Assembly (NCBI GenBank): GCA_032622095.1
Contig: CP136064.1
Location: forward strand, 247,227,827 to 247,291,826
Source: Siphonodentalium dalli
Lineage: Eukaryota; Mollusca; Scaphopoda; Gadilida; Siphonodentaliidae
Reading direction: 5' to 3'
DNA: 64,000 bases
Part shown: positions 1-64,000 of the stretch, piece after piece
Layout of the letters: every line of letters begins with the position of its first letter
Numbering within the stretch: position 1 is the first letter of the stretch
Notes under the pieces: generated by a model
What the model was told of the DNA's origin: nothing
The model's input: only the letters and a program-made list of their open reading frames with translations
Databases searched by the model: none
Program-made: the position numbers and the translations under genes

Positions 1-377
1 ACCAGGGGGTGGTGTAGCGATGTCGCTATTTTAAATAAATATCATGTAATCTTGTTTCGGTCTAGCGGCAACGTAGTTTCAAAAGTCACAGTTTTGTCAT
101 CTTTTCATCGCTAATTCACCTCATTCTATTCGTAACACTCACATCACTTTACATCTTTTAGTTAATCATTCCATGCTTCATTGTAATATTCATATCCTAA
201 TTTCCTAACTTTGATAACTTTCATAATATTCCGCATTGTAAGTCATTAATTCTAATTGTTTTCGCCCTTGGATGTCAACATGGCCTGGTTCGCCGGTGGC
301 GCTATTGCACTGTGGGTAGCTTTAGCTCCCCCAACTGTCAATGTTTCACCGGGGCAACCACGTGCTCGCGGCAATCC

Positions 378-470
378 GACCACATTTTGTGGTCAGATTC
401 CAACCATATGGTCGGAAACCGACCATATATATGGTCAGATTTCCAACTATATGGTTGCCTACTATAAAAG
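378..470 (+). promoter_or_regulatory. Palindrome cluster directly upstream of a TATA box (first repeat copy)
   Basis: Four short palindromes follow each other: GACCACATTTTGTGGTC (378-394), AACCATATGGTC near 403, GACCATATATATGGTC (421-436) and AACTATATGGTT (445-456). TATAAAA follows at 463-469. The arrangement resembles a promoter with clustered dimer-binding sites. Promoter activity is inferred; only the palindromes and the TATA box are seen. Confidence 0.4.
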
Positions 471-1724
471 CTAGGCAACCACTTCCGGTGGTTGGCACTT
501 AGTAACGACTATTTGAAAGCGCAAGCAGCATAGTTTAACTGTCAACATAGATATAGAATTGAGTCTTTTGACCTAGTTATGCCTAAAATGTGTTTGTAAA
601 CATTAGATAGAGCATTACGTTGGGCGCATTTGCAGAGCGTTCAGGCTCAAGATAGTTGGTTTAGTTAGAAAAAGACATAAATATCTGGCAATGTTTATTA
701 AAGAGAGATCCTCTTTCAGTTTCATAACTGAAATATATAAGCAAACCATGATGGCATCCACATGTTAATTGTTATTGACTACTGTTATTGTTTCTATATA
801 TTCAATCATCCATCCTACTGTCTGAGATGAGAAATATGAATATAAACTTGATCATCACTTCTACCAAGAGTGGACTATAAATCCATTACAAGTATCCATA
901 GGGCCTAAAGTAGTATCTAGTGCAGGTCCCTAACCCCCCCCCCCAGTGGCTCATAGTCATAGGTAGGGTACCAATGAATCCAGGTCAAGATACAAGATCT
1001 CAAGTTAAGAACGCAAACTAGGACGGATAAAAGAATATACAGTAACAAACAAAAAGAGAAGTAAAGGGTTGCACGCTACCAAAACTATGGATGGTCCTAT
1101 AAATTGGAGGACATATGGTGCAAGGACCATCAGTGCACCATCACCAGAGAAGCGGAAGTCCAGGTAACACCACAGCCACCGTCTACGCCGACGAATTTGA
1201 AGATTAATCCTTTCCGAGAGCAAACCGAAGCCTTAGACCTGACGACCCACAAGGAGGAATGAAGAAAGAAGAAATAACGTATTATTAATTTTTAAATGAT
1301 TTTATTATATATGTATACTTAAGTTAATTCGGTGCGAATTTTCAGTAACCAGGGGGTGGTGTAGCGATGTCGCTATTTTAAATAAATATCATGTAATCTT
1401 GTTTCGGTCTAGCGGCAACGTAGTTTCAAAAGTCACAGTTTTGTCATCTTTTCATCGCTAATTCACCTCATTCTATTCGTAACACTCACATCACTTTACA
1501 TCTTTTAGTTAATCATTCCATGCTTCATTGTAATATTCATATCCTAATTTCCTAACTTTGATAACTTTCATAATATTCCGCATTGTAAGTCATTAATTCT
1601 AATTGTTTTCGCCCTTGGATGTCAACATGGCCTGGTTCGCCGGTGGCGCTATTGCACTGTGGGTAGCTTTAGCTCCCCCAACTGTCAATGTTTCACCGGG
1701 GCAACCACGTGCTCGCGGCAATCC

Positions 1725-1817
1725 GACCACATTTTGTGGTCAGATTCCAACCATATGGTCGGAAACCGACCATATATATGGTCAGATTTCCAACTATATG
1801 GTTGCCTACTATAAAAG
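1725..1817 (+). promoter_or_regulatory. Palindrome cluster plus TATA box (second repeat copy)
   Basis: This is the exact counterpart, 1,347 bp downstream, of the block at 378-470. All four palindromes and TATAAAA are unchanged, although neighbouring parts of the repeat carry substitutions. Confidence 0.4.
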
Positions 1818-2426
1818 CTAGGCAACCACTTCCGGTGGTTGGCACTTAGTAACGACTATTTGAAAGCGCAAGCAGCATAGTTTAACTGTCAACATAGATA
1901 TAGAATTGAGTCTTTTGACCTAGTTATGCCTAAAAGGTGTTTGTAAACATTAGATAGAGCATTACGTTGGGCGCATTTGCAGAGCTTTCAGGCTCAAGAT
2001 AGTTGGTTTAGTTAGAAAAAGACATAAATATCTGGCAATGTTTATTAAAGAGAGATCCTCTTTCAGTTTCATAACTGAAATATATAAGCAAACCATGATG
2101 GCATCCACATGTTAATTGTTACTGACTACTGTAATTGATTCTATATATTCCATCATCCATCCTTCTGTCTGAGTTGAGAAATATGAATATAAACTTGATC
2201 ATTATTTCTACCAAGAGTGGACTATAAATCCATTACAAGTATCCATAGGGCCTAAAGTAGTATCTAGTGCAGGTCCCTAAACCCCAGGGGCTCATAGTCA
2301 TAGGTAGGGTACCAAGGAATCCAGGTCAAGATACAATATCTCAAGTTAAGAACGCAGACTAGGACGGATAAAAGAATATACAGTAACGAACAAAGGGAGA
2401 AGGGTTGCACGCTACCAATACTATAC

Positions 2427-3405
2427 ATCAAAGAACAGCGTGCTTTAGTTGGAGTTTGGACGCATGTAGAATTATTCAAAGCAATAGAATTGGGTTACCA
2501 AATTCTGGAAGTGTACCAAGTTTGGCATTGGACTGAGTGGTCGGACAACGTATACAGGGATTACATTTATAAATACCTCAAAATTAAACAAGAAGCAAGT
2601 GGATATCCAAAATATGTTAAAAATGAAGAAGTTAAGATAAATACATTAAAGATTATTATGAGGTTGAAGGTATACAACTTGAAAAAGACAAAATCGAAAA
2701 AAAAAACAGGACTAAAAATTAATGATAAATTGCATATGGGGAAAAAATGCACAAAATAATATTCTTACTAAAACGGAATATATCTCAGAACCATCCAGAT
2801 ATTTTGAACTAATAACTCATAAAATATCACCGTCAAAGCAGTTGAAATTTTTGAACATGATAAATTCACATTATTCAGCTATGAAAATAAAACCGACATT
2901 ATAGAACCACACCCATCTGCCAATGTAGTTGTTGCATCATTTGTCACAGCATATGCACGCTTGGAGTTGTATAAAGTTTTAGAAAAACTCCAAGATCGGG
3001 TGTTGTATTTCGACACCGATAGCTGTATGTATATTTTCAATCCAGAAAAAGAAAATATCAAAACCGAAGACAGCTACCTAGGTAAATGGACTGATGAACA
3101 TCCGGATGCTAAAATCATAAAATTTGTAAGGTTAGGACCAAAATATTATGGATCAGTACGTGAAACATTTAAGGTCAAGGGTATCACTCTGGATTATAAA
3201 ACTAAACAGCAAGTAAATTTTCATTCAATGGTTGAATGTGTTAACGACCGGTCAAACTTTCAACGTGTCATAAACTATCCATGCAGAATAAAACGCATAA
3301 AGAACCGATAAGTCATTAGTGAAGAGCAAACAAAAACATTACGATCTGTGTTACAAACGACTTGGTGTGGGTAAATACAACACAACTACTTATGGATGGA
3401 ATTGA
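2427..3405 (+). pseudogene. Polinton/Maverick protein-primed DNA polymerase B, 3' half, broken
   Basis: The C-terminal half of a family B protein-primed polymerase, which replicates Polinton DNA. Translation of 2,427-2,620 gives the finger/palm entry with the blocks ALVGVWTHVEL, KAIELGYQ and LKIKQEASGYP. After a frame change near 2,760 come VVVASFVTAYARLELYK and the catalytic YFDTDS motif (3,006-3,023). A further frame change near 3,310 leads to the family's characteristic end, TTTYGWN, with the stop at 3,403-3,405. The N-terminal exonuclease half is missing, cut at the junction with the 1,347-bp repeat. The SLYP-type motif is also upstream and lost. The gene is non-functional because of at least two frameshifts. 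It lies upstream of, and co-directional with, the other Polinton genes. Confidence 0.9.
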
Positions 3406-3734
3406 TGTGTTACCAGCAGAAATGCTTTTGCAATAACTTGATCGAAATGTCAAAAATGGATCAAGAAATCAAACGAGAACTTAAACAAACTTGGTTTTTG
3501 AGGGAGAGTAAGATTATAATGCAGACATTGCTGAAAGGACATTTCGCTGAGTGGGCAGAGCCGATTGAGAGATCAGAATTTGAAACTGATTTCTTAATGG
3601 ATATATTGAAACAACTTTTTTCAGATTATTGGATATTTCATGGTGTTCCTAAAAACAAAATAAACGAAATTCGTGAATTAGTTGAAATTAACTTCGCTGA
3701 ATATCAAGACAGGATTCTCAATGAAAAAACTTAG
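3396..3734 (+). CDS. Unidentified ORF between Polinton polymerase and ATPase
   Basis: A 112-residue ORF overlaps the last codons of the polymerase fragment; inner Met codons near residue 18 are equally possible starts. The product is charged and mostly helical-looking, with KMDQEIKRELKQTW near the start and several acidic/aromatic stretches. I recognise no domain. Its place between polymerase and packaging ATPase suggests a Polinton accessory gene or the remnant of one. Some 165 bp without a readable gene follow it. Confidence 0.35.
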   Translation: MELMCYQQKCFCNNLIEMSKMDQEIKRELKQTWFLRESKIIMQTLLKGHFAEWAEPIERSEFETDFLMDILKQLFSDYWIFHGVPKNKINEIRELVEINFAEYQDRILNEKT

Positions 3735-3900
3735 AAATTCGAAGAGGTGACAAGAATATATGGATACATTATTGTCCGAGAACCATGTGCAATTTTCACT
3801 GTTGAAAAGTTATTTGAAGAAGCACTTAGATAATGAACTCATTTCGATATTTGGAATAATTTGGAGTTATGGTGATTCTTCATTGAAAAAATAAAAAAGG

Positions 3901-4598
3901 TTGATTCCGAACAATCCTAATCAGTCTTACATGATCTGTCTCAGGGTAAAGATGGACGAATCATTGTTGTTCAAACATCCCTGTAACATTTCCATATGCG
4001 GACCAAGTGGTTGTGGTAAAACAGAATTTGTTAAGAAATTAATCGAATATAAAGAAGACTTGTTTAAACCTGTTCCATACAAAGTCGTTTGGTGTTACAA
4101 AGAATGGCAAAATACCTATAGTCAGATGCAAGAATTTCACAATATTCAATTTTTACATGGAATACCGGATGATGACAATGAACTTGTTGATGACACAGAC
4201 TTACCACACCTCATCGTTTTTGATGACATGTTAGGTGATAAAGATGAAGATTTTTTGTTTTGTGGTTTACAAAAGGATATCACAGATATACATCTGTTAT
4301 TTACATAACTCAAAACATGTTTCAGAAATCTAAAGCGAGTACAACTTTGATTTTGAATGCACATTACATGGTACTATTTCAAAGTGTGCGTGATATAGGT
4401 CAAATAAAAATGCTTGCCTCTCAAATGCAAATACCTCATTTAATGCAAACATATGATGATGCAACTTCAACCGATCATGGTTATTTACTACTCGATTTTC
4501 ACCCAAAAACGGATAAATCGTTCAGACTTAGAACTGATATTTTCCATCGCTGGCTCATAAATGACGATCGAGGTGCGGTAATATATGCATCGGTATAA
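3901..4598 (+). pseudogene. Polinton A32/FtsK-type genome-packaging ATPase, frameshifted
   Basis: A P-loop ATPase of the A32/FtsK-HerA type that pumps DNA into the capsid in Polintons and related viruses. Walker A is CGPSGCGKTEF (about residues 33-43) and Walker B is HLIVFDDM (about 103-110). After a one-base frameshift near 4,258 the second half resumes with YITQNMFQK and NAHYMVLF, typical of this family, and ends at 4,598. The readable frame begins at a TTG immediately after an in-frame stop, so the original ATG has probably mutated. The order polymerase, ATPase, small protein, integrase matches one strand of a Polinton. Total length, about 230 residues, is normal for the family. Confidence 0.9.
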
Positions 4599-4632
4599 AG
4601 ATAAGTGTATCAGCATATTTTCATTTCCAATC

Positions 4633-4902
4633 ATGGAGTCGCATGAAGCAGTCTTGAGTGTATTTTCGACAATCGCTCAATTAATTCTTGATAATCGTTT
4701 CAAACTTCCAAAACAGACCAAAATATTTTTACAAATACACAAAAAAGAGCTGAAGAAAATAGCTGACAGTAGAACCCATATCAATTCGAAAAAGAAAATT
4801 CTTTTAAAAACTGGTGGAGGTGGATTTCTCAGTGGAGTTTTGATCAGAAGTCTTCTAAGACAGAAAGCAAACATAAGTACACAGATAGTTAGTCTAAAAT
4901 AG
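4633..4902 (+). CDS. Small basic Gly-rich Polinton-associated protein (unknown function)
   Basis: The 89-residue reading frame starts at the Met at 4,633; the earlier Met at 4,585 would overlap the ATPase end. A helical N-terminal part is followed by a lysine-rich stretch (KIFLQIHKKELKKIAD), then KKKILLKTGGGGFLSGVLI. A basic segment followed by GGGF(L/I) and a short hydrophobic run is typical of a small protein often found between ATPase and capsid-related genes in Polintons and adintoviruses. It may be a virion core or membrane-active peptide. That role is inference; the position and motif are what is seen. The ORF appears open. Confidence 0.5.
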   Translation: MESHEAVLSVFSTIAQLILDNRFKLPKQTKIFLQIHKKELKKIADSRTHINSKKKILLKTGGGGFLSGVLIRSLLRQKANISTQIVSLK

Positions 4903-5377
4903 AGTAAATGCTACTAGAGTAAATTCTACTACAATTGCACAGCGAGCTAGTCCAGTTAGAGTAAATTCTACATTTGCACAGCGAGCTACTCCAGCTAGAG
5001 TAAATTATACTGGATTAAATTCTACATTTGCTAGATTTCAACCACTCAACGATAATGGTCCGCAACCAATTCCATCAGTTCAAGAAGCAGAACATTACCC
5101 GTTGGTTCAACGATACTCAAAAATTATGAATCTTTCAAAACCATCAAAAACATTAGCTTTGATCGTAATTTTAATAAACTTAAAGTAAAAAGTAATTCAG
5201 TCATTTGACATTCAACTGTTGAAGAGTAAAGATGGCGAAAAAAACTCCACTGATTAAAAAAATATAGTAGTTTTGTAATGGCTATGAATCAGGCACCAAC
5301 TCATTTTCGAATTTTTATTATAAAAGATGCCCCAAAGAAAGTGATTGATTTACCACTTCTTATGCTAGCACCATTGC
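4903..5377 (+). other. Degenerate coding segment with short tandem repeats
   Basis: From 4,905 to about 5,030 a unit of roughly 35 bp containing GCACAGCGAGCTA and AGAGTAAATTCTAC repeats two to three times. It translates as a repeating RVNSTxAQRAxP pattern, so it was probably part of a Polinton structural protein. A short open stretch from about 5,278 (MAMNQAPTHF, then LLMLAPLLGKTVGG) ends near 5,420. I cannot assign either piece to a family. Confidence 0.4.
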
Positions 5378-6134
5378 TTGGTAAAACAGTCGGTGGAATA
5401 CTTCGCGGTGAAACATGAAGAAAACAAAATGGTCGCTGTTCCCCTCAAAATGTTGGATGACATTAAAAATTTGAGAATAAGTCTAACTAATCCGAAATTA
5501 CCACCTAATCCTGAAATTACAACTGTTTCAAAACTAAGCCGAGAATTGAATTCAGTTTTTGGTCAAAATTTGTCAGCATCCGAGAAGGTTCAATTATATG
5601 GTACAACTTTGCACAAATTGAAAACTTCTCAAAAATCAGTTAGAGGTATTTCAACCCCGAAAACAGAACCACTTAATTATCATAGGGATGTGCTAGAAAG
5701 TATTCCGTTAAAAATGAGAAAAAAAAGCTGAACAACTTTACAACTGATTTCAAAACATCTGCAAATGAAGTTTGATGAACATGGACAATTAACATATAGT
5801 GAAAAAGTTATTAGAGGATCAAATATTGTTGATCTCCTCAATGATATTGTATGACAAAGAAAGGGTTTCGAACCAACAGGTTGGGAAACCTTTTCACAAG
5901 GATTGAGCGAACTTAATGCACCTCAAGATTTGTAAGGAACAGAAACCGTTGGCTTTGATTAAAAAACATTTGAAAGATTCAGATGATGATTTTGAAACTC
6001 CGGTACAAAGCATAAAACCAAAACGATTTGATTCTCATCGATTCACACCAGTGAAAGGTATAAAAGCAAGACATTCAAAAACTAAAATAGCAGATAGGTT
6101 GACACCAATGGGTATTAAAAGCAGAAAAACATAA
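5378..6134 (+). pseudogene. Conserved Polinton protein with GSNIVDLLND block, broken
   Basis: One frame carries VAVPLKMLDDIKNLR, then after a stop at 5,729 RGSNIVDLLNDIV (5,813-5,851), then after another stop EPTGWETFSQGL, and a third stop near 5,933. The last part (acidic, then rich in Lys/Arg) is read in another frame to 6,134. I recognise the GSNI(V/I)DLLND plus GWxxF pair from a protein that recurs in invertebrate Polintons next to the integrase. Its function is not known to me. With three in-frame stops and one frameshift the gene is dead. It is directly followed by the integrase. Confidence 0.65.
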
Positions 6135-7204
6135 TGGGATCCATACTAGATGAACAGTTATCTAAAATGTTCTATAATCCAAAGAAAGTTGGAAGTTATG
6201 GCGGTGTAAAGAAGCTTTTTGATGAAGCGAAAAGGCAAAATAAAAAAATAAAACTCATAGATGTGAAGAAATGGTTGCAAGGCCAGTCGACATATACTTT
6301 ACACAAACCAATAATTCGAAAATTCCAACGTAGAAAGACTGGAATTGATACTCAATGGCAGGCAGATTTAGCTGATCTTCAGAATTTGAAAAAACATAAT
6401 GATAATTACAGATATCTGTTGTGTGTGATAGACGTTTTTTCAAAATTTGCGTGGGTACTTCCAATCCACGATAAATCTGGACAAACTTTGATCGAATCAT
6501 TCAGGAAAATTTTGAAATCTTCAAAACGTAAACCAAAATCGTTTCAAGCTGATAAAGGTTCTGAATTCAAAAATGAAAAGTTTTTGAAATTTCTGTGATC
6601 AGAAAGCATTCATTTCTTCACAACTGAGAATCCAGAGACTAAAGCAAGTTTTGTTGAGCGATTTCAAAGAACTTTAAAAACTCGTATGTGGAAGTATTTC
6701 ACACACAAAAAAACTTCAAGATATATTGATGTTTTACAACCCCTAGTCGATTCTTACAATAGTTATCACCGTAGCATAAAATCGAAACCGTCAGAAGTTA
6801 CTTTGAAAACTGAAGCTGAAATTTCCAAAAATCTATATGGAACAGGAATTAAAAAAGGAAAATCTACACTGAAAGTGTGTGACTTGGTTCGTATCAACAA
6901 AACCAAAAGAACATTTGAAAAGGGTTATTTACCAAACTGGACTCATGAAATTTTAAAAGTTGATAAAATTTGTAAAACTAATCCAATCACATACAAAGTT
7001 TCTGATCTTGATGGTGAAGAGATTGATAGATCATTCTACAAACATGAAATCCAACATATAAAAGACAGTAAGGTGTATGAAACAGAATCAGTTATTGATA
7101 GAACGAGGAGAGTGGGTGGTAAAACAGTAAAAGAAATTAAAGTTCATTGGCTTGGATATCCAAAAAAGTTTGACAGTTGGATCCCAGCTTCAAATTTAAT
7201 ATAA
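6134..7204 (+). pseudogene. Polinton retroviral-type integrase with C-terminal chromodomain, one stop
   Basis: A DDE/RVE-fold integrase that inserts the Polinton into host DNA. The catalytic residues are D78 in WQADLADL, D140 in FQADKGSEF and E175 in SFVERFQRTLK. A C-terminal DNA-binding region has LVRI and YLPNWTHEILKV, and a chromodomain ends the protein (KVHWLGYPKKFDSWIPASNL, about residues 333-355), which would direct integration to marked chromatin. The only lesion is a TGA at 6,596-6,598 (codon 155) between the second D and the E. The frame is otherwise open for 356 codons, so this gene decayed less than its neighbours. The start at 6,134 abuts the end of the preceding gene. Confidence 0.93.
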
Positions 7205-7217
7205 AACAGAATTTATC

Positions 7218-7490
7218 ATGTCGCAAAATCATTCAGATTCAATTAATTTCGATGAACAATCACAATTTCAGTTCTGTGGTGAAAAAGTTGCTAAGAACCA
7301 AGTCACCTACTTCACACAGATAATTATTATTTATATCATAATAATTACATCTATTGTACACATTACTACCCAGAGCGCAAACAAAGAATTGTGGCTTATT
7401 CTTCTAAGTAGCTCTCTAGGTTTAATTCTACCAACACCTGGGGTCAATACTATGAAGCGTTTCTTTGTAAGAATCTACAATTGTTTGTAA
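7218..7490 (+). pseudogene. Polinton small transmembrane protein, C-terminus replaced by an insertion
   Basis: About 74 residues are original: a polar N-terminus with FCGEKVAKNQVTYF, one strong membrane segment (IIIIYIIIITSIVHIT), then LWLILLSSSLGLILPTP. A membrane segment followed by LLSSxLGxLLPxP marks a small Polinton protein usually found beside the integrase. From about 7,440 the frame runs into the inverted-repeat insertion, so the last 15 or so residues are foreign. It starts 13 bp after the integrase stop. Confidence 0.65.
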
Positions 7491-7731
7491 GAAATAACAA
7501 TTTATCAATCAGCTGATACTATGAACCTACGATTACAAACATAAATCACAAATAGTACGTGTTCTTTGTATTTACAAATATCTCCCAGTCACAAAGAATT
7601 TTCGAGTACTATGAAAGTTAATTGAAAGTAATAACGTTAAGGAACGTGATTAGAAGGTCTTCGTATTGTGTCCAGCATAATTTTTCAGTTTTCGCACCCT
7701 TAACACGGATAATATACCCATTTATGATACG

Positions 7732-9123
7732 CAGGAACGTGGCGACAAGGGGTCGATTCACCCCCTTGTGAAAATGTTTTTGTCAGCTGGAAATCTCAAG
7801 TACAACCCACAGGGACGTCGCGACAAGGGGGCTGGGTTATGTTTCTCACCCCCAAACATTTTATCAACACTTTCAACAATAGGAAATTTGATATCTGAAA
7901 CAACATGAATTGGAAATTTTACAACAACAATATGTTGAACTTGTTCTCTTATTTTGTTTTTTCAACAATTTATTAGAGGGTATGTGTTTGTTTTATGCCA
8001 ACATTTGCATATTTACCTCCTTTGGTCAAAAGTTTGGATTGAAATGGCCTATATTTAGAAATTGTCAAACCTTAGGGGGATGTCAGCTTGGATGTGAGGT
8101 TGAAGTATGTGTTCCTTGTAACTTCTAAAATTACCCAATTTATTGAAAGTTACAACGTTGTTTTCTTGTGTTAACTTCTTCCAGGAATACTGCCTTTTGG
8201 TCTTTGGTTAGAGGCATTTCGGTGTTGTTGTCTTGATCAACTATAGTTTATAAATGACAAATTAATACAAATTACGCGTGTTCCTAATGTGAGTATTGTT
8301 TTTCGCTCAAGAATGCATTGCGAGGTAAATGATACTCATGTTCATGGGCGGATTATCCTTTGAGAGCACAGTTTTCACAAATGACTACAGCATAAATGCA
8401 GTGACGTGGCAAGATGCTTTCTTCGGTGCACCAACTTCGATATCCAACTGTATCCCCACCCCTCAATCAGAAACTTCTATTTCCTGGAAATGTAATTGTT
8501 TACCCCGGTTGGCTTCTGATTTTCCAGCTGTAACATTAAGTTGTCCAACCCCACCCTTTGGGTTGGACATTTTGACTAAATATGACTAACTAAGTGTTAG
8601 TCACAAACATTATGAGTAACTTTGCACATAATTCCGCAACTTAGATTTTCGCCTTCCCAGTGACTAAGAAAAGTTATGACTAAATCCTGGCCATTTTGAC
8701 TAATTAGTCATTTTGAATCCCCATTTCTTAGTCGTTATGACTAACATCACCCTAGTAATTTTGACTAATGTTATGCCTCAGTCATGTTGGCTGAACTAAG
8801 TTAGTCAACCTGGGGAAAAAAGTTCTGACTAACATGTTAGTCATATTATGTTAGTCATATTGACTACCTTTGTTATCAGCGTAGAAAAATTATGTGGAAT
8901 TTATTTTCAAATTTTTTATTCAAAGGGTGCATATTGAAATTATAGGATGGACACCCCATCACCAAAACAGAGCCCATATAGCCACGTCCCTATCTCGATA
9001 TATTATAAGATATCGGAGCAGTTTGAAATTATAAAATGACCACCCCTCCTATAACCGAGAGCCTTAGCACGTCCCTGCTTCTATACTGTGGACACCCCCT
9101 GATAAAATGGAGCCACGTTCCTG
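7732..9123. mobile_element. hAT-like MITE nested in the insertion
   Basis: The ends are CAGGAACGTGGC and its exact reverse complement. A second CAGGGACGTCGCGAC lies at about 7,811, and CCACGTCCCT copies lie near 8,985 and 9,067, so termini are repeated or nested. The left half shares GGAAATTT-rich sequence with the elements at 38,656 and 41,399. No matching 8-bp target duplication was found here, and no transposase. Confidence 0.55.
8570..8872. repeat. Cluster of TGACTAA/TTAGTCA heptamers
   Basis: About a dozen or more copies of TGACTAA or its complement TTAGTCA, in both orientations, are packed into 300 bp in the right half of the MITE. The heptamer resembles an AP-1/bZIP site. It may instead be a subterminal transposase-binding repeat. 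Confidence 0.6.
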
Positions 9124-9959
9124 CCTCGATGTGTTATGATAAGAGTAGCGGATCAGTTTGAAATCATAGGATGGGCACAATATATATAATGTTCTACCAT
9201 CAAAATAATATTTTGTTTTCACAAACTGAATGGTTGTAATTTGTGAAAACAATGATACCAAATTGGTTGTAGTACTCGATATTACACTGACTTGTACTTA
9301 CATACACATCTACAAACGTATAGTTTATTAGTTAACTTTGCGCAGACAAGTGGTCATCAACTTAGCAATCCGTGTACTGATTGGATAGCTCTGATAAGCG
9401 ATCACCTCTCAACTTATGATTGGTTAATTCTTTTGTAACTTGGGCTTGCCGTGATTCAATATATTGTGAATCGCTCACAGGTAACGGTTTGCCCGTAAGC
9501 AATCTACAATAATCAACAGTAGATCTTTGTGGAATTTGCGAGATTTGGTTAGCTCCTCATTTCATAGTACCGGCGATATCACTAATCACAAAATAATAGC
9601 ACGCATTGTAACTCTCCCATAGAAATTGTTGTCAGTTATTTTAGCTCTATATACATGTCCGTCTAATTTGAACTGGTATTCAGATAACACTGATAACGGG
9701 TGAATGGGAGCAGAGTGGTGAGTTAGTTTTTTCTACGTTTTAGGGGTTTCACTCCTCACCCAGTCTAAGGTATTACAATAATACGGCTAATTTTCCCTGT
9801 ACCATGAAACCACTGTGATAATTAACACAAATTTGTAATTACAAATTAATAAATACTATTTGTATTTACAGGTATAAAATTGTTCATAGTATTGACCCCT
9901 CGTGGACTGAAATTATTGAAAAATACTGAGAAAAAATTAATTCATTCTACATAACTCTC

Positions 9960-10437
9960 ATGAGTGATAGTTCAATGTCACTTTACCCAGGCAACTCACA
10001 ATGTTGTTTCACAGTGAAATTACCAAAAACCATATTGATAAAGGGCTTTGGGAAGTTGCAATGGTTGAACTAATTGTACCATCAGAAACATACAACATTA
10101 TTGGAGATGCTTGCATAATAAAATTAAAATATTCTGTGCCAAGAATTTTACAATACCTGCACAAGTTATCAATAAGTGATGTAGTAATTTCAAAACCAGA
10201 AAATGGTATAGAATTAGAATACCAGGAGCATATTCTGGTGCAGCACATTTGGCAGGTACAATTCAAGGTGTAATTGATAGTACAGTAAGCAGATTGATTC
10301 CAGAACTGAAATTCGAATTCGGATATTCCAAAGCACAACGAGTTAAAATTTCAACCAATAGTTATACCAAAGTAGGTCTTGTACTGAGATATCCAGGTGT
10401 TATGATCAGAGAAAGAAGCAAATATCCGGGAGCGTGA
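9960..10437 (+). pseudogene. Polinton minor capsid (penton-base-like) protein, frameshifted
   Basis: The frame from ATG 9,960 reads SLYPGNSQCCFTVKLPKTI, the usual opening of the Polinton penton-like minor capsid protein (Y/FP-N...F..LP..I). A frameshift near 10,040 moves to GLWEVAMVELIVPSETYNI, again family-typical. Another near 10,230 leads to a C-terminal stretch ending LRYPGVMIRERSKYPGA at 10,437. In Polinton virions this protein would form the capsid vertices. At about 155 readable residues it is probably shortened. It is separated from the other Polinton genes only by the TIR insertion. No major capsid gene is visible in the window. Confidence 0.7.
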
Positions 10438-10858
10438 TTATGCTTTGAGAGGAGAGGAAGGGGAAATTTTAAATTTTTTGTTGTCTCGAATGGGAAAAAC
10501 TCCCCCGAGCTCTTTTGGATTTGTTACCTCGTTAGGAAAATATGGAATGTTTTTCTAGTTTTTGTTTTGGAATTGTACATATTTTATACATAAAAAACTG
10601 AACACAAGAAACATACTGAACATTTTTCTTGATCATTGTATTTGATAACTTTACTTGGTCATTGTTTATGAACGAAGATGAATTCATATGTTAAAACATC
10701 TTAATTAATTGCATATACTATCATGAATTTAATCTATAACATATCGAAATGGTGAAACTAACAGATAATGCACTGAAAAGAAACACGTCAGGAAACATTT
10801 GTCATTTTTAACGTCAAAGCATTATGTGCTTTCTCTACCGCCCGCGCAATCATGATAT
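10438..10858. other. Intergenic, no recognised feature
   Basis: AT-rich sequence between the minor capsid gene and the OTU-like ORF. I see no ORF, repeat or motif that I can support. Confidence 0.5.
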
Positions 10859-11365
10859 ATGTTCAAGCACGGCAGCGAACAATTTATTCTGCATTCAAAG
10901 ATGACTGCTGTAAACATAACCGATCTTGACGAGATGATGGTCCGTGGGGTATACTGTAAAGCAGTGTACGGCGAAGAAATATCTCTATTTTGGAGGGCAC
11001 TCAGCATTGGGGTTTACGGGACGACCGATGGATGGATGGTTCTGAGAGATGCGGTAGTTGACCTGTACTACACAGAGAGGGACGAACTTGGTGCGTCGGC
11101 ACAAGACTTACGGCACTCACCACTTTTGGCCGAATCAAGATTTATGGTTGAATAAGCGGCGACTGTTATACAGCGACCTATCGTCATGTTTGATGCTACC
11201 AAAGGCGGCTACAAATCAACACCAAGATTCAAGTCATCAATACCTCTAGTGTGGATCCCCCACGCTTGCCACGAGCATTATTGTGAATGCGAAATATGGA
11301 TGAGGAGAGGAGACAAATCAATTGAAGTTTTGTCGAACAAAGAAGTTCAATGTGGCGGATTCTAA
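10859..11365 (+). pseudogene. OTU-like cysteine protease domain remnant
   Basis: One frame runs 168 codons with a single internal TAA at 11,153-11,155. It contains GEEISLFWRALSIGVYGT, which aligns by eye with the OTU nucleophile region (D-G-N-C-L-F-R-A-L-S...YG). The position of the catalytic Cys is Ser and one residue is inserted. After the stop, AATVIQRPIVMFDATKGG fits the OTU core strand, and IPHACHEHYY fits the catalytic-His segment. OTU proteins cleave ubiquitin chains and are also carried by some mobile elements. It follows the Polinton capsid gene on the same strand and could be Polinton cargo or an independent remnant. Its GC content looks higher than its flanks. The family call rests on pattern recognition only. 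Confidence 0.5.
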
Positions 11366-11384
11366 ACTATAACAAAAATAAAAC

Positions 11385-11400
11385 GGCCCTTTTCAGGGCC
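11385..11400 (+). promoter_or_regulatory. Histone-type 3' stem-loop
   Basis: GGCCCTTTTCAGGGCC is a six-base-pair stem with a four-base loop and fits the animal histone mRNA 3'-end consensus (GGYYYTHTNHARRRCC). It is followed by ACCA and, about 12 bases on, purine-rich AAAAGAAACTC, similar to a histone downstream element that pairs with U7 snRNA. It lies 20 bp after the stop of the OTU-like ORF. No histone coding sequence is present upstream. Confidence 0.65.
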
Positions 11401-11541
11401 ACCAACTGATCGAAAAGAAACTCTTGATAGCTAATTGATATTTTCCAAAGTGAGATTTTCCTTTTGAAAAAAATAATTCTAAGTCCATTTTCATTTTTTA
11501 GATCAGAAATGTCACATCAATGACAGGAACATCTATCCTCA

Positions 11542-11817
11542 GGGGGGAACTATGGCCCAGTACCCCCCAGACATGGGCACTATGGCCCAGTACCCCCCAG
11601 ACATGGGCACTATGGTCCAGTACCCTCCAGACATGGGCACTATGGCCCAGTATCCCCCCGACATGGGCACTATGGCCCAGTGGGTCATAGTGCCCATGTC
11701 TGGGGGGTACTGGGCCATAGTGCCCATGTCTGGGGGTACTGGGCCATAGTGCCCATGTCTGGGGGGTACTGGGCCATAGTGCCCATGTCTGGGGGGTACT
11801 GGGCCATAGTGCCCCCC
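11542..11817. repeat. Palindromic 30-bp minisatellite (four units facing four units)
   Basis: A 30-bp unit containing GGCCCAGTACCCCCCAGACA is repeated four times. It then reverses at about 11,682 (GGCCCAGTGGGTCATAG) and continues as four inverted copies. The two arms of about 137 bp are nearly perfect complements and could extrude as a hairpin. ORFs here on both strands are just the translated repeat (GHYGPVPPR-type). Confidence 0.95.
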
Positions 11818-12608
11818 ATTACTACTAACGCCTTTCAAATATGGTTATCCCTATTCACAATGAGTAACTTGTTTTAAAATGACATGGTATGGAATGAGAC
11901 TATGGTTGGTAGACAAACTCTGAAGCGACAAAAAACAGAATCAAGTCGCATAATTCCGTAACATTGCCGTTGAATATAAAACGAACATATGGATATTGGT
12001 GCATAACTTGAATAAGCTATTACATCTAGATAAATTATCAGTGTATTTTTTTAGCAGATAATTGCACTCTATCAACAGTGAACATTTACTAATCCTTTAA
12101 TCATTAAGTTAAAATGTATAATACATAACTTGCCTTTAATTGTCAATATCACCTCGTAACTAAGAAATTATGACCAATACCACAAACTTCATATATAATT
12201 TAAATTTTGTTTACCTGTAACAATAAATATCGCATTTTAGCTAGTTGTCAACGAAATCCTTTCTTTTTAATTGGAAAGGAGAGTTGTACGAGAAAAAAAT
12301 GCTCCCCACACAAATAGTGGAGGACGAAGATAATCACATGTTATTCGGGATTATGCTGGATTAATTTCTGGCGAAGTTTTATTCACGATTAATTAATTTT
12401 AAAACAGTGGTATTCATCAAGACCAACCAAGACTTAAGTTCAACCCAAAAGTAAGAGGATCAGTTAATACCATGGTAAACGATTGATCATTGGCGATTGT
12501 AATCAAAGAGATGAAACATCAAAAACACCCAAGATACACAGGGCGCTCATTTCGGGACGGCATTGCTGTTACATCAATTTCTGACGTCAGAATTCAACAT
12601 ATCGTCGC
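11818..12608. other. AT-rich stretch, no recognised feature
   Basis: No ORF or repeat that I can support was found between the palindromic minisatellite and the MITE at 12.6 kb. Confidence 0.5.
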
Positions 12609-12955
12609 AAAAATACGCACATAATCGACCTATTATGTGAAATAGGTAGATAATGTGATTATTTGACTCTGAGATAAGCAGATAATGGACTCTTACCCGT
12701 TATTTCGTTTTATGGCGCTGGCCGCAGTGTAAACGCACGTTAAAGATTTCGTTTTATGGCGCTGGCCACAAGTTGGCTTATTTGTATCACTGTCCGCACA
12801 TAATCGGCTTAGAATCGCCTCATTATCAGTCGATATAATAATGTGACTAAACATTATCGACTCAACGACTCGAAAATGAGGCCATTCTAAGCAGATTATC
12901 TACTAAAACAAGTTCTATTATAAGCATATAATGTGCGGGTTTTCGGGACAACAGG
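12609..12955. mobile_element. MITE, family ACGCACATAATCGACCTAT
   Basis: A 350-bp element bounded by ACGCACATAATCGACCTAT on the left and GCATATAATGTGCGGGTTTTC on the right. Related copies lie in the opposite orientation at 50,612-50,930 and, partially, at 54,466-54,680. Internal landmarks are GCAGATAATGGACTCTTACC and TTTCGTTTTATGGCGC, the latter duplicated here. No coding capacity. Confidence 0.7.
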
Positions 12956-13706
12956 CTGCACAATTCGTGGGAGATAATTAATTTAATGATGCCACACAAA
13001 GCCATCACTTTGCTTGTTTGTCGGCGTTGTTTTTCCACTTCCTGTGTTCGTGGTTGTTTGTTCAGTGTATATTCGTGGTTGTTTGTTCCGTGTATATTTG
13101 AATAAAGCAGCAAAATCTCATTTGGAGAGCATAAGTGACTGGTGGTTCAAAACGGAGACAAACGATTTCTTGATGAATTAGATAAAGAGCCGGACAATTT
13201 TCTTAAGAGTTAGTTCTGCACAAAAAAAAAGTTAGTGAAAGCGCTACGCCCATTCTTATAACAATTGTCAATGATTCATTCTGGCCATTTACTGAAAGCT
13301 GGTTGTGTAATACGGCGTCAGTATGTATACATAACAACGTGCTACTTATTACAACTGATGAACAAACACAGAAACTGCAAATCGTAGGTTAATGTTGTTA
13401 CTGTATACTCTGAATACAAACGACTATTTAGGACCAAGAATATAGTCATATTGGTTACTTTAATGGTGAAACAAACAGATCTGATGCTTCCAATTCTTGT
13501 TATTTAAGCCATTTTTCTTTCAGCTATCCTAATTTGACATATCTTATAACTTTCGAGCCGTCAGCCATAATTTCATTATGAGTTTTTACTGTCATTCCGA
13601 AATGTTAGGTGTGAATTTAGCAAACCTTGGCCGATGATTCATCTGGACAGACACCCACGTGTTGGTTACCTATTCTATTAAGTGGACAAACATTTCAAGA
13701 ATGTAA
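12956..13706. other. No gene; one small tandem duplication
   Basis: Around 13,048-13,105 the segment CGTGGTTGTTTGTTC with its TGTATATT tail occurs twice head to tail. Otherwise no recognisable feature. Confidence 0.5.
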
Positions 13707-14437
13707 ATGATATTCCGTCTCAACCCACTGAGAGTAGAAGATGAGAAAAGGAAACTCTTTTTCATGGGTACCCTGATAAATTTACCATACACACATCGAG
13801 AAGCTCTTCAAATATTTGTGTTCAATATTCACGGGTACTTTTTGGATTTCTGGGAGCTATTATCCCCATTCTGTGGAAACATAAATTGTATGAGTACCTT
13901 GCCACATTTGCAGAAACGGGCTTCTTTCCCAACCAATCACAATGGAAGGCTACAGTGAAACAATATATGACGTCCTCGTCCGAAACACTTCAAGTGGACA
14001 ATGTAGCTGCTTTAGATTTCTTTCGGAATGTGAGGCGTTGTCGCATGTCATTCTGGAGGGGGTGGGAGTTATGTTGGGCCAATCTGAAATATCTCACAAT
14101 ATCAGTTCGAATGGCTAACATCCTCAACAGGACGACATACGATAACAACTCCCTTTGCAAACATTGCGAGCAATTGTACCATAATCAAGTAGATCATATG
14201 TGTTTGCACTGCTTCTCTCCGCATATCACTGATCTAAAAAACCACTTCTGGTATCGAATAATCAATATCTTCGATTTATCGACGTTCCTAATTCTGGATC
14301 GCCTATCGCCACAAGATTTCTTGATGTATTCATTTGGCTGTCAGTCTGTGAGTGGGTTGGATTCCTCAACCATCAACGACGAGGGTGATCTTTTTATTGA
14401 ATGTTTTTCATTCATATGCATTTTGTGCACTATTTAA
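13707..14437 (+). pseudogene. C-terminal fragment of a QADD-type LINE reverse transcriptase
   Basis: The first frame gives DEKRKLFFMGTLINLP, matching the DKRKLVLLGSLCR block of the intact LINE at 59-62 kb. A frame change near 13,890 leads to SFWRGWELCWANLK and then RMANILNRTTYDNNSLCKHC with a CxxC...HxxxxC zinc knuckle at about residues 92-112. It continues NHFWYRIINIFDL. The same tail recurs at 55,289-55,537. Only the post-RT region is present, so this is a broken copy of the clade, distinct from the 59-62 kb subfamily. Confidence 0.7.
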
Positions 14438-15037
14438 TCAGCGTACAATCACACACGTGGAGTGTGAAAGAGCATCGTTGTTATCTTATTGTCTCTATAT
14501 TATCACGGTAATTGTATGTATTGTTGTATATAACATCTCCCTTGAATGGAGGAATAAACAATCTCTCTCCTTACGGAAACACATCCGATGCCGATCTCCA
14601 CAACAGTGAGCATCCAGAGTTACATTGCAAAACAAATGACACTACCAAGTTCGATTTGCAAATGTTCAGTCGTGAAGTCAATCCCTTTATTCTCAGATAA
14701 GGAGTTGTCAACACCGCAGATCAGACGTAGTCAAATATGCACACACGGGTGTCAGAAAATATATTGCACTATGTGATTAATGTCGATGTTACATTCACTG
14801 AAAAACACATAAATCTATATTTAGCACACAGAACAGCAGTTCTGGGACCCAGATCAGTCTCGGGCCGTTTGATTACGCAGTGTGATAAACAGCGTTATCA
14901 ATATTGAGCTTTGGTGTTTATTTTCGGTGTATTAATCACCATCGATATAAGGGAATAAGTCGCAATGACTTTTACCTATTTTGCAGTTCAGATGTTTCAA
15001 GTTGATATAAGTATATGTAAGCGATAGTTTGTTGGCG
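14438..15037. other. No recognised feature
   Basis: Short overlapping ORFs up to about 85 codons occur, but none shows a domain or homologous copy in the window. Confidence 0.5.
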
Positions 15038-15430
15038 TTAATTCCTGCATATCGTATCCATAACGCTCCAACCATGCTGGAAGTCAAACAGTTCATTGAA
15101 TGTGTCAAGATTTTCTACTGCGAAAATATGTGCGGGCTGATTGTTCCATGCAGTGATTACTCTGTGTAAAGAAATGTTTTTGAACATCTTTCTTGACACA
15201 ATGTTTCTGTAATTTGTATTCGTGACCTCTGGTGCCTTTCTGCAATGCGTTCTGAAATAAATTATGTTTGTCCATGTTGAACAAACCATGAGTAATTTTG
15301 TACACTTCTATAATGTCTCATCTTTTTCGTCTATACTTTAGTGACATGAGGTTAGTCTTAACCAATCGATCCTTGTATGGAAGTTTCCAAAGCGATGGTA
15401 TCATATTGGTAGCTCTCCTCTGTATACTGA
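15038..15430 (-). pseudogene. CR1/RTE-like LINE RT C-terminal fragment
   Basis: On the minus strand, starting near 15,425, SLWKLPYKDRLVKTNLMSLK precedes RRKR, a stop, then DIIEVYKITHGL. In the next frame comes KMFKNISLHRVITAWNNQP. This is the conserved tail after the RT domain in many LINEs (YxxRL..L.L..L..RR.R.D.I..YK followed by FF..R....WN.LP). It has at least one stop and one frameshift. No RT core remains. Confidence 0.75.
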
Positions 15431-15705
15431 TGAATGATCATTAAGATACGTCTATGATACGAATGATGGTGATTGCACGTATTTAATTTTATCTACCATT
15501 TCCTATGAAATTCACTGATAAAATTGGCGACAACGAATTGGCGATAAAAACATCTGTATCGTTACTGCAGTGTGATACAAGGCGCCCGTGACGTCGTTGA
15601 CTGGTTCAAAATCGTGAATGAACTGACGTCACATAAATCGCGTGAAAAATCAAAACGACATTCCAACGTATATTCTTGCCTCTATAAACAAATAGTTCCT
15701 AGGTT

Positions 15706-16207
15706 TTAAAGGCATGGTTGGCCTTAGTTGCCGAAAATATTCATATTTGTTCCAAACACCGTAAACAGACAAACATTAAAACGCATACAGTTTCGTTCAT
15801 ATATACCATGACCATCGCGTAAACAGCATGCTATCATAAAGACTTACTATATTTTACCCAAGCAAGAGCCTGATTGTGTTACAGAAGACAGCACAGTGTC
15901 ACTGGCTAAGCACACACAAATGATATAAACGCTCTTTATTAGTTCCATATCGGGAATTCGGCAACAAAGAACGCTCTTTATGCTTACCATCATAATATAA
16001 ACAAACACCAGAAAAGTAACTTGTTATGCTTTTGTTTACATAACAATGGTCAAACAAATGACAATAACATACTGTTTATGCGATATTTCTTATTTGTATA
16101 CGGACAAAGTCTGTCTACATTTTGATGTTCTTTCTGTTTGTGGCGGTTTTTGATGGGTGGAAATATTTTCACAGGATACCCACCGCCAAGGCCAACCGTA
16201 CCTTTAA
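15706..16207. mobile_element. TTAA MITE family 1, copy 1
   Basis: About 500 bp bounded by TTAA. The terminal inverted repeats are AAGGCAYGGTTGGCCTTAG on the left and its complement (CCAAGGCCAACCGTRYCTTT) on the right. It contains the paired CGCTCTTTAT motifs at 15,930 and 15,972 (42 bp apart). Four other copies, one split and one diverged, are in the window. It has no ORF; a piggyBac-like transposase acting in trans would fit the TTAA ends (inference). Confidence 0.85.
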
Positions 16208-16780
16208 AATTATTTGATTGCCTACCATCACGGGTATTATGGTATAACATATCACAAAGTAACTAATATGTATTTGTTCAGTATTTATAATAAATTATAT
16301 AAAACATGCTGGTGTAAAGAGATTTTGTTCATTGAATTCAATTTCCGTTAGTCATATTCGAGTGAACTTGTAGGTTGGGAGAATTTAGCAAAGCGAGCTA
16401 ATCGCGTGACACAGATACCTTTGCAGGTTGGGAGAATTTACTCAAGAAAGCTAATCGTCGAACACAAATCCAATAATTATGCCACTTAAGAAACTCCTAA
16501 AATGTAATTTGTGCGGTGAATTCTGTCACACCAAAGGTAGATAAATGTGTTATGTACACAATATGTTTGTAACGATCCATGTATCGCGACTTGACTAATT
16601 TTCGGGCCACATAGCGACTCGGCGACCAAGGTCGCCATATGGCCACGAAAACTAGCCTCGTCGTGATACATCATAGTGAATCGTTACAAACACATTGTTT
16701 ATATACCACATATATATGTGTATTCAAATGGAGGTAATATATGTGAGTCCACATTGAATACAGGTAATATGTCACTAAAG
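16208..16780. repeat. Spacer with a 130-bp hairpin element and a short direct repeat
   Basis: At 16,565-16,691 GTTTGTAACGAT and TGTATCGCGA are mirrored by TCGTGATACA and ATCGTTACAAAC around a centre near 16,628, a non-coding foldback. At 16,373-16,456 the string GGTTGGGAGAATTTA, followed further on by GCTAATCG, occurs twice. No gene. Confidence 0.7.
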
Positions 16781-17212
16781 TTAAACGGACATGGTTCATT
16801 TGAGTGAACACAATTTATCTACGTAAAGTGGAAGGAGGTATAACGATAGGTTGAAAAACACACAAAAATATTGATATATATTATACCGGCTTCATGTGTT
16901 CTGAAAATTACTTCCCATGGTCACTGCCAATTAAAATTGTTCGCAGAAGTGAAACAGAAGCTTTTTACTTCTACTAAATCATGAATAGACTCAAACGGGA
17001 CGCTCTTCCGTTCCATGCCGATCACATGGCTGTTTGTGTTTGGGACCAAAAACAACGTGTTCTAAGTTGTAGTTGTTATGGCATCCATACGGTTCCGTGA
17101 AATGTAATGCTCGTTGAAAGGTAGTTCAAGTATTTATCGACCTATTTCGATACCAGAAACATCCAACAACGAATACAAGGCCTAATATGTGTATACCGCC
17201 AAGTGGCTTTAA
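16781..17212 (-). mobile_element. TTAA MITE family 2, copy 1
   Basis: Bounded by TTAA; ends are ACGGACATGG on the left and CCAAGTGGCT on the right, the inverse of the other copies. It contains a degraded paired CGCTCTT motif (about 16,959 and 17,001). It is the most diverged of the family members here. Confidence 0.7.
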
Positions 17213-17636
17213 AACCGCACGCAGTGTATCAAAAATGGAGAGAAAAAACTGTTCCTTTTCTAGGTCAACATGACCGCTTTCGCAGATTGCTGCTTTCAGC
17301 GGTCAAGTCGCTCTGTATAGATTTACTGGGTGTTTGCAATTAGGGACATAGAGAATAGTTTCTCAACTTTAATAAGTGAATAACATTGTAAACAAGATAA
17401 ATTCACCACAGTGAGTGATAACTTGTACACATTAGCTCATTGTATTAAAAGATTGCCGATCGAAGCGAGAAAATCGAAGACGGCCACCATTTTAGTAATA
17501 AAAAAATTCTCTTGATAGGAACCGGAAGCGGAACATAAGGTTGATCTCAATCGAGACAGTGACATTTGGTGCTCAATTTATCCTGTGAAATATATTGTAA
17601 GCTCAACATTCTGAAGAGAAATAATTTATTTTGCCC
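17213..17636. other. No recognised feature
   Basis: Unique-looking sequence between two TTAA MITEs. Confidence 0.5.
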
Positions 17637-18138
17637 TTAAAGGCACGTGCGGCCTTAATTGTCGAAAATATTCATATTTGTTCCAAACACCGTAAACAGA
17701 AAAATATTAAAACGCATACAGTTCCGTTCATATATACCATGACCATCGCGTAAACAGCATGTTATCATAAAGACCTACTATATTTTACATAAGCAAGAGC
17801 CTGATTGTGTTACAGAAGACAGCACAATGATACTGGCTAATCACACACAAATGGCATAAACGCTCTTTATTAGTTCCATATCAGGTATTCACCAACAAAG
17901 AACGCTCTTTATGTTTACCATCATAATATAAACAAACATCAGAAAAGTAACTTTTTATGCCTTTGTTTACATAACAATGGTCAAACATATGACCATAACA
18001 TACTGTTTATGCGATATTTCTTATTTGTATACGGACAAAGTCTATCTACATTTTGATGTTCTTTATGTTTGTGGCGGATTTTGACGGGTGGAGATATTTT
18101 CACAGGATACCCACCACCAAGGCCAACCGTGTCTTTAA
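17637..18138. mobile_element. TTAA MITE family 1, copy 2
   Basis: Same ends and interior as the copy at 15,706. The paired CGCTCTTTAT motifs are at 17,861 and 17,903. The 79-residue ORFs inside are by-products of the right end. Confidence 0.85.
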
Positions 18139-18725
18139 TATATCTGACAATTTATCAAAAGACCCGAATTACGGACATTTCGTTCCGGAATTTATTGATT
18201 CCGCCATTTTACATTACCATCTGTTGCAGACGTCACGCATGCACAGACCGTACAATTTATTACTTTACAATTTCGAGGAAGTATTTTTCTAATAAAACAC
18301 GATAAAATAACTAAATACATTTCCTATTGTATGAAAATCCGAGTTCTGTAACAGAATAAAGTTAAGAGCTACCCACGGAACACAGAAATTTCATTCTAGC
18401 GGTCGTATAATTTACGTTATTCGTTGCGCCAGGTGACCGGGTGCAAACCCCCAGTCCTTTATAACGGCACTACACTGAACTACGCACTACGTTCATGACT
18501 GAACTATTCCTTTTCCAATTACTGATAATCGCCCAATAACGAGAAGTCGCGAGTTGAAACCATTAGCTTGTCTGCATCAACTGTTACATTATAATTAAGA
18601 GTCTCGTGCTAGTTCTGGAGACACAAGTACGGTAGATCGAAAAAATCTATGAAATACTTTCATACAGACTTTATATCTCACTGAAAGACTTTCTAGTCAT
18701 AGTACAAACTTAGCAGAACAAAAGA
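18139..18725. other. No recognised feature
   Basis: No ORF or repeat that I can support. Confidence 0.5.
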
Positions 18726-19138
18726 TTAAAGCCACATGGCGGTTTGCGCTCCAAAATACACATAAACTTTTCCCGGTATCGAAATAGGTCGATATATATC
18801 TGAACTATCTTTCTACGATCATTATGAGACCCAAAAAGACGTAATGAAAAATAGAACTATGAACAGGGGTTGGGTCACAAACAAAAAAAACAGCCATTTG
18901 CACATGGAACAGAGCGTTCCGCGTTAGTCTATTTCTGATATGCTAGAAATAAAGAGCGTTTATTTTACTTCTGGCGAAAAATTGAAAACAGCTGGAAAAT
19001 GGCTGTGACGTTGGCAAGTGTTTTTCAGAACATATGAAGCCGGCATGCAATATGTCGTGTATTTATCGACCTACCGTATTCGTATCTCCAAATTACGTAG
19101 ACAAATATTGAATTTTCAAATGAGCCATGTTCGTTTAA
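18726..19138 (+). mobile_element. TTAA MITE family 2, copy 2
   Basis: Begins TTAAAGCCACATGGCGG and ends ATGAGCCATGTTCGTTTAA. The paired AAAGAGCG/AGAGCG motifs are at 18,914 and 18,956. Non-coding. Confidence 0.85.
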
Positions 19139-19946
19139 ATCTAACCTTTTTTTTTATTTAAGACTTTACAATTCATTCTGATTTGATCTGGCCAATTACG
19201 AAATGAATAGGGCCGACGTGTTACAGAGCGATCAGTTTCTCGGAATAATGCAGAATGAATTGTAACAGCTAACAGTATTAAATACAAATGTATTAATATG
19301 TATACATGATGACATCGTTAATACTGGAATCAGCGTAGCGAATGGACTGAAATCTGCCTTGCAGTTCGAGTACACGTGGTTTTCTTCAACATATAACAAT
19401 AAAGAGCGTTACGTGTTAGTTCATTCCTGATATGGTAACAATAAAGAGCGTTTATGCATCTTCTGATAGAAATACCTACTACCAAATTACAATCGAAAAT
19501 CATACATATATATTTTTATATTATTTAATGACTTGATTCAGATCATACCTAATCTCATAAGGATAAACTACCGTGGCATTCTTTTCGGGGAGTTTATGGC
19601 GGCTTTCTAGACTGAACGAGAGCTATAACGAAGAGTCCTTTGTTAAACTGGGGAGTTAAGTCATTCAGAAGAGATCCAGAGGTCACATGACATTCTTGAT
19701 AAGCAAAGATCAGACAATCCACACAAAAAGAGGTGCCAAGCCCAGGAAAGCTAACCCATTCAGTATGGTACGAATAGGAAGGTATCTAGCTCACAACAAA
19801 GTGAGTCATTTCCAAAGCTTCTTGTGTGTATGTACACACACGAACACTTTTCGTATAACCCTATAAGAGATCAATTCCATGGTCTACCGGTACTACCCCT
19901 TCAAATTATAAGCCTCCTGATAATACTGTATAATATTATCCATCCC
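19139..19946. repeat. Spacer with a 100-bp foldback and an isolated paired GAGCG cassette
   Basis: TTACAATTCATTCTG at 19,166-19,180 is exactly complementary to CAGAATGAATTGTAA at 19,251-19,265. At 19,398-19,452 two AATAAAGAGCGTT motifs 42 bp apart occur without recognisable MITE ends. The rest is unassigned. Confidence 0.65.
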
Positions 19947-20435
19947 TTAAAGGCACGGTTGGCCTTAGTTGTCGAAAATATTCATATTTGTTCCAAACAC
20001 CGTAAACAGTAAAACGCATACAGTTCCGTTCATATATACCATGACCATCGCATAAACAGCATGTTATAAAGACCTACTATATTTTACCTAAGCAAGGGTC
20101 TGATTGTGTTACAGAAGACAGCACAATGCTACTGGCTAATCACACACAAATGGCATAAACGCTCTTTATTAGTTCCATATAAGGTATTCACCAACAAAGA
20201 ACGCTCTTTATGTTTACCATCATAATATAAACAAACACCAGAAAAGTAACTTTTTACGCTTTTGTTTACATAACAATGGTCAAACATGACCATCACATAC
20301 TGTTAATGCGATATTTCTTAGTTGTATACGGACAAAGTATATCCACATTTTGATGTTATTTCTGTTTGTGGCGGTTTTTGACGGGTGGAAATATTTTCAC
20401 AGGATACCCACCGCCAAGGCCAACCGTGTCTTTAA
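19947..20435. mobile_element. TTAA MITE family 1, copy 3
   Basis: Complete copy with paired CGCTCTTTAT at 20,160 and 20,202. Its right-hand TTAA (20,432-20,435) is also the left-hand TTAA of the next copy, so the two are head-to-tail with one shared target site. Confidence 0.85.
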
Positions 20436-21358
20436 AGGCACGGTTGGCCTTAGTTGTCGAAAATATTCATATTTGTTCCAAACACCGTAAACAGACAAAC
20501 ACTAACGCGCATAGTTTCGTTCATAATCATATATACCATGACCATCGCGTAAACAGCATGCTATCATAAAGACTTACTATATTTTACATAAGCAAGAGCC
20601 TGATTGTGTTACAGAAGACAGCACAGTGTCACTGGCTAATCACACACAAATGATATAAACGCTCTTTATTAGTTCCATATCAGGAATTCAGCAACAAAGA
20701 ACGCTCTTTATGTTTACCATTGATTGATTTATTTTTGATATAAAGACATACATGTATATTGTTTTAACAGGTTACAAATATAATGAATTACAAGCAAAAA
20801 AGGAGTTTTTAACATAATTTCAGTTGTTAGGCTATATAAAAAATCACAAATTTTGAAGCAAAAATGAGGCTGTAAAGAAGTCAAAGTGAATACCAATGGT
20901 ATGATGGCTGAAATTTAGAAAAATCGTAGAGTACAAGCACGGCTAGATATCGGGGGTGGCACAAAAAGCACTCGAAGGCTTAATTCCATTGTGGTCCCCT
21001 GATATGCTACCGGCCACGAGGCAGACAATATAGTTTCTAAGAAATTCTCCATTTTAATACTAAAAAATAATGGTAATGACATCAATGTTAATATGTTAAT
21101 ATTATACATTGATAATGCCATCATCAATATGGATAATATAATTTATCATCATAAGTGCGTACATTTACAAGTAATCTTATGATTGTGAATATGTTTATTT
21201 TAAAAGAAATGTTCTTTTCGCCGACCAGGTGGATGGTGGATGAGACGCCTGGCAGATCCATTTTACATGACAAGTCTGTCAATCGTCCCACTCACCGGGT
21301 CTATGAATACTGACAGAGATGAGTAATTGATTGGCAAAATTTTGGTCACAGTTTCAAT

Positions 21359-23160
21359 TCAGTAGTACAGAAAGGGATCTTCCTCTCGGTCCTTCAGTTT
21401 AGATAAGAGATCTTTTTTTATGCAAAATTTCCGGTACTTGATGTCAATGGGTAGATGTACAGTTTTGTCAAGTCTATTCCAGAGTCTTATTCCTGTGTAG
21501 AAAAAAGACTTTTTCTCATAACAACTTACATGAGGGAGGATGAATTTCAGTTTACCTGACCGGGTTTCAGATTGATCAGCCTCATTGTCCGAAACATTTA
21601 TATCCCCTTCTTTATTTGATCGTTTGAAATGTTCATTAAAATATACTGGGGCTTGCTTATCTGAGATCTTCATAACCATTGTCAATTTCCTAAAGTTAAC
21701 TCTTTCACATACCGGCAGCCAATTTACTTTTAGAAATTCCGAATAGCCAATATGTGTCCTACAATTTAGATCTAAAATGTATCTTACTAGCCTATTCTGG
21801 GTTGCATGTAATCGGATCTTTGTTCTCTGCGTTAAGACTAGTGTACCAAAAGCTTGAACTATAGTCAAAATGACATTGAATGAGGGCCAAGGATAGAGTT
21901 CTTTTGCAGTATTGGTTGAGGTAAGATGCCTTTCTGTACAATAATTTCAACTTAGAGTTTGCCTTCTGCAATATGTGTGCTGCCATTAGTTCACCATTAA
22001 GATGGTGGTCTAAAATGGCCCCGAGATATGTTACGGAGTCACTGGATCTGATGGTCACGCCATCACAGCAAACACTCAGCTGGGATTTATTTTTCAATTT
22101 ATGTGGTAATCCGAAAAGAATTGATTCTGATTTTCCCAGGTGTAAAGATAGTTTATTATCCACCAGCCAAGCGCTCAGTTTGCTCAGTTCTACGCTGAGA
22201 GTTTGTTCAATGATGTGCACATCAGATCCAGAGACAATAAGGGCAGAGTCATCTGCATATAAGAGAAGTTGGCAAGACACAGCCATGGAAGCATCGTTAA
22301 CATACAGTAAAAACAGTAGAGGACCTAAAATATGGAGTACGCCACAGGAAATATCTTCAAAATCGGATAATGTACCATTTACATCAACAGCTTGGGATCC
22401 CCCATTCAGGTAGCTGTGAAACCACAGAAGTGCGCTTTCATCCAAACCGATAACCTTAAGTTTTTGCAATAAAATTTCATGATCTACTGTATCAAAAGCC
22501 TTTTGAAGGTCTATCAGGACCATACCTGTAAGGCTACCCTTGTCCATCTAACTACGAATTTGATCTGTGAGGTATAACAGACATGTGTCTGTTGAAAACC
22601 CTGACCTAAAACCAGATTGGTAGCCATATAATAAATTTTGTTTTTGTAAATATTCCTCAAGTTGTTTGTATACAATTCTTTCTATTATTGTTGAGGCTAA
22701 ATTCAGTACGGAGACAGGTCTGTAATTTCCAGGCTGTGTCTTCTCCCCCTTATTATAGATTGGTACGACCCTAGCTCTTTTGAGCTCTTCTGGGACATGC
22801 CCATTGTGAATAGAAAGATTCACTATATGGGTGAGTGGAGATGTTAAAACAGCAGCACCATCCTTCAAAAATCTTGCCGGTATCCCATCGGGGCCCGTGG
22901 CTTTGGATGAGCACAGACTTTCTAGTATCTTATGAACTTCATCTTCATCAACAACATGCAGTTTAAGTTTGTTGATGGGATCTACTTTGCTTCTATATTA
23001 GTTAACAAGAGTCAAGTTGTTGAAGATACCAGGAGCCTTTGTGAGTTTATTCAGAAGATTAGATGATATATTGCAAAAGAAATTATTGAATTCTTTAGCA
23101 ATGATCACTGCATTAAAGCAAACTTCTTCATTGATCTTTAGAGCATAGTTAGTTTTCTTA
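21359..23160 (-). pseudogene. LINE ORF2, reverse transcriptase portion, broken
   Basis: RT fingers and palm: RARVVPIYNKGEKTQPGNYR then SVLNLASTIIERI (22,548-22,868); a stop; then LIDLQKAFDTVDHEIL, a GVLHILGPLLFLLYVND block (normally GVPQGS) and the catalytic YADDS near 22,250. A frameshift around 21,800-21,860 leads to the C-terminal tail with LWNRL, stopping at 21,359. The damaged GVPQGS motif shows it could not be active even without the stops. Confidence 0.9.
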
Positions 23161-23171
23161 CTGGTTTTTTT

Positions 23172-24350
23172 TTATGGACAACCAAGTTTTTTCAATAATT
23201 TCCATAGCTCTTTAGGTCTGTTTCTATTTGCATCTAATTGTTTGGTAAAATATGTTAACTTTGCATCCCGTATCATATGTTGGGCTTTATTTCTCAGGTT
23301 TTTATAAGACTCTAAGTCAGTAATTTCTTTTGACTTTCTGTATTTATGAAGCATTAAGTTTCTATCTTTAATAGTTGTTAGAATGTCTGAGCTCATCCAT
23401 TCCTCGGTACCCCCCTTTATCCTAACATCTTTCATAGGTGAAATATCATTTATCACGGATAGCAGATTCTTTTTAAAGAGAAGCCAGGCCTGTGTAACAT
23501 CATTACAACAAATGACTTCCATCCAGTCCACATGTGTTTGCAGTTTATCACAAAAATCTGAAATTGAGTAGTTCTTGAGACTACGAGTCTTTATTGTGTT
23601 ATGCTCATATGATCTTGCTTTAGTCTTCTTTCTATTGCAAAAAATCATGCTATGATCACTCAGGCCAATGTCAATGACACCGGACTGTGTGATCATAGAA
23701 GGATCTGAGGCGAAAATTAAGTCAATGAGTGAGGATGAGTTTTGACTAATTCTGGTAAAGTCTTTTATTAATTGACTGAGGCTAAAAAGCCTTTTGATAG
23801 TATCAACGTTCTTATGAAGGGAACTGTGAGTTGACTTGTTTGAGACGTCAACGTTAAAATCACCCAAAAGAATTACCTCAGAATCTATGAAGTCATTTTC
23901 GAGGCCAAGCTTCTCTAGTTTATCAAAGAAATCATACTGTCTTGGTGGGCGATACCATACCCCAATCAATAAGGGTTTACTCTTGGGGAAAAGTATGTCT
24001 ACCCAGCATGCTTCTATACCCTCTGTGGTTAGGCTATCTCTAACATTAAAATTTAAAGAATCATGTATATAGAGACATACACCTCCGCCTTGTCTATTAC
24101 AAATGACAGAATATTTATCAATCTTGATTTCAGAATTTGTTACAGATGGATCTAACCAGGTTTCAGAAAATGCCAAAATTTGTGCCTTTGATTCTTCCGC
24201 AAAATATCGGAGTTCGTCGATCTTATGTAAAATACTGCGGCAATTAAGATGAATCACTTTAAGACCATTTGATTTGAAAATATCATATGACATGTCATGC
24301 AAATTGATGTTGATAGATTCGTTTGCGTCAATGAGTGTTTCCGACTGCAA
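23172..24350 (-). pseudogene. LINE ORF2, endonuclease portion
   Basis: Apurinic/apyrimidinic-like endonuclease that nicks the target for reverse transcription. Motifs in order: VIHLNCRSILHK, LAFSETWLD, GGGVCLYIHDS, IGVWYRPPRQY, LLGDFNVDVS, SLIDLIFASDPS and GLSDHSMIFC. A linker follows, ending PKELWKLLKKLGCP. The frame stops at 23,172 beside a run of T at 23,164-23,173, a likely frameshift that separates it from the RT. The endonuclease itself is intact over 392 residues. Confidence 0.9.
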
Positions 24351-24389
24351 GTCAATGACATCTTCATCAAAACAGTTTAGACCGGGTAG

Positions 24390-24722
24390 TTATTTAAACA
24401 AACACGGAGTACAGCGAAAGTTCAGGTCTTCGAGGAACTCTTGATAGTGGTGGTACTTCGTATTGTTTATTCCACAGCATCTTGTGTGCGTCCAGATTCC
24501 GCATCCATCACAGTCAACGGCTTTACTTGATTTTATAACGCCTTTTGAACAGACGGAGCATGGGTATTTGAGAGTTCTTCCACCTGGAACGTGCGTCGCG
24601 TTTCCCACGGCAGCGGCCAACTGAGTAAGGGCAATACATAACCAAGACAGTCGCAACATTGTCGATAAAGTTAGAAGAAATCCCAAAGATTGTTGAAGAA
24701 TTTTCACATGTAACAGCAGCAA
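24390..24722 (-). CDS. LINE ORF1 with PHD-type zinc finger
   Basis: 110 residues. After a hydrophobic N-terminus (about residues 10-40) there is a Cys-rich module: CSVC at about 55-58, CDGCGIWTHTRCCG in the middle and CTPC at the end, a C4-H-C3-like PHD pattern. PHD fingers are found in ORF1 of several CR1-like LINEs and may bind chromatin or RNA. The start chosen is the first Met; the ORF sits just upstream of the endonuclease ORF, separated by about 40 bp. Confidence 0.75.
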   Translation of the reverse strand: MLLLHVKILQQSLGFLLTLSTMLRLSWLCIALTQLAAAVGNATHVPGGRTLKYPCSVCSKGVIKSSKAVDCDGCGIWTHTRCCGINNTKYHHYQEFLEDLNFRCTPCLFK

Positions 24723-24747
24723 AAACTCATGAGATAGTATCAGCCAA

Positions 24748-25025
24748 TCAATAGGTTAAGAGTCCTGTATGGAGCTTCAAAGCGTGTTTCCTTTGTACTG
24801 GACTTACCAGGTAAATGAACAGTTCAACATCCAGTGGATACATCATATAAAGTAATTTAATGTAAGTAAAGAACGTCAAAGTATGAAGAAGATTTCCGAA
24901 AATATGAAGGCCGCCATGTTGGATTTTCATTTGATTGACCGACCTTTCAGTGCAGCAAACCACTCCAAATGTCACGTTAATGTGCAAACTTGACCACCAC
25001 TCTCCAGCTATGTAGATTTCCACAA
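24748..25025 (-). other. LINE 5' leader
   Basis: 5' region of the LINE between its insertion point and ORF1. A 91-residue ORF is present but shows no domain. Confidence 0.5.
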
Positions 25026-26569
25026 ACCATCATAATATAAACAAACACCATAAAAGTAACTTTTTATGCCTTTGTTTACATCACAATGGTCAAACAAATG
25101 ACAATAACATAATGTTTATGCGATATTTCTTATTTGTATACGGACAAAGTCTGTCTACATTTTGACGCTGAAATTTAACTTTAACCCCTCTTTTAAGGGG
25201 TTTTCCAAATTTAAAGAGCGTTTCGTGATTAAATAAGTTATTCAATATCGCAATTAATCCTACCATGAAATATGCGAATTAAAATTAGTCATATAGGTAG
25301 GTATGACTCTGAGAGATATGATGCCACATTTGTAGGGTAAAACTGGAACTCACCGTCCAAGACGGCCGTCAAAATGGCGGCTGAAAGAGGAAATTTGACG
25401 TTTTTTCACTAATATCTTCTAGATAAGGTTCGCTGTGTGGAACTGGTTTGGAGATGGGACTTTATTTTGTATTGTTCGTGTTAACTGATCATTAGAGCAA
25501 TGAAATATGCCATTCGTGTGATTCCAGTCCCTTCCGATCCCTCAATAATTCGATTATACAGAACTCGGTATGACATTTCACCGAAAATCACCGTTAGGAT
25601 TCTAGTCATATTTTAACAAGAAATTGACAGAACTGTGCAAATTAAGTGAGGCATACAATTAATTACGAATATTTGAACTCAATCAACAAAAATTGTCACT
25701 TTGTCGTAAAATGGCTGCCAAAATGGCGGCCAAAACCTGGAAAATGGTAAATATTGCCCCAGCATGCCATGTAATCGCTTACAAGTTGTGATTTACGAAT
25801 ACAATTGGCTATGCTGTCTACATTAAATTTTAGCATTTTTGATGCACATTTGTTAAGTGTTACTAATGTAACCAATGACATTTCCAGAAGTATTGGATTT
25901 TTATATCACAAGCTTGACATCAAAATTGGCAAAAATTTACTTTTCGAGTCTGGACCATTAATTCAAGTAAATGGGACTATCTTTGGTATCAAAGATGTTT
26001 ATTGTTTTTGGTAATTTTGTTTTACATATATCCCGAGTAGTATTCTCTGTTCCCAAGAGTTAGCAAATTGTAACTCACTTGGTTAGTAACCATATTACTT
26101 AATCCACTGACTACTACGTGTTTCATTCTCGTTGTCCCTGTACCTTCTGGGGCATGATTAATTCATTTAAATGATGTACTGTAGTGTGGATTTTTGCCAA
26201 AAATGTCTTTTGGGACTCTGGCCATATATTTTAACGGAAAAAGGCAGAATGTCTAAACGGAACAGAGTGAAACCATATTAGCATAAAAAATCAACTTAAT
26301 GATATGGTGTATATCAAAATGGTAGCCAGGGAGTTATTGTATGGTCATGAATGGTGCGAAGGAGTAGCCTATACGGTGATGGGGTGGTGTGTCCATGGTG
26401 AGATGCATATGTATACAAGGGGTGACTGTATGGTCATGTGTGAGGTGATTAGCTATACAAGGATTATGTGTATGGTTATTGGAGTGGTGTATTCAGTATA
26501 GTACAGTAGGTAGTCATTGTATGTCTCTTTCTTCGGTCTATAGCATGACATTAACCAATGCCCGTGTGA

Positions 26570-27265
26570 TTTGTGGTACAATTCCGAATATCTAGGGTGA
26601 CACCCCATAGTTTCGAATGATCAGTAGGGGTGATTTTATAGATATAAAGTGCTAGTGGTTTCTGGCGCCATTCATGTGGTATGTATATTAAGACAAGGTG
26701 GGATATGAATTTGTGTAATTTTAGAAGGTGTTCTAGACTGATGAAAAAAATAAGTGCAAGTGACCTTGACCCCACCCACAGACAGCAGTGGCGTTTTCTG
26801 CGAAACAGTGGCTCTAGATACTGGGTCCATATTTTAGCACCCAAAATTTGTCATCTGCATTAAAAAATTATTTTCTGGTATTTTTAACGGCGAAAGTTTG
26901 AATTTTTTTCACATTGATGTTGGAAGCCAGAGGCCTTTAAACCAACATAGGTGACCATGCTTGAAAAAAATCTGGTATTCGTGCCCCTTGGGTATGAAAA
27001 TGTATTATTTTGGTCATTTTTTGAATAAAAATCACATTTTTAATCAAAAGATCAAGGGCCATAACTATTGATCGCCTATATATTATGGAAGTTATGTATC
27101 AAATTCTGAATGCCTATTCTGTACTAATTTCAGGCATATATATATATTGTCTATATGGTTTGCATGGGATCATAATCCAGATAAATTTCAATGAATCTAT
27201 GGGCCCCCTATTTTTTGGCCCATTCCTGTTGAAACTGTGGAGTGTCACCTAGAATTGTACCACAA
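26570..27265. mobile_element. Foldback insertion within module BD
   Basis: TGTGGTACAATTC followed by TAGGGTGACAC and CATAGTTTC (26,571-26,613) is mirrored by GAAACTGTGG, GTGTCACCTA and GAATTGTACCACA (27,230-27,264). The 0.7-kb interior is non-coding. It lies in the part missing from the other copy. Confidence 0.55.
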
Positions 27266-27349
27266 AACGACGTTCGTGTCTCCATGGGAATACATGATAT
27301 TGACCAATCAGGACGAGCCTTGTATGTAGGTTTAGGCAAGGTCGTATTA

Positions 27350-27481
27350 CAAGTGTATATATATAGTGACTGTATGGTAATGTGTGGGATATACATGCCT
27401 ACATTGGGTGACTATTGTCACGGATGCGTGTATATGTATGCATATGTTGGCTGTATGATCACGTATGGGACTGCGGGTGTA

Positions 27482-27528
<47 letters not shown>

Positions 27529-27730
27529 TGGTTGTATGCTTATGTGCAATGTATATAGGTGTACATGGAATGACTGTATCATGATTGTTGAAGTGTACAT
27601 GCATACCTGGAGCATAGCTGGATGGTCTTTGGTGGTGTATGGGTATATATGAAGTGCCCATGTGGTCATGGTTGCATATGTGATGTATATGCATCTCTAC
27701 CATATTACGTTATGGGGTGTAATGTTATGT
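27350..27730. repeat. Degenerate TGTATGGTCATGTG minisatellite with an (AT)n tract
   Basis: Imperfect units of 40-50 bp built on TGTATGGTCATGTG and GTATATATGCAT occur here and also at 26,330-26,500. A pure AT run lies at about 27,484-27,526. ORFs rich in YIYIYI come from it. Confidence 0.7.
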
Positions 27731-28936
27731 ATATTACGTGATGTCATTGGCGAACAATGGGGAGCCTCGCCCTGAATTATATTCCTAATAGGTGTATTAC
27801 CGCATAGTATGTTAATTAAAGTGCAGGTAGTAATAATTAAGACCACCCGATATATGTTTATTAACCACGCTTAATCTGGTCAATGTAGTCTAGAGTGTTC
27901 AAAGAAATAACACCGCAGACGAAGCGGTTGCTAATTTTGCTCCCGACGTCAATCAGAGCGTAAGCCCTCCTCTTTGCTAAGAATAGTCGGCCTCTTTCGG
28001 AGAACTTCGGAAATGACGTCACAAGTTGAAGACGTATTTCCCCCAGTGCGCGAATGTAAACAACGAATGTTTTAAAGATATGTTTCGATAAAACACTCAC
28101 GTTTTCGAGTACTTTGCGTTTAATTTGGAGCCAGAATATGATTAAAGTTTTCTACACGCTGTACACGCAGTGCTTTCTTGTGAGTAGCAGCTATTGCATT
28201 CGTCAGATCGCAACCAAATGACGAAATACTGACATCACTGTGGGAAAAATGTGTTAGTTTATTCCACAGGCCTTCTAATTTCTAAACAGTGATAATTGAG
28301 TGATAAATATTTTTTGAATTAATTAGTCCACTTACCGTAATATAGAGAATAGATGAATTAAAATTTGTATTTATTAAGATCTCAGTCACTGTTTAGAAGG
28401 CCTGTACACGTGGTTTCTTCAGAAATAAAAAAAAATCAAACTTCGAACAACTGTACAGGCCTATTCACAGTACTGGAAGTTTGCTTTTGGTGTGTTCAGT
28501 TGCTCCCAAAAGCATCGTGAGTGAGTTTTCACTTGATGGCAATTTGAATTTAAATCCAGGTGTTGTCACAAAATTTTATTAAAAAATTAAGTTTCTACAT
28601 GTAGTAACTGGTGTTTGGGATTCCGTGTGGAGGGGCAGTAGTGGTGGGTATATGTTAAAATGATTGTATTCTCAGTTTTTGAATTCATTTCCCTGAAATT
28701 ATAAGAAGTTTATGTCCTCAGGTAAACAAATATTTCAAAAAAAAAATGGCACAGCACTTAATCTGCCAAACATTGGTATTTACATGTATATCAAATTCAC
28801 GGGGCAATAATTAAGTTAAACATGTAGTGAGGCATCCACAGCTAAGCACTGTAAGTGCATGTAGCCATTTTCCTGTTTCACCCTCTCTGCATGCTGGTCA
28901 ATAAAATAAGACTCATTTAAATTCAAAAACCTTTGT

Positions 28937-29005
28937 ATGACTATATTGTGGCAAATATGATTCAGTGGGTGATATATTGTGGCAAATATGATTCAGTGGG
29001 TGACT
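28937..29005. repeat. Short tandem duplication
   Basis: ATATTGTGGCAAATATGATT followed by CAGTGGGTG appears twice head to tail. An (AT)n run follows at 29,033-29,064. Confidence 0.8.
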
Positions 29006-30246
29006 GTTCTTCATTTCAAGATCTCTCGCTCTCTATATATGTATATATATATATATATATATATCAAGGAACTTCTAGCTCAATCTCATCAGCTATTTAT
29101 CACGGTCATGCAACTACTATTGTCAGCATTCTGTGTTAGAATATCATGTACCGTGGTTCCGTCTCCAGTTTCCAGACATTAAGACCACCTGCAATTAACA
29201 GATTCGAACATCTTACAATGGGGATGGGGAATCAGTGCTAAATTGAGTACTGGTCAGTACATACACCACATACCAATACATTAGGTATATAGCCGTATAA
29301 TGTGTATAATTGTATATACGCCTAAAATGTTGGAAGCATCATGTATCAAATGTTAATTGATTTGTCCCTATCTCAAGGCCAAAGTCAAAATTATTTGTGG
29401 TTAAGGTTTTCCTTACCTACCCTATTACCCCCCCCCCCCCAACTCTAAAGTTTTGTCATGCTTTTCATGAAATTTGTTCTCAATTTTGTATATAAAAAAC
29501 AAAACATAAACTTCAGTGCCTCAATCTGAATGGGATTTTCTCTGTCAAAGCATTGTGCTTATCACAGTTTATACCAAGAAAATCAAAATTAGGCTGATCT
29601 AAATATTTTAGAAGACACGAAAAGCCATATGAAAATGTCAAAGTATAATAACAAAATAATTAAAAAATACACACAGACCGTAAATTTTACATTTTGTTTT
29701 TCTTTGTCATGTAACACTGAATATGTTTCAGACTTAATAGTATCTGAAGTGAAACCGTGATGTGAATTAATTGTGTTGCCTTTTGTGGGGCAAAGAAAAT
29801 CCTGAATTTAAACTAAACAAAAAGAAATGGAAATCCATTGTCTACCACTTACCTCTACAGGTATTCATTTCTAAAAGTTCTCGTGAAGCTGTCAGTGAGA
29901 CATAGATAGACTGCATGAGTGTCTGGATTTTGACGGAATTATCGCACGAGATTTGTTGGCGGAGCGATACCTCGAGTGCTGAACGCGCAACAGGTCATAA
30001 CTGCAGCCCCATAATTACATCGACGCGTCATCGGTTTCGGAAAGAAGAAAGCGTAATGTTTTGGGCGCATTTGGACTCGCGCAGGATTGACTTAATAAAT
30101 CATCATGTTTCAATATAAAGAGCCTCGTTGTTCCTGTTAACTTTGCCAAGGGCGCTATGGGATATTTTGGGCTGGTTTTGTCACGATACACTTTTCGATT
30201 TAAATACATTTACAAAAGTGGCTTTTTCGCTAAATGTATATAAATA

Positions 30247-30296
30247 TAAGGATTAACTGTCATGTGGAAAACAGTCCACATGACAGTTAATCCTTA
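30247..30296. repeat. Perfect 22-bp inverted repeat with 6-base loop
   Basis: The arm 30,247-30,268 (TAAGGATTAACTGTCATGTG and two more bases) is exactly complementary to 30,275-30,296, with AAACAG between. It lies in left-arm-specific DNA of module A, so it may be the trace of a small foldback element. Confidence 0.9.
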
Positions 30297-31188
30297 TACT
30301 AATCTGAATTATTGTAAAACGTGCGTATAATTCCCATATTCACAGAGAGATGAAATGCGATCTTATTGAGAATTTATAATTGACTGGTCAGTCATTGCAG
30401 TTAAATTCAATTCAATTTATTGTATAACTCATCGTCGTGTATTGACATAATTGAGAGTAATATAATAAATACAATTAATATATTATAAATTATTGCATTG
30501 CATATGCTTGGTGTACATTTGAAATATAAGTGTAGTGTTTTTGACCAAATATATATACACGTGTATATAATAATTATATGTGTACATAATATGTGTATAT
30601 AGTCATTTCAATTTGTTTGTTAATTTTAAATGGGGGGGAGTAGGATAAAGAAACAAATAATAATGATGAATTATGATCCGCGGGATATGGACGTTATATT
30701 TTGGACTTTGTTAATATACAAAGCGAGGTTTACCAGTGTTCGTCTATTGCCATAATTAAACAATTCGGCTAGTTTAAATATGTTCGGTCTTCTGTAGTAA
30801 TAATTAACGTAAGTCACTAGCAAAAACCGAAGCAAAATGTGTATATTTTATTTTAAACAGAATTCGCCGACGAATTATAATAGCGCTGGGCTTCCCACAT
30901 CTAACAATGATTAAATATTCTGAAGTTTTATTGAGAAATCGAAAATGAAAGTACAATCAGCCAACAGAGTGCATGCATGGACCTACATTATATGACCCCG
31001 CTGCCATCTGGACTGGTAACATGCATGGACGCGTCCGAACTTTTGGGCGAATAGTTATTTACTTGAGTGATCGATTCCATTTTTAACCAACGAGGGGTAG
31101 GCCTATATTAATATGATATCGCATATGGTTATCATTGCGAACTCGAACAGGTCTAACAAATACACGTGTTCCGTACATTGGGCCACAT

Positions 31189-31272
31189 AGGGTGCTATGA
31201 AGCGTATTTTGTTCTTTATAAATATTTAAAGGGTGCTATGAAGCGTATTTTGTTCTTTATAAATATTTAAAT
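31189..31272. repeat. Direct tandem duplication, about 41 bp
   Basis: AGGGTGCTATGAAGCGTATT with its following 21 bases occurs twice in a row. The right arm has a single copy near 38,350, so this duplication happened after the two arms separated. Confidence 0.9.
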
Positions 31273-31389
31273 AAAAATGAATCGCTTTGGGTTGGCCGAA
31301 TGTGCATGTATCAATAATGCTGCGGCAATGCTGGGTAGAAATAATATATTGATTGATCGTGATCCTCGCCAGCCGACCTTGTAAATTCC

Positions 31390-32533
31390 ATGCGCGGACT
31401 TTTCAAATCTACGTATTTTGATCAGTAGCTGGGTTTTTTTTTTTAAAGCACATGGCTCACAATAAAAATGTAAAATGTTTTCCGCGATAGGCATACAAAA
31501 ATACTCATTGAAAAAAAATAAAAAATTAGCAGATAAATATGAAGAAGAAAAAAATATGAAAATTAATTGGCTGAAGCGAAATTTTTTACGGACTAAAACA
31601 AAATTGTGAAGCCCCCATGCCTCAGAGGAATATATCGCAAAAATCACTGAAAAACGCCAAATCTAGTGATGCCAACTTGATGATAAAAGCTGCTCGAGTA
31701 GGCAGGCGGTCCCATGAGAAATTAGTTAAACAACAGAGGGACGGTGATTGTTCATAAAGCCCCACAAACAGTACAAATAATGTTCAGATATTGTACTTAT
31801 ACTACATAGGGCTAATATTTATAATGGCCAACAAATGTGGACTAAATCACGAAAAAGTACCGTACCCAATATTCTACAGTGGTTGAGGTATCAATTAGTT
31901 ATGGTATTAATTTATTTCTCTGAAAGATGTGGGCAACTGGGTATATCAGTCTATCAGAAACACACACAATCACCCTGTACTATTAATATCGCGCCCCGTA
32001 CTCTTATTTATATGGACCCCCCCCCCCCTGTACCTTTATTTCACCCCGGCTATTATTTGGATCCCGATCGAGAGTAGTGCTACAATCTCTCTGCACCGTC
32101 CAAATTATTTCTAGAATGTTACATTGTTGCCGGAATTTGGTGGATCTGTGACATTTGATAAACAATTATGACAGTTCAAACTCTGATCGGTGAATTGTCG
32201 ATATGTACGGTAGAAAGTCTATCGCAAATCCGAAATCACAATGTCGCAGACAACAACAAAAATAGAACAGCTTAACATCGAAATGCATGCTGCGTCGACC
32301 AATTTTGATCAACGTTACACAAACAATGCAGTCTTCAACTCGTGACGTCACAAGTGCGGAACGTCGCTTTCATGATTTCGCCGATTCAAAAATATTTTTC
32401 CGTGACGTCGTCTTTGATGACGCGCTGTATCAAAACAGTTTTGCAGAAGCGACTTTTACTCTGCAGTGGGTCACTATTTGGAGTTGAATTACATAAATGC
32501 GCGCATATAACCGAAATAGTCGCGACCTACACT
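31390..32533. other. Spacer, no recognised feature
   Basis: Between module A and the TTAA-bounded C2H2 element. Contains a C-run near 32,021 and several GTGACGTC (CRE-like) octamers at 32,340-32,410, but no gene. Confidence 0.45.
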
Positions 32534-33228
32534 TTAAAGGGACACGATGCATTCTGTGTGAATATTAAAGGGAGACAATGCGCTCGCAATGCGTGAATGT
32601 TAAAGGGACGGCACTCTCGGTATGATAATGTTAAAGCGACACGAGGTACTCATAAGGACACTCGGCACTCACTTTGGGTGAATGTTAAAGGGACACACGG
32701 CACTCGCAGTGGGTGCAAGTTAAAAGGACACACAACAAAATTTTAAACTTCAAAATTTCAAAAAAAGATTAAACACTTACAAAACTTAATTTTTTTCAAA
32801 AATAAAAAAAAAATGTTAAAACTTAAAAAAAAAAATCCTAAATTGAAAATAAATTGTAATTTAAAAAATGTTTTTTTTCTTAAAAAAAAAAAAAAATACA
32901 AAACTTTAAAAAAAAAAAAAAAATTGAAACAAAATTGAAATGTTCAAAAATTAAATAAAATTATAAAATTAAACAAAACCAAATTAATTTAAAAAAAAAT
33001 AAAAATTATTTCCAAAAAAAAAAAAAAAAACTTCAAATATTTCAATTTTTTTTAAATCTTTCAAATTGTTCACGAATTATGATATCATTTTACCAATTTA
33101 AAAACTTTAAATTTTCGGGCTCTTAATGTACCTTTTATCAATAAGTATATTTCGTATATCTTCTCTCCCACCCAAATATGAACATATAACGAAGACGGGA
33201 ATAACATTTTGATGAAGTTAATTGAAAT

Positions 33229-33320
33229 TTAATCATTGTCTGAATCTTCGACCGTTAGATTTATTTCTAGGAGTTTCTTGAATTTTCTCATCACTTCATC
33301 CGCATCCCATTCATTATTAT
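33229..33320 (-). pseudogene. C-terminal 28 codons of a second, inverted copy of the C2H2-element gene
   Basis: Reading the left arm on the minus strand from 33,320 gives NNEWDADEVMRKFKKLLEIN, then LTVEDSDND and a stop at 33,229-33,231. The facing right arm starts the same way (NEWVADEAMR, about 34,124) directly downstream of the C2H2 gene, but lacks about 53 bp and stops early. The arms are therefore inverted duplications of the gene's 3' end plus its downstream array. The left copy preserves the better tail. Confidence 0.6.
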
Positions 33321-33613
33321 ATCCACTCGGCACTGTGGATGAATGTTAATAGGACACAACAAAATTTTAAACTTCAAAAATTGCCAAAAAAGATTAAAAA
33401 CTTACAAAACTTTATTTTTTTCTCCAAAAATAAAAAAAATGTTAAAACTTTAAAAACTGAATTTTTTCAAAACATTTAATTTTTTTTTAATTTTTCAAAA
33501 ATAAAAAAAAGAAGAAAATAAACGTACGATTAACGCGGCGGGTGTATACGAAACCATATTCTCACTTCTTTTCGCTGATATAAGGGCGATCGTTCTTCCA
33601 ATAATTCGAGATA

Positions 33614-34124
33614 ATGCACGGCTGCCATTTATGCAGAAAGATCTTCTCGACGAACTACAATCTACAAAGACATAAGAATAGTAAACACGGAGTTATGTCA
33701 GGATCGAAGAAAGATATATTCGGGCGATACGAAGATGCTGCGTATAACCGAGAAACGGTTCTAGATTCGGACGAAGATGAACGGGAAACGTTATCAGATT
33801 CGGAGGATGATACTGTCGCCGGTGGTAGAGCGGTAATCGGCCGTCAGAAAGCTGCGCGATGTGCGGCGAGATGAGCACATTCAAAAGTATGTTGAAACGC
33901 GTCAACGATGATGCAGAAGCGGCGTAAGTGTGGTCTGATAAGGTTGATCAACTGATGGAAGAAGATAGCATGTCCGAAGAAAAGTCTGAGGAAAAAGCTC
34001 AACGAGAATGCATCAACACAGAGTTTGATCTCTTTCTCAAAATTTACAGACGGTTGATAGAATACTAGCATCGATTGAAAACATCCCCCATACATAACAC
34101 TATCATGAAGAAAATGGTCAAATA
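33614..34124 (+). pseudogene. C2H2 zinc-finger protein gene, decayed
   Basis: The product begins with one classical zinc finger (C-x2-C-x12-H-x4-H, residues 4-25; CHLCRKIFSTNYNLQRH). An acidic stretch follows (DSDEDERETLSDSEDD). The frame is lost near 33,860. A second frame (33,856-34,068) continues with WSDKVDQLMEED and SEEKAQRECINTEFDLFLK then YRRLIEY, and past a stop HRLKTSPIHNTIMKK. I recall an N-terminal finger, acid linker and helical tail ending in such an HxLKxDPxH motif from a multicopy, apparently intronless family in marine invertebrates; that recollection is unverified. It is a nucleic-acid-binding protein of unknown role. Confidence 0.6.
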
Positions 34125-34794
34125 ATAATGAATGGGTTGCGGATGAAGCGATGAGAAATGATTAAATTCATATACACTTCATCAAAATGTTATTCTCGTC
34201 TTCGTTATATATTCATATTTGGGTGGGAGAGAAGATATACGAGAGATACTTATTGATAAAAGGTACATTAAGAGCCCGAAAATTTGAAGTTTTAAAATTG
34301 TGAACAATTTGAAAGATTTAAGACATTTAGAAATATTAAAAAAAATTTGTTTTTTGGAAATAATTTTGAAGTTTTTGGAAATAATTTTTTTTTGTTTAAT
34401 TTTTGTTGAAATTTTTCCGTTTTTAAAGTTTTAAGAAAAAAAAAAAAATTTAAATTACAATTTATTTTCAATTTAGGATTTTTTTTTTTAAGTTTTAACA
34501 TTTTTTTTGTATTTTTTTTTAAATTTAAGTTTTGTAAGTGTTTAATCATTTTTGGAAATTTTGAAGTTTAAAATTTTTTTCTGTGTCCTTTTAACTTGCA
34601 CCCACTGCGAGTGCCGTGTGTCCCTTTAACATTCATCCAAAGTGAGTGCCGAGTGTCCCTTTAAAATTCACTTTATGAGTACCACGTGTCGCTTTAACAT
34701 TATCATACCGAAAGTGCCGTCCCTTTAACATTCACGCATTGCCAGCGCATTGTCTCCCTTTAATATTCACACAGAATGCATTGTGTCCCTTTAA

Positions 34795-36206
34795 CATAAT
34801 ATGCGGTAATACACCTATTAGAAATATAATTCAGGGCGAGGCTAATCACCTCACACATGACCATACAGTCACCCCTTGTATACATATGCATCTCACCATG
34901 GACACACCACCCCATCACCGTATAGGCTACTCCTTCGCACCATTCATGACCATACAATAACTCCCTGGCTACCATTTTGATATACACCATATAATTAAGT
35001 TGATTTTTTATGCTAATATGGTTTCACTCTGTTCCGTTTAGACATTCTGCCTTTTTCCGTTAAAATATATGGCCAGAGTCCCAAAAGACATTTTTGGCAA
35101 AAGTCCACACTACAGTACATCATTTAAATGAATTAATCATGCCCCAGAAGGTACAGGGACAACGAGAATGAAACACGTAGTAGTCAGTGGATTAAGTAAT
35201 ATGGTTACTAACCAAGTGAGTTACAATTTGCTAACTCTTGGGAACAGAGAATACTACTCGGGATATATGTAAAACACAATTACCAAATGTGGTTGCCATT
35301 TTGGAAGCCATCTTGAGTAATGTTGTCTTAAAACACATTAGTGTGACGCATTTAAGACAGACCAAAAACAATAAACATCTTTGATACCAAAGATAGTCCC
35401 ATTTACTTGAATTAATGGTCCAGACTAGAAAAGTTAATTTTTGCCAATTTTGATGTCAAGCTTGTGATATAAAAATCCAATAATTCTGGAAATGTCATTG
35501 GTTACATTAGTAACACTTAACAAATGTGCATCAAAAATGCTAAAATTTAATGTAGACAGCATAGCCAATTGTATTCGTCAATCACAACTTGTAAGCGATT
35601 ACATGGCATGCTGGGCCAATATTTACCATTTTCCAGGTTTTGGCCGCCATTTTGGCGGCCATTTTCCGACAAAGTGACAATTTTTGTTGATTGAGTTCAA
35701 ATATTCGTAATTAATTGTATGCCTCACTTAATTTGCACAGTTCTGTCAATTTCTTGTTAAAATATGACTAGAATCCTAACGGTGATTTTCGGTGAAATGT
35801 CATACCGAGTTCTGTATAATCGAATTATTGAGGGATCGGAAGGGACTGGAATCACACGAATGGCATATTTCATTGCTCTAATGATCAGTTAACACGAACA
35901 ATACAAAATAAAGTCCCATCTCCAAACCAGTTCCATACAGCGAACCTTATCTAGAAGATATTAGTGAAAAAACGTCAAATTTCCTCTTTCAGCCGCCATT
36001 TTGACGGCCGTCTTGGACGGGGAGTTCCAGTTTTACCCTACAAATGTGGCATCATATCTCTCAGAGTCATACCTACCTATATGACTAATTTTAATTCGCA
36101 TATTTCATGGTAGGATTAATTGCGATATTGAATAACTTATTTAATCACGAAACGCTCTTTAAATTTGGAAAACCCCTTAAAAGAGGGGTTAAAGTTAAAT
36201 TTCAGC
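34795..36206 (-). repeat. Module BD, right copy (compact)
   Basis: Inverted counterpart of 25,166-26,455 and 27,764-27,811, here without the 1.3-kb interruption. Relative to the left copy it has about 90 extra bp near 35,285-35,375. Its inner end abuts the TTAA of the C2H2 element, at the same base where the left copy abuts module A. Confidence 0.85.
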
Positions 36207-36325
36207 GTGGCTCCATATCTAATATCAATAAGTGTGTGAATATGTACATATGTGCAAAGTTTCATGCTTTAGTCACAATTTGAACAATTGCCTTGAAATT
36301 TTTACTTAATCTACTCCACTATACA

Positions 36326-36682
36326 GGCATGTGGCGGTGTCGGTGTGCCCTGGGCAGAGTACGAACGGGTATATATACTGTCGGTGTCGGTGTGTCCTGG
36401 GCAGAGTATAAACGAATATATATGTATATGTACATAAAGCACACGGTATATACGGGCATGTGGCGGTGTCGGTGTGCCCTGGGCAGAGTATAAACTAATA
36501 TATATGTATATGGCACACACATATAGAGCTGGGTTCTGGGATACTTCAGCACCCAGTAACCATACTTGCGCATGGCGGTGTCGGTGTGTCCTACGTATCC
36601 ATATATATATACATATATATATATTAAATATATATATATACATATAGTATATATATATATTAAATATATATATATACATATA

Positions 36683-36722
<40 letters not shown>
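36326..36722. repeat. GTGGCGGTGTCGGTGTG minisatellite and AT-rich palindromic tract
   Basis: GGCGGTGTCGGTGTG plus YCCTGGGCAGAGTA occurs four times with spacings of about 50-110 bp (36,333, 36,380, 36,463 and 36,573). From 36,597 to 36,722 there are alternating TATATA blocks. ORFs here are repeat translations. Confidence 0.8.
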
Positions 36723-36725
<3 letters not shown>

Positions 36726-37511
36726 CGTGTCGATAATATATATGGAGAAATATATATGATTTCGTGCGTCTTACATGAAGACCTAGCCTGAAGGGGTCAC
36801 TCGCACCAAAAAAAGGGCTGAAGGGTACGTACCACCTGTGGGTTACTTATAACCGACTCGCAACTCATATCTGGTTTAGCTCAATTATGGCTTTCAGTTT
36901 GAGCACACTTGGTTTTCTTAATCGTGTAACAATAAAGAGCGTTTCGTGTTAATCAATTCCTAATATGGTACTAATAAAGAGCGTTTCCGTGTCTTCAGTG
37001 CGACATATTGAAAACAACTTGGAAAATTGCTTTGGCAAGATTTTCAAAGTACATGTATATTATATTAATAACCTTGTGAAATACAGGCAACGATGTATCG
37101 GTTCATTCATCACATCTGAACTGAACTTAACTGATTTTTATTTATAAATCAAATTATGCATATTATACACAATAACAATGGGGCTCTGTAGAAGGCATGG
37201 CTTATGGGCCAGAGCCCTATAATAGCATGATAAATACAATAATGAATATAAACTGAGTGCAGGTAGGTGCAAGGATTGGGGAGAGTTTGGGGCTGGGGGT
37301 GGGGTGCAAGATTACATGGTATGCATTATATGTTGGACGATGCTCATAAAGTATATATATTAAGTCAACTCCAAGAACAATTTAAAATGTTTTATGTGAA
37401 TGTCAAGGATGTGGCTGTACAATCAGTGGACCTCATTTAGGTTTGAGATATGTGGTAGTTTAGTTTATACTTTCAGATTTAAGTTTAGAATTGGCCATTG
37501 ATACGGCTGAA
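36723..37511. other. Spacer with an isolated paired GAGCG cassette
   Basis: At 36,929-36,987 two AATAAAGAGCGTTTC motifs stand 42 bp apart, as in the TTAA MITEs, but the MITE ends are not recognisable. Nothing else identified. Confidence 0.55.
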
Positions 37512-37880
37512 TTATTGTACTCGTTTTCTTATAAAGTAATCTTTTAAATATTTAAGGTATTCTGGGCTACTAATTTTAATGCGTAGTGTGCAGTCTGCGG
37601 GGAGGCTATTCCATAATTCTCGCGCTTTGTTTGAGATTTCACTTTTTGAGTTTTTAGTCCTTTTGAATTCATGATAAAGATTACCTTTTGTTTTTCCGCG
37701 GGTATTATAGCTATGGATATCTTCAATATGCGTGAATACTTTTGATAACGAATCCGGTAGTGCATGCATATGATAATCATGTAGTATGTGTGCCCCAATA
37801 AAAAAAACTAGTAACATGTCACGTGCTCTCGGTGTGGAAATTCCGAAGGTGTGGCTAAATGTTGTTAAAATAGTATCCAT
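37512..37880 (-). pseudogene. LINE RT C-terminal fragment
   Basis: 122 open residues containing HSYNTRGKTKGNLYHEFKR and KARELWNSLPADC, the post-RT tail typical of CR1/L2/Jockey-group LINEs. The stop is at 37,512. No RT core lies upstream; module A's right arm begins at 38,217. It could be the 3' end of the same element as the RT fragment at 43.9-44.8 kb (same strand, correct order), with module A in between. Confidence 0.8.
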
Positions 37881-38655
37881 GACGTCATGTTATACCGGAA
37901 GAGAAATTCACAAATCGACAAATAAAGTAGATTGTTGACGAGCGGTCGAAAGTTTAAAATCAAGAATCACCGGAATTTGGATTGCAGGCAACTGTAATTA
38001 GGGTACACCTGACCAATCTTTGGAGCTAATAATACGGCTGTGTAAGGTCGGGAGGGTTTCGGTGGGGTTGGTGGTAGAATTGTGTTGCTCTTCGCTCGTT
38101 TTGGCTGCGGTGGTACTACTGTACTGGGAACTGATAGATCGTTTTGTTATGTCATTTAACTTTTTTTTAGTTCTGTAGTATCAGTATGAATCTGAGTGTA
38201 TGTTTACATAGACTGGGAATTTACAAGGTCAGATGGCGAGGATCACGAAGCAATCAATATTATTTCCACCCAGCATTGCCGCAGCATTATTGATGCACAT
38301 TCGGCCAACCCAAAGCGATTCATTTTTATTTAAATATGTATATAAAGAACAAAATACGCTTCATACTAGTTAGCACCCCTATGTGGCCCCTATGTATGGA
38401 ACACGTGTATTTGTTAGACCTGTTCGAGTTCGCAACGATAACCATGCTATATCATATGAATATAGGCCTAGGCCTACCCCTCGTTGGTTAAAGAATGGAA
38501 TCGACCACTCAGTAAATAGCCAACCATTCGCCCAAAAGTTCGGACGCGTCCATGTATGTTTACCAGTCCAGATGGCAGCGGGGTCATATAATGTAGGTAT
38601 ATTGCATGCACTCTGGTGGCTGATTGCACTTTCATTTTCGATTTCTCAATACACG

Positions 38656-39687
38656 CAGAGACGTGGCGACAGGGGGGGGGGGGGGGGGGTCTCACACCCC
38701 CCCCCCAACTTTGGTCATAATTTTCAACAGTTGGAAATTTCATACCTGACACAACATTAGTTGGAAATTTCACACCAATAATAGGTTGAAAATGTTCTTG
38801 TAGTTTGATTTTCAATCAATATATTGGGGGAATTTATTGTTTTTGGACCAATATTTACATATTTTCCTTCTTTTGGTAAAATTTTTGGACTGAAATGGCC
38901 ATTAGTTAGAAATTTTCCAACCTTAGGGGGGGTGTCAGGTTGGAAATTTCCAACACTTGGAAAGCTTGTGTCCTGGTCCCCACCCCGTGGCTAGTAAAAA
39001 ACTTCTAGTTAATTTAAGAAAACAATATTGTCCTACATTTGGTCAAAATTGTCACTGGAATTGTCATCAGTTGGAAATTTTCCAACCAAAGTCAGTTGAA
39101 ATTTCCAACTCTATGAATGCTTGAGGCTAGTCTAGATGCTAGGATTTTGCGATTTTCTTGTTAAGATTTCAAAATTTTCTAATACCGGGCCGAACCATGG
39201 TCGGCCCGGTGTGTCCTGGTCCCTCCCCGTGGCCAATACAAAACTGCTAATGAGTTTCTAGATGCTAGGATTTTGCGATTTTCTTGTTTAGTTTTCAAAC
39301 TTTTCTCACACCGGCCGAAAAACCATGGTCGGCCCGGTGTGTCCTGGTCTATTGCCTATAGTCGTGTGCATTTGTCTGGAGTTAGACCACTAGATGTTAG
39401 GTTTTTGGCAATTTTCAGGTTCAAAATATATGAATATTATCATACCGGGTAGCTAGAACCATGGTTTATAAATAGGCTATTAGGCCTGTGAACACTTAGG
39501 TGCAAGGAGGGGGGGATTATGCAAAACCTTTGGTCTGATTCAAGGGGTGTTATGGTTTGATTCAAGGGGTGTGTGCAAATGGAATTATGCAAAACCTTGT
39601 GTGATCTGATTCAAGGGGGGGGGGGGGGTGCAGTTGGAATTAGCAAGGTTGACACCCCCGAACGGAGAACATCTAGCCACGTCCCTG
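38656..39687. mobile_element. hAT-like MITE with 8-bp target duplication AATACACG
   Basis: Ends CAGAGACGTGGC and GCCACGTCCCTG. AATACACG flanks it at 38,648-38,655 and 39,688-39,695; an 8-bp duplication and CAGRG ends are hallmarks of hAT elements. The interior has repeated GTTGGAAATTTCCAAC palindromes (38,727-39,115) and GC-rich palindromes around AACCATGGT (about 39,184 and 39,301), plus G/C homopolymers. Non-coding. Confidence 0.9.
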
Positions 39688-40853
39688 AATACACGTATAT
39701 TTAATCATTGTTAGATGTGGGAAGCCCGGCGCTATTAATTCGTCGGCGACTTTTGTTTAAAATGTGCACATTTTGCTTCCGTTTTTGCCAGTGACTTACG
39801 ATTTTTTAGCAGAGAAATTATTAAACGTAGGGATCCCAAATATAAGCATGGTACTTTCTTGGAAATAAATAAGCGTATCGGCACGTTTATTTCGATCGCG
39901 AGAGTATGACTACATATACACGGAGTATTATGTCTGACTGACAGCTTCACGAGAACTTGGAGAAATAAATACCTGTAGAGGTAAGTGGTAGACAATGGAT
40001 TTTCCATTTCTTTTTGATTTGTTTAGTTTAAATTCAGGATTTTCTTTGCCCCACAAAAGGCAACACAATTAATTTACATCACTGTGTCACTTCAGATACT
40101 ACCAAGTCTGAAACATATTCAGTGTTACAAGCCAAATACAAACAAAATGTTAAATTTACGGTCTGTAGGCATTTTAAAATTATTTTGCTTTTAGATCAGC
40201 CTAATTTAGATTTTCTTGGTATAAACTGTGATAAGCACAATGCTTTGACAGAAAATCCCTTCAGATCGAGACATTGATGATATACAAAATTGAGAAAAAA
40301 ATTCTTGAAAAGCATGACAAAACTTTAGAGTGTGTGGGGGGGGGGTAATATTTAGGGTAGGTAAGGAAAACCTTAACCACAAATATATTTGTCTTTGGCT
40401 TTGAGATAGGGACAAATCAATCAACATTTGATACACGATTCTTCCAACAGTGTATGCGTATATACAATTATACACCATATATGGCTATGTGACTAACGTA
40501 TTGGTATTTGGTGCATGTAGTATTTGTACAGACCAGTACTCAAATTAGCGCTGTGATTCCCCATCCCCATTGTAAGATTTTCGAATCTGTTAATTGCAGG
40601 TGGTCTTAATGTCTGGAAACTGGAGACCGAACCACGGTACATGATATTCTAATACAGAATGCTGAAAATGGTAGTTGCATGACCGTGATATATAGCTGAT
40701 GAGATTGAGCCAGATATTCCTAGATATATACATATATAAAGGTTTTTGAATTTAAATGAGTCTTATTTTAGTGACCAGCATGCAGATAGTGTGAAACAGG
40801 AAAAATGGCTACATACACTTACAGTGCTTTGTTGTGGATGCCTCACTCTATGT

Positions 40854-41251
40854 TTAAACGGACATGGCTCATTCGAACCTCCAAATTTCTTTCTACGTAA
40901 TTTGGAGCGACGGATACAATAGGTCAACAAATAAACGAACTTTTGATATACCGGTTTCATATGGTTTGAAAAACTCTTGCTAAAATCCCAGCCGTTTTCA
41001 ACTTTTCGCCAGAAGTCAGATAAACGCTCTTTATTGTTACCATATCTGGAATGGATTACCACGGATCGCTCTTCTCTATTCCATGTCGTGCAATTGGCTG
41101 CTTTGTGTTTGGGATCAATGCATCTTTTTGGGTTACAGAATGCTCGTAGAAAGATTGATATTTATCAACCTATTTCGTTCGATACCGGGAAAATTTAAAA
41201 AGCGTATAATATTATTTGCGTTTTGGAGCGCAAATCGCCATGTGGCTTTAA
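40854..41251 (-). mobile_element. TTAA MITE family 2, copy 3, with empty site elsewhere in window
   Basis: Bounded by TTAA; ends ACGGACATGGC and GCCATGTGGCT. The corresponding point of the left arm (28,816-28,819) has a single TTAA and no insert, proving both the boundaries and the TTAA duplication. The paired CGCTCTT motifs are at 41,025 and 41,067. Confidence 0.92.
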
Positions 41252-41398
41252 TTTAATTATTGACCCCAGAATTTGATATACATGTAAATTATGTGCTGTC
41301 CCTTTTTGATTTGAAATATTTATTTACCCGAGGACATAAACATTTCAGAAAAATGAATTCAAAAACTGAGAATACCATCATTTTAACATATACCCACC

Positions 41399-42516
41399 CA
41401 GGGATGTGGCTAGAGGGGGGGGGGGGGGGGTGTCTCACCCCCAGCAGAGAGCTATATTTTCAATAGTTGGAAATTTCATACCTGCCACAACGAAATTTCA
41501 CACCAACAATAGGTTGAACATGTTCTTGTAGTTTGATTATAAAACAATTTATTGGGGGGAATTTGTTGTTTTTCGACTAATATTTGCATATGTTCCTATT
41601 TTTTGTCAAATTTTTTGACAGAAATGGACATCAGTTGGAAATTTTCCAACCTTAGGGGGGGGTGACAGGTTGGAAATTTCCAACACTTGGAAAGCTTGTG
41701 TCCTGGTCCCTCCCCCGTGGCCAGTCAAAAACTTCTAGTTAATTTAAGAAAACAATATTGTCATACAATTGGTCAACATTGTAATTGGAATTGTCATCAG
41801 TTGGAATTTTTCCAACCTAAGTGGGGGTGTAGGGTTTGAAATTTCCAACAGTAGGAAGGCTTGAGGCTAGTCTAGGTGTTAGGATTTTGCGATTTTCTTG
41901 TTCAGATTTCAAAATTTTCGCACACCGGGCCGAACCATGGTCGGCCCGGTGTGTCATTGCCCCATCCACGTGGCCAATACAAAACTGCTAATTAGTTTAG
42001 CAAAACAATATTTTACTACATTTGGTCAAACTTGTAGACATAAATGGTCATCAGTTGAAGAATTTTCCAACCTGAGGGGGAGCATGAGGTTTGAAATTTC
42101 CAACACTAGGAAAGCTTCAGTTGAGGCCAGTCTAGATGCTAGGATTTGCGATTTTCTTGTATATAGTTTTAAAATTTTTCTCACACCCGGGCCAAACAAC
42201 CATGGTTGGCCCGGTGTTTCCTGATCTGTTGTCGGTAGCTGTGTGCATTTGTCTGGAATTAGATCACTAGTTGTTTTTTTGGGGGGCAATTTTCAGGTTA
42301 AAATATCTTAATGTTCTCATACTGGGAAAATAGAAGCATGGCTTATGAATATATAGGAAATTAGGCCTGAGCATGAGGTACAAGGGGGGGGGGGGTGCAA
42401 ATGGAATTATGCAAAAAGTTGTGTTGGTGTGATTCCGACTCAATGGGGGGGGGGTGCAGTTGGAAATTCCCAAGGTGGACACCCCCCCCAGCGGAGACCC
42501 TCTAGCCACATCCCTG
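41399..42516. mobile_element. hAT-like MITE with 8-bp target duplication TACCCACC
   Basis: Ends CAGGGATGTGGCTAGA and CTAGCCACATCCCTG. TACCCACC flanks it at 41,391-41,398 and 42,517-42,524. The left arm of module A shows the unoccupied site GGTGGGTA at 28,643-28,650. The interior resembles the element at 38,656, including GTTGGAAATTTCCAAC and CCATGG-centred palindromes near 41,924 and 42,190. No ORF of substance. Confidence 0.95.
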
Positions 42517-43882
42517 TACCCACCACTACTGCCCCTCAACCCCGAATCCCAAACACCAGTTACTACATGTAGTAACTTGATTTTAAGAGAGAGAGGGAGG
42601 GGTGAAATCCTGCATACCAGTTAAGAAAATATCGACAACATGGCATGGCAATTGATATAGTTGACAAAGATTTATACCTAACTTCAATAACCAAGAGCAA
42701 TAAGGGTAAATTACATCGACAACATTATATTTGTAATTTGAGCCAAACACAATCTAAAGTTTTGAGAATTTTGTGGTATAAAGCTGCTTACAATTAATGC
42801 AGGCTATTTGCATAATCCTGGATATCAGTTTAATAAATGGAGCGGTATAGTGCGATAATTAGTCCGAGGCAACCTTGGTCGCAATCCTTGGATCCTCTTC
42901 AGAAACGACCCCCAAACCTGTCGAATCTGCGGCCCATTCTATGATATACCGGTACCCCCTTCACCCACACCCTGCTAAGAAGATGCATAGGGTATGATAT
43001 TAGAGGGTGTGGTCAGAAATAGGGGTATCTCCGGGTCACTGTTGAAGCTCCAACTCATGTAGTCATGTGCTTGAAGTTGTACAATTGGGTGGTTTAAGAA
43101 CACTATATATTGTATTTCATTTCATTTTTAATATAATTTTGTGGCATCACCTGGATTTAAATTCAAATAGCCATCAAGTGAAAACTCACTCACGATGCTT
43201 TTGGTAGCAACTGAACACACCAAAAGCAAACTTCCAGTACTGTGAATAGGCCTGTACAGTCGTTCGAAGTTTGATTTTTTTTTTTTCGGAAGAAACAACA
43301 GGCCTTCTAAACAGTGACTGAGATCTTAATAAATACAAATTTGAATACATCTATTCTCTATATTACGGTAAGTGGGCTAATTAATTCAAAAATATATAAT
43401 ATCACTCAATTATCACTGTTTAGAAGGCCTGTAGTTAGTGTGAAAGAAACTAACACGTTTTACCCACATTGATGTCAGTATTTCGTCATTTCGTTGCGAT
43501 CTGACGAATGCAATAGCTGCGACTCACAAGAAAAGCACTGCGTGCATAAAACTTTAATCATATTCTGGCCCCAAATTACATGCAAAGTACTTGAAAACGT
43601 GAGTGTTTCATCGAAACATATCTTTAAAACTTGCATTGTTTACACTCGCGAACTGGGGGAAATACGTCTTCAACTTGTGACGTCATTTCCGAAGTTCTCC
43701 GAAAGAGGCCGACTATTCTTAGCAAAGGGGAGGGCTTACGCTCTGATTGACGTCGGAGCCAAATTAGCTACCGCTTCGTCTGCGGTGTTATTTCTTCGAA
43801 CACTCTAGACCACATTGACCAGATTAATCGTGGTTAATTAACATATATCGGGTGTTATTAATTATTACTACCTGCACTTTAA

Positions 43883-44830
43883 ATAATTTGTGGATATCTC
43901 TATCAGAACAAAAGGCATTTTTGTCATCTGCAAAAAGTATCAATTTAGCATCCTTGCATATACTTGGTAAGTCATTCATATAGATTAAAAATAAGAGAGG
44001 CCCTAAGATTGAGCCTTGTGGGACCCCACAGGTAATTTCATTGAGTTCTGATATATGGCCATCATATTGAACGCATTGTTTTCTATGAGTAAGATAATCC
44101 TTGAACCAGTTCAGTGCAACCCCTCGACATCCGTAGTGCTCTAGTTTTTGAAGCATTATTCTATGATTTATTGTATCAAATGCCTTAGATAGGTCGTGGA
44201 ACACTCCAATTGTGTGTTCGTGATTGTCTAAGGCACCAGTTATTTTCTCTATAAGGACAGTCAAAGCTAGAATTGTGGAATTATTCTTCCTAAAGCCACA
44301 CTGGCTGCTGTATAAAATCTTGTGTTTTTCTAAGTATTAATTTAATCTATTATACATGAGTTTTTCCAAGTACTTTTGAAAAGATTGGTAGCACCGATAC
44401 AGGTCTGTGGTTACTGACTATACTTGCATCTTTAGATTTGAAGATTGGGGATACTTTAGCAAATTTTATTCGTTCTGGGAATACACCTTGGGAAAGAGAT
44501 AGGTTACAGATATGTGTCAATGGTACGATAAAGGAATCTGCACATTGTTTTAAGATGCCACATTTAAGTTCATCTAAGCCAGCTGCTTTTTTTTTAGTCT
44601 ATATTTTTCAGTATGTATATTATTTCTAATTCTCCAGCAGATTCAACAAATATTGAAGATGGGTTGGGAAGGGGGAGAAATTCCTTTGGATCATTGGTTG
44701 AATTTATCTTTTTTGCTAGATTAGGACCTATATTTGTAAAAAATAACAAGGCATGCACTTCCAGAGAATGCTTGTGGGACAGGCCATTTAAAAAGTTTCA
44801 GCTACTGGAAAATTAGTTTCTGATATAAAA
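43883..44830 (-). pseudogene. LINE reverse transcriptase core, truncated and frameshifted
   Basis: On the minus strand: a region with PVSVLPIFSK and GFRKNNSTILAL spread over frames (about 44,280-44,420), then FHDLSKAFDTINHRIML, GVPQGSILGPLLFLIYMNDL and LILFADD (43,900-44,264). These are RT motifs with the catalytic FADD box. The gene is cut at 43,883 by module A and has several frameshifts upstream. It is a different subfamily from the LINE at 20.7-25.0 kb. Confidence 0.85.
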
Positions 44831-46389
44831 TTCAAAAAGCCAAATATGCAAAAAATGGTAAGCGAGGGAAAATGGTATAATTTTTTATTGCAGACACATA
44901 TGCGTAATACCCAAACAAAACTTACCAGATGGATCATGAATTACATCTTAGATCTATTGATGTATCTATGGAATTATCAACATGAAAAAAATCAGTTTCC
45001 ATGTTTTGAGAATGTTCAATTGAATTTTGAATGACAATAGTACATTTAGATATAACACATTTAATAACATGTATAGTATTCAAAATACTCATAATTTGTT
45101 TGTTCCGTTTTGAATATCCAAGCTCCTAATGCTGCCTACTTTTGTGAACCCATCTGGCTAAATAGAATGTGTTTTCAGAAGCTGACTGTCCCAAGCCAGT
45201 ACAAGCAGAGGGAGAGGTTGAATATGCATTATTTAAATATTAGCAATTCAGCAGTTTATGGGCCTAGTTGTGGCCCCATGCACAAATGGGCATATGCTGT
45301 AAGGGTCTGCATCCCATATATGCGCTTTGGACATATTTTAAGCATAAACAGGCTCCCAAATCACAGATCCTACTGTTTTATCTACTAGTACATGTATATA
45401 GATTAAACAAAAATTGTGTCATTTCTTTTACTTTATTTTGAGCTATTCAGTGTAGTACATCAGGGAATAAATGAATTATAAGTTAATTTTTAAACTCGAT
45501 TCAGTAAAAAGCAGAATTAAAGATGCATTCGGGGTTCCAGACCTTCAGTTACAACAATATCTGAAATATGATCTAACATCATGTTCGGCTTTGTTCTGTT
45601 TACAAAATGTTGAAACCCAAATACCGGTACAACATATAAGCTAGACCTATACATTCCGAAGAATATCATATTATTGAGAATTAACAAAATAATGTTAGAG
45701 TCCATCTAAACTATATGAAATGAAAGCACAGAATATTCAGTATCAAATAAAATAGCATCTTTCATGTTGCGCTATTTGTTCCAAACATTTTATATTAGAC
45801 ACTATCATCTAAATAAAGAGTAAAATAGGTTATGTAAAAAGTAACGTGGAACCCTGAATATATCTTTATATTTGTATAATAAACATCATATGGTTTTCAT
45901 ATCGTTATAGAACTTATTCATGGATTACTGATACAAGTTAATCCTATTGCATGGATAATATATTCTTTAAAAGTTTATTAAGTTTGATAAATATCGGAAC
46001 TATTTTCTCTCATTCACATAATACCATGCGCGATAGAGAGACCACGCCATCTTGTTTATTGTACAAACAATTATGTAATTAATTTTGGCAAACATGAATT
46101 CCAAAATTACTTTGATTACGAAATTAATTTCCCCACCCTCCCTCCCCAATTTTATGTATGGGAGAATATGGGAGAAATTGGGTTGAATGAATTAAATGTT
46201 TTCAGTCCAAAACTTTTAGAATTTTTTCTAGATAAGAAAGTCACAAATCATGTGGTGAGACAATTGTTTAAACCAACTGAAAATACATTAGAACAACTTA
46301 TGGATATCGGCACCCTCTGCATGTGTATTTCAATATGCTAAAGCTCCTTCTCATATGCAGATCCAAATGTATTAAGAGAAGTTACCATT
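44831..46389. other. Degraded sequence, possibly the start of the ISL2EU-like relic
   Basis: Short ORFs of about 60-90 codons appear, but I recognise no domain. It precedes the YqaJ-like remnant and may be its decayed 5' part; I cannot show that. Confidence 0.35.
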
Positions 46390-47180
46390 CAATCAACAGT
46401 TAAATGTATTGATAAACATGTACCACCCACCTTGATTGAATTGGCAAAAACATTCCAGTGCCTGGAGGAATTCCTCAAAAGTTTACCAGCATATACACCA
46501 TATGCGGTTGATGCAATATGCCAGAGCACCATTTCACAAAGTTTAGGCACTAAATGGTTTGAACAAAGGGTGGCCGAATAACTGCTTCCATAGGGTACAA
46601 TGTTCACACTAAAGTTATCTCTATGCAGAAAAAAACAAATACAAAGTTTCACAATGGCAATCTTCTACGCAAAATATTAAATGATAACTGAGTTGAATGT
46701 AGCCAGTGTTAAATATGGGCGCTTAATTAAGCCAGAAGCAAGGGACTCATACAAAAGTATTATGTGTAAAGAACATACCAATTTCAAAGTAGAGTTATGT
46801 GAGTTAATGGGGTGAAAAATGATCATATTTTCATAGCTGCCAGCCCAGATGGTCTTGTTTCTTGTGACTGCTGTGGGTCTGTTCTTGAGAAAATGCCCGA
46901 GTAGCATCTCAAATGAAATACCTAGTGCAATAAACTTAAATGATCTTGTTCCGCCAGGTGATAATTCATGTGTTCTAAAAGAAAATCGCCAATATTTTGC
47001 ACAGGTTCAAACCCAGTCAGCTAGCTATCTGTAATTGCCAATGGTGTGATTACTTTGTATACACAAAGTATGGCTATAAATTGTTAAGAATCAATTCGGA
47101 CAAGCTATTGGTCAAAATTAAATTTGAGCTTTGTAAATGGTCTTCCAACATGTTATAGCACCGAGCTTTTTCAATGTGAA
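46390..47180 (+). pseudogene. YqaJ-type nuclease/recombinase remnant
   Basis: Pieces in successive frames fit the YqaJ family in order: LGTKWFEQR then GGRITAS (about 46,545-46,580), VKYGRLIKPEARDSY (46,705-46,750), AASPDGLVSCDCCGS followed by VLEKMPE (46,830-46,900), and ENRQYFAQVQTQ (46,980-47,020). The PDG and EhKCP-like positions are nuclease active-site regions, the latter frameshifted. YqaJ-like proteins are lambda-exonuclease relatives encoded by phages, viruses and ISL2EU transposons. At least four frameshifts or stops make it dead. Confidence 0.65.
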
Positions 47181-48474
47181 ATGTTCTGCCATGGAAGTTG
47201 CAATAGGATCAGAGACTGAGCCATGTGAATTTGACTGTGCTGTAGAAGCAGTGTTGCCCAAAACAGTGTTTCAAAATAAACTCAAGAGAGGAAAATCTGA
47301 ATGTAAAAATCAGCAAAAAAAACAAAGTCCAGAACTAATGCAGCTTTCTTTGAAATATTTTGTGGAGTTTGCCACATGGAGTGTGTGAAAGAGGGAGTGC
47401 ATCATTAATGGGGTCAGACTTTAGTGTATGCTGTGACAAATTCTTCATGTAGAATTGGAGATGTGTAAATTTTCCAAGTTCTCAAATTGGTGATTGGTAA
47501 TGTGAGAAATGTACCACCATTAATGACAGCATTCACTCCATTCAACACCTGATCATTATGTGTAATGTTTGATATTTCTGTGTTGTACAATATTTCATTT
47601 GAGGCTGTTTTTGAGATATTGAAGTTCAGATTGAACAATATGTGTCGGTGGATAATTGGTATTTTATATTATTTTGTTTTGCATTGCCATGCAGAGAAAA
47701 TGGTATTGCACAATCTAAATTTTTCATCATATTTGATCATTTGATGTGAGCAAAATTGAATAATTTAACGTAAACATTTATATTAACAACCACACTGGGG
47801 TCAAAAATGTAATAAATTGTTGAGGGTGATTCTCAACTTAGATTGTCTGCCTTTAATTGTTTCTTACGCATGCCAATTTCATCGTTCTATTGACCTTACA
47901 TTTTGAGTTGTTAATATTTCTGATTTTCAATCTTCAGAATGTTATATGGAAAACCAGGTCTATTCGACATTGAATTCATATTGATAGCGGAATTATATTT
48001 CATTTTTAGCCTCATTATGTGGCAATTTCTTCTGCAGCTACACTATAGTTTTTGTTCACAAATCATCTTCAAAAATAAGCCAAAGGAAGTTCTATGAATG
48101 AAATTTATCATGGAAAATAAATATCAAACTTAGATATAGTATGTGCATCCATGGTGAAATCTCATAGGACTGTCAATTATGATTGAAAATTGTTCCAACT
48201 GTTGAAAAAATTCTAACACAAATTATTCTTTTGATAAGAGACCTTGTTTAAGTTAAAAATATGGTTGGGGACAAATCATATTGAATATTTTTTAACTTGG
48301 AAGTTACTGAATATTGGTAAATTCAACTGGAAAAAATGCCTTGTTTACACAAAATTTCGTGGATGGGACCCAAAATTTCCACCCCACCCCACCTAAAAAA
48401 AAATTTAGGGTCAAATTTCAAGTAACAAGTAATATTTGAAGAGACCCACCGGTTTAGATCAGCTGATTACATGT
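47181..48474. other. No recognised feature
   Basis: AT-rich sequence between the nuclease remnant and the transposase tail; some of it may be element interior. Confidence 0.4.
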
Positions 48475-48625
48475 TCAGACACACGATGGCAAAAGATTAA
48501 CCAGGGCTGCACAGACAGTAACTATGTCATCTGCTGGTGGTTCAAGAAGAGTGAGAGGCATGATATGCTTTAAAATGGCAAACCACTTCATTCGACCTCT
48601 CCACATGTATGTGTAGGTTTTGCCA
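48475..48625 (-). pseudogene. DDE (ISL2EU/Harbinger-type) transposase C-terminus
   Basis: The minus strand reads IHVER (48,596-48,610), then, after a frameshift, RMKWFAILKHIMPLTL and DDIVTVCAALVNLLPSCV with a stop at 48,475. HVERxxxRxKxFxIL followed by VCAALxNLxPxxV is the end of DDE_4 transposases of the ISL2EU/Harbinger group, where the Glu of HVER is catalytic. Only the last 45 or so residues are readable. It faces the YqaJ remnant. Confidence 0.6.
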
Positions 48626-50611
48626 CACAATTAATCTTTCGCACATCATCTGTTGATTTGTTTTTAAAGGAGTTTAAAATCCGTAGATATTCGTCTTTAA
48701 ACAGCATGTCACTCATTCCAGAGGAAAATATGTAAGTGTTTACAGGATTACGGAAGAATCAATGTTCCGTTTCCGATTCCGGTTTATAAAAAATAAATAA
48801 ACGGGAGGTGCTTAGAAACGTATTTTTTACCCCTTTTTTTTATCTCCCAGGACCCATATCTTTATGTTTTGTTATCATTGTTATATTTATTTGGATGGTT
48901 TAACATTCGGGACATATAAATATCGGGCGTATTTTGTTGTAAATGATAATATTCACCTTCGGTGGAAGTAAACGTCCGAGTCGTCGAACTTCATGACACA
49001 AACAGCGACGTCCGTTTCGGTATTCTCGTCTGCTATCGAAAGCCATGCTTCTGCTTTAGAGCAGAGAGTTTGTATGCTTTTATCCGATGCTAACTGGAGA
49101 ATTTCCGATGAACCTGTCACATGAATTACGGATTTATGAGACGTGTTTTAAAGTCCGTTTTCTGTCATTATTTGTGAATTATGCTGAAGATATTTCGATA
49201 CGAAGCTAAAGACGGAATCAATGGCGGAACGAAATAATTAATTAAGGCGGAAATCGGGATGGTAAAAAAAATGCTATAGTTTAGAAATGTGTAAGTCCCA
49301 AACCAGGAACATTGTGCTTTTTGACATATTCAATGTGTCATTTAAGATGTGCTAATAACCTTTTAGTCCCAATTCTGTTGCAACCAACTTGCACGATTTG
49401 GCTGTTCGTCCCATGGCCTACTGGGACCCAAATGAATGACATATTCCATTTCTCCAACGGTCAGTTAACCAGTTAAATAATAAATAAAGTCACAAATCTC
49501 AACTAGTTCTAAACAGCAGAGACTGATCTTAAAGACGCATTATGTACTTATTCGGGTGCGTGAAACTGACGAGTTAGTGTTCAGGCGCTATGCCAACTGG
49601 AGGAATGTAACATTCTACTAATATCATCGAAAATCTGAAGCAAATCGACCGGACCACTTCAAAGAAAACATTGTCTGAGCTACTTTCAATTGTAAATATT
49701 TACTACTCAATTCGGGACGCATCTATCGGCGATAAATTAACGAAACCCATTTTGCGATCCACAGTTGCTGCATTTAGTTTGCCCTACCGCATATGATCAC
49801 CCTATCAGAGTGTTTCGCGTCATTTAAAGATATCAGTAACACTTCCCACCGCCATTTTAGCGGCCATCTTGGACGGGGCGTTCCAATTTTGTCATAAATA
49901 TGTGACGCTATGTCTTAGCTTCAAAATATGTGTGCAGGTGTATACATATAATATTTTCTCACTATAATTGAATCAAACGGACTTAACGGAAAATGGCAGC
50001 CATCTTGGACGCCATCTTGAATTACAAAAAAATTTCAAAGCGGATTTTTGATATGTTATAGAGGATACATTCCTCTTCAAAATGGTATACAAACCAACTT
50101 AGTCCACATTTTTTCTAGGTTAACCCTAAAATTTGAGTGTATCGGCCAACTAAAACTTCACTCCATCGGCTAACTAGCAAATCTGCATCAAATCAGATCC
50201 CGAGCATGATGTGCGTCAGAACTTAACTCAAACATCATCTCAACGTTCTGAACGTCACACCCTTTCGTCCGAACGAATAGAATGACAGCACCGACGAGGC
50301 GAAATTTCCAACAGGAAAACACTGTCATTATAGAGAACGAGCATCTATAAAATATAGCATACAATACATTGAACATGGCGTTTATAAATGGTCAAATATC
50401 TTGATCTCCATATACTTTAAATTGTCAAAATGGCTGCCACCCGCAACCGCGGTATGAAACAGGAAGTGCAACGTCATTTCATCACTTATATATACCACAT
50501 CAGATTATCTCCCTTGTTCTTCACTTTTGAAAATCGATATCTGGCCATCAATACCTCCTATTAATTTGCCTCAATGATCCGATCGAATTATATTCTGTTA
50601 TAAAATCAACC
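48626..50611. other. No gene; GCCATCTTGGA motifs only
   Basis: Contains ATGGCAGCCATCTTGGACGC (about 49,993-50,012) and similar GCCATCTTGGACG at 49,863, also present in module BD. No ORF recognised. Confidence 0.45.
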
Positions 50612-50930
50612 TGTTCTCCCGAAAACCAGCATATTATCTGCTTATAATATAACGTATTTTGTAGATAATCTATCTACTCAGAATCGCCTCATTTTTAGTC
50701 GAAAATCTGCAGAAAATAAGAACATTTTAGTCACATTATCGACTAATAATGAGGCATTTCTAAGCAGATTATGTGCGGACAATGATACAAATGTACGCTC
50801 TTTAACTAGTGTTTTCACTGTGGCCCGCGCTATAAAACGAAATAACGGGTAAGAGTCCATTATCTGCTTATTGCAGAATCAAATAATCACATTATGTGCA
50901 TATAGGTCGATTATGTGCGTATTTCCGCGA
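50612..50930 (-). mobile_element. MITE, family ACGCACATAATCGACCTAT, second copy
   Basis: Reverse orientation relative to 12,609-12,955: starts CCCGAAAACCAGCATATT and ends AGGTCGATTATGTGCGTATTT. The left boundary of the tandem duplication (about 50,722) falls inside it. Confidence 0.7.
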
Positions 50931-51540
50931 GGATATCTTGAACGTACATATGTAGATCGTGTTTTTGTGTTGTTAATCCATGGGTTGTTGGCAGATCTCG
51001 CACTGACCACAAATAGTCTAGCCAAAAGTTTAGCCAACTAATATTGTTTTTAGCGAAATGATATATATTTAGCCAAATGAATTTTTTTGAGCCAATTTTC
51101 ATTTGGACAAAATTCATTGGAAAAAACCCATTTTGGTAGTGATATCAACTTTATTAATAACAGAACGAGACATATATAATATATAAACATGACAGACAAC
51201 AATGCATACATGGTAAAATAATATGTGAGCAGTTGACATGAAAACAGATATATTTCGGCAATTACATGTGAACTTTGCTGTTAATTCTTCCGATATTGTT
51301 TTTCGACTTCGCAATGAAGTATGCATTTCAAATGGGAGAGAGATATAGTTTTATTCCTCCATATCAGAAGATAATATGTTGCAATCATACACAATTATTT
51401 ACATTACATGATATCACATTATAAAATATAAATAATGGCAATTCATTGTCGATTATCATAGGAAATTAGTGTATACGCGAAATTCATCTACACGACGCGC
51501 AAATAAAGCAGCTGCACAATGTCTAAAAAGTTGTTCCTCG

Positions 51541-51778
51541 TCACACATGAGGTGTATTTCCGATCGTATACATCCACCGAAACGTTCTGTCGGTCATTGA
51601 ATCTAACATATTGTAAACTTCAACTGTATAGTGGTCACCAGAAAGAGTTTCGCGTTGTCATTGCGAACTCGGAAGAACAGTCAGTGTACATATGAAACAA
51701 CTGGTTGGAAAACGCTCGTTGGCAATGGTGACACAGTGAATCGTTGTCATATGTCGTTCTGTTGAGAATGTTAGCCAT
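51541..51778 (-). pseudogene. QADD-type LINE C-terminal tail (duplication copy 1)
   Basis: Same sequence as 55,289-55,537, but an 11-bp deletion near 51,648 breaks the frame after the zinc knuckle. Confidence 0.65.
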
Positions 51779-52228
51779 CTGAATACTTAAAGCAGAGAAG
51801 GACTGCTCTTCTCGCCATAAACATCATATTCTCCAAGTGCTAAATGGGTCTGGTTTAACTTGGTAGAAAAAGTGCATATTCGATAATTGTGGTGGATGTG
51901 ATTGATTTCTCTTGATTTGGCGAGTACAGCTTTCCGGACATCATCCATCGATGTACAGTCTCGAACAATACCTACAGCTGCTATGTGCGAATTAACACAT
52001 GAAAGAAATCAAATAAAGCCTTAATTTGTAATCTAAATAAAAATTGATTGTATAGTCAGGATTAACTCCCGATTATTAATGTCTTAACATCCCCGGTAAG
52101 AGTTACTAGTTAGACAATGCATGGTCGTATATTAAATACAACTTGTTGGTGTTAGATGAGTCGTATACGTGCGTAATATATAATACTGTTGTTCAGTTGT
52201 ATCAATTTCCCCCAATGCGTTAAATATC

Positions 52229-52652
52229 TTAAAGCCACATGGCGGTTTGCGTTCCAAAATACACATAATGGTATGAGCTTTTGAATTTTTCCCGTTATCG
52301 AAATAGGTCGATATATGTCTTACTACCTTTCTACGAGCATTATGTAACCCCAAAAGACGCACTGTGGTAATGGAAAATACAATTATGAACGCGGTGTTGG
52401 GGTCCCAAACAAAATGAACAAAAAAGAGCGTTCCGCATTGGTATATTCCTGACACGGTATAAATAAAGAGCGTTTGTCTTACTTCTGGCGAAAATTTAAA
52501 ACGGCTGGAAACTGGTCGTGACTTTGGCAAGTGTTTTTCAGAGCATATTAAGCCGATATGTCAATATTTCGTGTATTTGTCGACCTATCGTATCCGTCCC
52601 TCCAAATTACGCAGACAAAAGTTGGGAGGTAAGAGTGAGCAATGTCCGTTTA
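52229..52652 (+). mobile_element. TTAA MITE family 2, copy 4
   Basis: TTAAAGCCACATGGCGGTTT at the left; AATGTCCGTTTAA at the right. Paired GAGCG motifs at 52,428 and 52,470. Duplicated with its flanks as 55,988-56,412. Confidence 0.85.
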
Positions 52653-52899
52653 AAACATTTTACACCATCTGTGTATTTGCTATTCTCACCGTTTTTCATC
52701 AAACTGGGGGTCGGTCCTCAATTGCCCTTGGGGGAAAAAACCTTGTCTTTGAGGGATGGGTGTCCGAGATCGGAAAGGAAAACAACTTGCGTTCCAGGGA
52801 TGGTAAGTAAAAAAAAAAATTTTAAACCCAGAAATTTCAACCTTGTATCCTGGAATTTGTTCCTGCCACCACACCCTCTGTTTCAAACGAATACGAACC

Positions 52900-52961
52900 T
52901 TTTTTTTTACCGTGGCAATGCGGCTTATATATATAAAAGCCACATCGCCACGGTAAAAAAA
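52900..52961. repeat. Hairpin TTTACCGTGGC...GCCACGGTAAA
   Basis: TTTTTTTACCGTGGCAATGC then GGCTTATATATATAAAAGCC then ACATCGCCACGGTAAAAAAA: arms of about 23 bp with two mismatches around an AT loop. Repeated in the second duplication copy at about 56,658-56,719. Confidence 0.8.
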
Positions 52962-54158
52962 TATATTGTCTTCGGATTTTCCTCCCAGACCCCTGGACCG
53001 ACTTCAACCAAATTTGTTGTGGTGACTCGGGGTACCCTGGAGGAGGTTATAACTGCGTTAGTTTTTCAAAATTTTGATTTAACAATGTTTAAAGTCAAAT
53101 CAAATCAAATAAGCTCATTATGGGCTTCAGACGACAGTCGCATGGAATTCCCAAGACAAGGGGAATTCCATCAGCCGGCGCGGATTCCAGTAAACCTCGC
53201 CCAATAGTTATAAATAGCACAATTATTTTTCCTCCGCATGACTAAATGTTTACAAATTCAGTTTTACGACAGCACATTTAACACTGAAAAGCGTAATTAA
53301 AGAGTGCAGAATTGACCAATATTACTTAATATGTCAAATATAATTGAATCTTTTAAGAAATTCAACATTTAGTACCGAATAAAGTCGCGATGTCATAAAT
53401 TTATTTAATTTCTGGCATAAGATAATAACATCGAAATTAAACGAAGAAAATATATCTTGTATCGATTTATAAACGCAATTAAAGTTTGTTAGAAGTGATT
53501 AATCTCTGTTAAAATGTCACAAGGCGCAGAAGATATTCTGTGAGAATGCGAAGCATCAATTTTCGTAGGAAACGAAAGACTTTTGCGGAAAGTAAACGCT
53601 TACGCGGAAACGAAACCGAATCTACATTATGTTAATCAAAGCGGTAAATAGCGGGTTTCTTCAGACTCAGTACTTTTCGAGTCTGAGTATGGTTTTAATC
53701 AGACTGATCCTTGACATAACCATCTCGGCTACGGGGTATAATTGTGTGGTTTGAAGATGTAAAATGTGGCGACGCTTGAGTCAGGGAGAGGGGAGGAGCA
53801 CCAACGTTGGTAAAACTATTTTAGCGCCGATTTGCACAGAATTGATACATATTCTTCTGCATGATACGCGGAATCTGATTATGTGGTTTACAGACGCCAT
53901 ATTGGTGCCGTTTGGGATGGGGAGGGGCACTAACATTGATAAGAATGTTTTAGTTGCGATTTCCAACTAAGTTATATATAGTCATCTATGTAATTCGAGA
54001 ATTCTAATTATGTGGTCTAAAGAAACCATTGTGTAGCTGATTTTCACCAAACTTAAATAATCATCTATACAAGGAATATAATGACAAGGGATTAAAGGCG
54101 GCGTCGTAGGGACCAGGTATTTGGGACAGGATGTCACCAGAATGCCGGCATAAAACAT

Positions 54159-54245
54159 TTAAAGATACGGGCGGCGTTGGCGGTGGGTATATGCTGTTAA
54201 AATATTCAGATCCGTCAAAAACCGCCATAAACAAAAATACTTTGG
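54159..54245 (-). mobile_element. TTAA MITE family 1-like terminal fragment
   Basis: TTAAAGATACGGGCGGCGTT then GGCGGTGGGTAT and CCGTCAAAAACCGCC reproduces the right end of the 62,858-63,386 element in inverse orientation. It recurs at about 57,997-58,083 in the duplicate. Confidence 0.6.
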
Positions 54246-55288
54246 TTCTGCGACCCGGTCCTAACTCGGAGGGGGTCCACTTTGAAATCGTCAAACGACA
54301 TCATTATATTTGTAACGCTGCAGGGGTATGCTTTACGAAGTTTCCCCTTATTGCCGCAAATAATCGGAATACTTTAACATATAATGCTTCTTATGTGCTA
54401 ATGGATAATGTCCATTGATATGCTAATCTATGTGACTGAATGTCTACGAATGCTGTCAGATTGCTAAGACCATTTTAGTCACATTATGGACTAATAATGA
54501 GGCATTTCTAAGCAGATTATGTGCGGACAATGATACAAATGTACGCTCTTTAACTAGTGTTTTCACTGTGGCCCGCGCTATAAAACGAAATAATGGGTAA
54601 GAGTCCGTTATCTGCTTATTGCAGAATCAAATAATCACATTATGTGCATATAGGTCGATTATGTGCGTATTTCCGCGAGGATATCTTGAACGTACATATT
54701 TAGATCGTGTGTTTGTGTTGTTAATCCATGGGTTGTTGGCAGATCTCGCACTGGCCACAAATAGTCTAGTCAAAAGTTTAGCCAACTAATATTGTTTTTA
54801 GCGAAATGATATATATTTAGCCAAATGAAATTTTTTGAGCCAATTTTCATTTGGACAAAATTCATTGGAAAAAACCCATTTTGGTAGTGATATCAACTTT
54901 ATTAATAACAGAACGAGACATATATAATATATAAACATGACAGACAACAATGCATACATGGTAAAATAATATGTGAGCAGTTGACATGAAAACAGATATA
55001 TTTCGGCAATTACATGTGAACTTTGCTGTTAATTCTTCCGATATTGTTTTTCGACTTCGCAATGAAGTATGCATTTCAAATGGGAGAGAGATATAGTTTT
55101 ATTCCTCCATATCAGAAGATAATATGTTACAATCATACACAATTATTTACATTACATGATATCACATTATAAAATATAAATAATGGCAATTCATTGTCGA
55201 TTATCATAGGAAATTAGTGTATACGCGAAATTCATCTACACGACGCGCAAATAAAGCAGCTGCACAATGTCTAAAAAGTTGTTCCTCG

Positions 55289-55537
55289 TCACACATGAGG
55301 TGTATTTCCGATCGTATACATCCACCGAAACGTTCTGTCGGTCATTGAATCTAACATATTGTAAACTTCAACTGTATAGTGGTCACTAATAAAATACCAG
55401 AAAGAGTTTCGCGTTGTCATTGCGAACTCGGAAGAACAGTCAGTGTACATATGAAACAACTGGTTGGAAAACGCTCGTTGGCAATGGTGACACAGTGAAT
55501 CGTTGTCATATGTCGTTCTGTTGAGAATGTTAGCCAT
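55289..55537 (-). pseudogene. QADD-type LINE C-terminal tail (duplication copy 2)
   Basis: 82 open residues: MANILNRTTYDNDSLCHHCQ, a C-x2-C...H-x4-C knuckle, then RNSFWYFISDHYTVEVYNML. Closely related to the + strand fragment at 13,886-14,437, where MANILNRTTYDN is identical. The RT core is missing. Confidence 0.7.
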
Positions 55538-55987
55538 CTGAATACTTAAAGCAGAGAAGGACTGCTCTTCTCGCCATAAACATCATATTCTCCAAGTGCT
55601 AAATGGGTCTGGTTTAACTTGGTAGAAAAAGTTCGTATTCGATAATTGTGGTGGATGTGATTGATTTCTCTTGATTTGGCGAGTACAGCTTTCCGGACAT
55701 CATCCATCGATGTACAGTCTCGAACAATACCTACAGCTGCTATGTGCGAATTAACACATGAAAGAAATCAAATAAAGCCTTAATTTGTAATCTAAATAAA
55801 AATTGATTGTATAGTCAGGATTAACTCCCGATTATTAATGTCTTAACATCCCCGGTAAGAGTTACTAGTTAGACAATGCATGGTCGTATATTAAATACAA
55901 CTTGTTGGTGTTAGACGAGTCGTATACGTGCGTAATATATAATACTGTTGTTCAGTTGTATCAATTTCCCCCAATGCGTTAAATATC

Positions 55988-56412
55988 TTAAAGCCACATG
56001 GCGGTTTGCGTTCCAAAAATACACATAATGGTATGAGCTTTTGAATTTTTCCCGTTATCGAAATAGGTCGATATATGTCTTACTACCTTTCTACGAGCAT
56101 TATGTAACCCCAAAAGACGCACTGTGGTAATGGAAAATACAATTATGAACGCGGTGTTGGGGTCCCAAACAAAATGAAAAAAAAGAGCGTTCCGCATTGG
56201 TATATTCCTGACACGGTATAAATAAAGAGCGTTTGTCTTACTTCTGGCAAAAATTTAAAACGGCTGGAAACTGGTCGTGACTTTGGCAAGTGTTTTTCAG
56301 AGCATATTAAGCCGATATGTCAATATTTCGTGTATTTGTCGACCTATCGTATCCGTCCCTCCAAATTACGCAGACAAAAGTTGGGAGGTAAGAGTGAGCA
56401 ATGTCCGTTTAA
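55988..56412 (+). mobile_element. TTAA MITE family 2, copy 5 (duplicate of copy 4)
   Basis: Not an independent insertion: it was copied with the segmental duplication. Confidence 0.85.
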
Positions 56413-57399
56413 AACATTTTACACCATCTGTGTATTTGCTATTCTCACCGTTTTTCATCAAACTGGGGGTCGGTCCTCAATTGCCCTTGGGGGAAAAAAC
56501 CTTGTCTTTGAGGGATGGGTGTCCGAGATCGGAAAGGAAAACAACTTGCGTTCCAGGGATGGTAAGTCAAATTTTTTTTTTTAAACCCAGAAATTTCAAC
56601 CTTGTATCCTGGAATTTGTTCCTGCCACCACACCCTCTGTTTCAAACGAATACGAACCTTTTTTTTACCGTGGCAATGCGGCTTATATATATAAAAGCCA
56701 CATCGCCACGGTAAAAAAATATATTGTCTTCGGATTTTCCTCCCAGACCCCTGGACCGACTTCAACCAAATTTGTTGTGGTGACTCGGGGTACCCTGGAG
56801 GAGGTTATAACTGCGTTAGTTTTTCAAAATTTTGATTTAACAATGTTTAAAGTCAAATCAAATCAAATAAGCTCATTATGGGCTTCAGACGACAGTCGCA
56901 TGGAATTCCCAAGACAAGGGGAATTCCATCAGCCGGCGCGGATTCCAGTAAACCTCGCCCAATAGTTATAAATAGCACAATTATTTTTCCTCCGCATGAC
57001 TAAATGTTTACAAATTCAGTTTTACGACAGCACATTTAACACTGAAAAGCGTAATTAAAGAGTGCAGAATTGACCAATATTACTTAATATGTCAAATATA
57101 ATTGAATCTTTTAAGAAATTCAACATTTAGTACCGAATAAAGTCGCGATGTCATAAATTTATTTAATTTCCGGCATAAGATAATAACATCGAAATTAAAC
57201 GAAGAAAATATATCTTGTATCGATTTATAAACGCAATTAAAGTTTGTTAGAAGTGATTAATCTCTGTTAAAATGTCACAAGGCGCAGAAGATATTCTGTG
57301 AGAATGCGAAGCATCAATTTTCGTAGGAAACGAAAGACTTTTGCGGAAAGTAAACGCTTACGCGGAAACGAAACCGAATCTACATTATGTTAATCAAAG

Positions 57400-57478
57400 T
57401 TATTTTTAAAGACAAATGTGGGCGGTGACGTCATATTGCATACTATATACTGTGGAAGTTATTTATAGCGACAGTAAT
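57400..57478. other. 79-bp segment present only in duplication copy 2
   Basis: Between ATCAAAG and CGGTAAATAGCGGG, copy 2 has 79 extra bp starting TTATTTTTAAAGACAAATG. No clean flanking repeat marks it as an insertion, so it may be a deletion in copy 1. Confidence 0.85.
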
Positions 57479-58303
57479 GCGGTAAATAGCGGGTTTCTTC
57501 AGACTCAGTACTTTTCGAGTCTGAGTATGGTTTTAATCAGACTGATCCATGACATAACCATCTCGGCTACGGGGTATAATTGTGTGGTTTGAAGATGTAA
57601 AATGTGGCGACGCTTGAGTCAGGGAGAGGGGAGGAGCACCAACGTTGGTAAAACTATTTTAGCGCCGATTTGCACAGAATTGATACATATTCTTCTGCAT
57701 GATACGCGGAATCTGATTATGTGGTTTACAGACGCCATATTGGTGCCGTTTGGGATGGGGAGGGGCACTAACATTGATAAGAATGTTTTAGTTGCGATTT
57801 CCAACTAAGTTATATATAGTCATCTCTGTAATTCGAGAATTCTAATTATGTGGTCTAAAGAAACCATTGTGTAGCTGATTTTCACCAAACTTAAATAATC
57901 ATCTATACAAGGAATATAATGGCAAGGGATTAAAGGCGGCGTCGTAGGGACCAGGTATTTGGGACAGGATGTCACCAGAATGCCGGCATAAAACATTTAA
58001 AGATACGGGCGGCGTTGGCGGTGGGTATATGCTGTTAAAATATTCAGATCCGTCAAAAACCGCCATAAACAAAAAGACTTTGGTTCTGCGACCCGGTCCT
58101 AACTCGGAGGGGGTCCACTTTGGAATCGGCAAACGACATCATTATATTGGTAACGCTGCAGGGGTATGCTTTACGAAGTTTCCCCTTATTGCCGCAAATA
58201 ATCGGAATACTTTAACATATAATGCTTCTTATGTGCTAATGGATAATGTCCATTGATATGCTAATATATAGGACTGAATGTCTACGAATGCTGTCAGATT
58301 GCT

Positions 58304-58701
58304 ATGCTATAGAATTGGTATGATATAGATAATCTATATGAATTCTAGCCAAAAATGACTCAAAGCTATTATTTATATTGTATAAATAATGTATATGATG
58401 CTGCTAGTCGATGTGACTCAATGCTAGAGAAGACAAACTTCATGTTGTAATTCTCAAAGTAATCTCAGGTTATGGTAAATATAGTCCACACAATTTGAGT
58501 AATTGATTATATTTATTCTGATAAATTATGTCAACTCAAATCACACAGGTAGTTGATGATGTGGTGCAGAATTAATAATGATTCCGACTGACTTGATTCC
58601 CGCAATAAAATGCCATTTATCAATCACTTAAATCTTACTTAATAACTTCGGAAGAGGTTAATATATGATTAAACTATGAATTCCACTTTAATTAAACATG
58701 T
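58304..58701. other. No recognised feature
   Basis: AT-rich spacer between the segmental duplication and the LINE's left flanking repeat. Confidence 0.5.
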
Positions 58702-59061
58702 TCCATAAATATGGATGTGAACGACATGACTCGAAAATAGGCGTTAGCAACCCCGGCGATAATGTCAACAAACTCCGAAAAGTACCATCAAAAGTCACAT
58801 TGCTTTGCTAGCCCGCTATGGCTGAGTTGGGCTGAAGTTGAATTAAGTTACCTTCATCCAATATAAATGGGCGGCGCTTATTGTTTGTTATGCGACTTCT
58901 CTGCGATTTCCCTGCGTGTTTCCGTTTCTCAGTTTTAATCGTCTTATAATTTGTGGAACCACTTTTGACGGTTGGGCAGGCCCTTTTATACTCGTACACC
59001 ACAATGTGGAGAATCAACGTAAGTATACCACATTTGTGGAGCGTTCACGCGCTACAGATGT
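58702..59061. repeat. 360-bp direct repeat, left flank of LINE
   Basis: Identical by eye to 61,823-62,182, with no indel (constant offset of 3,121). It ends at GCTACAGATGT, where the LINE's TATATA 3' tail begins. A 69-codon minus-strand ORF is inside both copies but has no known domain. Confidence 0.95.
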
Positions 59062-61822
59062 ATATATATAATCCTTTATTTCCTCCATGTAATGGAGAGC
59101 TTAGAATAAATGTATACAAATAACGATACAAATGAACAATAACACAAGAAAGAATACATCATGTGAGTATGTACAGTAAGTCAATCACAGAAGGACATTC
59201 ATGATAATAATATCTACGGTTTTAATTTGATCAATTATGCAATAATATATTGTGAGAATTCAGGCACAAGTGTATAAACGATGTACCTGTTTAGCACGAG
59301 AGTATATGGGGTTTCGGAATATTGGGATAAGATGCAATAAGATGCTATATTGACAAAACTAAATCGATGATACGCACCATAATAAATTGTAGTTGGGATA
59401 CTCGGACGGGTGCATGCATTATTTGCACTACATTGCTATAATACAATCATGGAATAATAGGTATGATATCATCAGATGCCCGGAGCAGCTCGTGATAATC
59501 GTTCCACATGCGGAGCGTACTCCTTGTTATAAATATAATAAATTTGTTAATATCTGTTATTTTTTCCCGAACATGTGGTGGGATGCATGACAGAAGTATC
59601 ATCATCTGTTCGTAGGTGGTGAGCTTGTCAATTTCTATGAAGCAAGGGATGTCAAAACGTTCAAGAAGTGTGAACCACATGTCGTTCCTTGCCTCAGATA
59701 TTTCTGGACAGACAATGATGCTGTGTTCAACTTTGTTGCTGTATTGTTTATTACAGAGCAAACACTTTCCGTTTTCGGGAATCACGGATTTTGCTAAGAG
59801 CTTCGCTATTTCAAGGAATTGAACTTTGTATTGTGGATAAGCTCTACATGTGAACCATAACGGCGAAACAGCCAGTGAGTTGTAGCTATCTGAAAAGTGT
59901 TGAAGTGAACTTTCTCTATGAAGACGCGCTTTCCATGCCGCTTCCTGGAAGTGTGATACTCCCTGGCAGACTAGCTGCTTCCATGCTTCCTTCGATGGGA
60001 AATTCTCGTTTTCAACGAAGGCAATTAAATGTGATTTGAGATTGTATTTCTCTAAGATTAAAATTATATCTGATATAAATGAATGCTCGCTTAAAGCGTC
60101 CCCTCTGATGGCGGTGTCTAAACGACACATGAAAATTTCTTTTGAAGATTTGATCAGGGATGTTCTACAAAGACTTCCGAGTAGTACGAGTTTGCGTTTG
60201 TCAATGAGGGCCGTAATGGGGAATGTGCCTAGGAGGCCCAGTACAACATCAGTTCGGGTCCTATATGGGAGCCCTTGAATTTGTTTTAGGCAAAATCGAT
60301 GGGTTTTTTCCAATGAATTTTCGTTCGTTGTGGATATGCCGCAAAGAAATTCGCTCCCATATAGGCCTCTTGGTAAGACAATTGTGTTATATAACAGGTT
60401 TGAACTAAGTGGAGTTATTCCCCCAGCATACATACCCGCATTGCTCAGCATGAAATATGATGCTCTAAGTTTCTGACAAATGTGATTAGTGAGGTTGTTC
60501 ATCTGATCCTTGTTATTGAGAGGAATACCAAGATGAGTAACTTGGTTCGACTCATGGATAGGTTTTCCATTTATAAGCCACGATTTTGTACTTCGAGATG
60601 TTTGAACGGATGTGCGCTCATTGAACACTATTACTTTACATTTGTCTTGGTTATATTTGAATCTCCATTTTTGGCTGAATGTACTACATATGTTACACAA
60701 TAGTTGTAGACCCGGAGCGGTTAAAGTCAGTAGAGTCATGTCATCTGCTTGGGTTGGTGAGGTACAAGATGAGGGGCCAAAGCGCAAGCCATGTTTGCTC
60801 TGTTCAAGAGTGTGTAAAAGGTCGTCTATGAATATCATATAGAACAGAGGGGACAATATACTACCCTGTCTGGTTCCCTGTTGTATGTCGAAAAGGCGAG
60901 AAACACAGCCATTGAACCGGACAGAGCACTTTAATCCACATAAGAGGGAGTTGATGATGTGCCAAATTTTCCCTTGGAAGCCATGCTGATATAGTTTGAG
61001 AAGAAGTCCGTTAGTCCAAACCGTATCAAAGGCTTTATGGACATCTAAGAAACATGCAAATAAAGTACTATGATTTTCGGCTGTGAACGATATTGATTCA
61101 TGTATTATAAATGAGGAGTTTAAACAGCTAATTCCTTTTTGGAAACCATGTTGAAGAGGGTGCACTTTCATGAGTTGGGGGGTATTGGTTTCAAGGCGCA
61201 CGAGAATTATTTTCTCAAATATCTTGTATAGGATAGGAAGCAATGTGATGGCGCGGTAACTGTCAAACTGATTTTTGGGTTTGTTTCCTCCTTTATATAG
61301 AGGAATTATCATGCCGACTTTTGCTTGTGCGGGTACGTGATTGAATTTTAGCATTTTCGACAGGAGCCTAACTATTGAGAGCTGGAGGAAATCACCACCA
61401 TGTACAATGTGCTCATAACACAATGAATCGTATCCGGGAGCTTTGCCTTTTTTGGCGGATTTCAGTACGTTTTTAAGCTCTTCTAAAGAAATTTCATAGC
61501 ATAGTTCGGTATCAAGGTCTGATGTTTCGAGAAGCTGCGATAGTTCTTCGACTTGGTTATTGACATATGTATGGTGGTTTTCGTCGAAGTCATCGCTGAC
61601 TAATGGGGAATAGAGGTTTTCAAAGTAAGATGCCCATGCTTGTATCACGTCACTTGGTTCTCTTAGTGTGGAACTATTTACTTCAAATAGATAATTTGAC
61701 GTGATACCTCTATCGGAGCGTCTTTTATTGAAGATTCTAAAAAAGGCGTTAATATCCATTTCTGCTAACCGATCAAGACGATCATCAAGTTGTTGGATGT
61801 GTTTTTCATTTGATTTCCGAAA
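59062..61822 (-). mobile_element. 5'-truncated young LINE (QADD RT clade)
   Basis: 2,761 bp lying exactly between the two copies of the 360-bp repeat. The 3' end is on the left (ATATATATA tail, minus strand) and the 5' end on the right is truncated inside the coding region, leaving RT but no endonuclease. The open ORF and identical flanks argue for recent insertion. Confidence 0.9.
59447..61822 (-). CDS. LINE reverse transcriptase, 5'-truncated but open
   Basis: The frame is open from the truncation point (61,822) to the stop at 59,447. The first Met (61,759) gives 770 residues. Motifs, numbered from that Met: KAPGYDS (106-112), YRAITLLPILYKIFEKI (168-184), CFLDVHKAFDTVW (236-248), GTRQGSILSPLFYMIFIDDL (295-314), catalytic QADD (337-340) in place of YADD, and a C-terminal CLLC...HSIIVC zinc knuckle at about 670-690. 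The QADD box and post-RT knuckle suggest an I/Nimb-like or related clade, but I cannot settle which. The endonuclease domain is lost. The fragments at 13.7, 51.5 and 55.3 kb are older relatives. Confidence 0.92.
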   Translation of the reverse strand, partial: FRKSNEKHIQQLDDRLDRLAEMDINAFFRIFNKRRSDRGITSNYLFEVNSSTLREPSDVIQAWASYFENLYSPLVSDDFDENHHTYVNNQVEELSQLLETSDLDTELCYEISLEELKNVLKSAKKGKAPGYDSLCYEHIVHGGDFLQLSIVRLLSKMLKFNHVPAQAKVGMIIPLYKGGNKPKNQFDSYRAITLLPILYKIFEKIILVRLETNTPQLMKVHPLQHGFQKGISCLNSSFIIHESISFTAENHSTLFACFLDVHKAFDTVWTNGLLLKLYQHGFQGKIWHIINSLLCGLKCSVRFNGCVSRLFDIQQGTRQGSILSPLFYMIFIDDLLHTLEQSKHGLRFGPSSCTSPTQADDMTLLTLTAPGLQLLCNICSTFSQKWRFKYNQDKCKVIVFNERTSVQTSRSTKSWLINGKPIHESNQVTHLGIPLNNKDQMNNLTNHICQKLRASYFMLSNAGMYAGGITPLSSNLLYNTIVLPRGLYGSEFLCGISTTNENSLEKTHRFCLKQIQGLPYRTRTDVVLGLLGTFPITALIDKRKLVLLGSLCRTSLIKSSKEIFMCRLDTAIRGDALSEHSFISDIILILEKYNLKSHLIAFVENENFPSKEAWKQLVCQGVSHFQEAAWKARLHRESSLQHFSDSYNSLAVSPLWFTCRAYPQYKVQFLEIAKLLAKSVIPENGKCLLCNKQYSNKVEHSIIVCPEISEARNDMWFTLLERFDIPCFIEIDKLTTYEQMMILLSCIPPHVREKITDINKFIIFITRSTLRMWNDYHELLRASDDIIPIIP

Positions 61823-62182
61823 TCCATAAATATGGATGTGAACGACATGACTCGAAAATAGGCGTTAGCAACCCCGGCGATAATGTCAACAAACTCCGAA
61901 AAGTACCATCAAAAGTCACATTGCTTTGCTAGCCCGCTATGGCTGAGTTGGGCTGAAGTTGAATTAAGTTACCTTCATCCAATATAAATGGGCGGCGCTT
62001 ATTGTTTGTTATGCGACTTCTCTGCGATTTCCCTGCGTGTTTCCGTTTCTCAGTTTTAATCGTCTTATAATTTGTGGAACCACTTTTGACGGTTGGGCAG
62101 GCCCTTTTATACTCGTACACCACAATGTGGAGAATCAACGTAAGTATACCACATTTGTGGAGCGTTCACGCGCTACAGATGT
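61823..62182. repeat. 360-bp direct repeat, right flank of LINE
   Basis: Second copy of the 58,702-59,061 repeat. Sequence continues past it into GGTGTACCTCG without LINE similarity. Best explained as an exceptionally long target-site duplication. Confidence 0.95.
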
Positions 62183-62857
62183 GGTGTACCTCGTTGCCGT
62201 AACTAAGAAAACAGGTGACATCTTAGAAACCAAAGGCGGAGCTAATTAATATGCATGAGATGACGTCACCCACAAGTTTGACGCGAGGCAAAATTGCGCG
62301 AATACTTTTGATTGAATAAATGATATATAGTTAAACCGATGTAACACGATATGGTGCATAAAACGGTAGATTGAAAATGGTGAGTGAATTGTAGTTTTGA
62401 TATAATTACGACTTGAAAATAGAAAACTTGAAAGTGTGAAAATTAACCAAAGAGGTTCCCGAAGGGTTGAATATTTGATTAGAACTTTAATAACTTTGAA
62501 ATTATTTAAAGAATAGAATTTGAGATAATTTATGAATTATATTAATAATAAATACTGAAAATAGTTATAAACTATTAGTGAAGTATTTTAAATATATTTT
62601 AACTTAATAATATAAATATTAATAATAACTTTTGCAAGTATTTATAATGATAAAGTATTACAGTACAGACATAATAACAATACAATCATGTCAATATTGA
62701 ATATCAGATTTCACTACAGATTCCTCGTATTATGTAAATGCTAATATAAATTGAGAGGAAATTTCATAACCCATGCACCGCTGTGCCAACTTTGAACCAC
62801 ACCGTTAGACTCATCGGGATGCATACATGTATATCTAATTGTGGTACCAATTTGTGA
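62183..62857. other. No recognised feature
   Basis: A short moderately GC-rich piece with ATGACGTCACCC (CRE-like) near 62,262 is followed by very AT-rich sequence. No ORF. Confidence 0.5.
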
Positions 62858-63386
62858 TTAAAGGCACGGGCGACGTTCGTTGCAGAAATATTCATATTTG
62901 TTCAAATCGCCATCAACAGAAGGAATATTAAAATATATATAGTTTTGTTCATATACCAAACACAATCAGCGCGTAAATAGTATATTGTCGTCAAGGCGTA
63001 CGATGGTGTACGTAAACAAGAACCTGCTCGTGTTTCAGAAGTTTTGCTTCTGTTTACATAACACAGCGCAATTCTATTTGTTAATCACACACAAATAATA
63101 TAAACGCTTTTTATTATTTTCATATCAGGAAAACAGTAGCAAATATCGCTCTTTATGTTTACCATATCCGGATCTAAACAAAAGCCAGGTTCTGTAACGT
63201 TTTTTACATTTGTTCACATAACAAAAGAAAAAACATTTGACAATAACATACTATTTATGCCATATTTCTGATTGGTATAAGAACAAAGTCTGTCTATATT
63301 TTACTATTATTTCTGTTTATGGCGGTTTTTGACGGAGGTGAATATTTTAACAGCATACCCACCGCCATCGCCGCCCGTATCTATAA
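62858..63386. mobile_element. TTAA MITE family 1, diverged copy 5
   Basis: Starts TTAAAGGCACGGGCGACGTT and ends ACCGCCATCGCCGCCCGTAT; same interior order as the other copies with many substitutions. The paired motif is at 63,105 and 63,147, still 42 bp apart. The right TTAA has decayed. Confidence 0.8.
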
Positions 63387-64000
63387 TCGATTCTGATAAA
63401 TAACTAAAGCGTACTTTGAAGAAATCTTGTTGTTAATTCAGCACGGGGATAACAATTATCCTCCTGCAAATAGGTTCATATAGGGCCTAAATATTCACCG
63501 AGGTTCATATTTGACTATTTGATTCTGAAATAAGCCTATATAGAACTTATACCCGTTATTCTGTTGAACGGCGCGGGCCGCAGTGAACACACATTATAAA
63601 CACTGTGGAGGATCTCGAAAACCCATTCCGCACGAGCTAATGCCGATTCCGTTATGAGTTATTCCACTATTCGACCCCTGGCAATCTTTAAATTTACCAG
63701 CCGAAAAACTTTAAAACTCAGATATAACGTAAGTTTAATAACATATTGTGCCACCAATTAAGCCAGCAAAATGTTGAAAACGGTGATCTGTGTTTTCGCT
63801 CCGATTCCCGCCCTGTATGTTCGGTTGTCGCCTGAGTAAGTTCAATTGTCGACATAGAAATGCTCTTTATAATTCGAATAGAAACGTCCAATTTTCTAGC
63901 GATAAACAGCTCCATGGGGCGGCCCTTAGTTTTTGTCATCACAATGATGACAGTATTAATGGGACAAGCAGTCAGACTCTTTATGCACTACATTTTCGGA
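63387..64000. other. Mostly unassigned; short MITE relic
   Basis: 63,515-63,600 (TTATACCCGTTATTCTGTTG with nearby GCGCGGGCCGCAGTG) resembles the middle of the 12,609 MITE family. The remainder shows nothing I can support. Confidence 0.4.

Follow-up and report, generated by a model that had tools for sequence, protein, structure and literature searches.

A palindrome with a decayed C2H2 gene as the probable inner part of a long-armed transposon in Siphonodentalium dalli

The segment 32534-34794 of the window is, very probably, the inner part of a transposon that belongs to a non-autonomous, cut-and-paste family. The window is the whole stretch of Siphonodentalium dalli DNA that was analysed (64,000 nucleotides). 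The members of this GGCTAGG-ended family have 30-bp terminal inverted repeats (TIRs), 8-bp target duplications and long inverted arms. The features of the window copy and of its surroundings are as follows.

25165..27815, plus strand: left outer arm (F), truncated on its outer side; positions 555-2370 of the L015 element, by alignment to L015
27816..32533: secondary insertion of another transposon that duplicated TTAA; its termini are AGTGCAGGT...CCTACACT
32534..32733: left array, 6 heads TTAAAGGGACAC, period about 35 bp (head count, repeat period)
32737..33093: AT-rich part of the left arm (arm comparison)
33094..33323, minus strand: 3' flank and 28 final codons with stop, most likely from a second C2H2 gene, the bulk of which is deleted
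33324..33500: a truncated additional array unit with AT-rich sequence, separating the left gene end from the right gene
33505..33613, plus strand: promoter-side upstream region of the C2H2 gene, found in sibling copies
33614..34158, plus strand: decayed C2H2 gene, with an open N-terminal 86 aa and then broken (comparison with the L028 copy)
34157..34300, plus strand: 3' flank of the C2H2 gene (inverted match of 33094-33237)
34585..34794: right array, 7 heads, inverted orientation (head count, repeat period)
34795..36788, minus strand: right outer arm (F'), lacking about 1.3 kb of the L015 sequence after 34843
36759..36788, minus strand: true terminus, the 30-bp TIR GGCTAGGTCTTCATGTAAGACGCACGAAAT (outward loss of similarity, genome matches, duplications)

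An earlier note had described the palindrome from the letters alone, and much of its description agrees with our measurements. The string TTAAAGGGACAC heads the array units and reads inward from 32534 and, on the minus strand, from 34794. The arms are inverted copies of a gene end plus array, as had been proposed: 32534-33237 and 34157-34794 align at 79% over 718 columns. The inverted match reaches 97% in the outer 122 bp of these arms, and it is 92% between 33094-33237 and 34157-34300. The unit length and the unit number had to be revised. The arrays have a period of about 35 bp (spacing between heads 31-54), instead of 45 bp. There are six heads in the left arm and seven in the right (up to two substitutions from TTAAAGGGACAC), instead of four to five units in each. 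With the same tolerance, 14 of the 20 TTAAAGGGACAC-like sites of the window are within 32534-34794. The controls were 20 block-shuffled windows (single bases shuffled in 500-base blocks), and each holds 2-8 such sites in total, against the 20 observed. The sequence at 33324-33456 is an 84% direct match to 32694-32830. From the centre to the end, each arm presents the C2H2 gene end, the AT-rich stretch, the 35-bp array, the F region and the terminus. Elsewhere in the window, 11542-11817 is a 95% palindrome in which a 30-bp tandem repeat forms two arrays of opposite orientation.

We searched the 2.23-Gb assembly (9 contigs) for copies with the gene start. From 1340 first-look candidates, at least 40 matches were obtained. 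Twenty ten-kb loci were fetched, covering 26 of the 40 matches; the window is the 27th, and 13 were left out. The ranking of matches favoured window-like copies, and later pieces were added to the 20 loci. Twelve loci (L009-L020, class A) have the fused core of the window.

The sibling arms go on for more than 2 kb beyond the TTAA and end at GGCTAGGTCTTCATGTAAGACGCACGAAAT. In L012, L014, L015, L018 and L020, the F sequence continues inverted on both sides past the last array TTAA. Read outward, the similarity among class A copies stops directly after GACCTAGCC. A 30-bp TIR, beginning GGCTAGGTC, is conserved at the element ends. The query for the genome-wide search was the first 23 bases of GGCTAGGTCTTCATGTAAGACGCACGAAAT; the terminus GGCTAGGTCTTCATGTAAGACGC had 92 matches versus 0 for the reversed pattern (up to three mismatches). 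We picked 25 end pairs by hand from these 92 matches, and one left end serves in two of the pairs. Of the 25, 11 have exact target duplications of 8 bp, and two more have one mismatch. In the other 12, no duplication of 8 bp is seen even if one mismatch is allowed (three have 6-bp or shifted repeats, nine have nothing). Among mis-paired controls, 0 of 600 had zero or one mismatch in the 8 bp. Given the conserved 30-bp ends and the 8-bp duplications, the GGCTAGG-ended family is very probably one of cut-and-paste DNA transposons.

The copies differ greatly in size and content. The L015 element has 10,111 bp and the target duplication GTTTCTCA, and its left arm can be aligned to the right arm over 3.1 kb, with gaps. 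The copies L036 and L037 measure 136 and 158 bp, have exact 8-bp duplications and hold nothing but TA repeats between their two 30-bp ends; we take them to be like MITEs with microsatellite cores. Unlike MITEs, the family also comprises palindromes of several kilobases that contain a gene. Exact duplications are also present at the gene-less copies L040 and L041. A 24.4-kb copy (L075-L077), likewise with an exact duplication, contains mostly an array of satellite units of about 174 bp. In an 8.8-kb copy (C2:72298590), the central 3 kb include 1.3 kb of further F arm and no open frame longer than 104 aa. No transposase-bearing partner of the family was found in the element copies examined: visual inspection of their ORF listings revealed none, and seven ORFs compared with Pfam gave no match.

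The window copy spans from 25165, where the left end is lost, to 36788, and has one terminus only. Its left F arm is an inverted match to 34841-36208 at 99%. According to the L015 alignment, the left arm lacks its outermost 554 bp, for which the window has no match elsewhere.

The TTAA at 32534 mimics an element end because a TTAA-duplicating transposon sits between the left F arm and the left array. This insertion (27816-32533) has 4.7 kb, the TIR TTAAAGTGYAGGT and TTAA on both sides, and its left side bears an extra TTAA. It presents the Kolobok-type marks of TTAA duplication and RR...YY termini. Its sole listed ORF of at least 100 aa (31267-31647) has a DUF match below threshold (E 0.047). 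Among the fetched loci, 12 show the F-TTAA-array junction uninterrupted, at 19 places in all. The TTAA was therefore rejected as the element end: it is an internal junction in the siblings, and the left boundary of the TTAA-bounded element proposed before comes from the second transposon. L009 has the same insertion junction as the window (95.7% over 3662 columns), so the composite of element and TTAA transposon has more than one copy. A second copy of the insertion, inverted and truncated on the inner side, is located at 38216-43886. A reverse-transcriptase frame adjoins it (RVT_1, E 6.7e-20). Both copies belong to a transposon with 5'-AGTGYAGGT. This inverted copy creates a false outer palindrome in the window. 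We considered 27812-43886 as a single giant palindromic element and discarded this reading; the TTAA transposon lies there twice, in opposite orientations.

The centre holds a decayed single-finger C2H2 gene, as had been noticed. More precisely, 33614-33874 encodes one C2H2 finger in an 86-aa frame, with a Pfam zf-C2H2 match (E 2e-4, 22 bits) under the Pfam cut-off of 25.2 bits. Compared with the L028 copy, the window gene has deletions of 1, 17 and 32 bp. Every one of the 15 class A gene copies has the 1-bp and 17-bp deletions; the 32-bp deletion at the gene end occurs in 12 of them. L011 (two copies) and L019 present a different gene end. In this survey, 11 copies were scored by deletion size; positions were listed for the other four and for the window copy, L010 and L012. 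Among the copies with positions listed, the 1-bp deletion is at position 250 of the L028 frame. The deletions shared by 15 of 15 copies, and the gene-less copies with exact duplications, indicate that the C2H2 gene is a passenger in the GGCTAGG family.

We also compared eight C2H2 families aligned to L028. Summed over 28 pairwise comparisons, which are not independent, the differences at codon positions 1/2/3 were 412/516/337. Thus, there is no third-position excess between the families. L028 conserves an open frame of 203 aa, and with this frame a living relative of the gene may exist. No relative of the C2H2 protein appeared at E<=1 in a large protein set, which may hold few animals, and none was confirmed in viral contigs. 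Pfam and PDB gave finger-level or weak matches only. Since the protein sets are possibly poor in animals, the missing relatives do not show novelty.

The left arm also encodes, on its minus strand, the last 28 codons and intact stop that had been described; they read NEWDADEVMRKFKKLLEINLTVEDSDND-stop. The gene end is complete in this arm, and the right gene is without part of its own end. Two divergent C2H2 genes lie inside palindromic arms in L021-L024 (the L021 arms have 2.4 kb at 97%). L025-L028 have a single gene each, and a small palindrome is located upstream of the L028 gene. The double-gene loci, and the intact left end against the shortened right end, suggest that the 28 codons on the left most likely remain from a second gene and were not copied from the present right gene.

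In 17 of the 20 gene loci, a match to the array of the window occurs close to the gene. No match to this array was detected in L022, L025 and L027, where a diverged array could escape detection. L040 has the array without a gene. The earlier note had made this pairing its own test, and by that test the pairing is loose: gene and array go together in the 17 loci, and the array of L040 and the three genes without an array match are exceptions. The pairing looks like shared descent, as far as the sequences tell. That gene and array sit in a larger mobile element was broadly correct too. That the array forms its terminus was not, because over 2 kb separate the array from the GGCTAGG ends. The outer arms of the double-gene loci L021-L024 differ from those of the GGCTAGG family; the ends of L021 and L024 were sought, and none could be delimited. 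We tried GGGCGAGGCTCCCC as the terminus of the gene-array core. It was rejected, as 11 of 15 fetched termini stretches continue into common sequence. The sequence departs at GGGCGAGGCTCCCC in L028, L026 and L089-L091, and L094 follows only partly beyond.

The literature searched gave no description of the GGCTAGG family, and processes of known kinds account for it well. The Galileo source (PMC4168063) describes a Foldback-like element of the P superfamily in Drosophila, which took an ORF end into its TIR and expanded tandem repeats in its TIRs. By this description, the GGCTAGG family is like Galileo in its very long inverted arms, which vary through tandem-repeat expansion and recruitment of inner sequence. 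Galileo duplications of 7 or 8 bp resemble the 8 bp observed here, and the ORF end in its TIR is a precedent for the gene end in the window arm. In contrast, Galileo has a P-type transposase; among the ORFs listed for the GGCTAGG copies, none was noticed. Merlin has 5'-GG termini, 8- or 9-bp duplications and TIRs of 24-462 bp, as stated in PMC8101967. The family shares the 5'-GG terminus and the 8-bp duplication, and its minimal 30-bp TIR is in that range. In contrast, its arms of about 3 kb are above it, and no IS1595-type transposase was noticed among the listed ORFs of the copies. Merlin would suit the family by the 5'-GG and the 8 bp only. With Kolobok and KolobokP, as PMC9587614 describes them, the likeness is limited to the insertion at 27816-32533, with its TTAA duplication and 5'-RR...YY-3' termini. 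Unlike them, the host element has 8-bp duplications that are not TTAA at its GGCTAGG ends, so it does not share the Kolobok TTAA duplication, and no transposase was seen.

In the reading that we prefer, a transposase supplied in trans would act on the 30-bp ends. The palindrome would have arisen by inverted duplication of one arm with a whole C2H2 gene, and most of the left gene would have been lost in a later deletion, ahead of the multiplication of the GGCTAGG family. In that family, the gene would be carried as a passenger. The window copy has further gained the TTAA transposon between the left F arm and the array, and has lost its outer left end. The alternative of a self-moving, TTAA-bounded palindrome of gene ends and arrays, piggyBac- or Kolobok-like, draws on the TTAA at both apparent ends of 32534-34794; the AG...CT beside it would suit Kolobok termini (PMC9587614). 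It is hardly credible against the internal junction in the 12 fetched loci, the inverted F region outside the TTAA on both sides in L012, L014, L015, L018 and L020, and the second transposon that creates the left boundary. An inverted segmental duplication, or breakage and fold-back, might instead have made the palindromes, with the repeated ends as hitchhikers. The inverted-copy flanks in L050/L051 and L066/L067/L068 and the L021 arms, which reach outside the array, agree with such an origin. The exact 8-bp duplications (11 of 25 pairs versus none of the 600 controls), also present at the 136- and 158-bp copies, make it very unlikely.

A working selfish unit is also conceivable. In it, the C2H2 protein would putatively bind its own 35-bp array, the palindrome would keep two copies, and the GGCTAGG family would be a degenerate offshoot. 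The joint matches of gene and array in 17 of 20 loci, the array held in both arms and the 203-aa open frame in L028 speak for this. We consider it rather unlikely, because the third-position excess is absent over the 28 comparisons and gene-less copies have exact duplications. We give a similarly low probability to the broader idea of selfish palindromes, in which a C2H2 gene and a putatively bound array, as two divergent copies around a spacer, might serve as a module for different transposons. The non-autonomous, long-armed transposon family remains our preferred explanation.

We compared the arms over a 501-bp piece of F, which left out nine shorter matches. The 17 arms are 95.5-99.8% alike. 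The arm pairs of the window copy (99.6%), L040 (99.8%) and L041 (99.4%) cluster by element, and the window value is equalled by the window copy against L039. The pair of L012 (96.0%) does not cluster by element. In three of four elements, the arms thus stayed alike within the element or arose anew. Beyond the paired termini of L050/L051 and L066/L067/L068, the flanking sequences repeat each other in inverted orientation. It means that these palindromes may have grown past the transposon.

The family is a well-anchored case of variation among long-arm palindromic transposons. It ranges from minimal copies of two 30-bp ends to long ones whose arms include arrays and a gene end, and some palindromes seem to enter the flanking DNA. 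The gene-plus-array module is common to elements with different outer arms. For annotation by eye, the nested TTAA insertion is a trap, as it can imitate an element boundary.

Two other features of the window were recorded. The region 2961-7204 is a Maverick/Polinton-like fragment with separate open frames, an integrase core (rve, E 3.6e-10) and a chromodomain (E 8.5e-6). Its ATPase matches are weak and below threshold, and its polymerase-like end was seen by eye only, with no Pfam match. Finally, 50717-54466 and 54465-58304 form a large tandem duplication with 98.7% identity.
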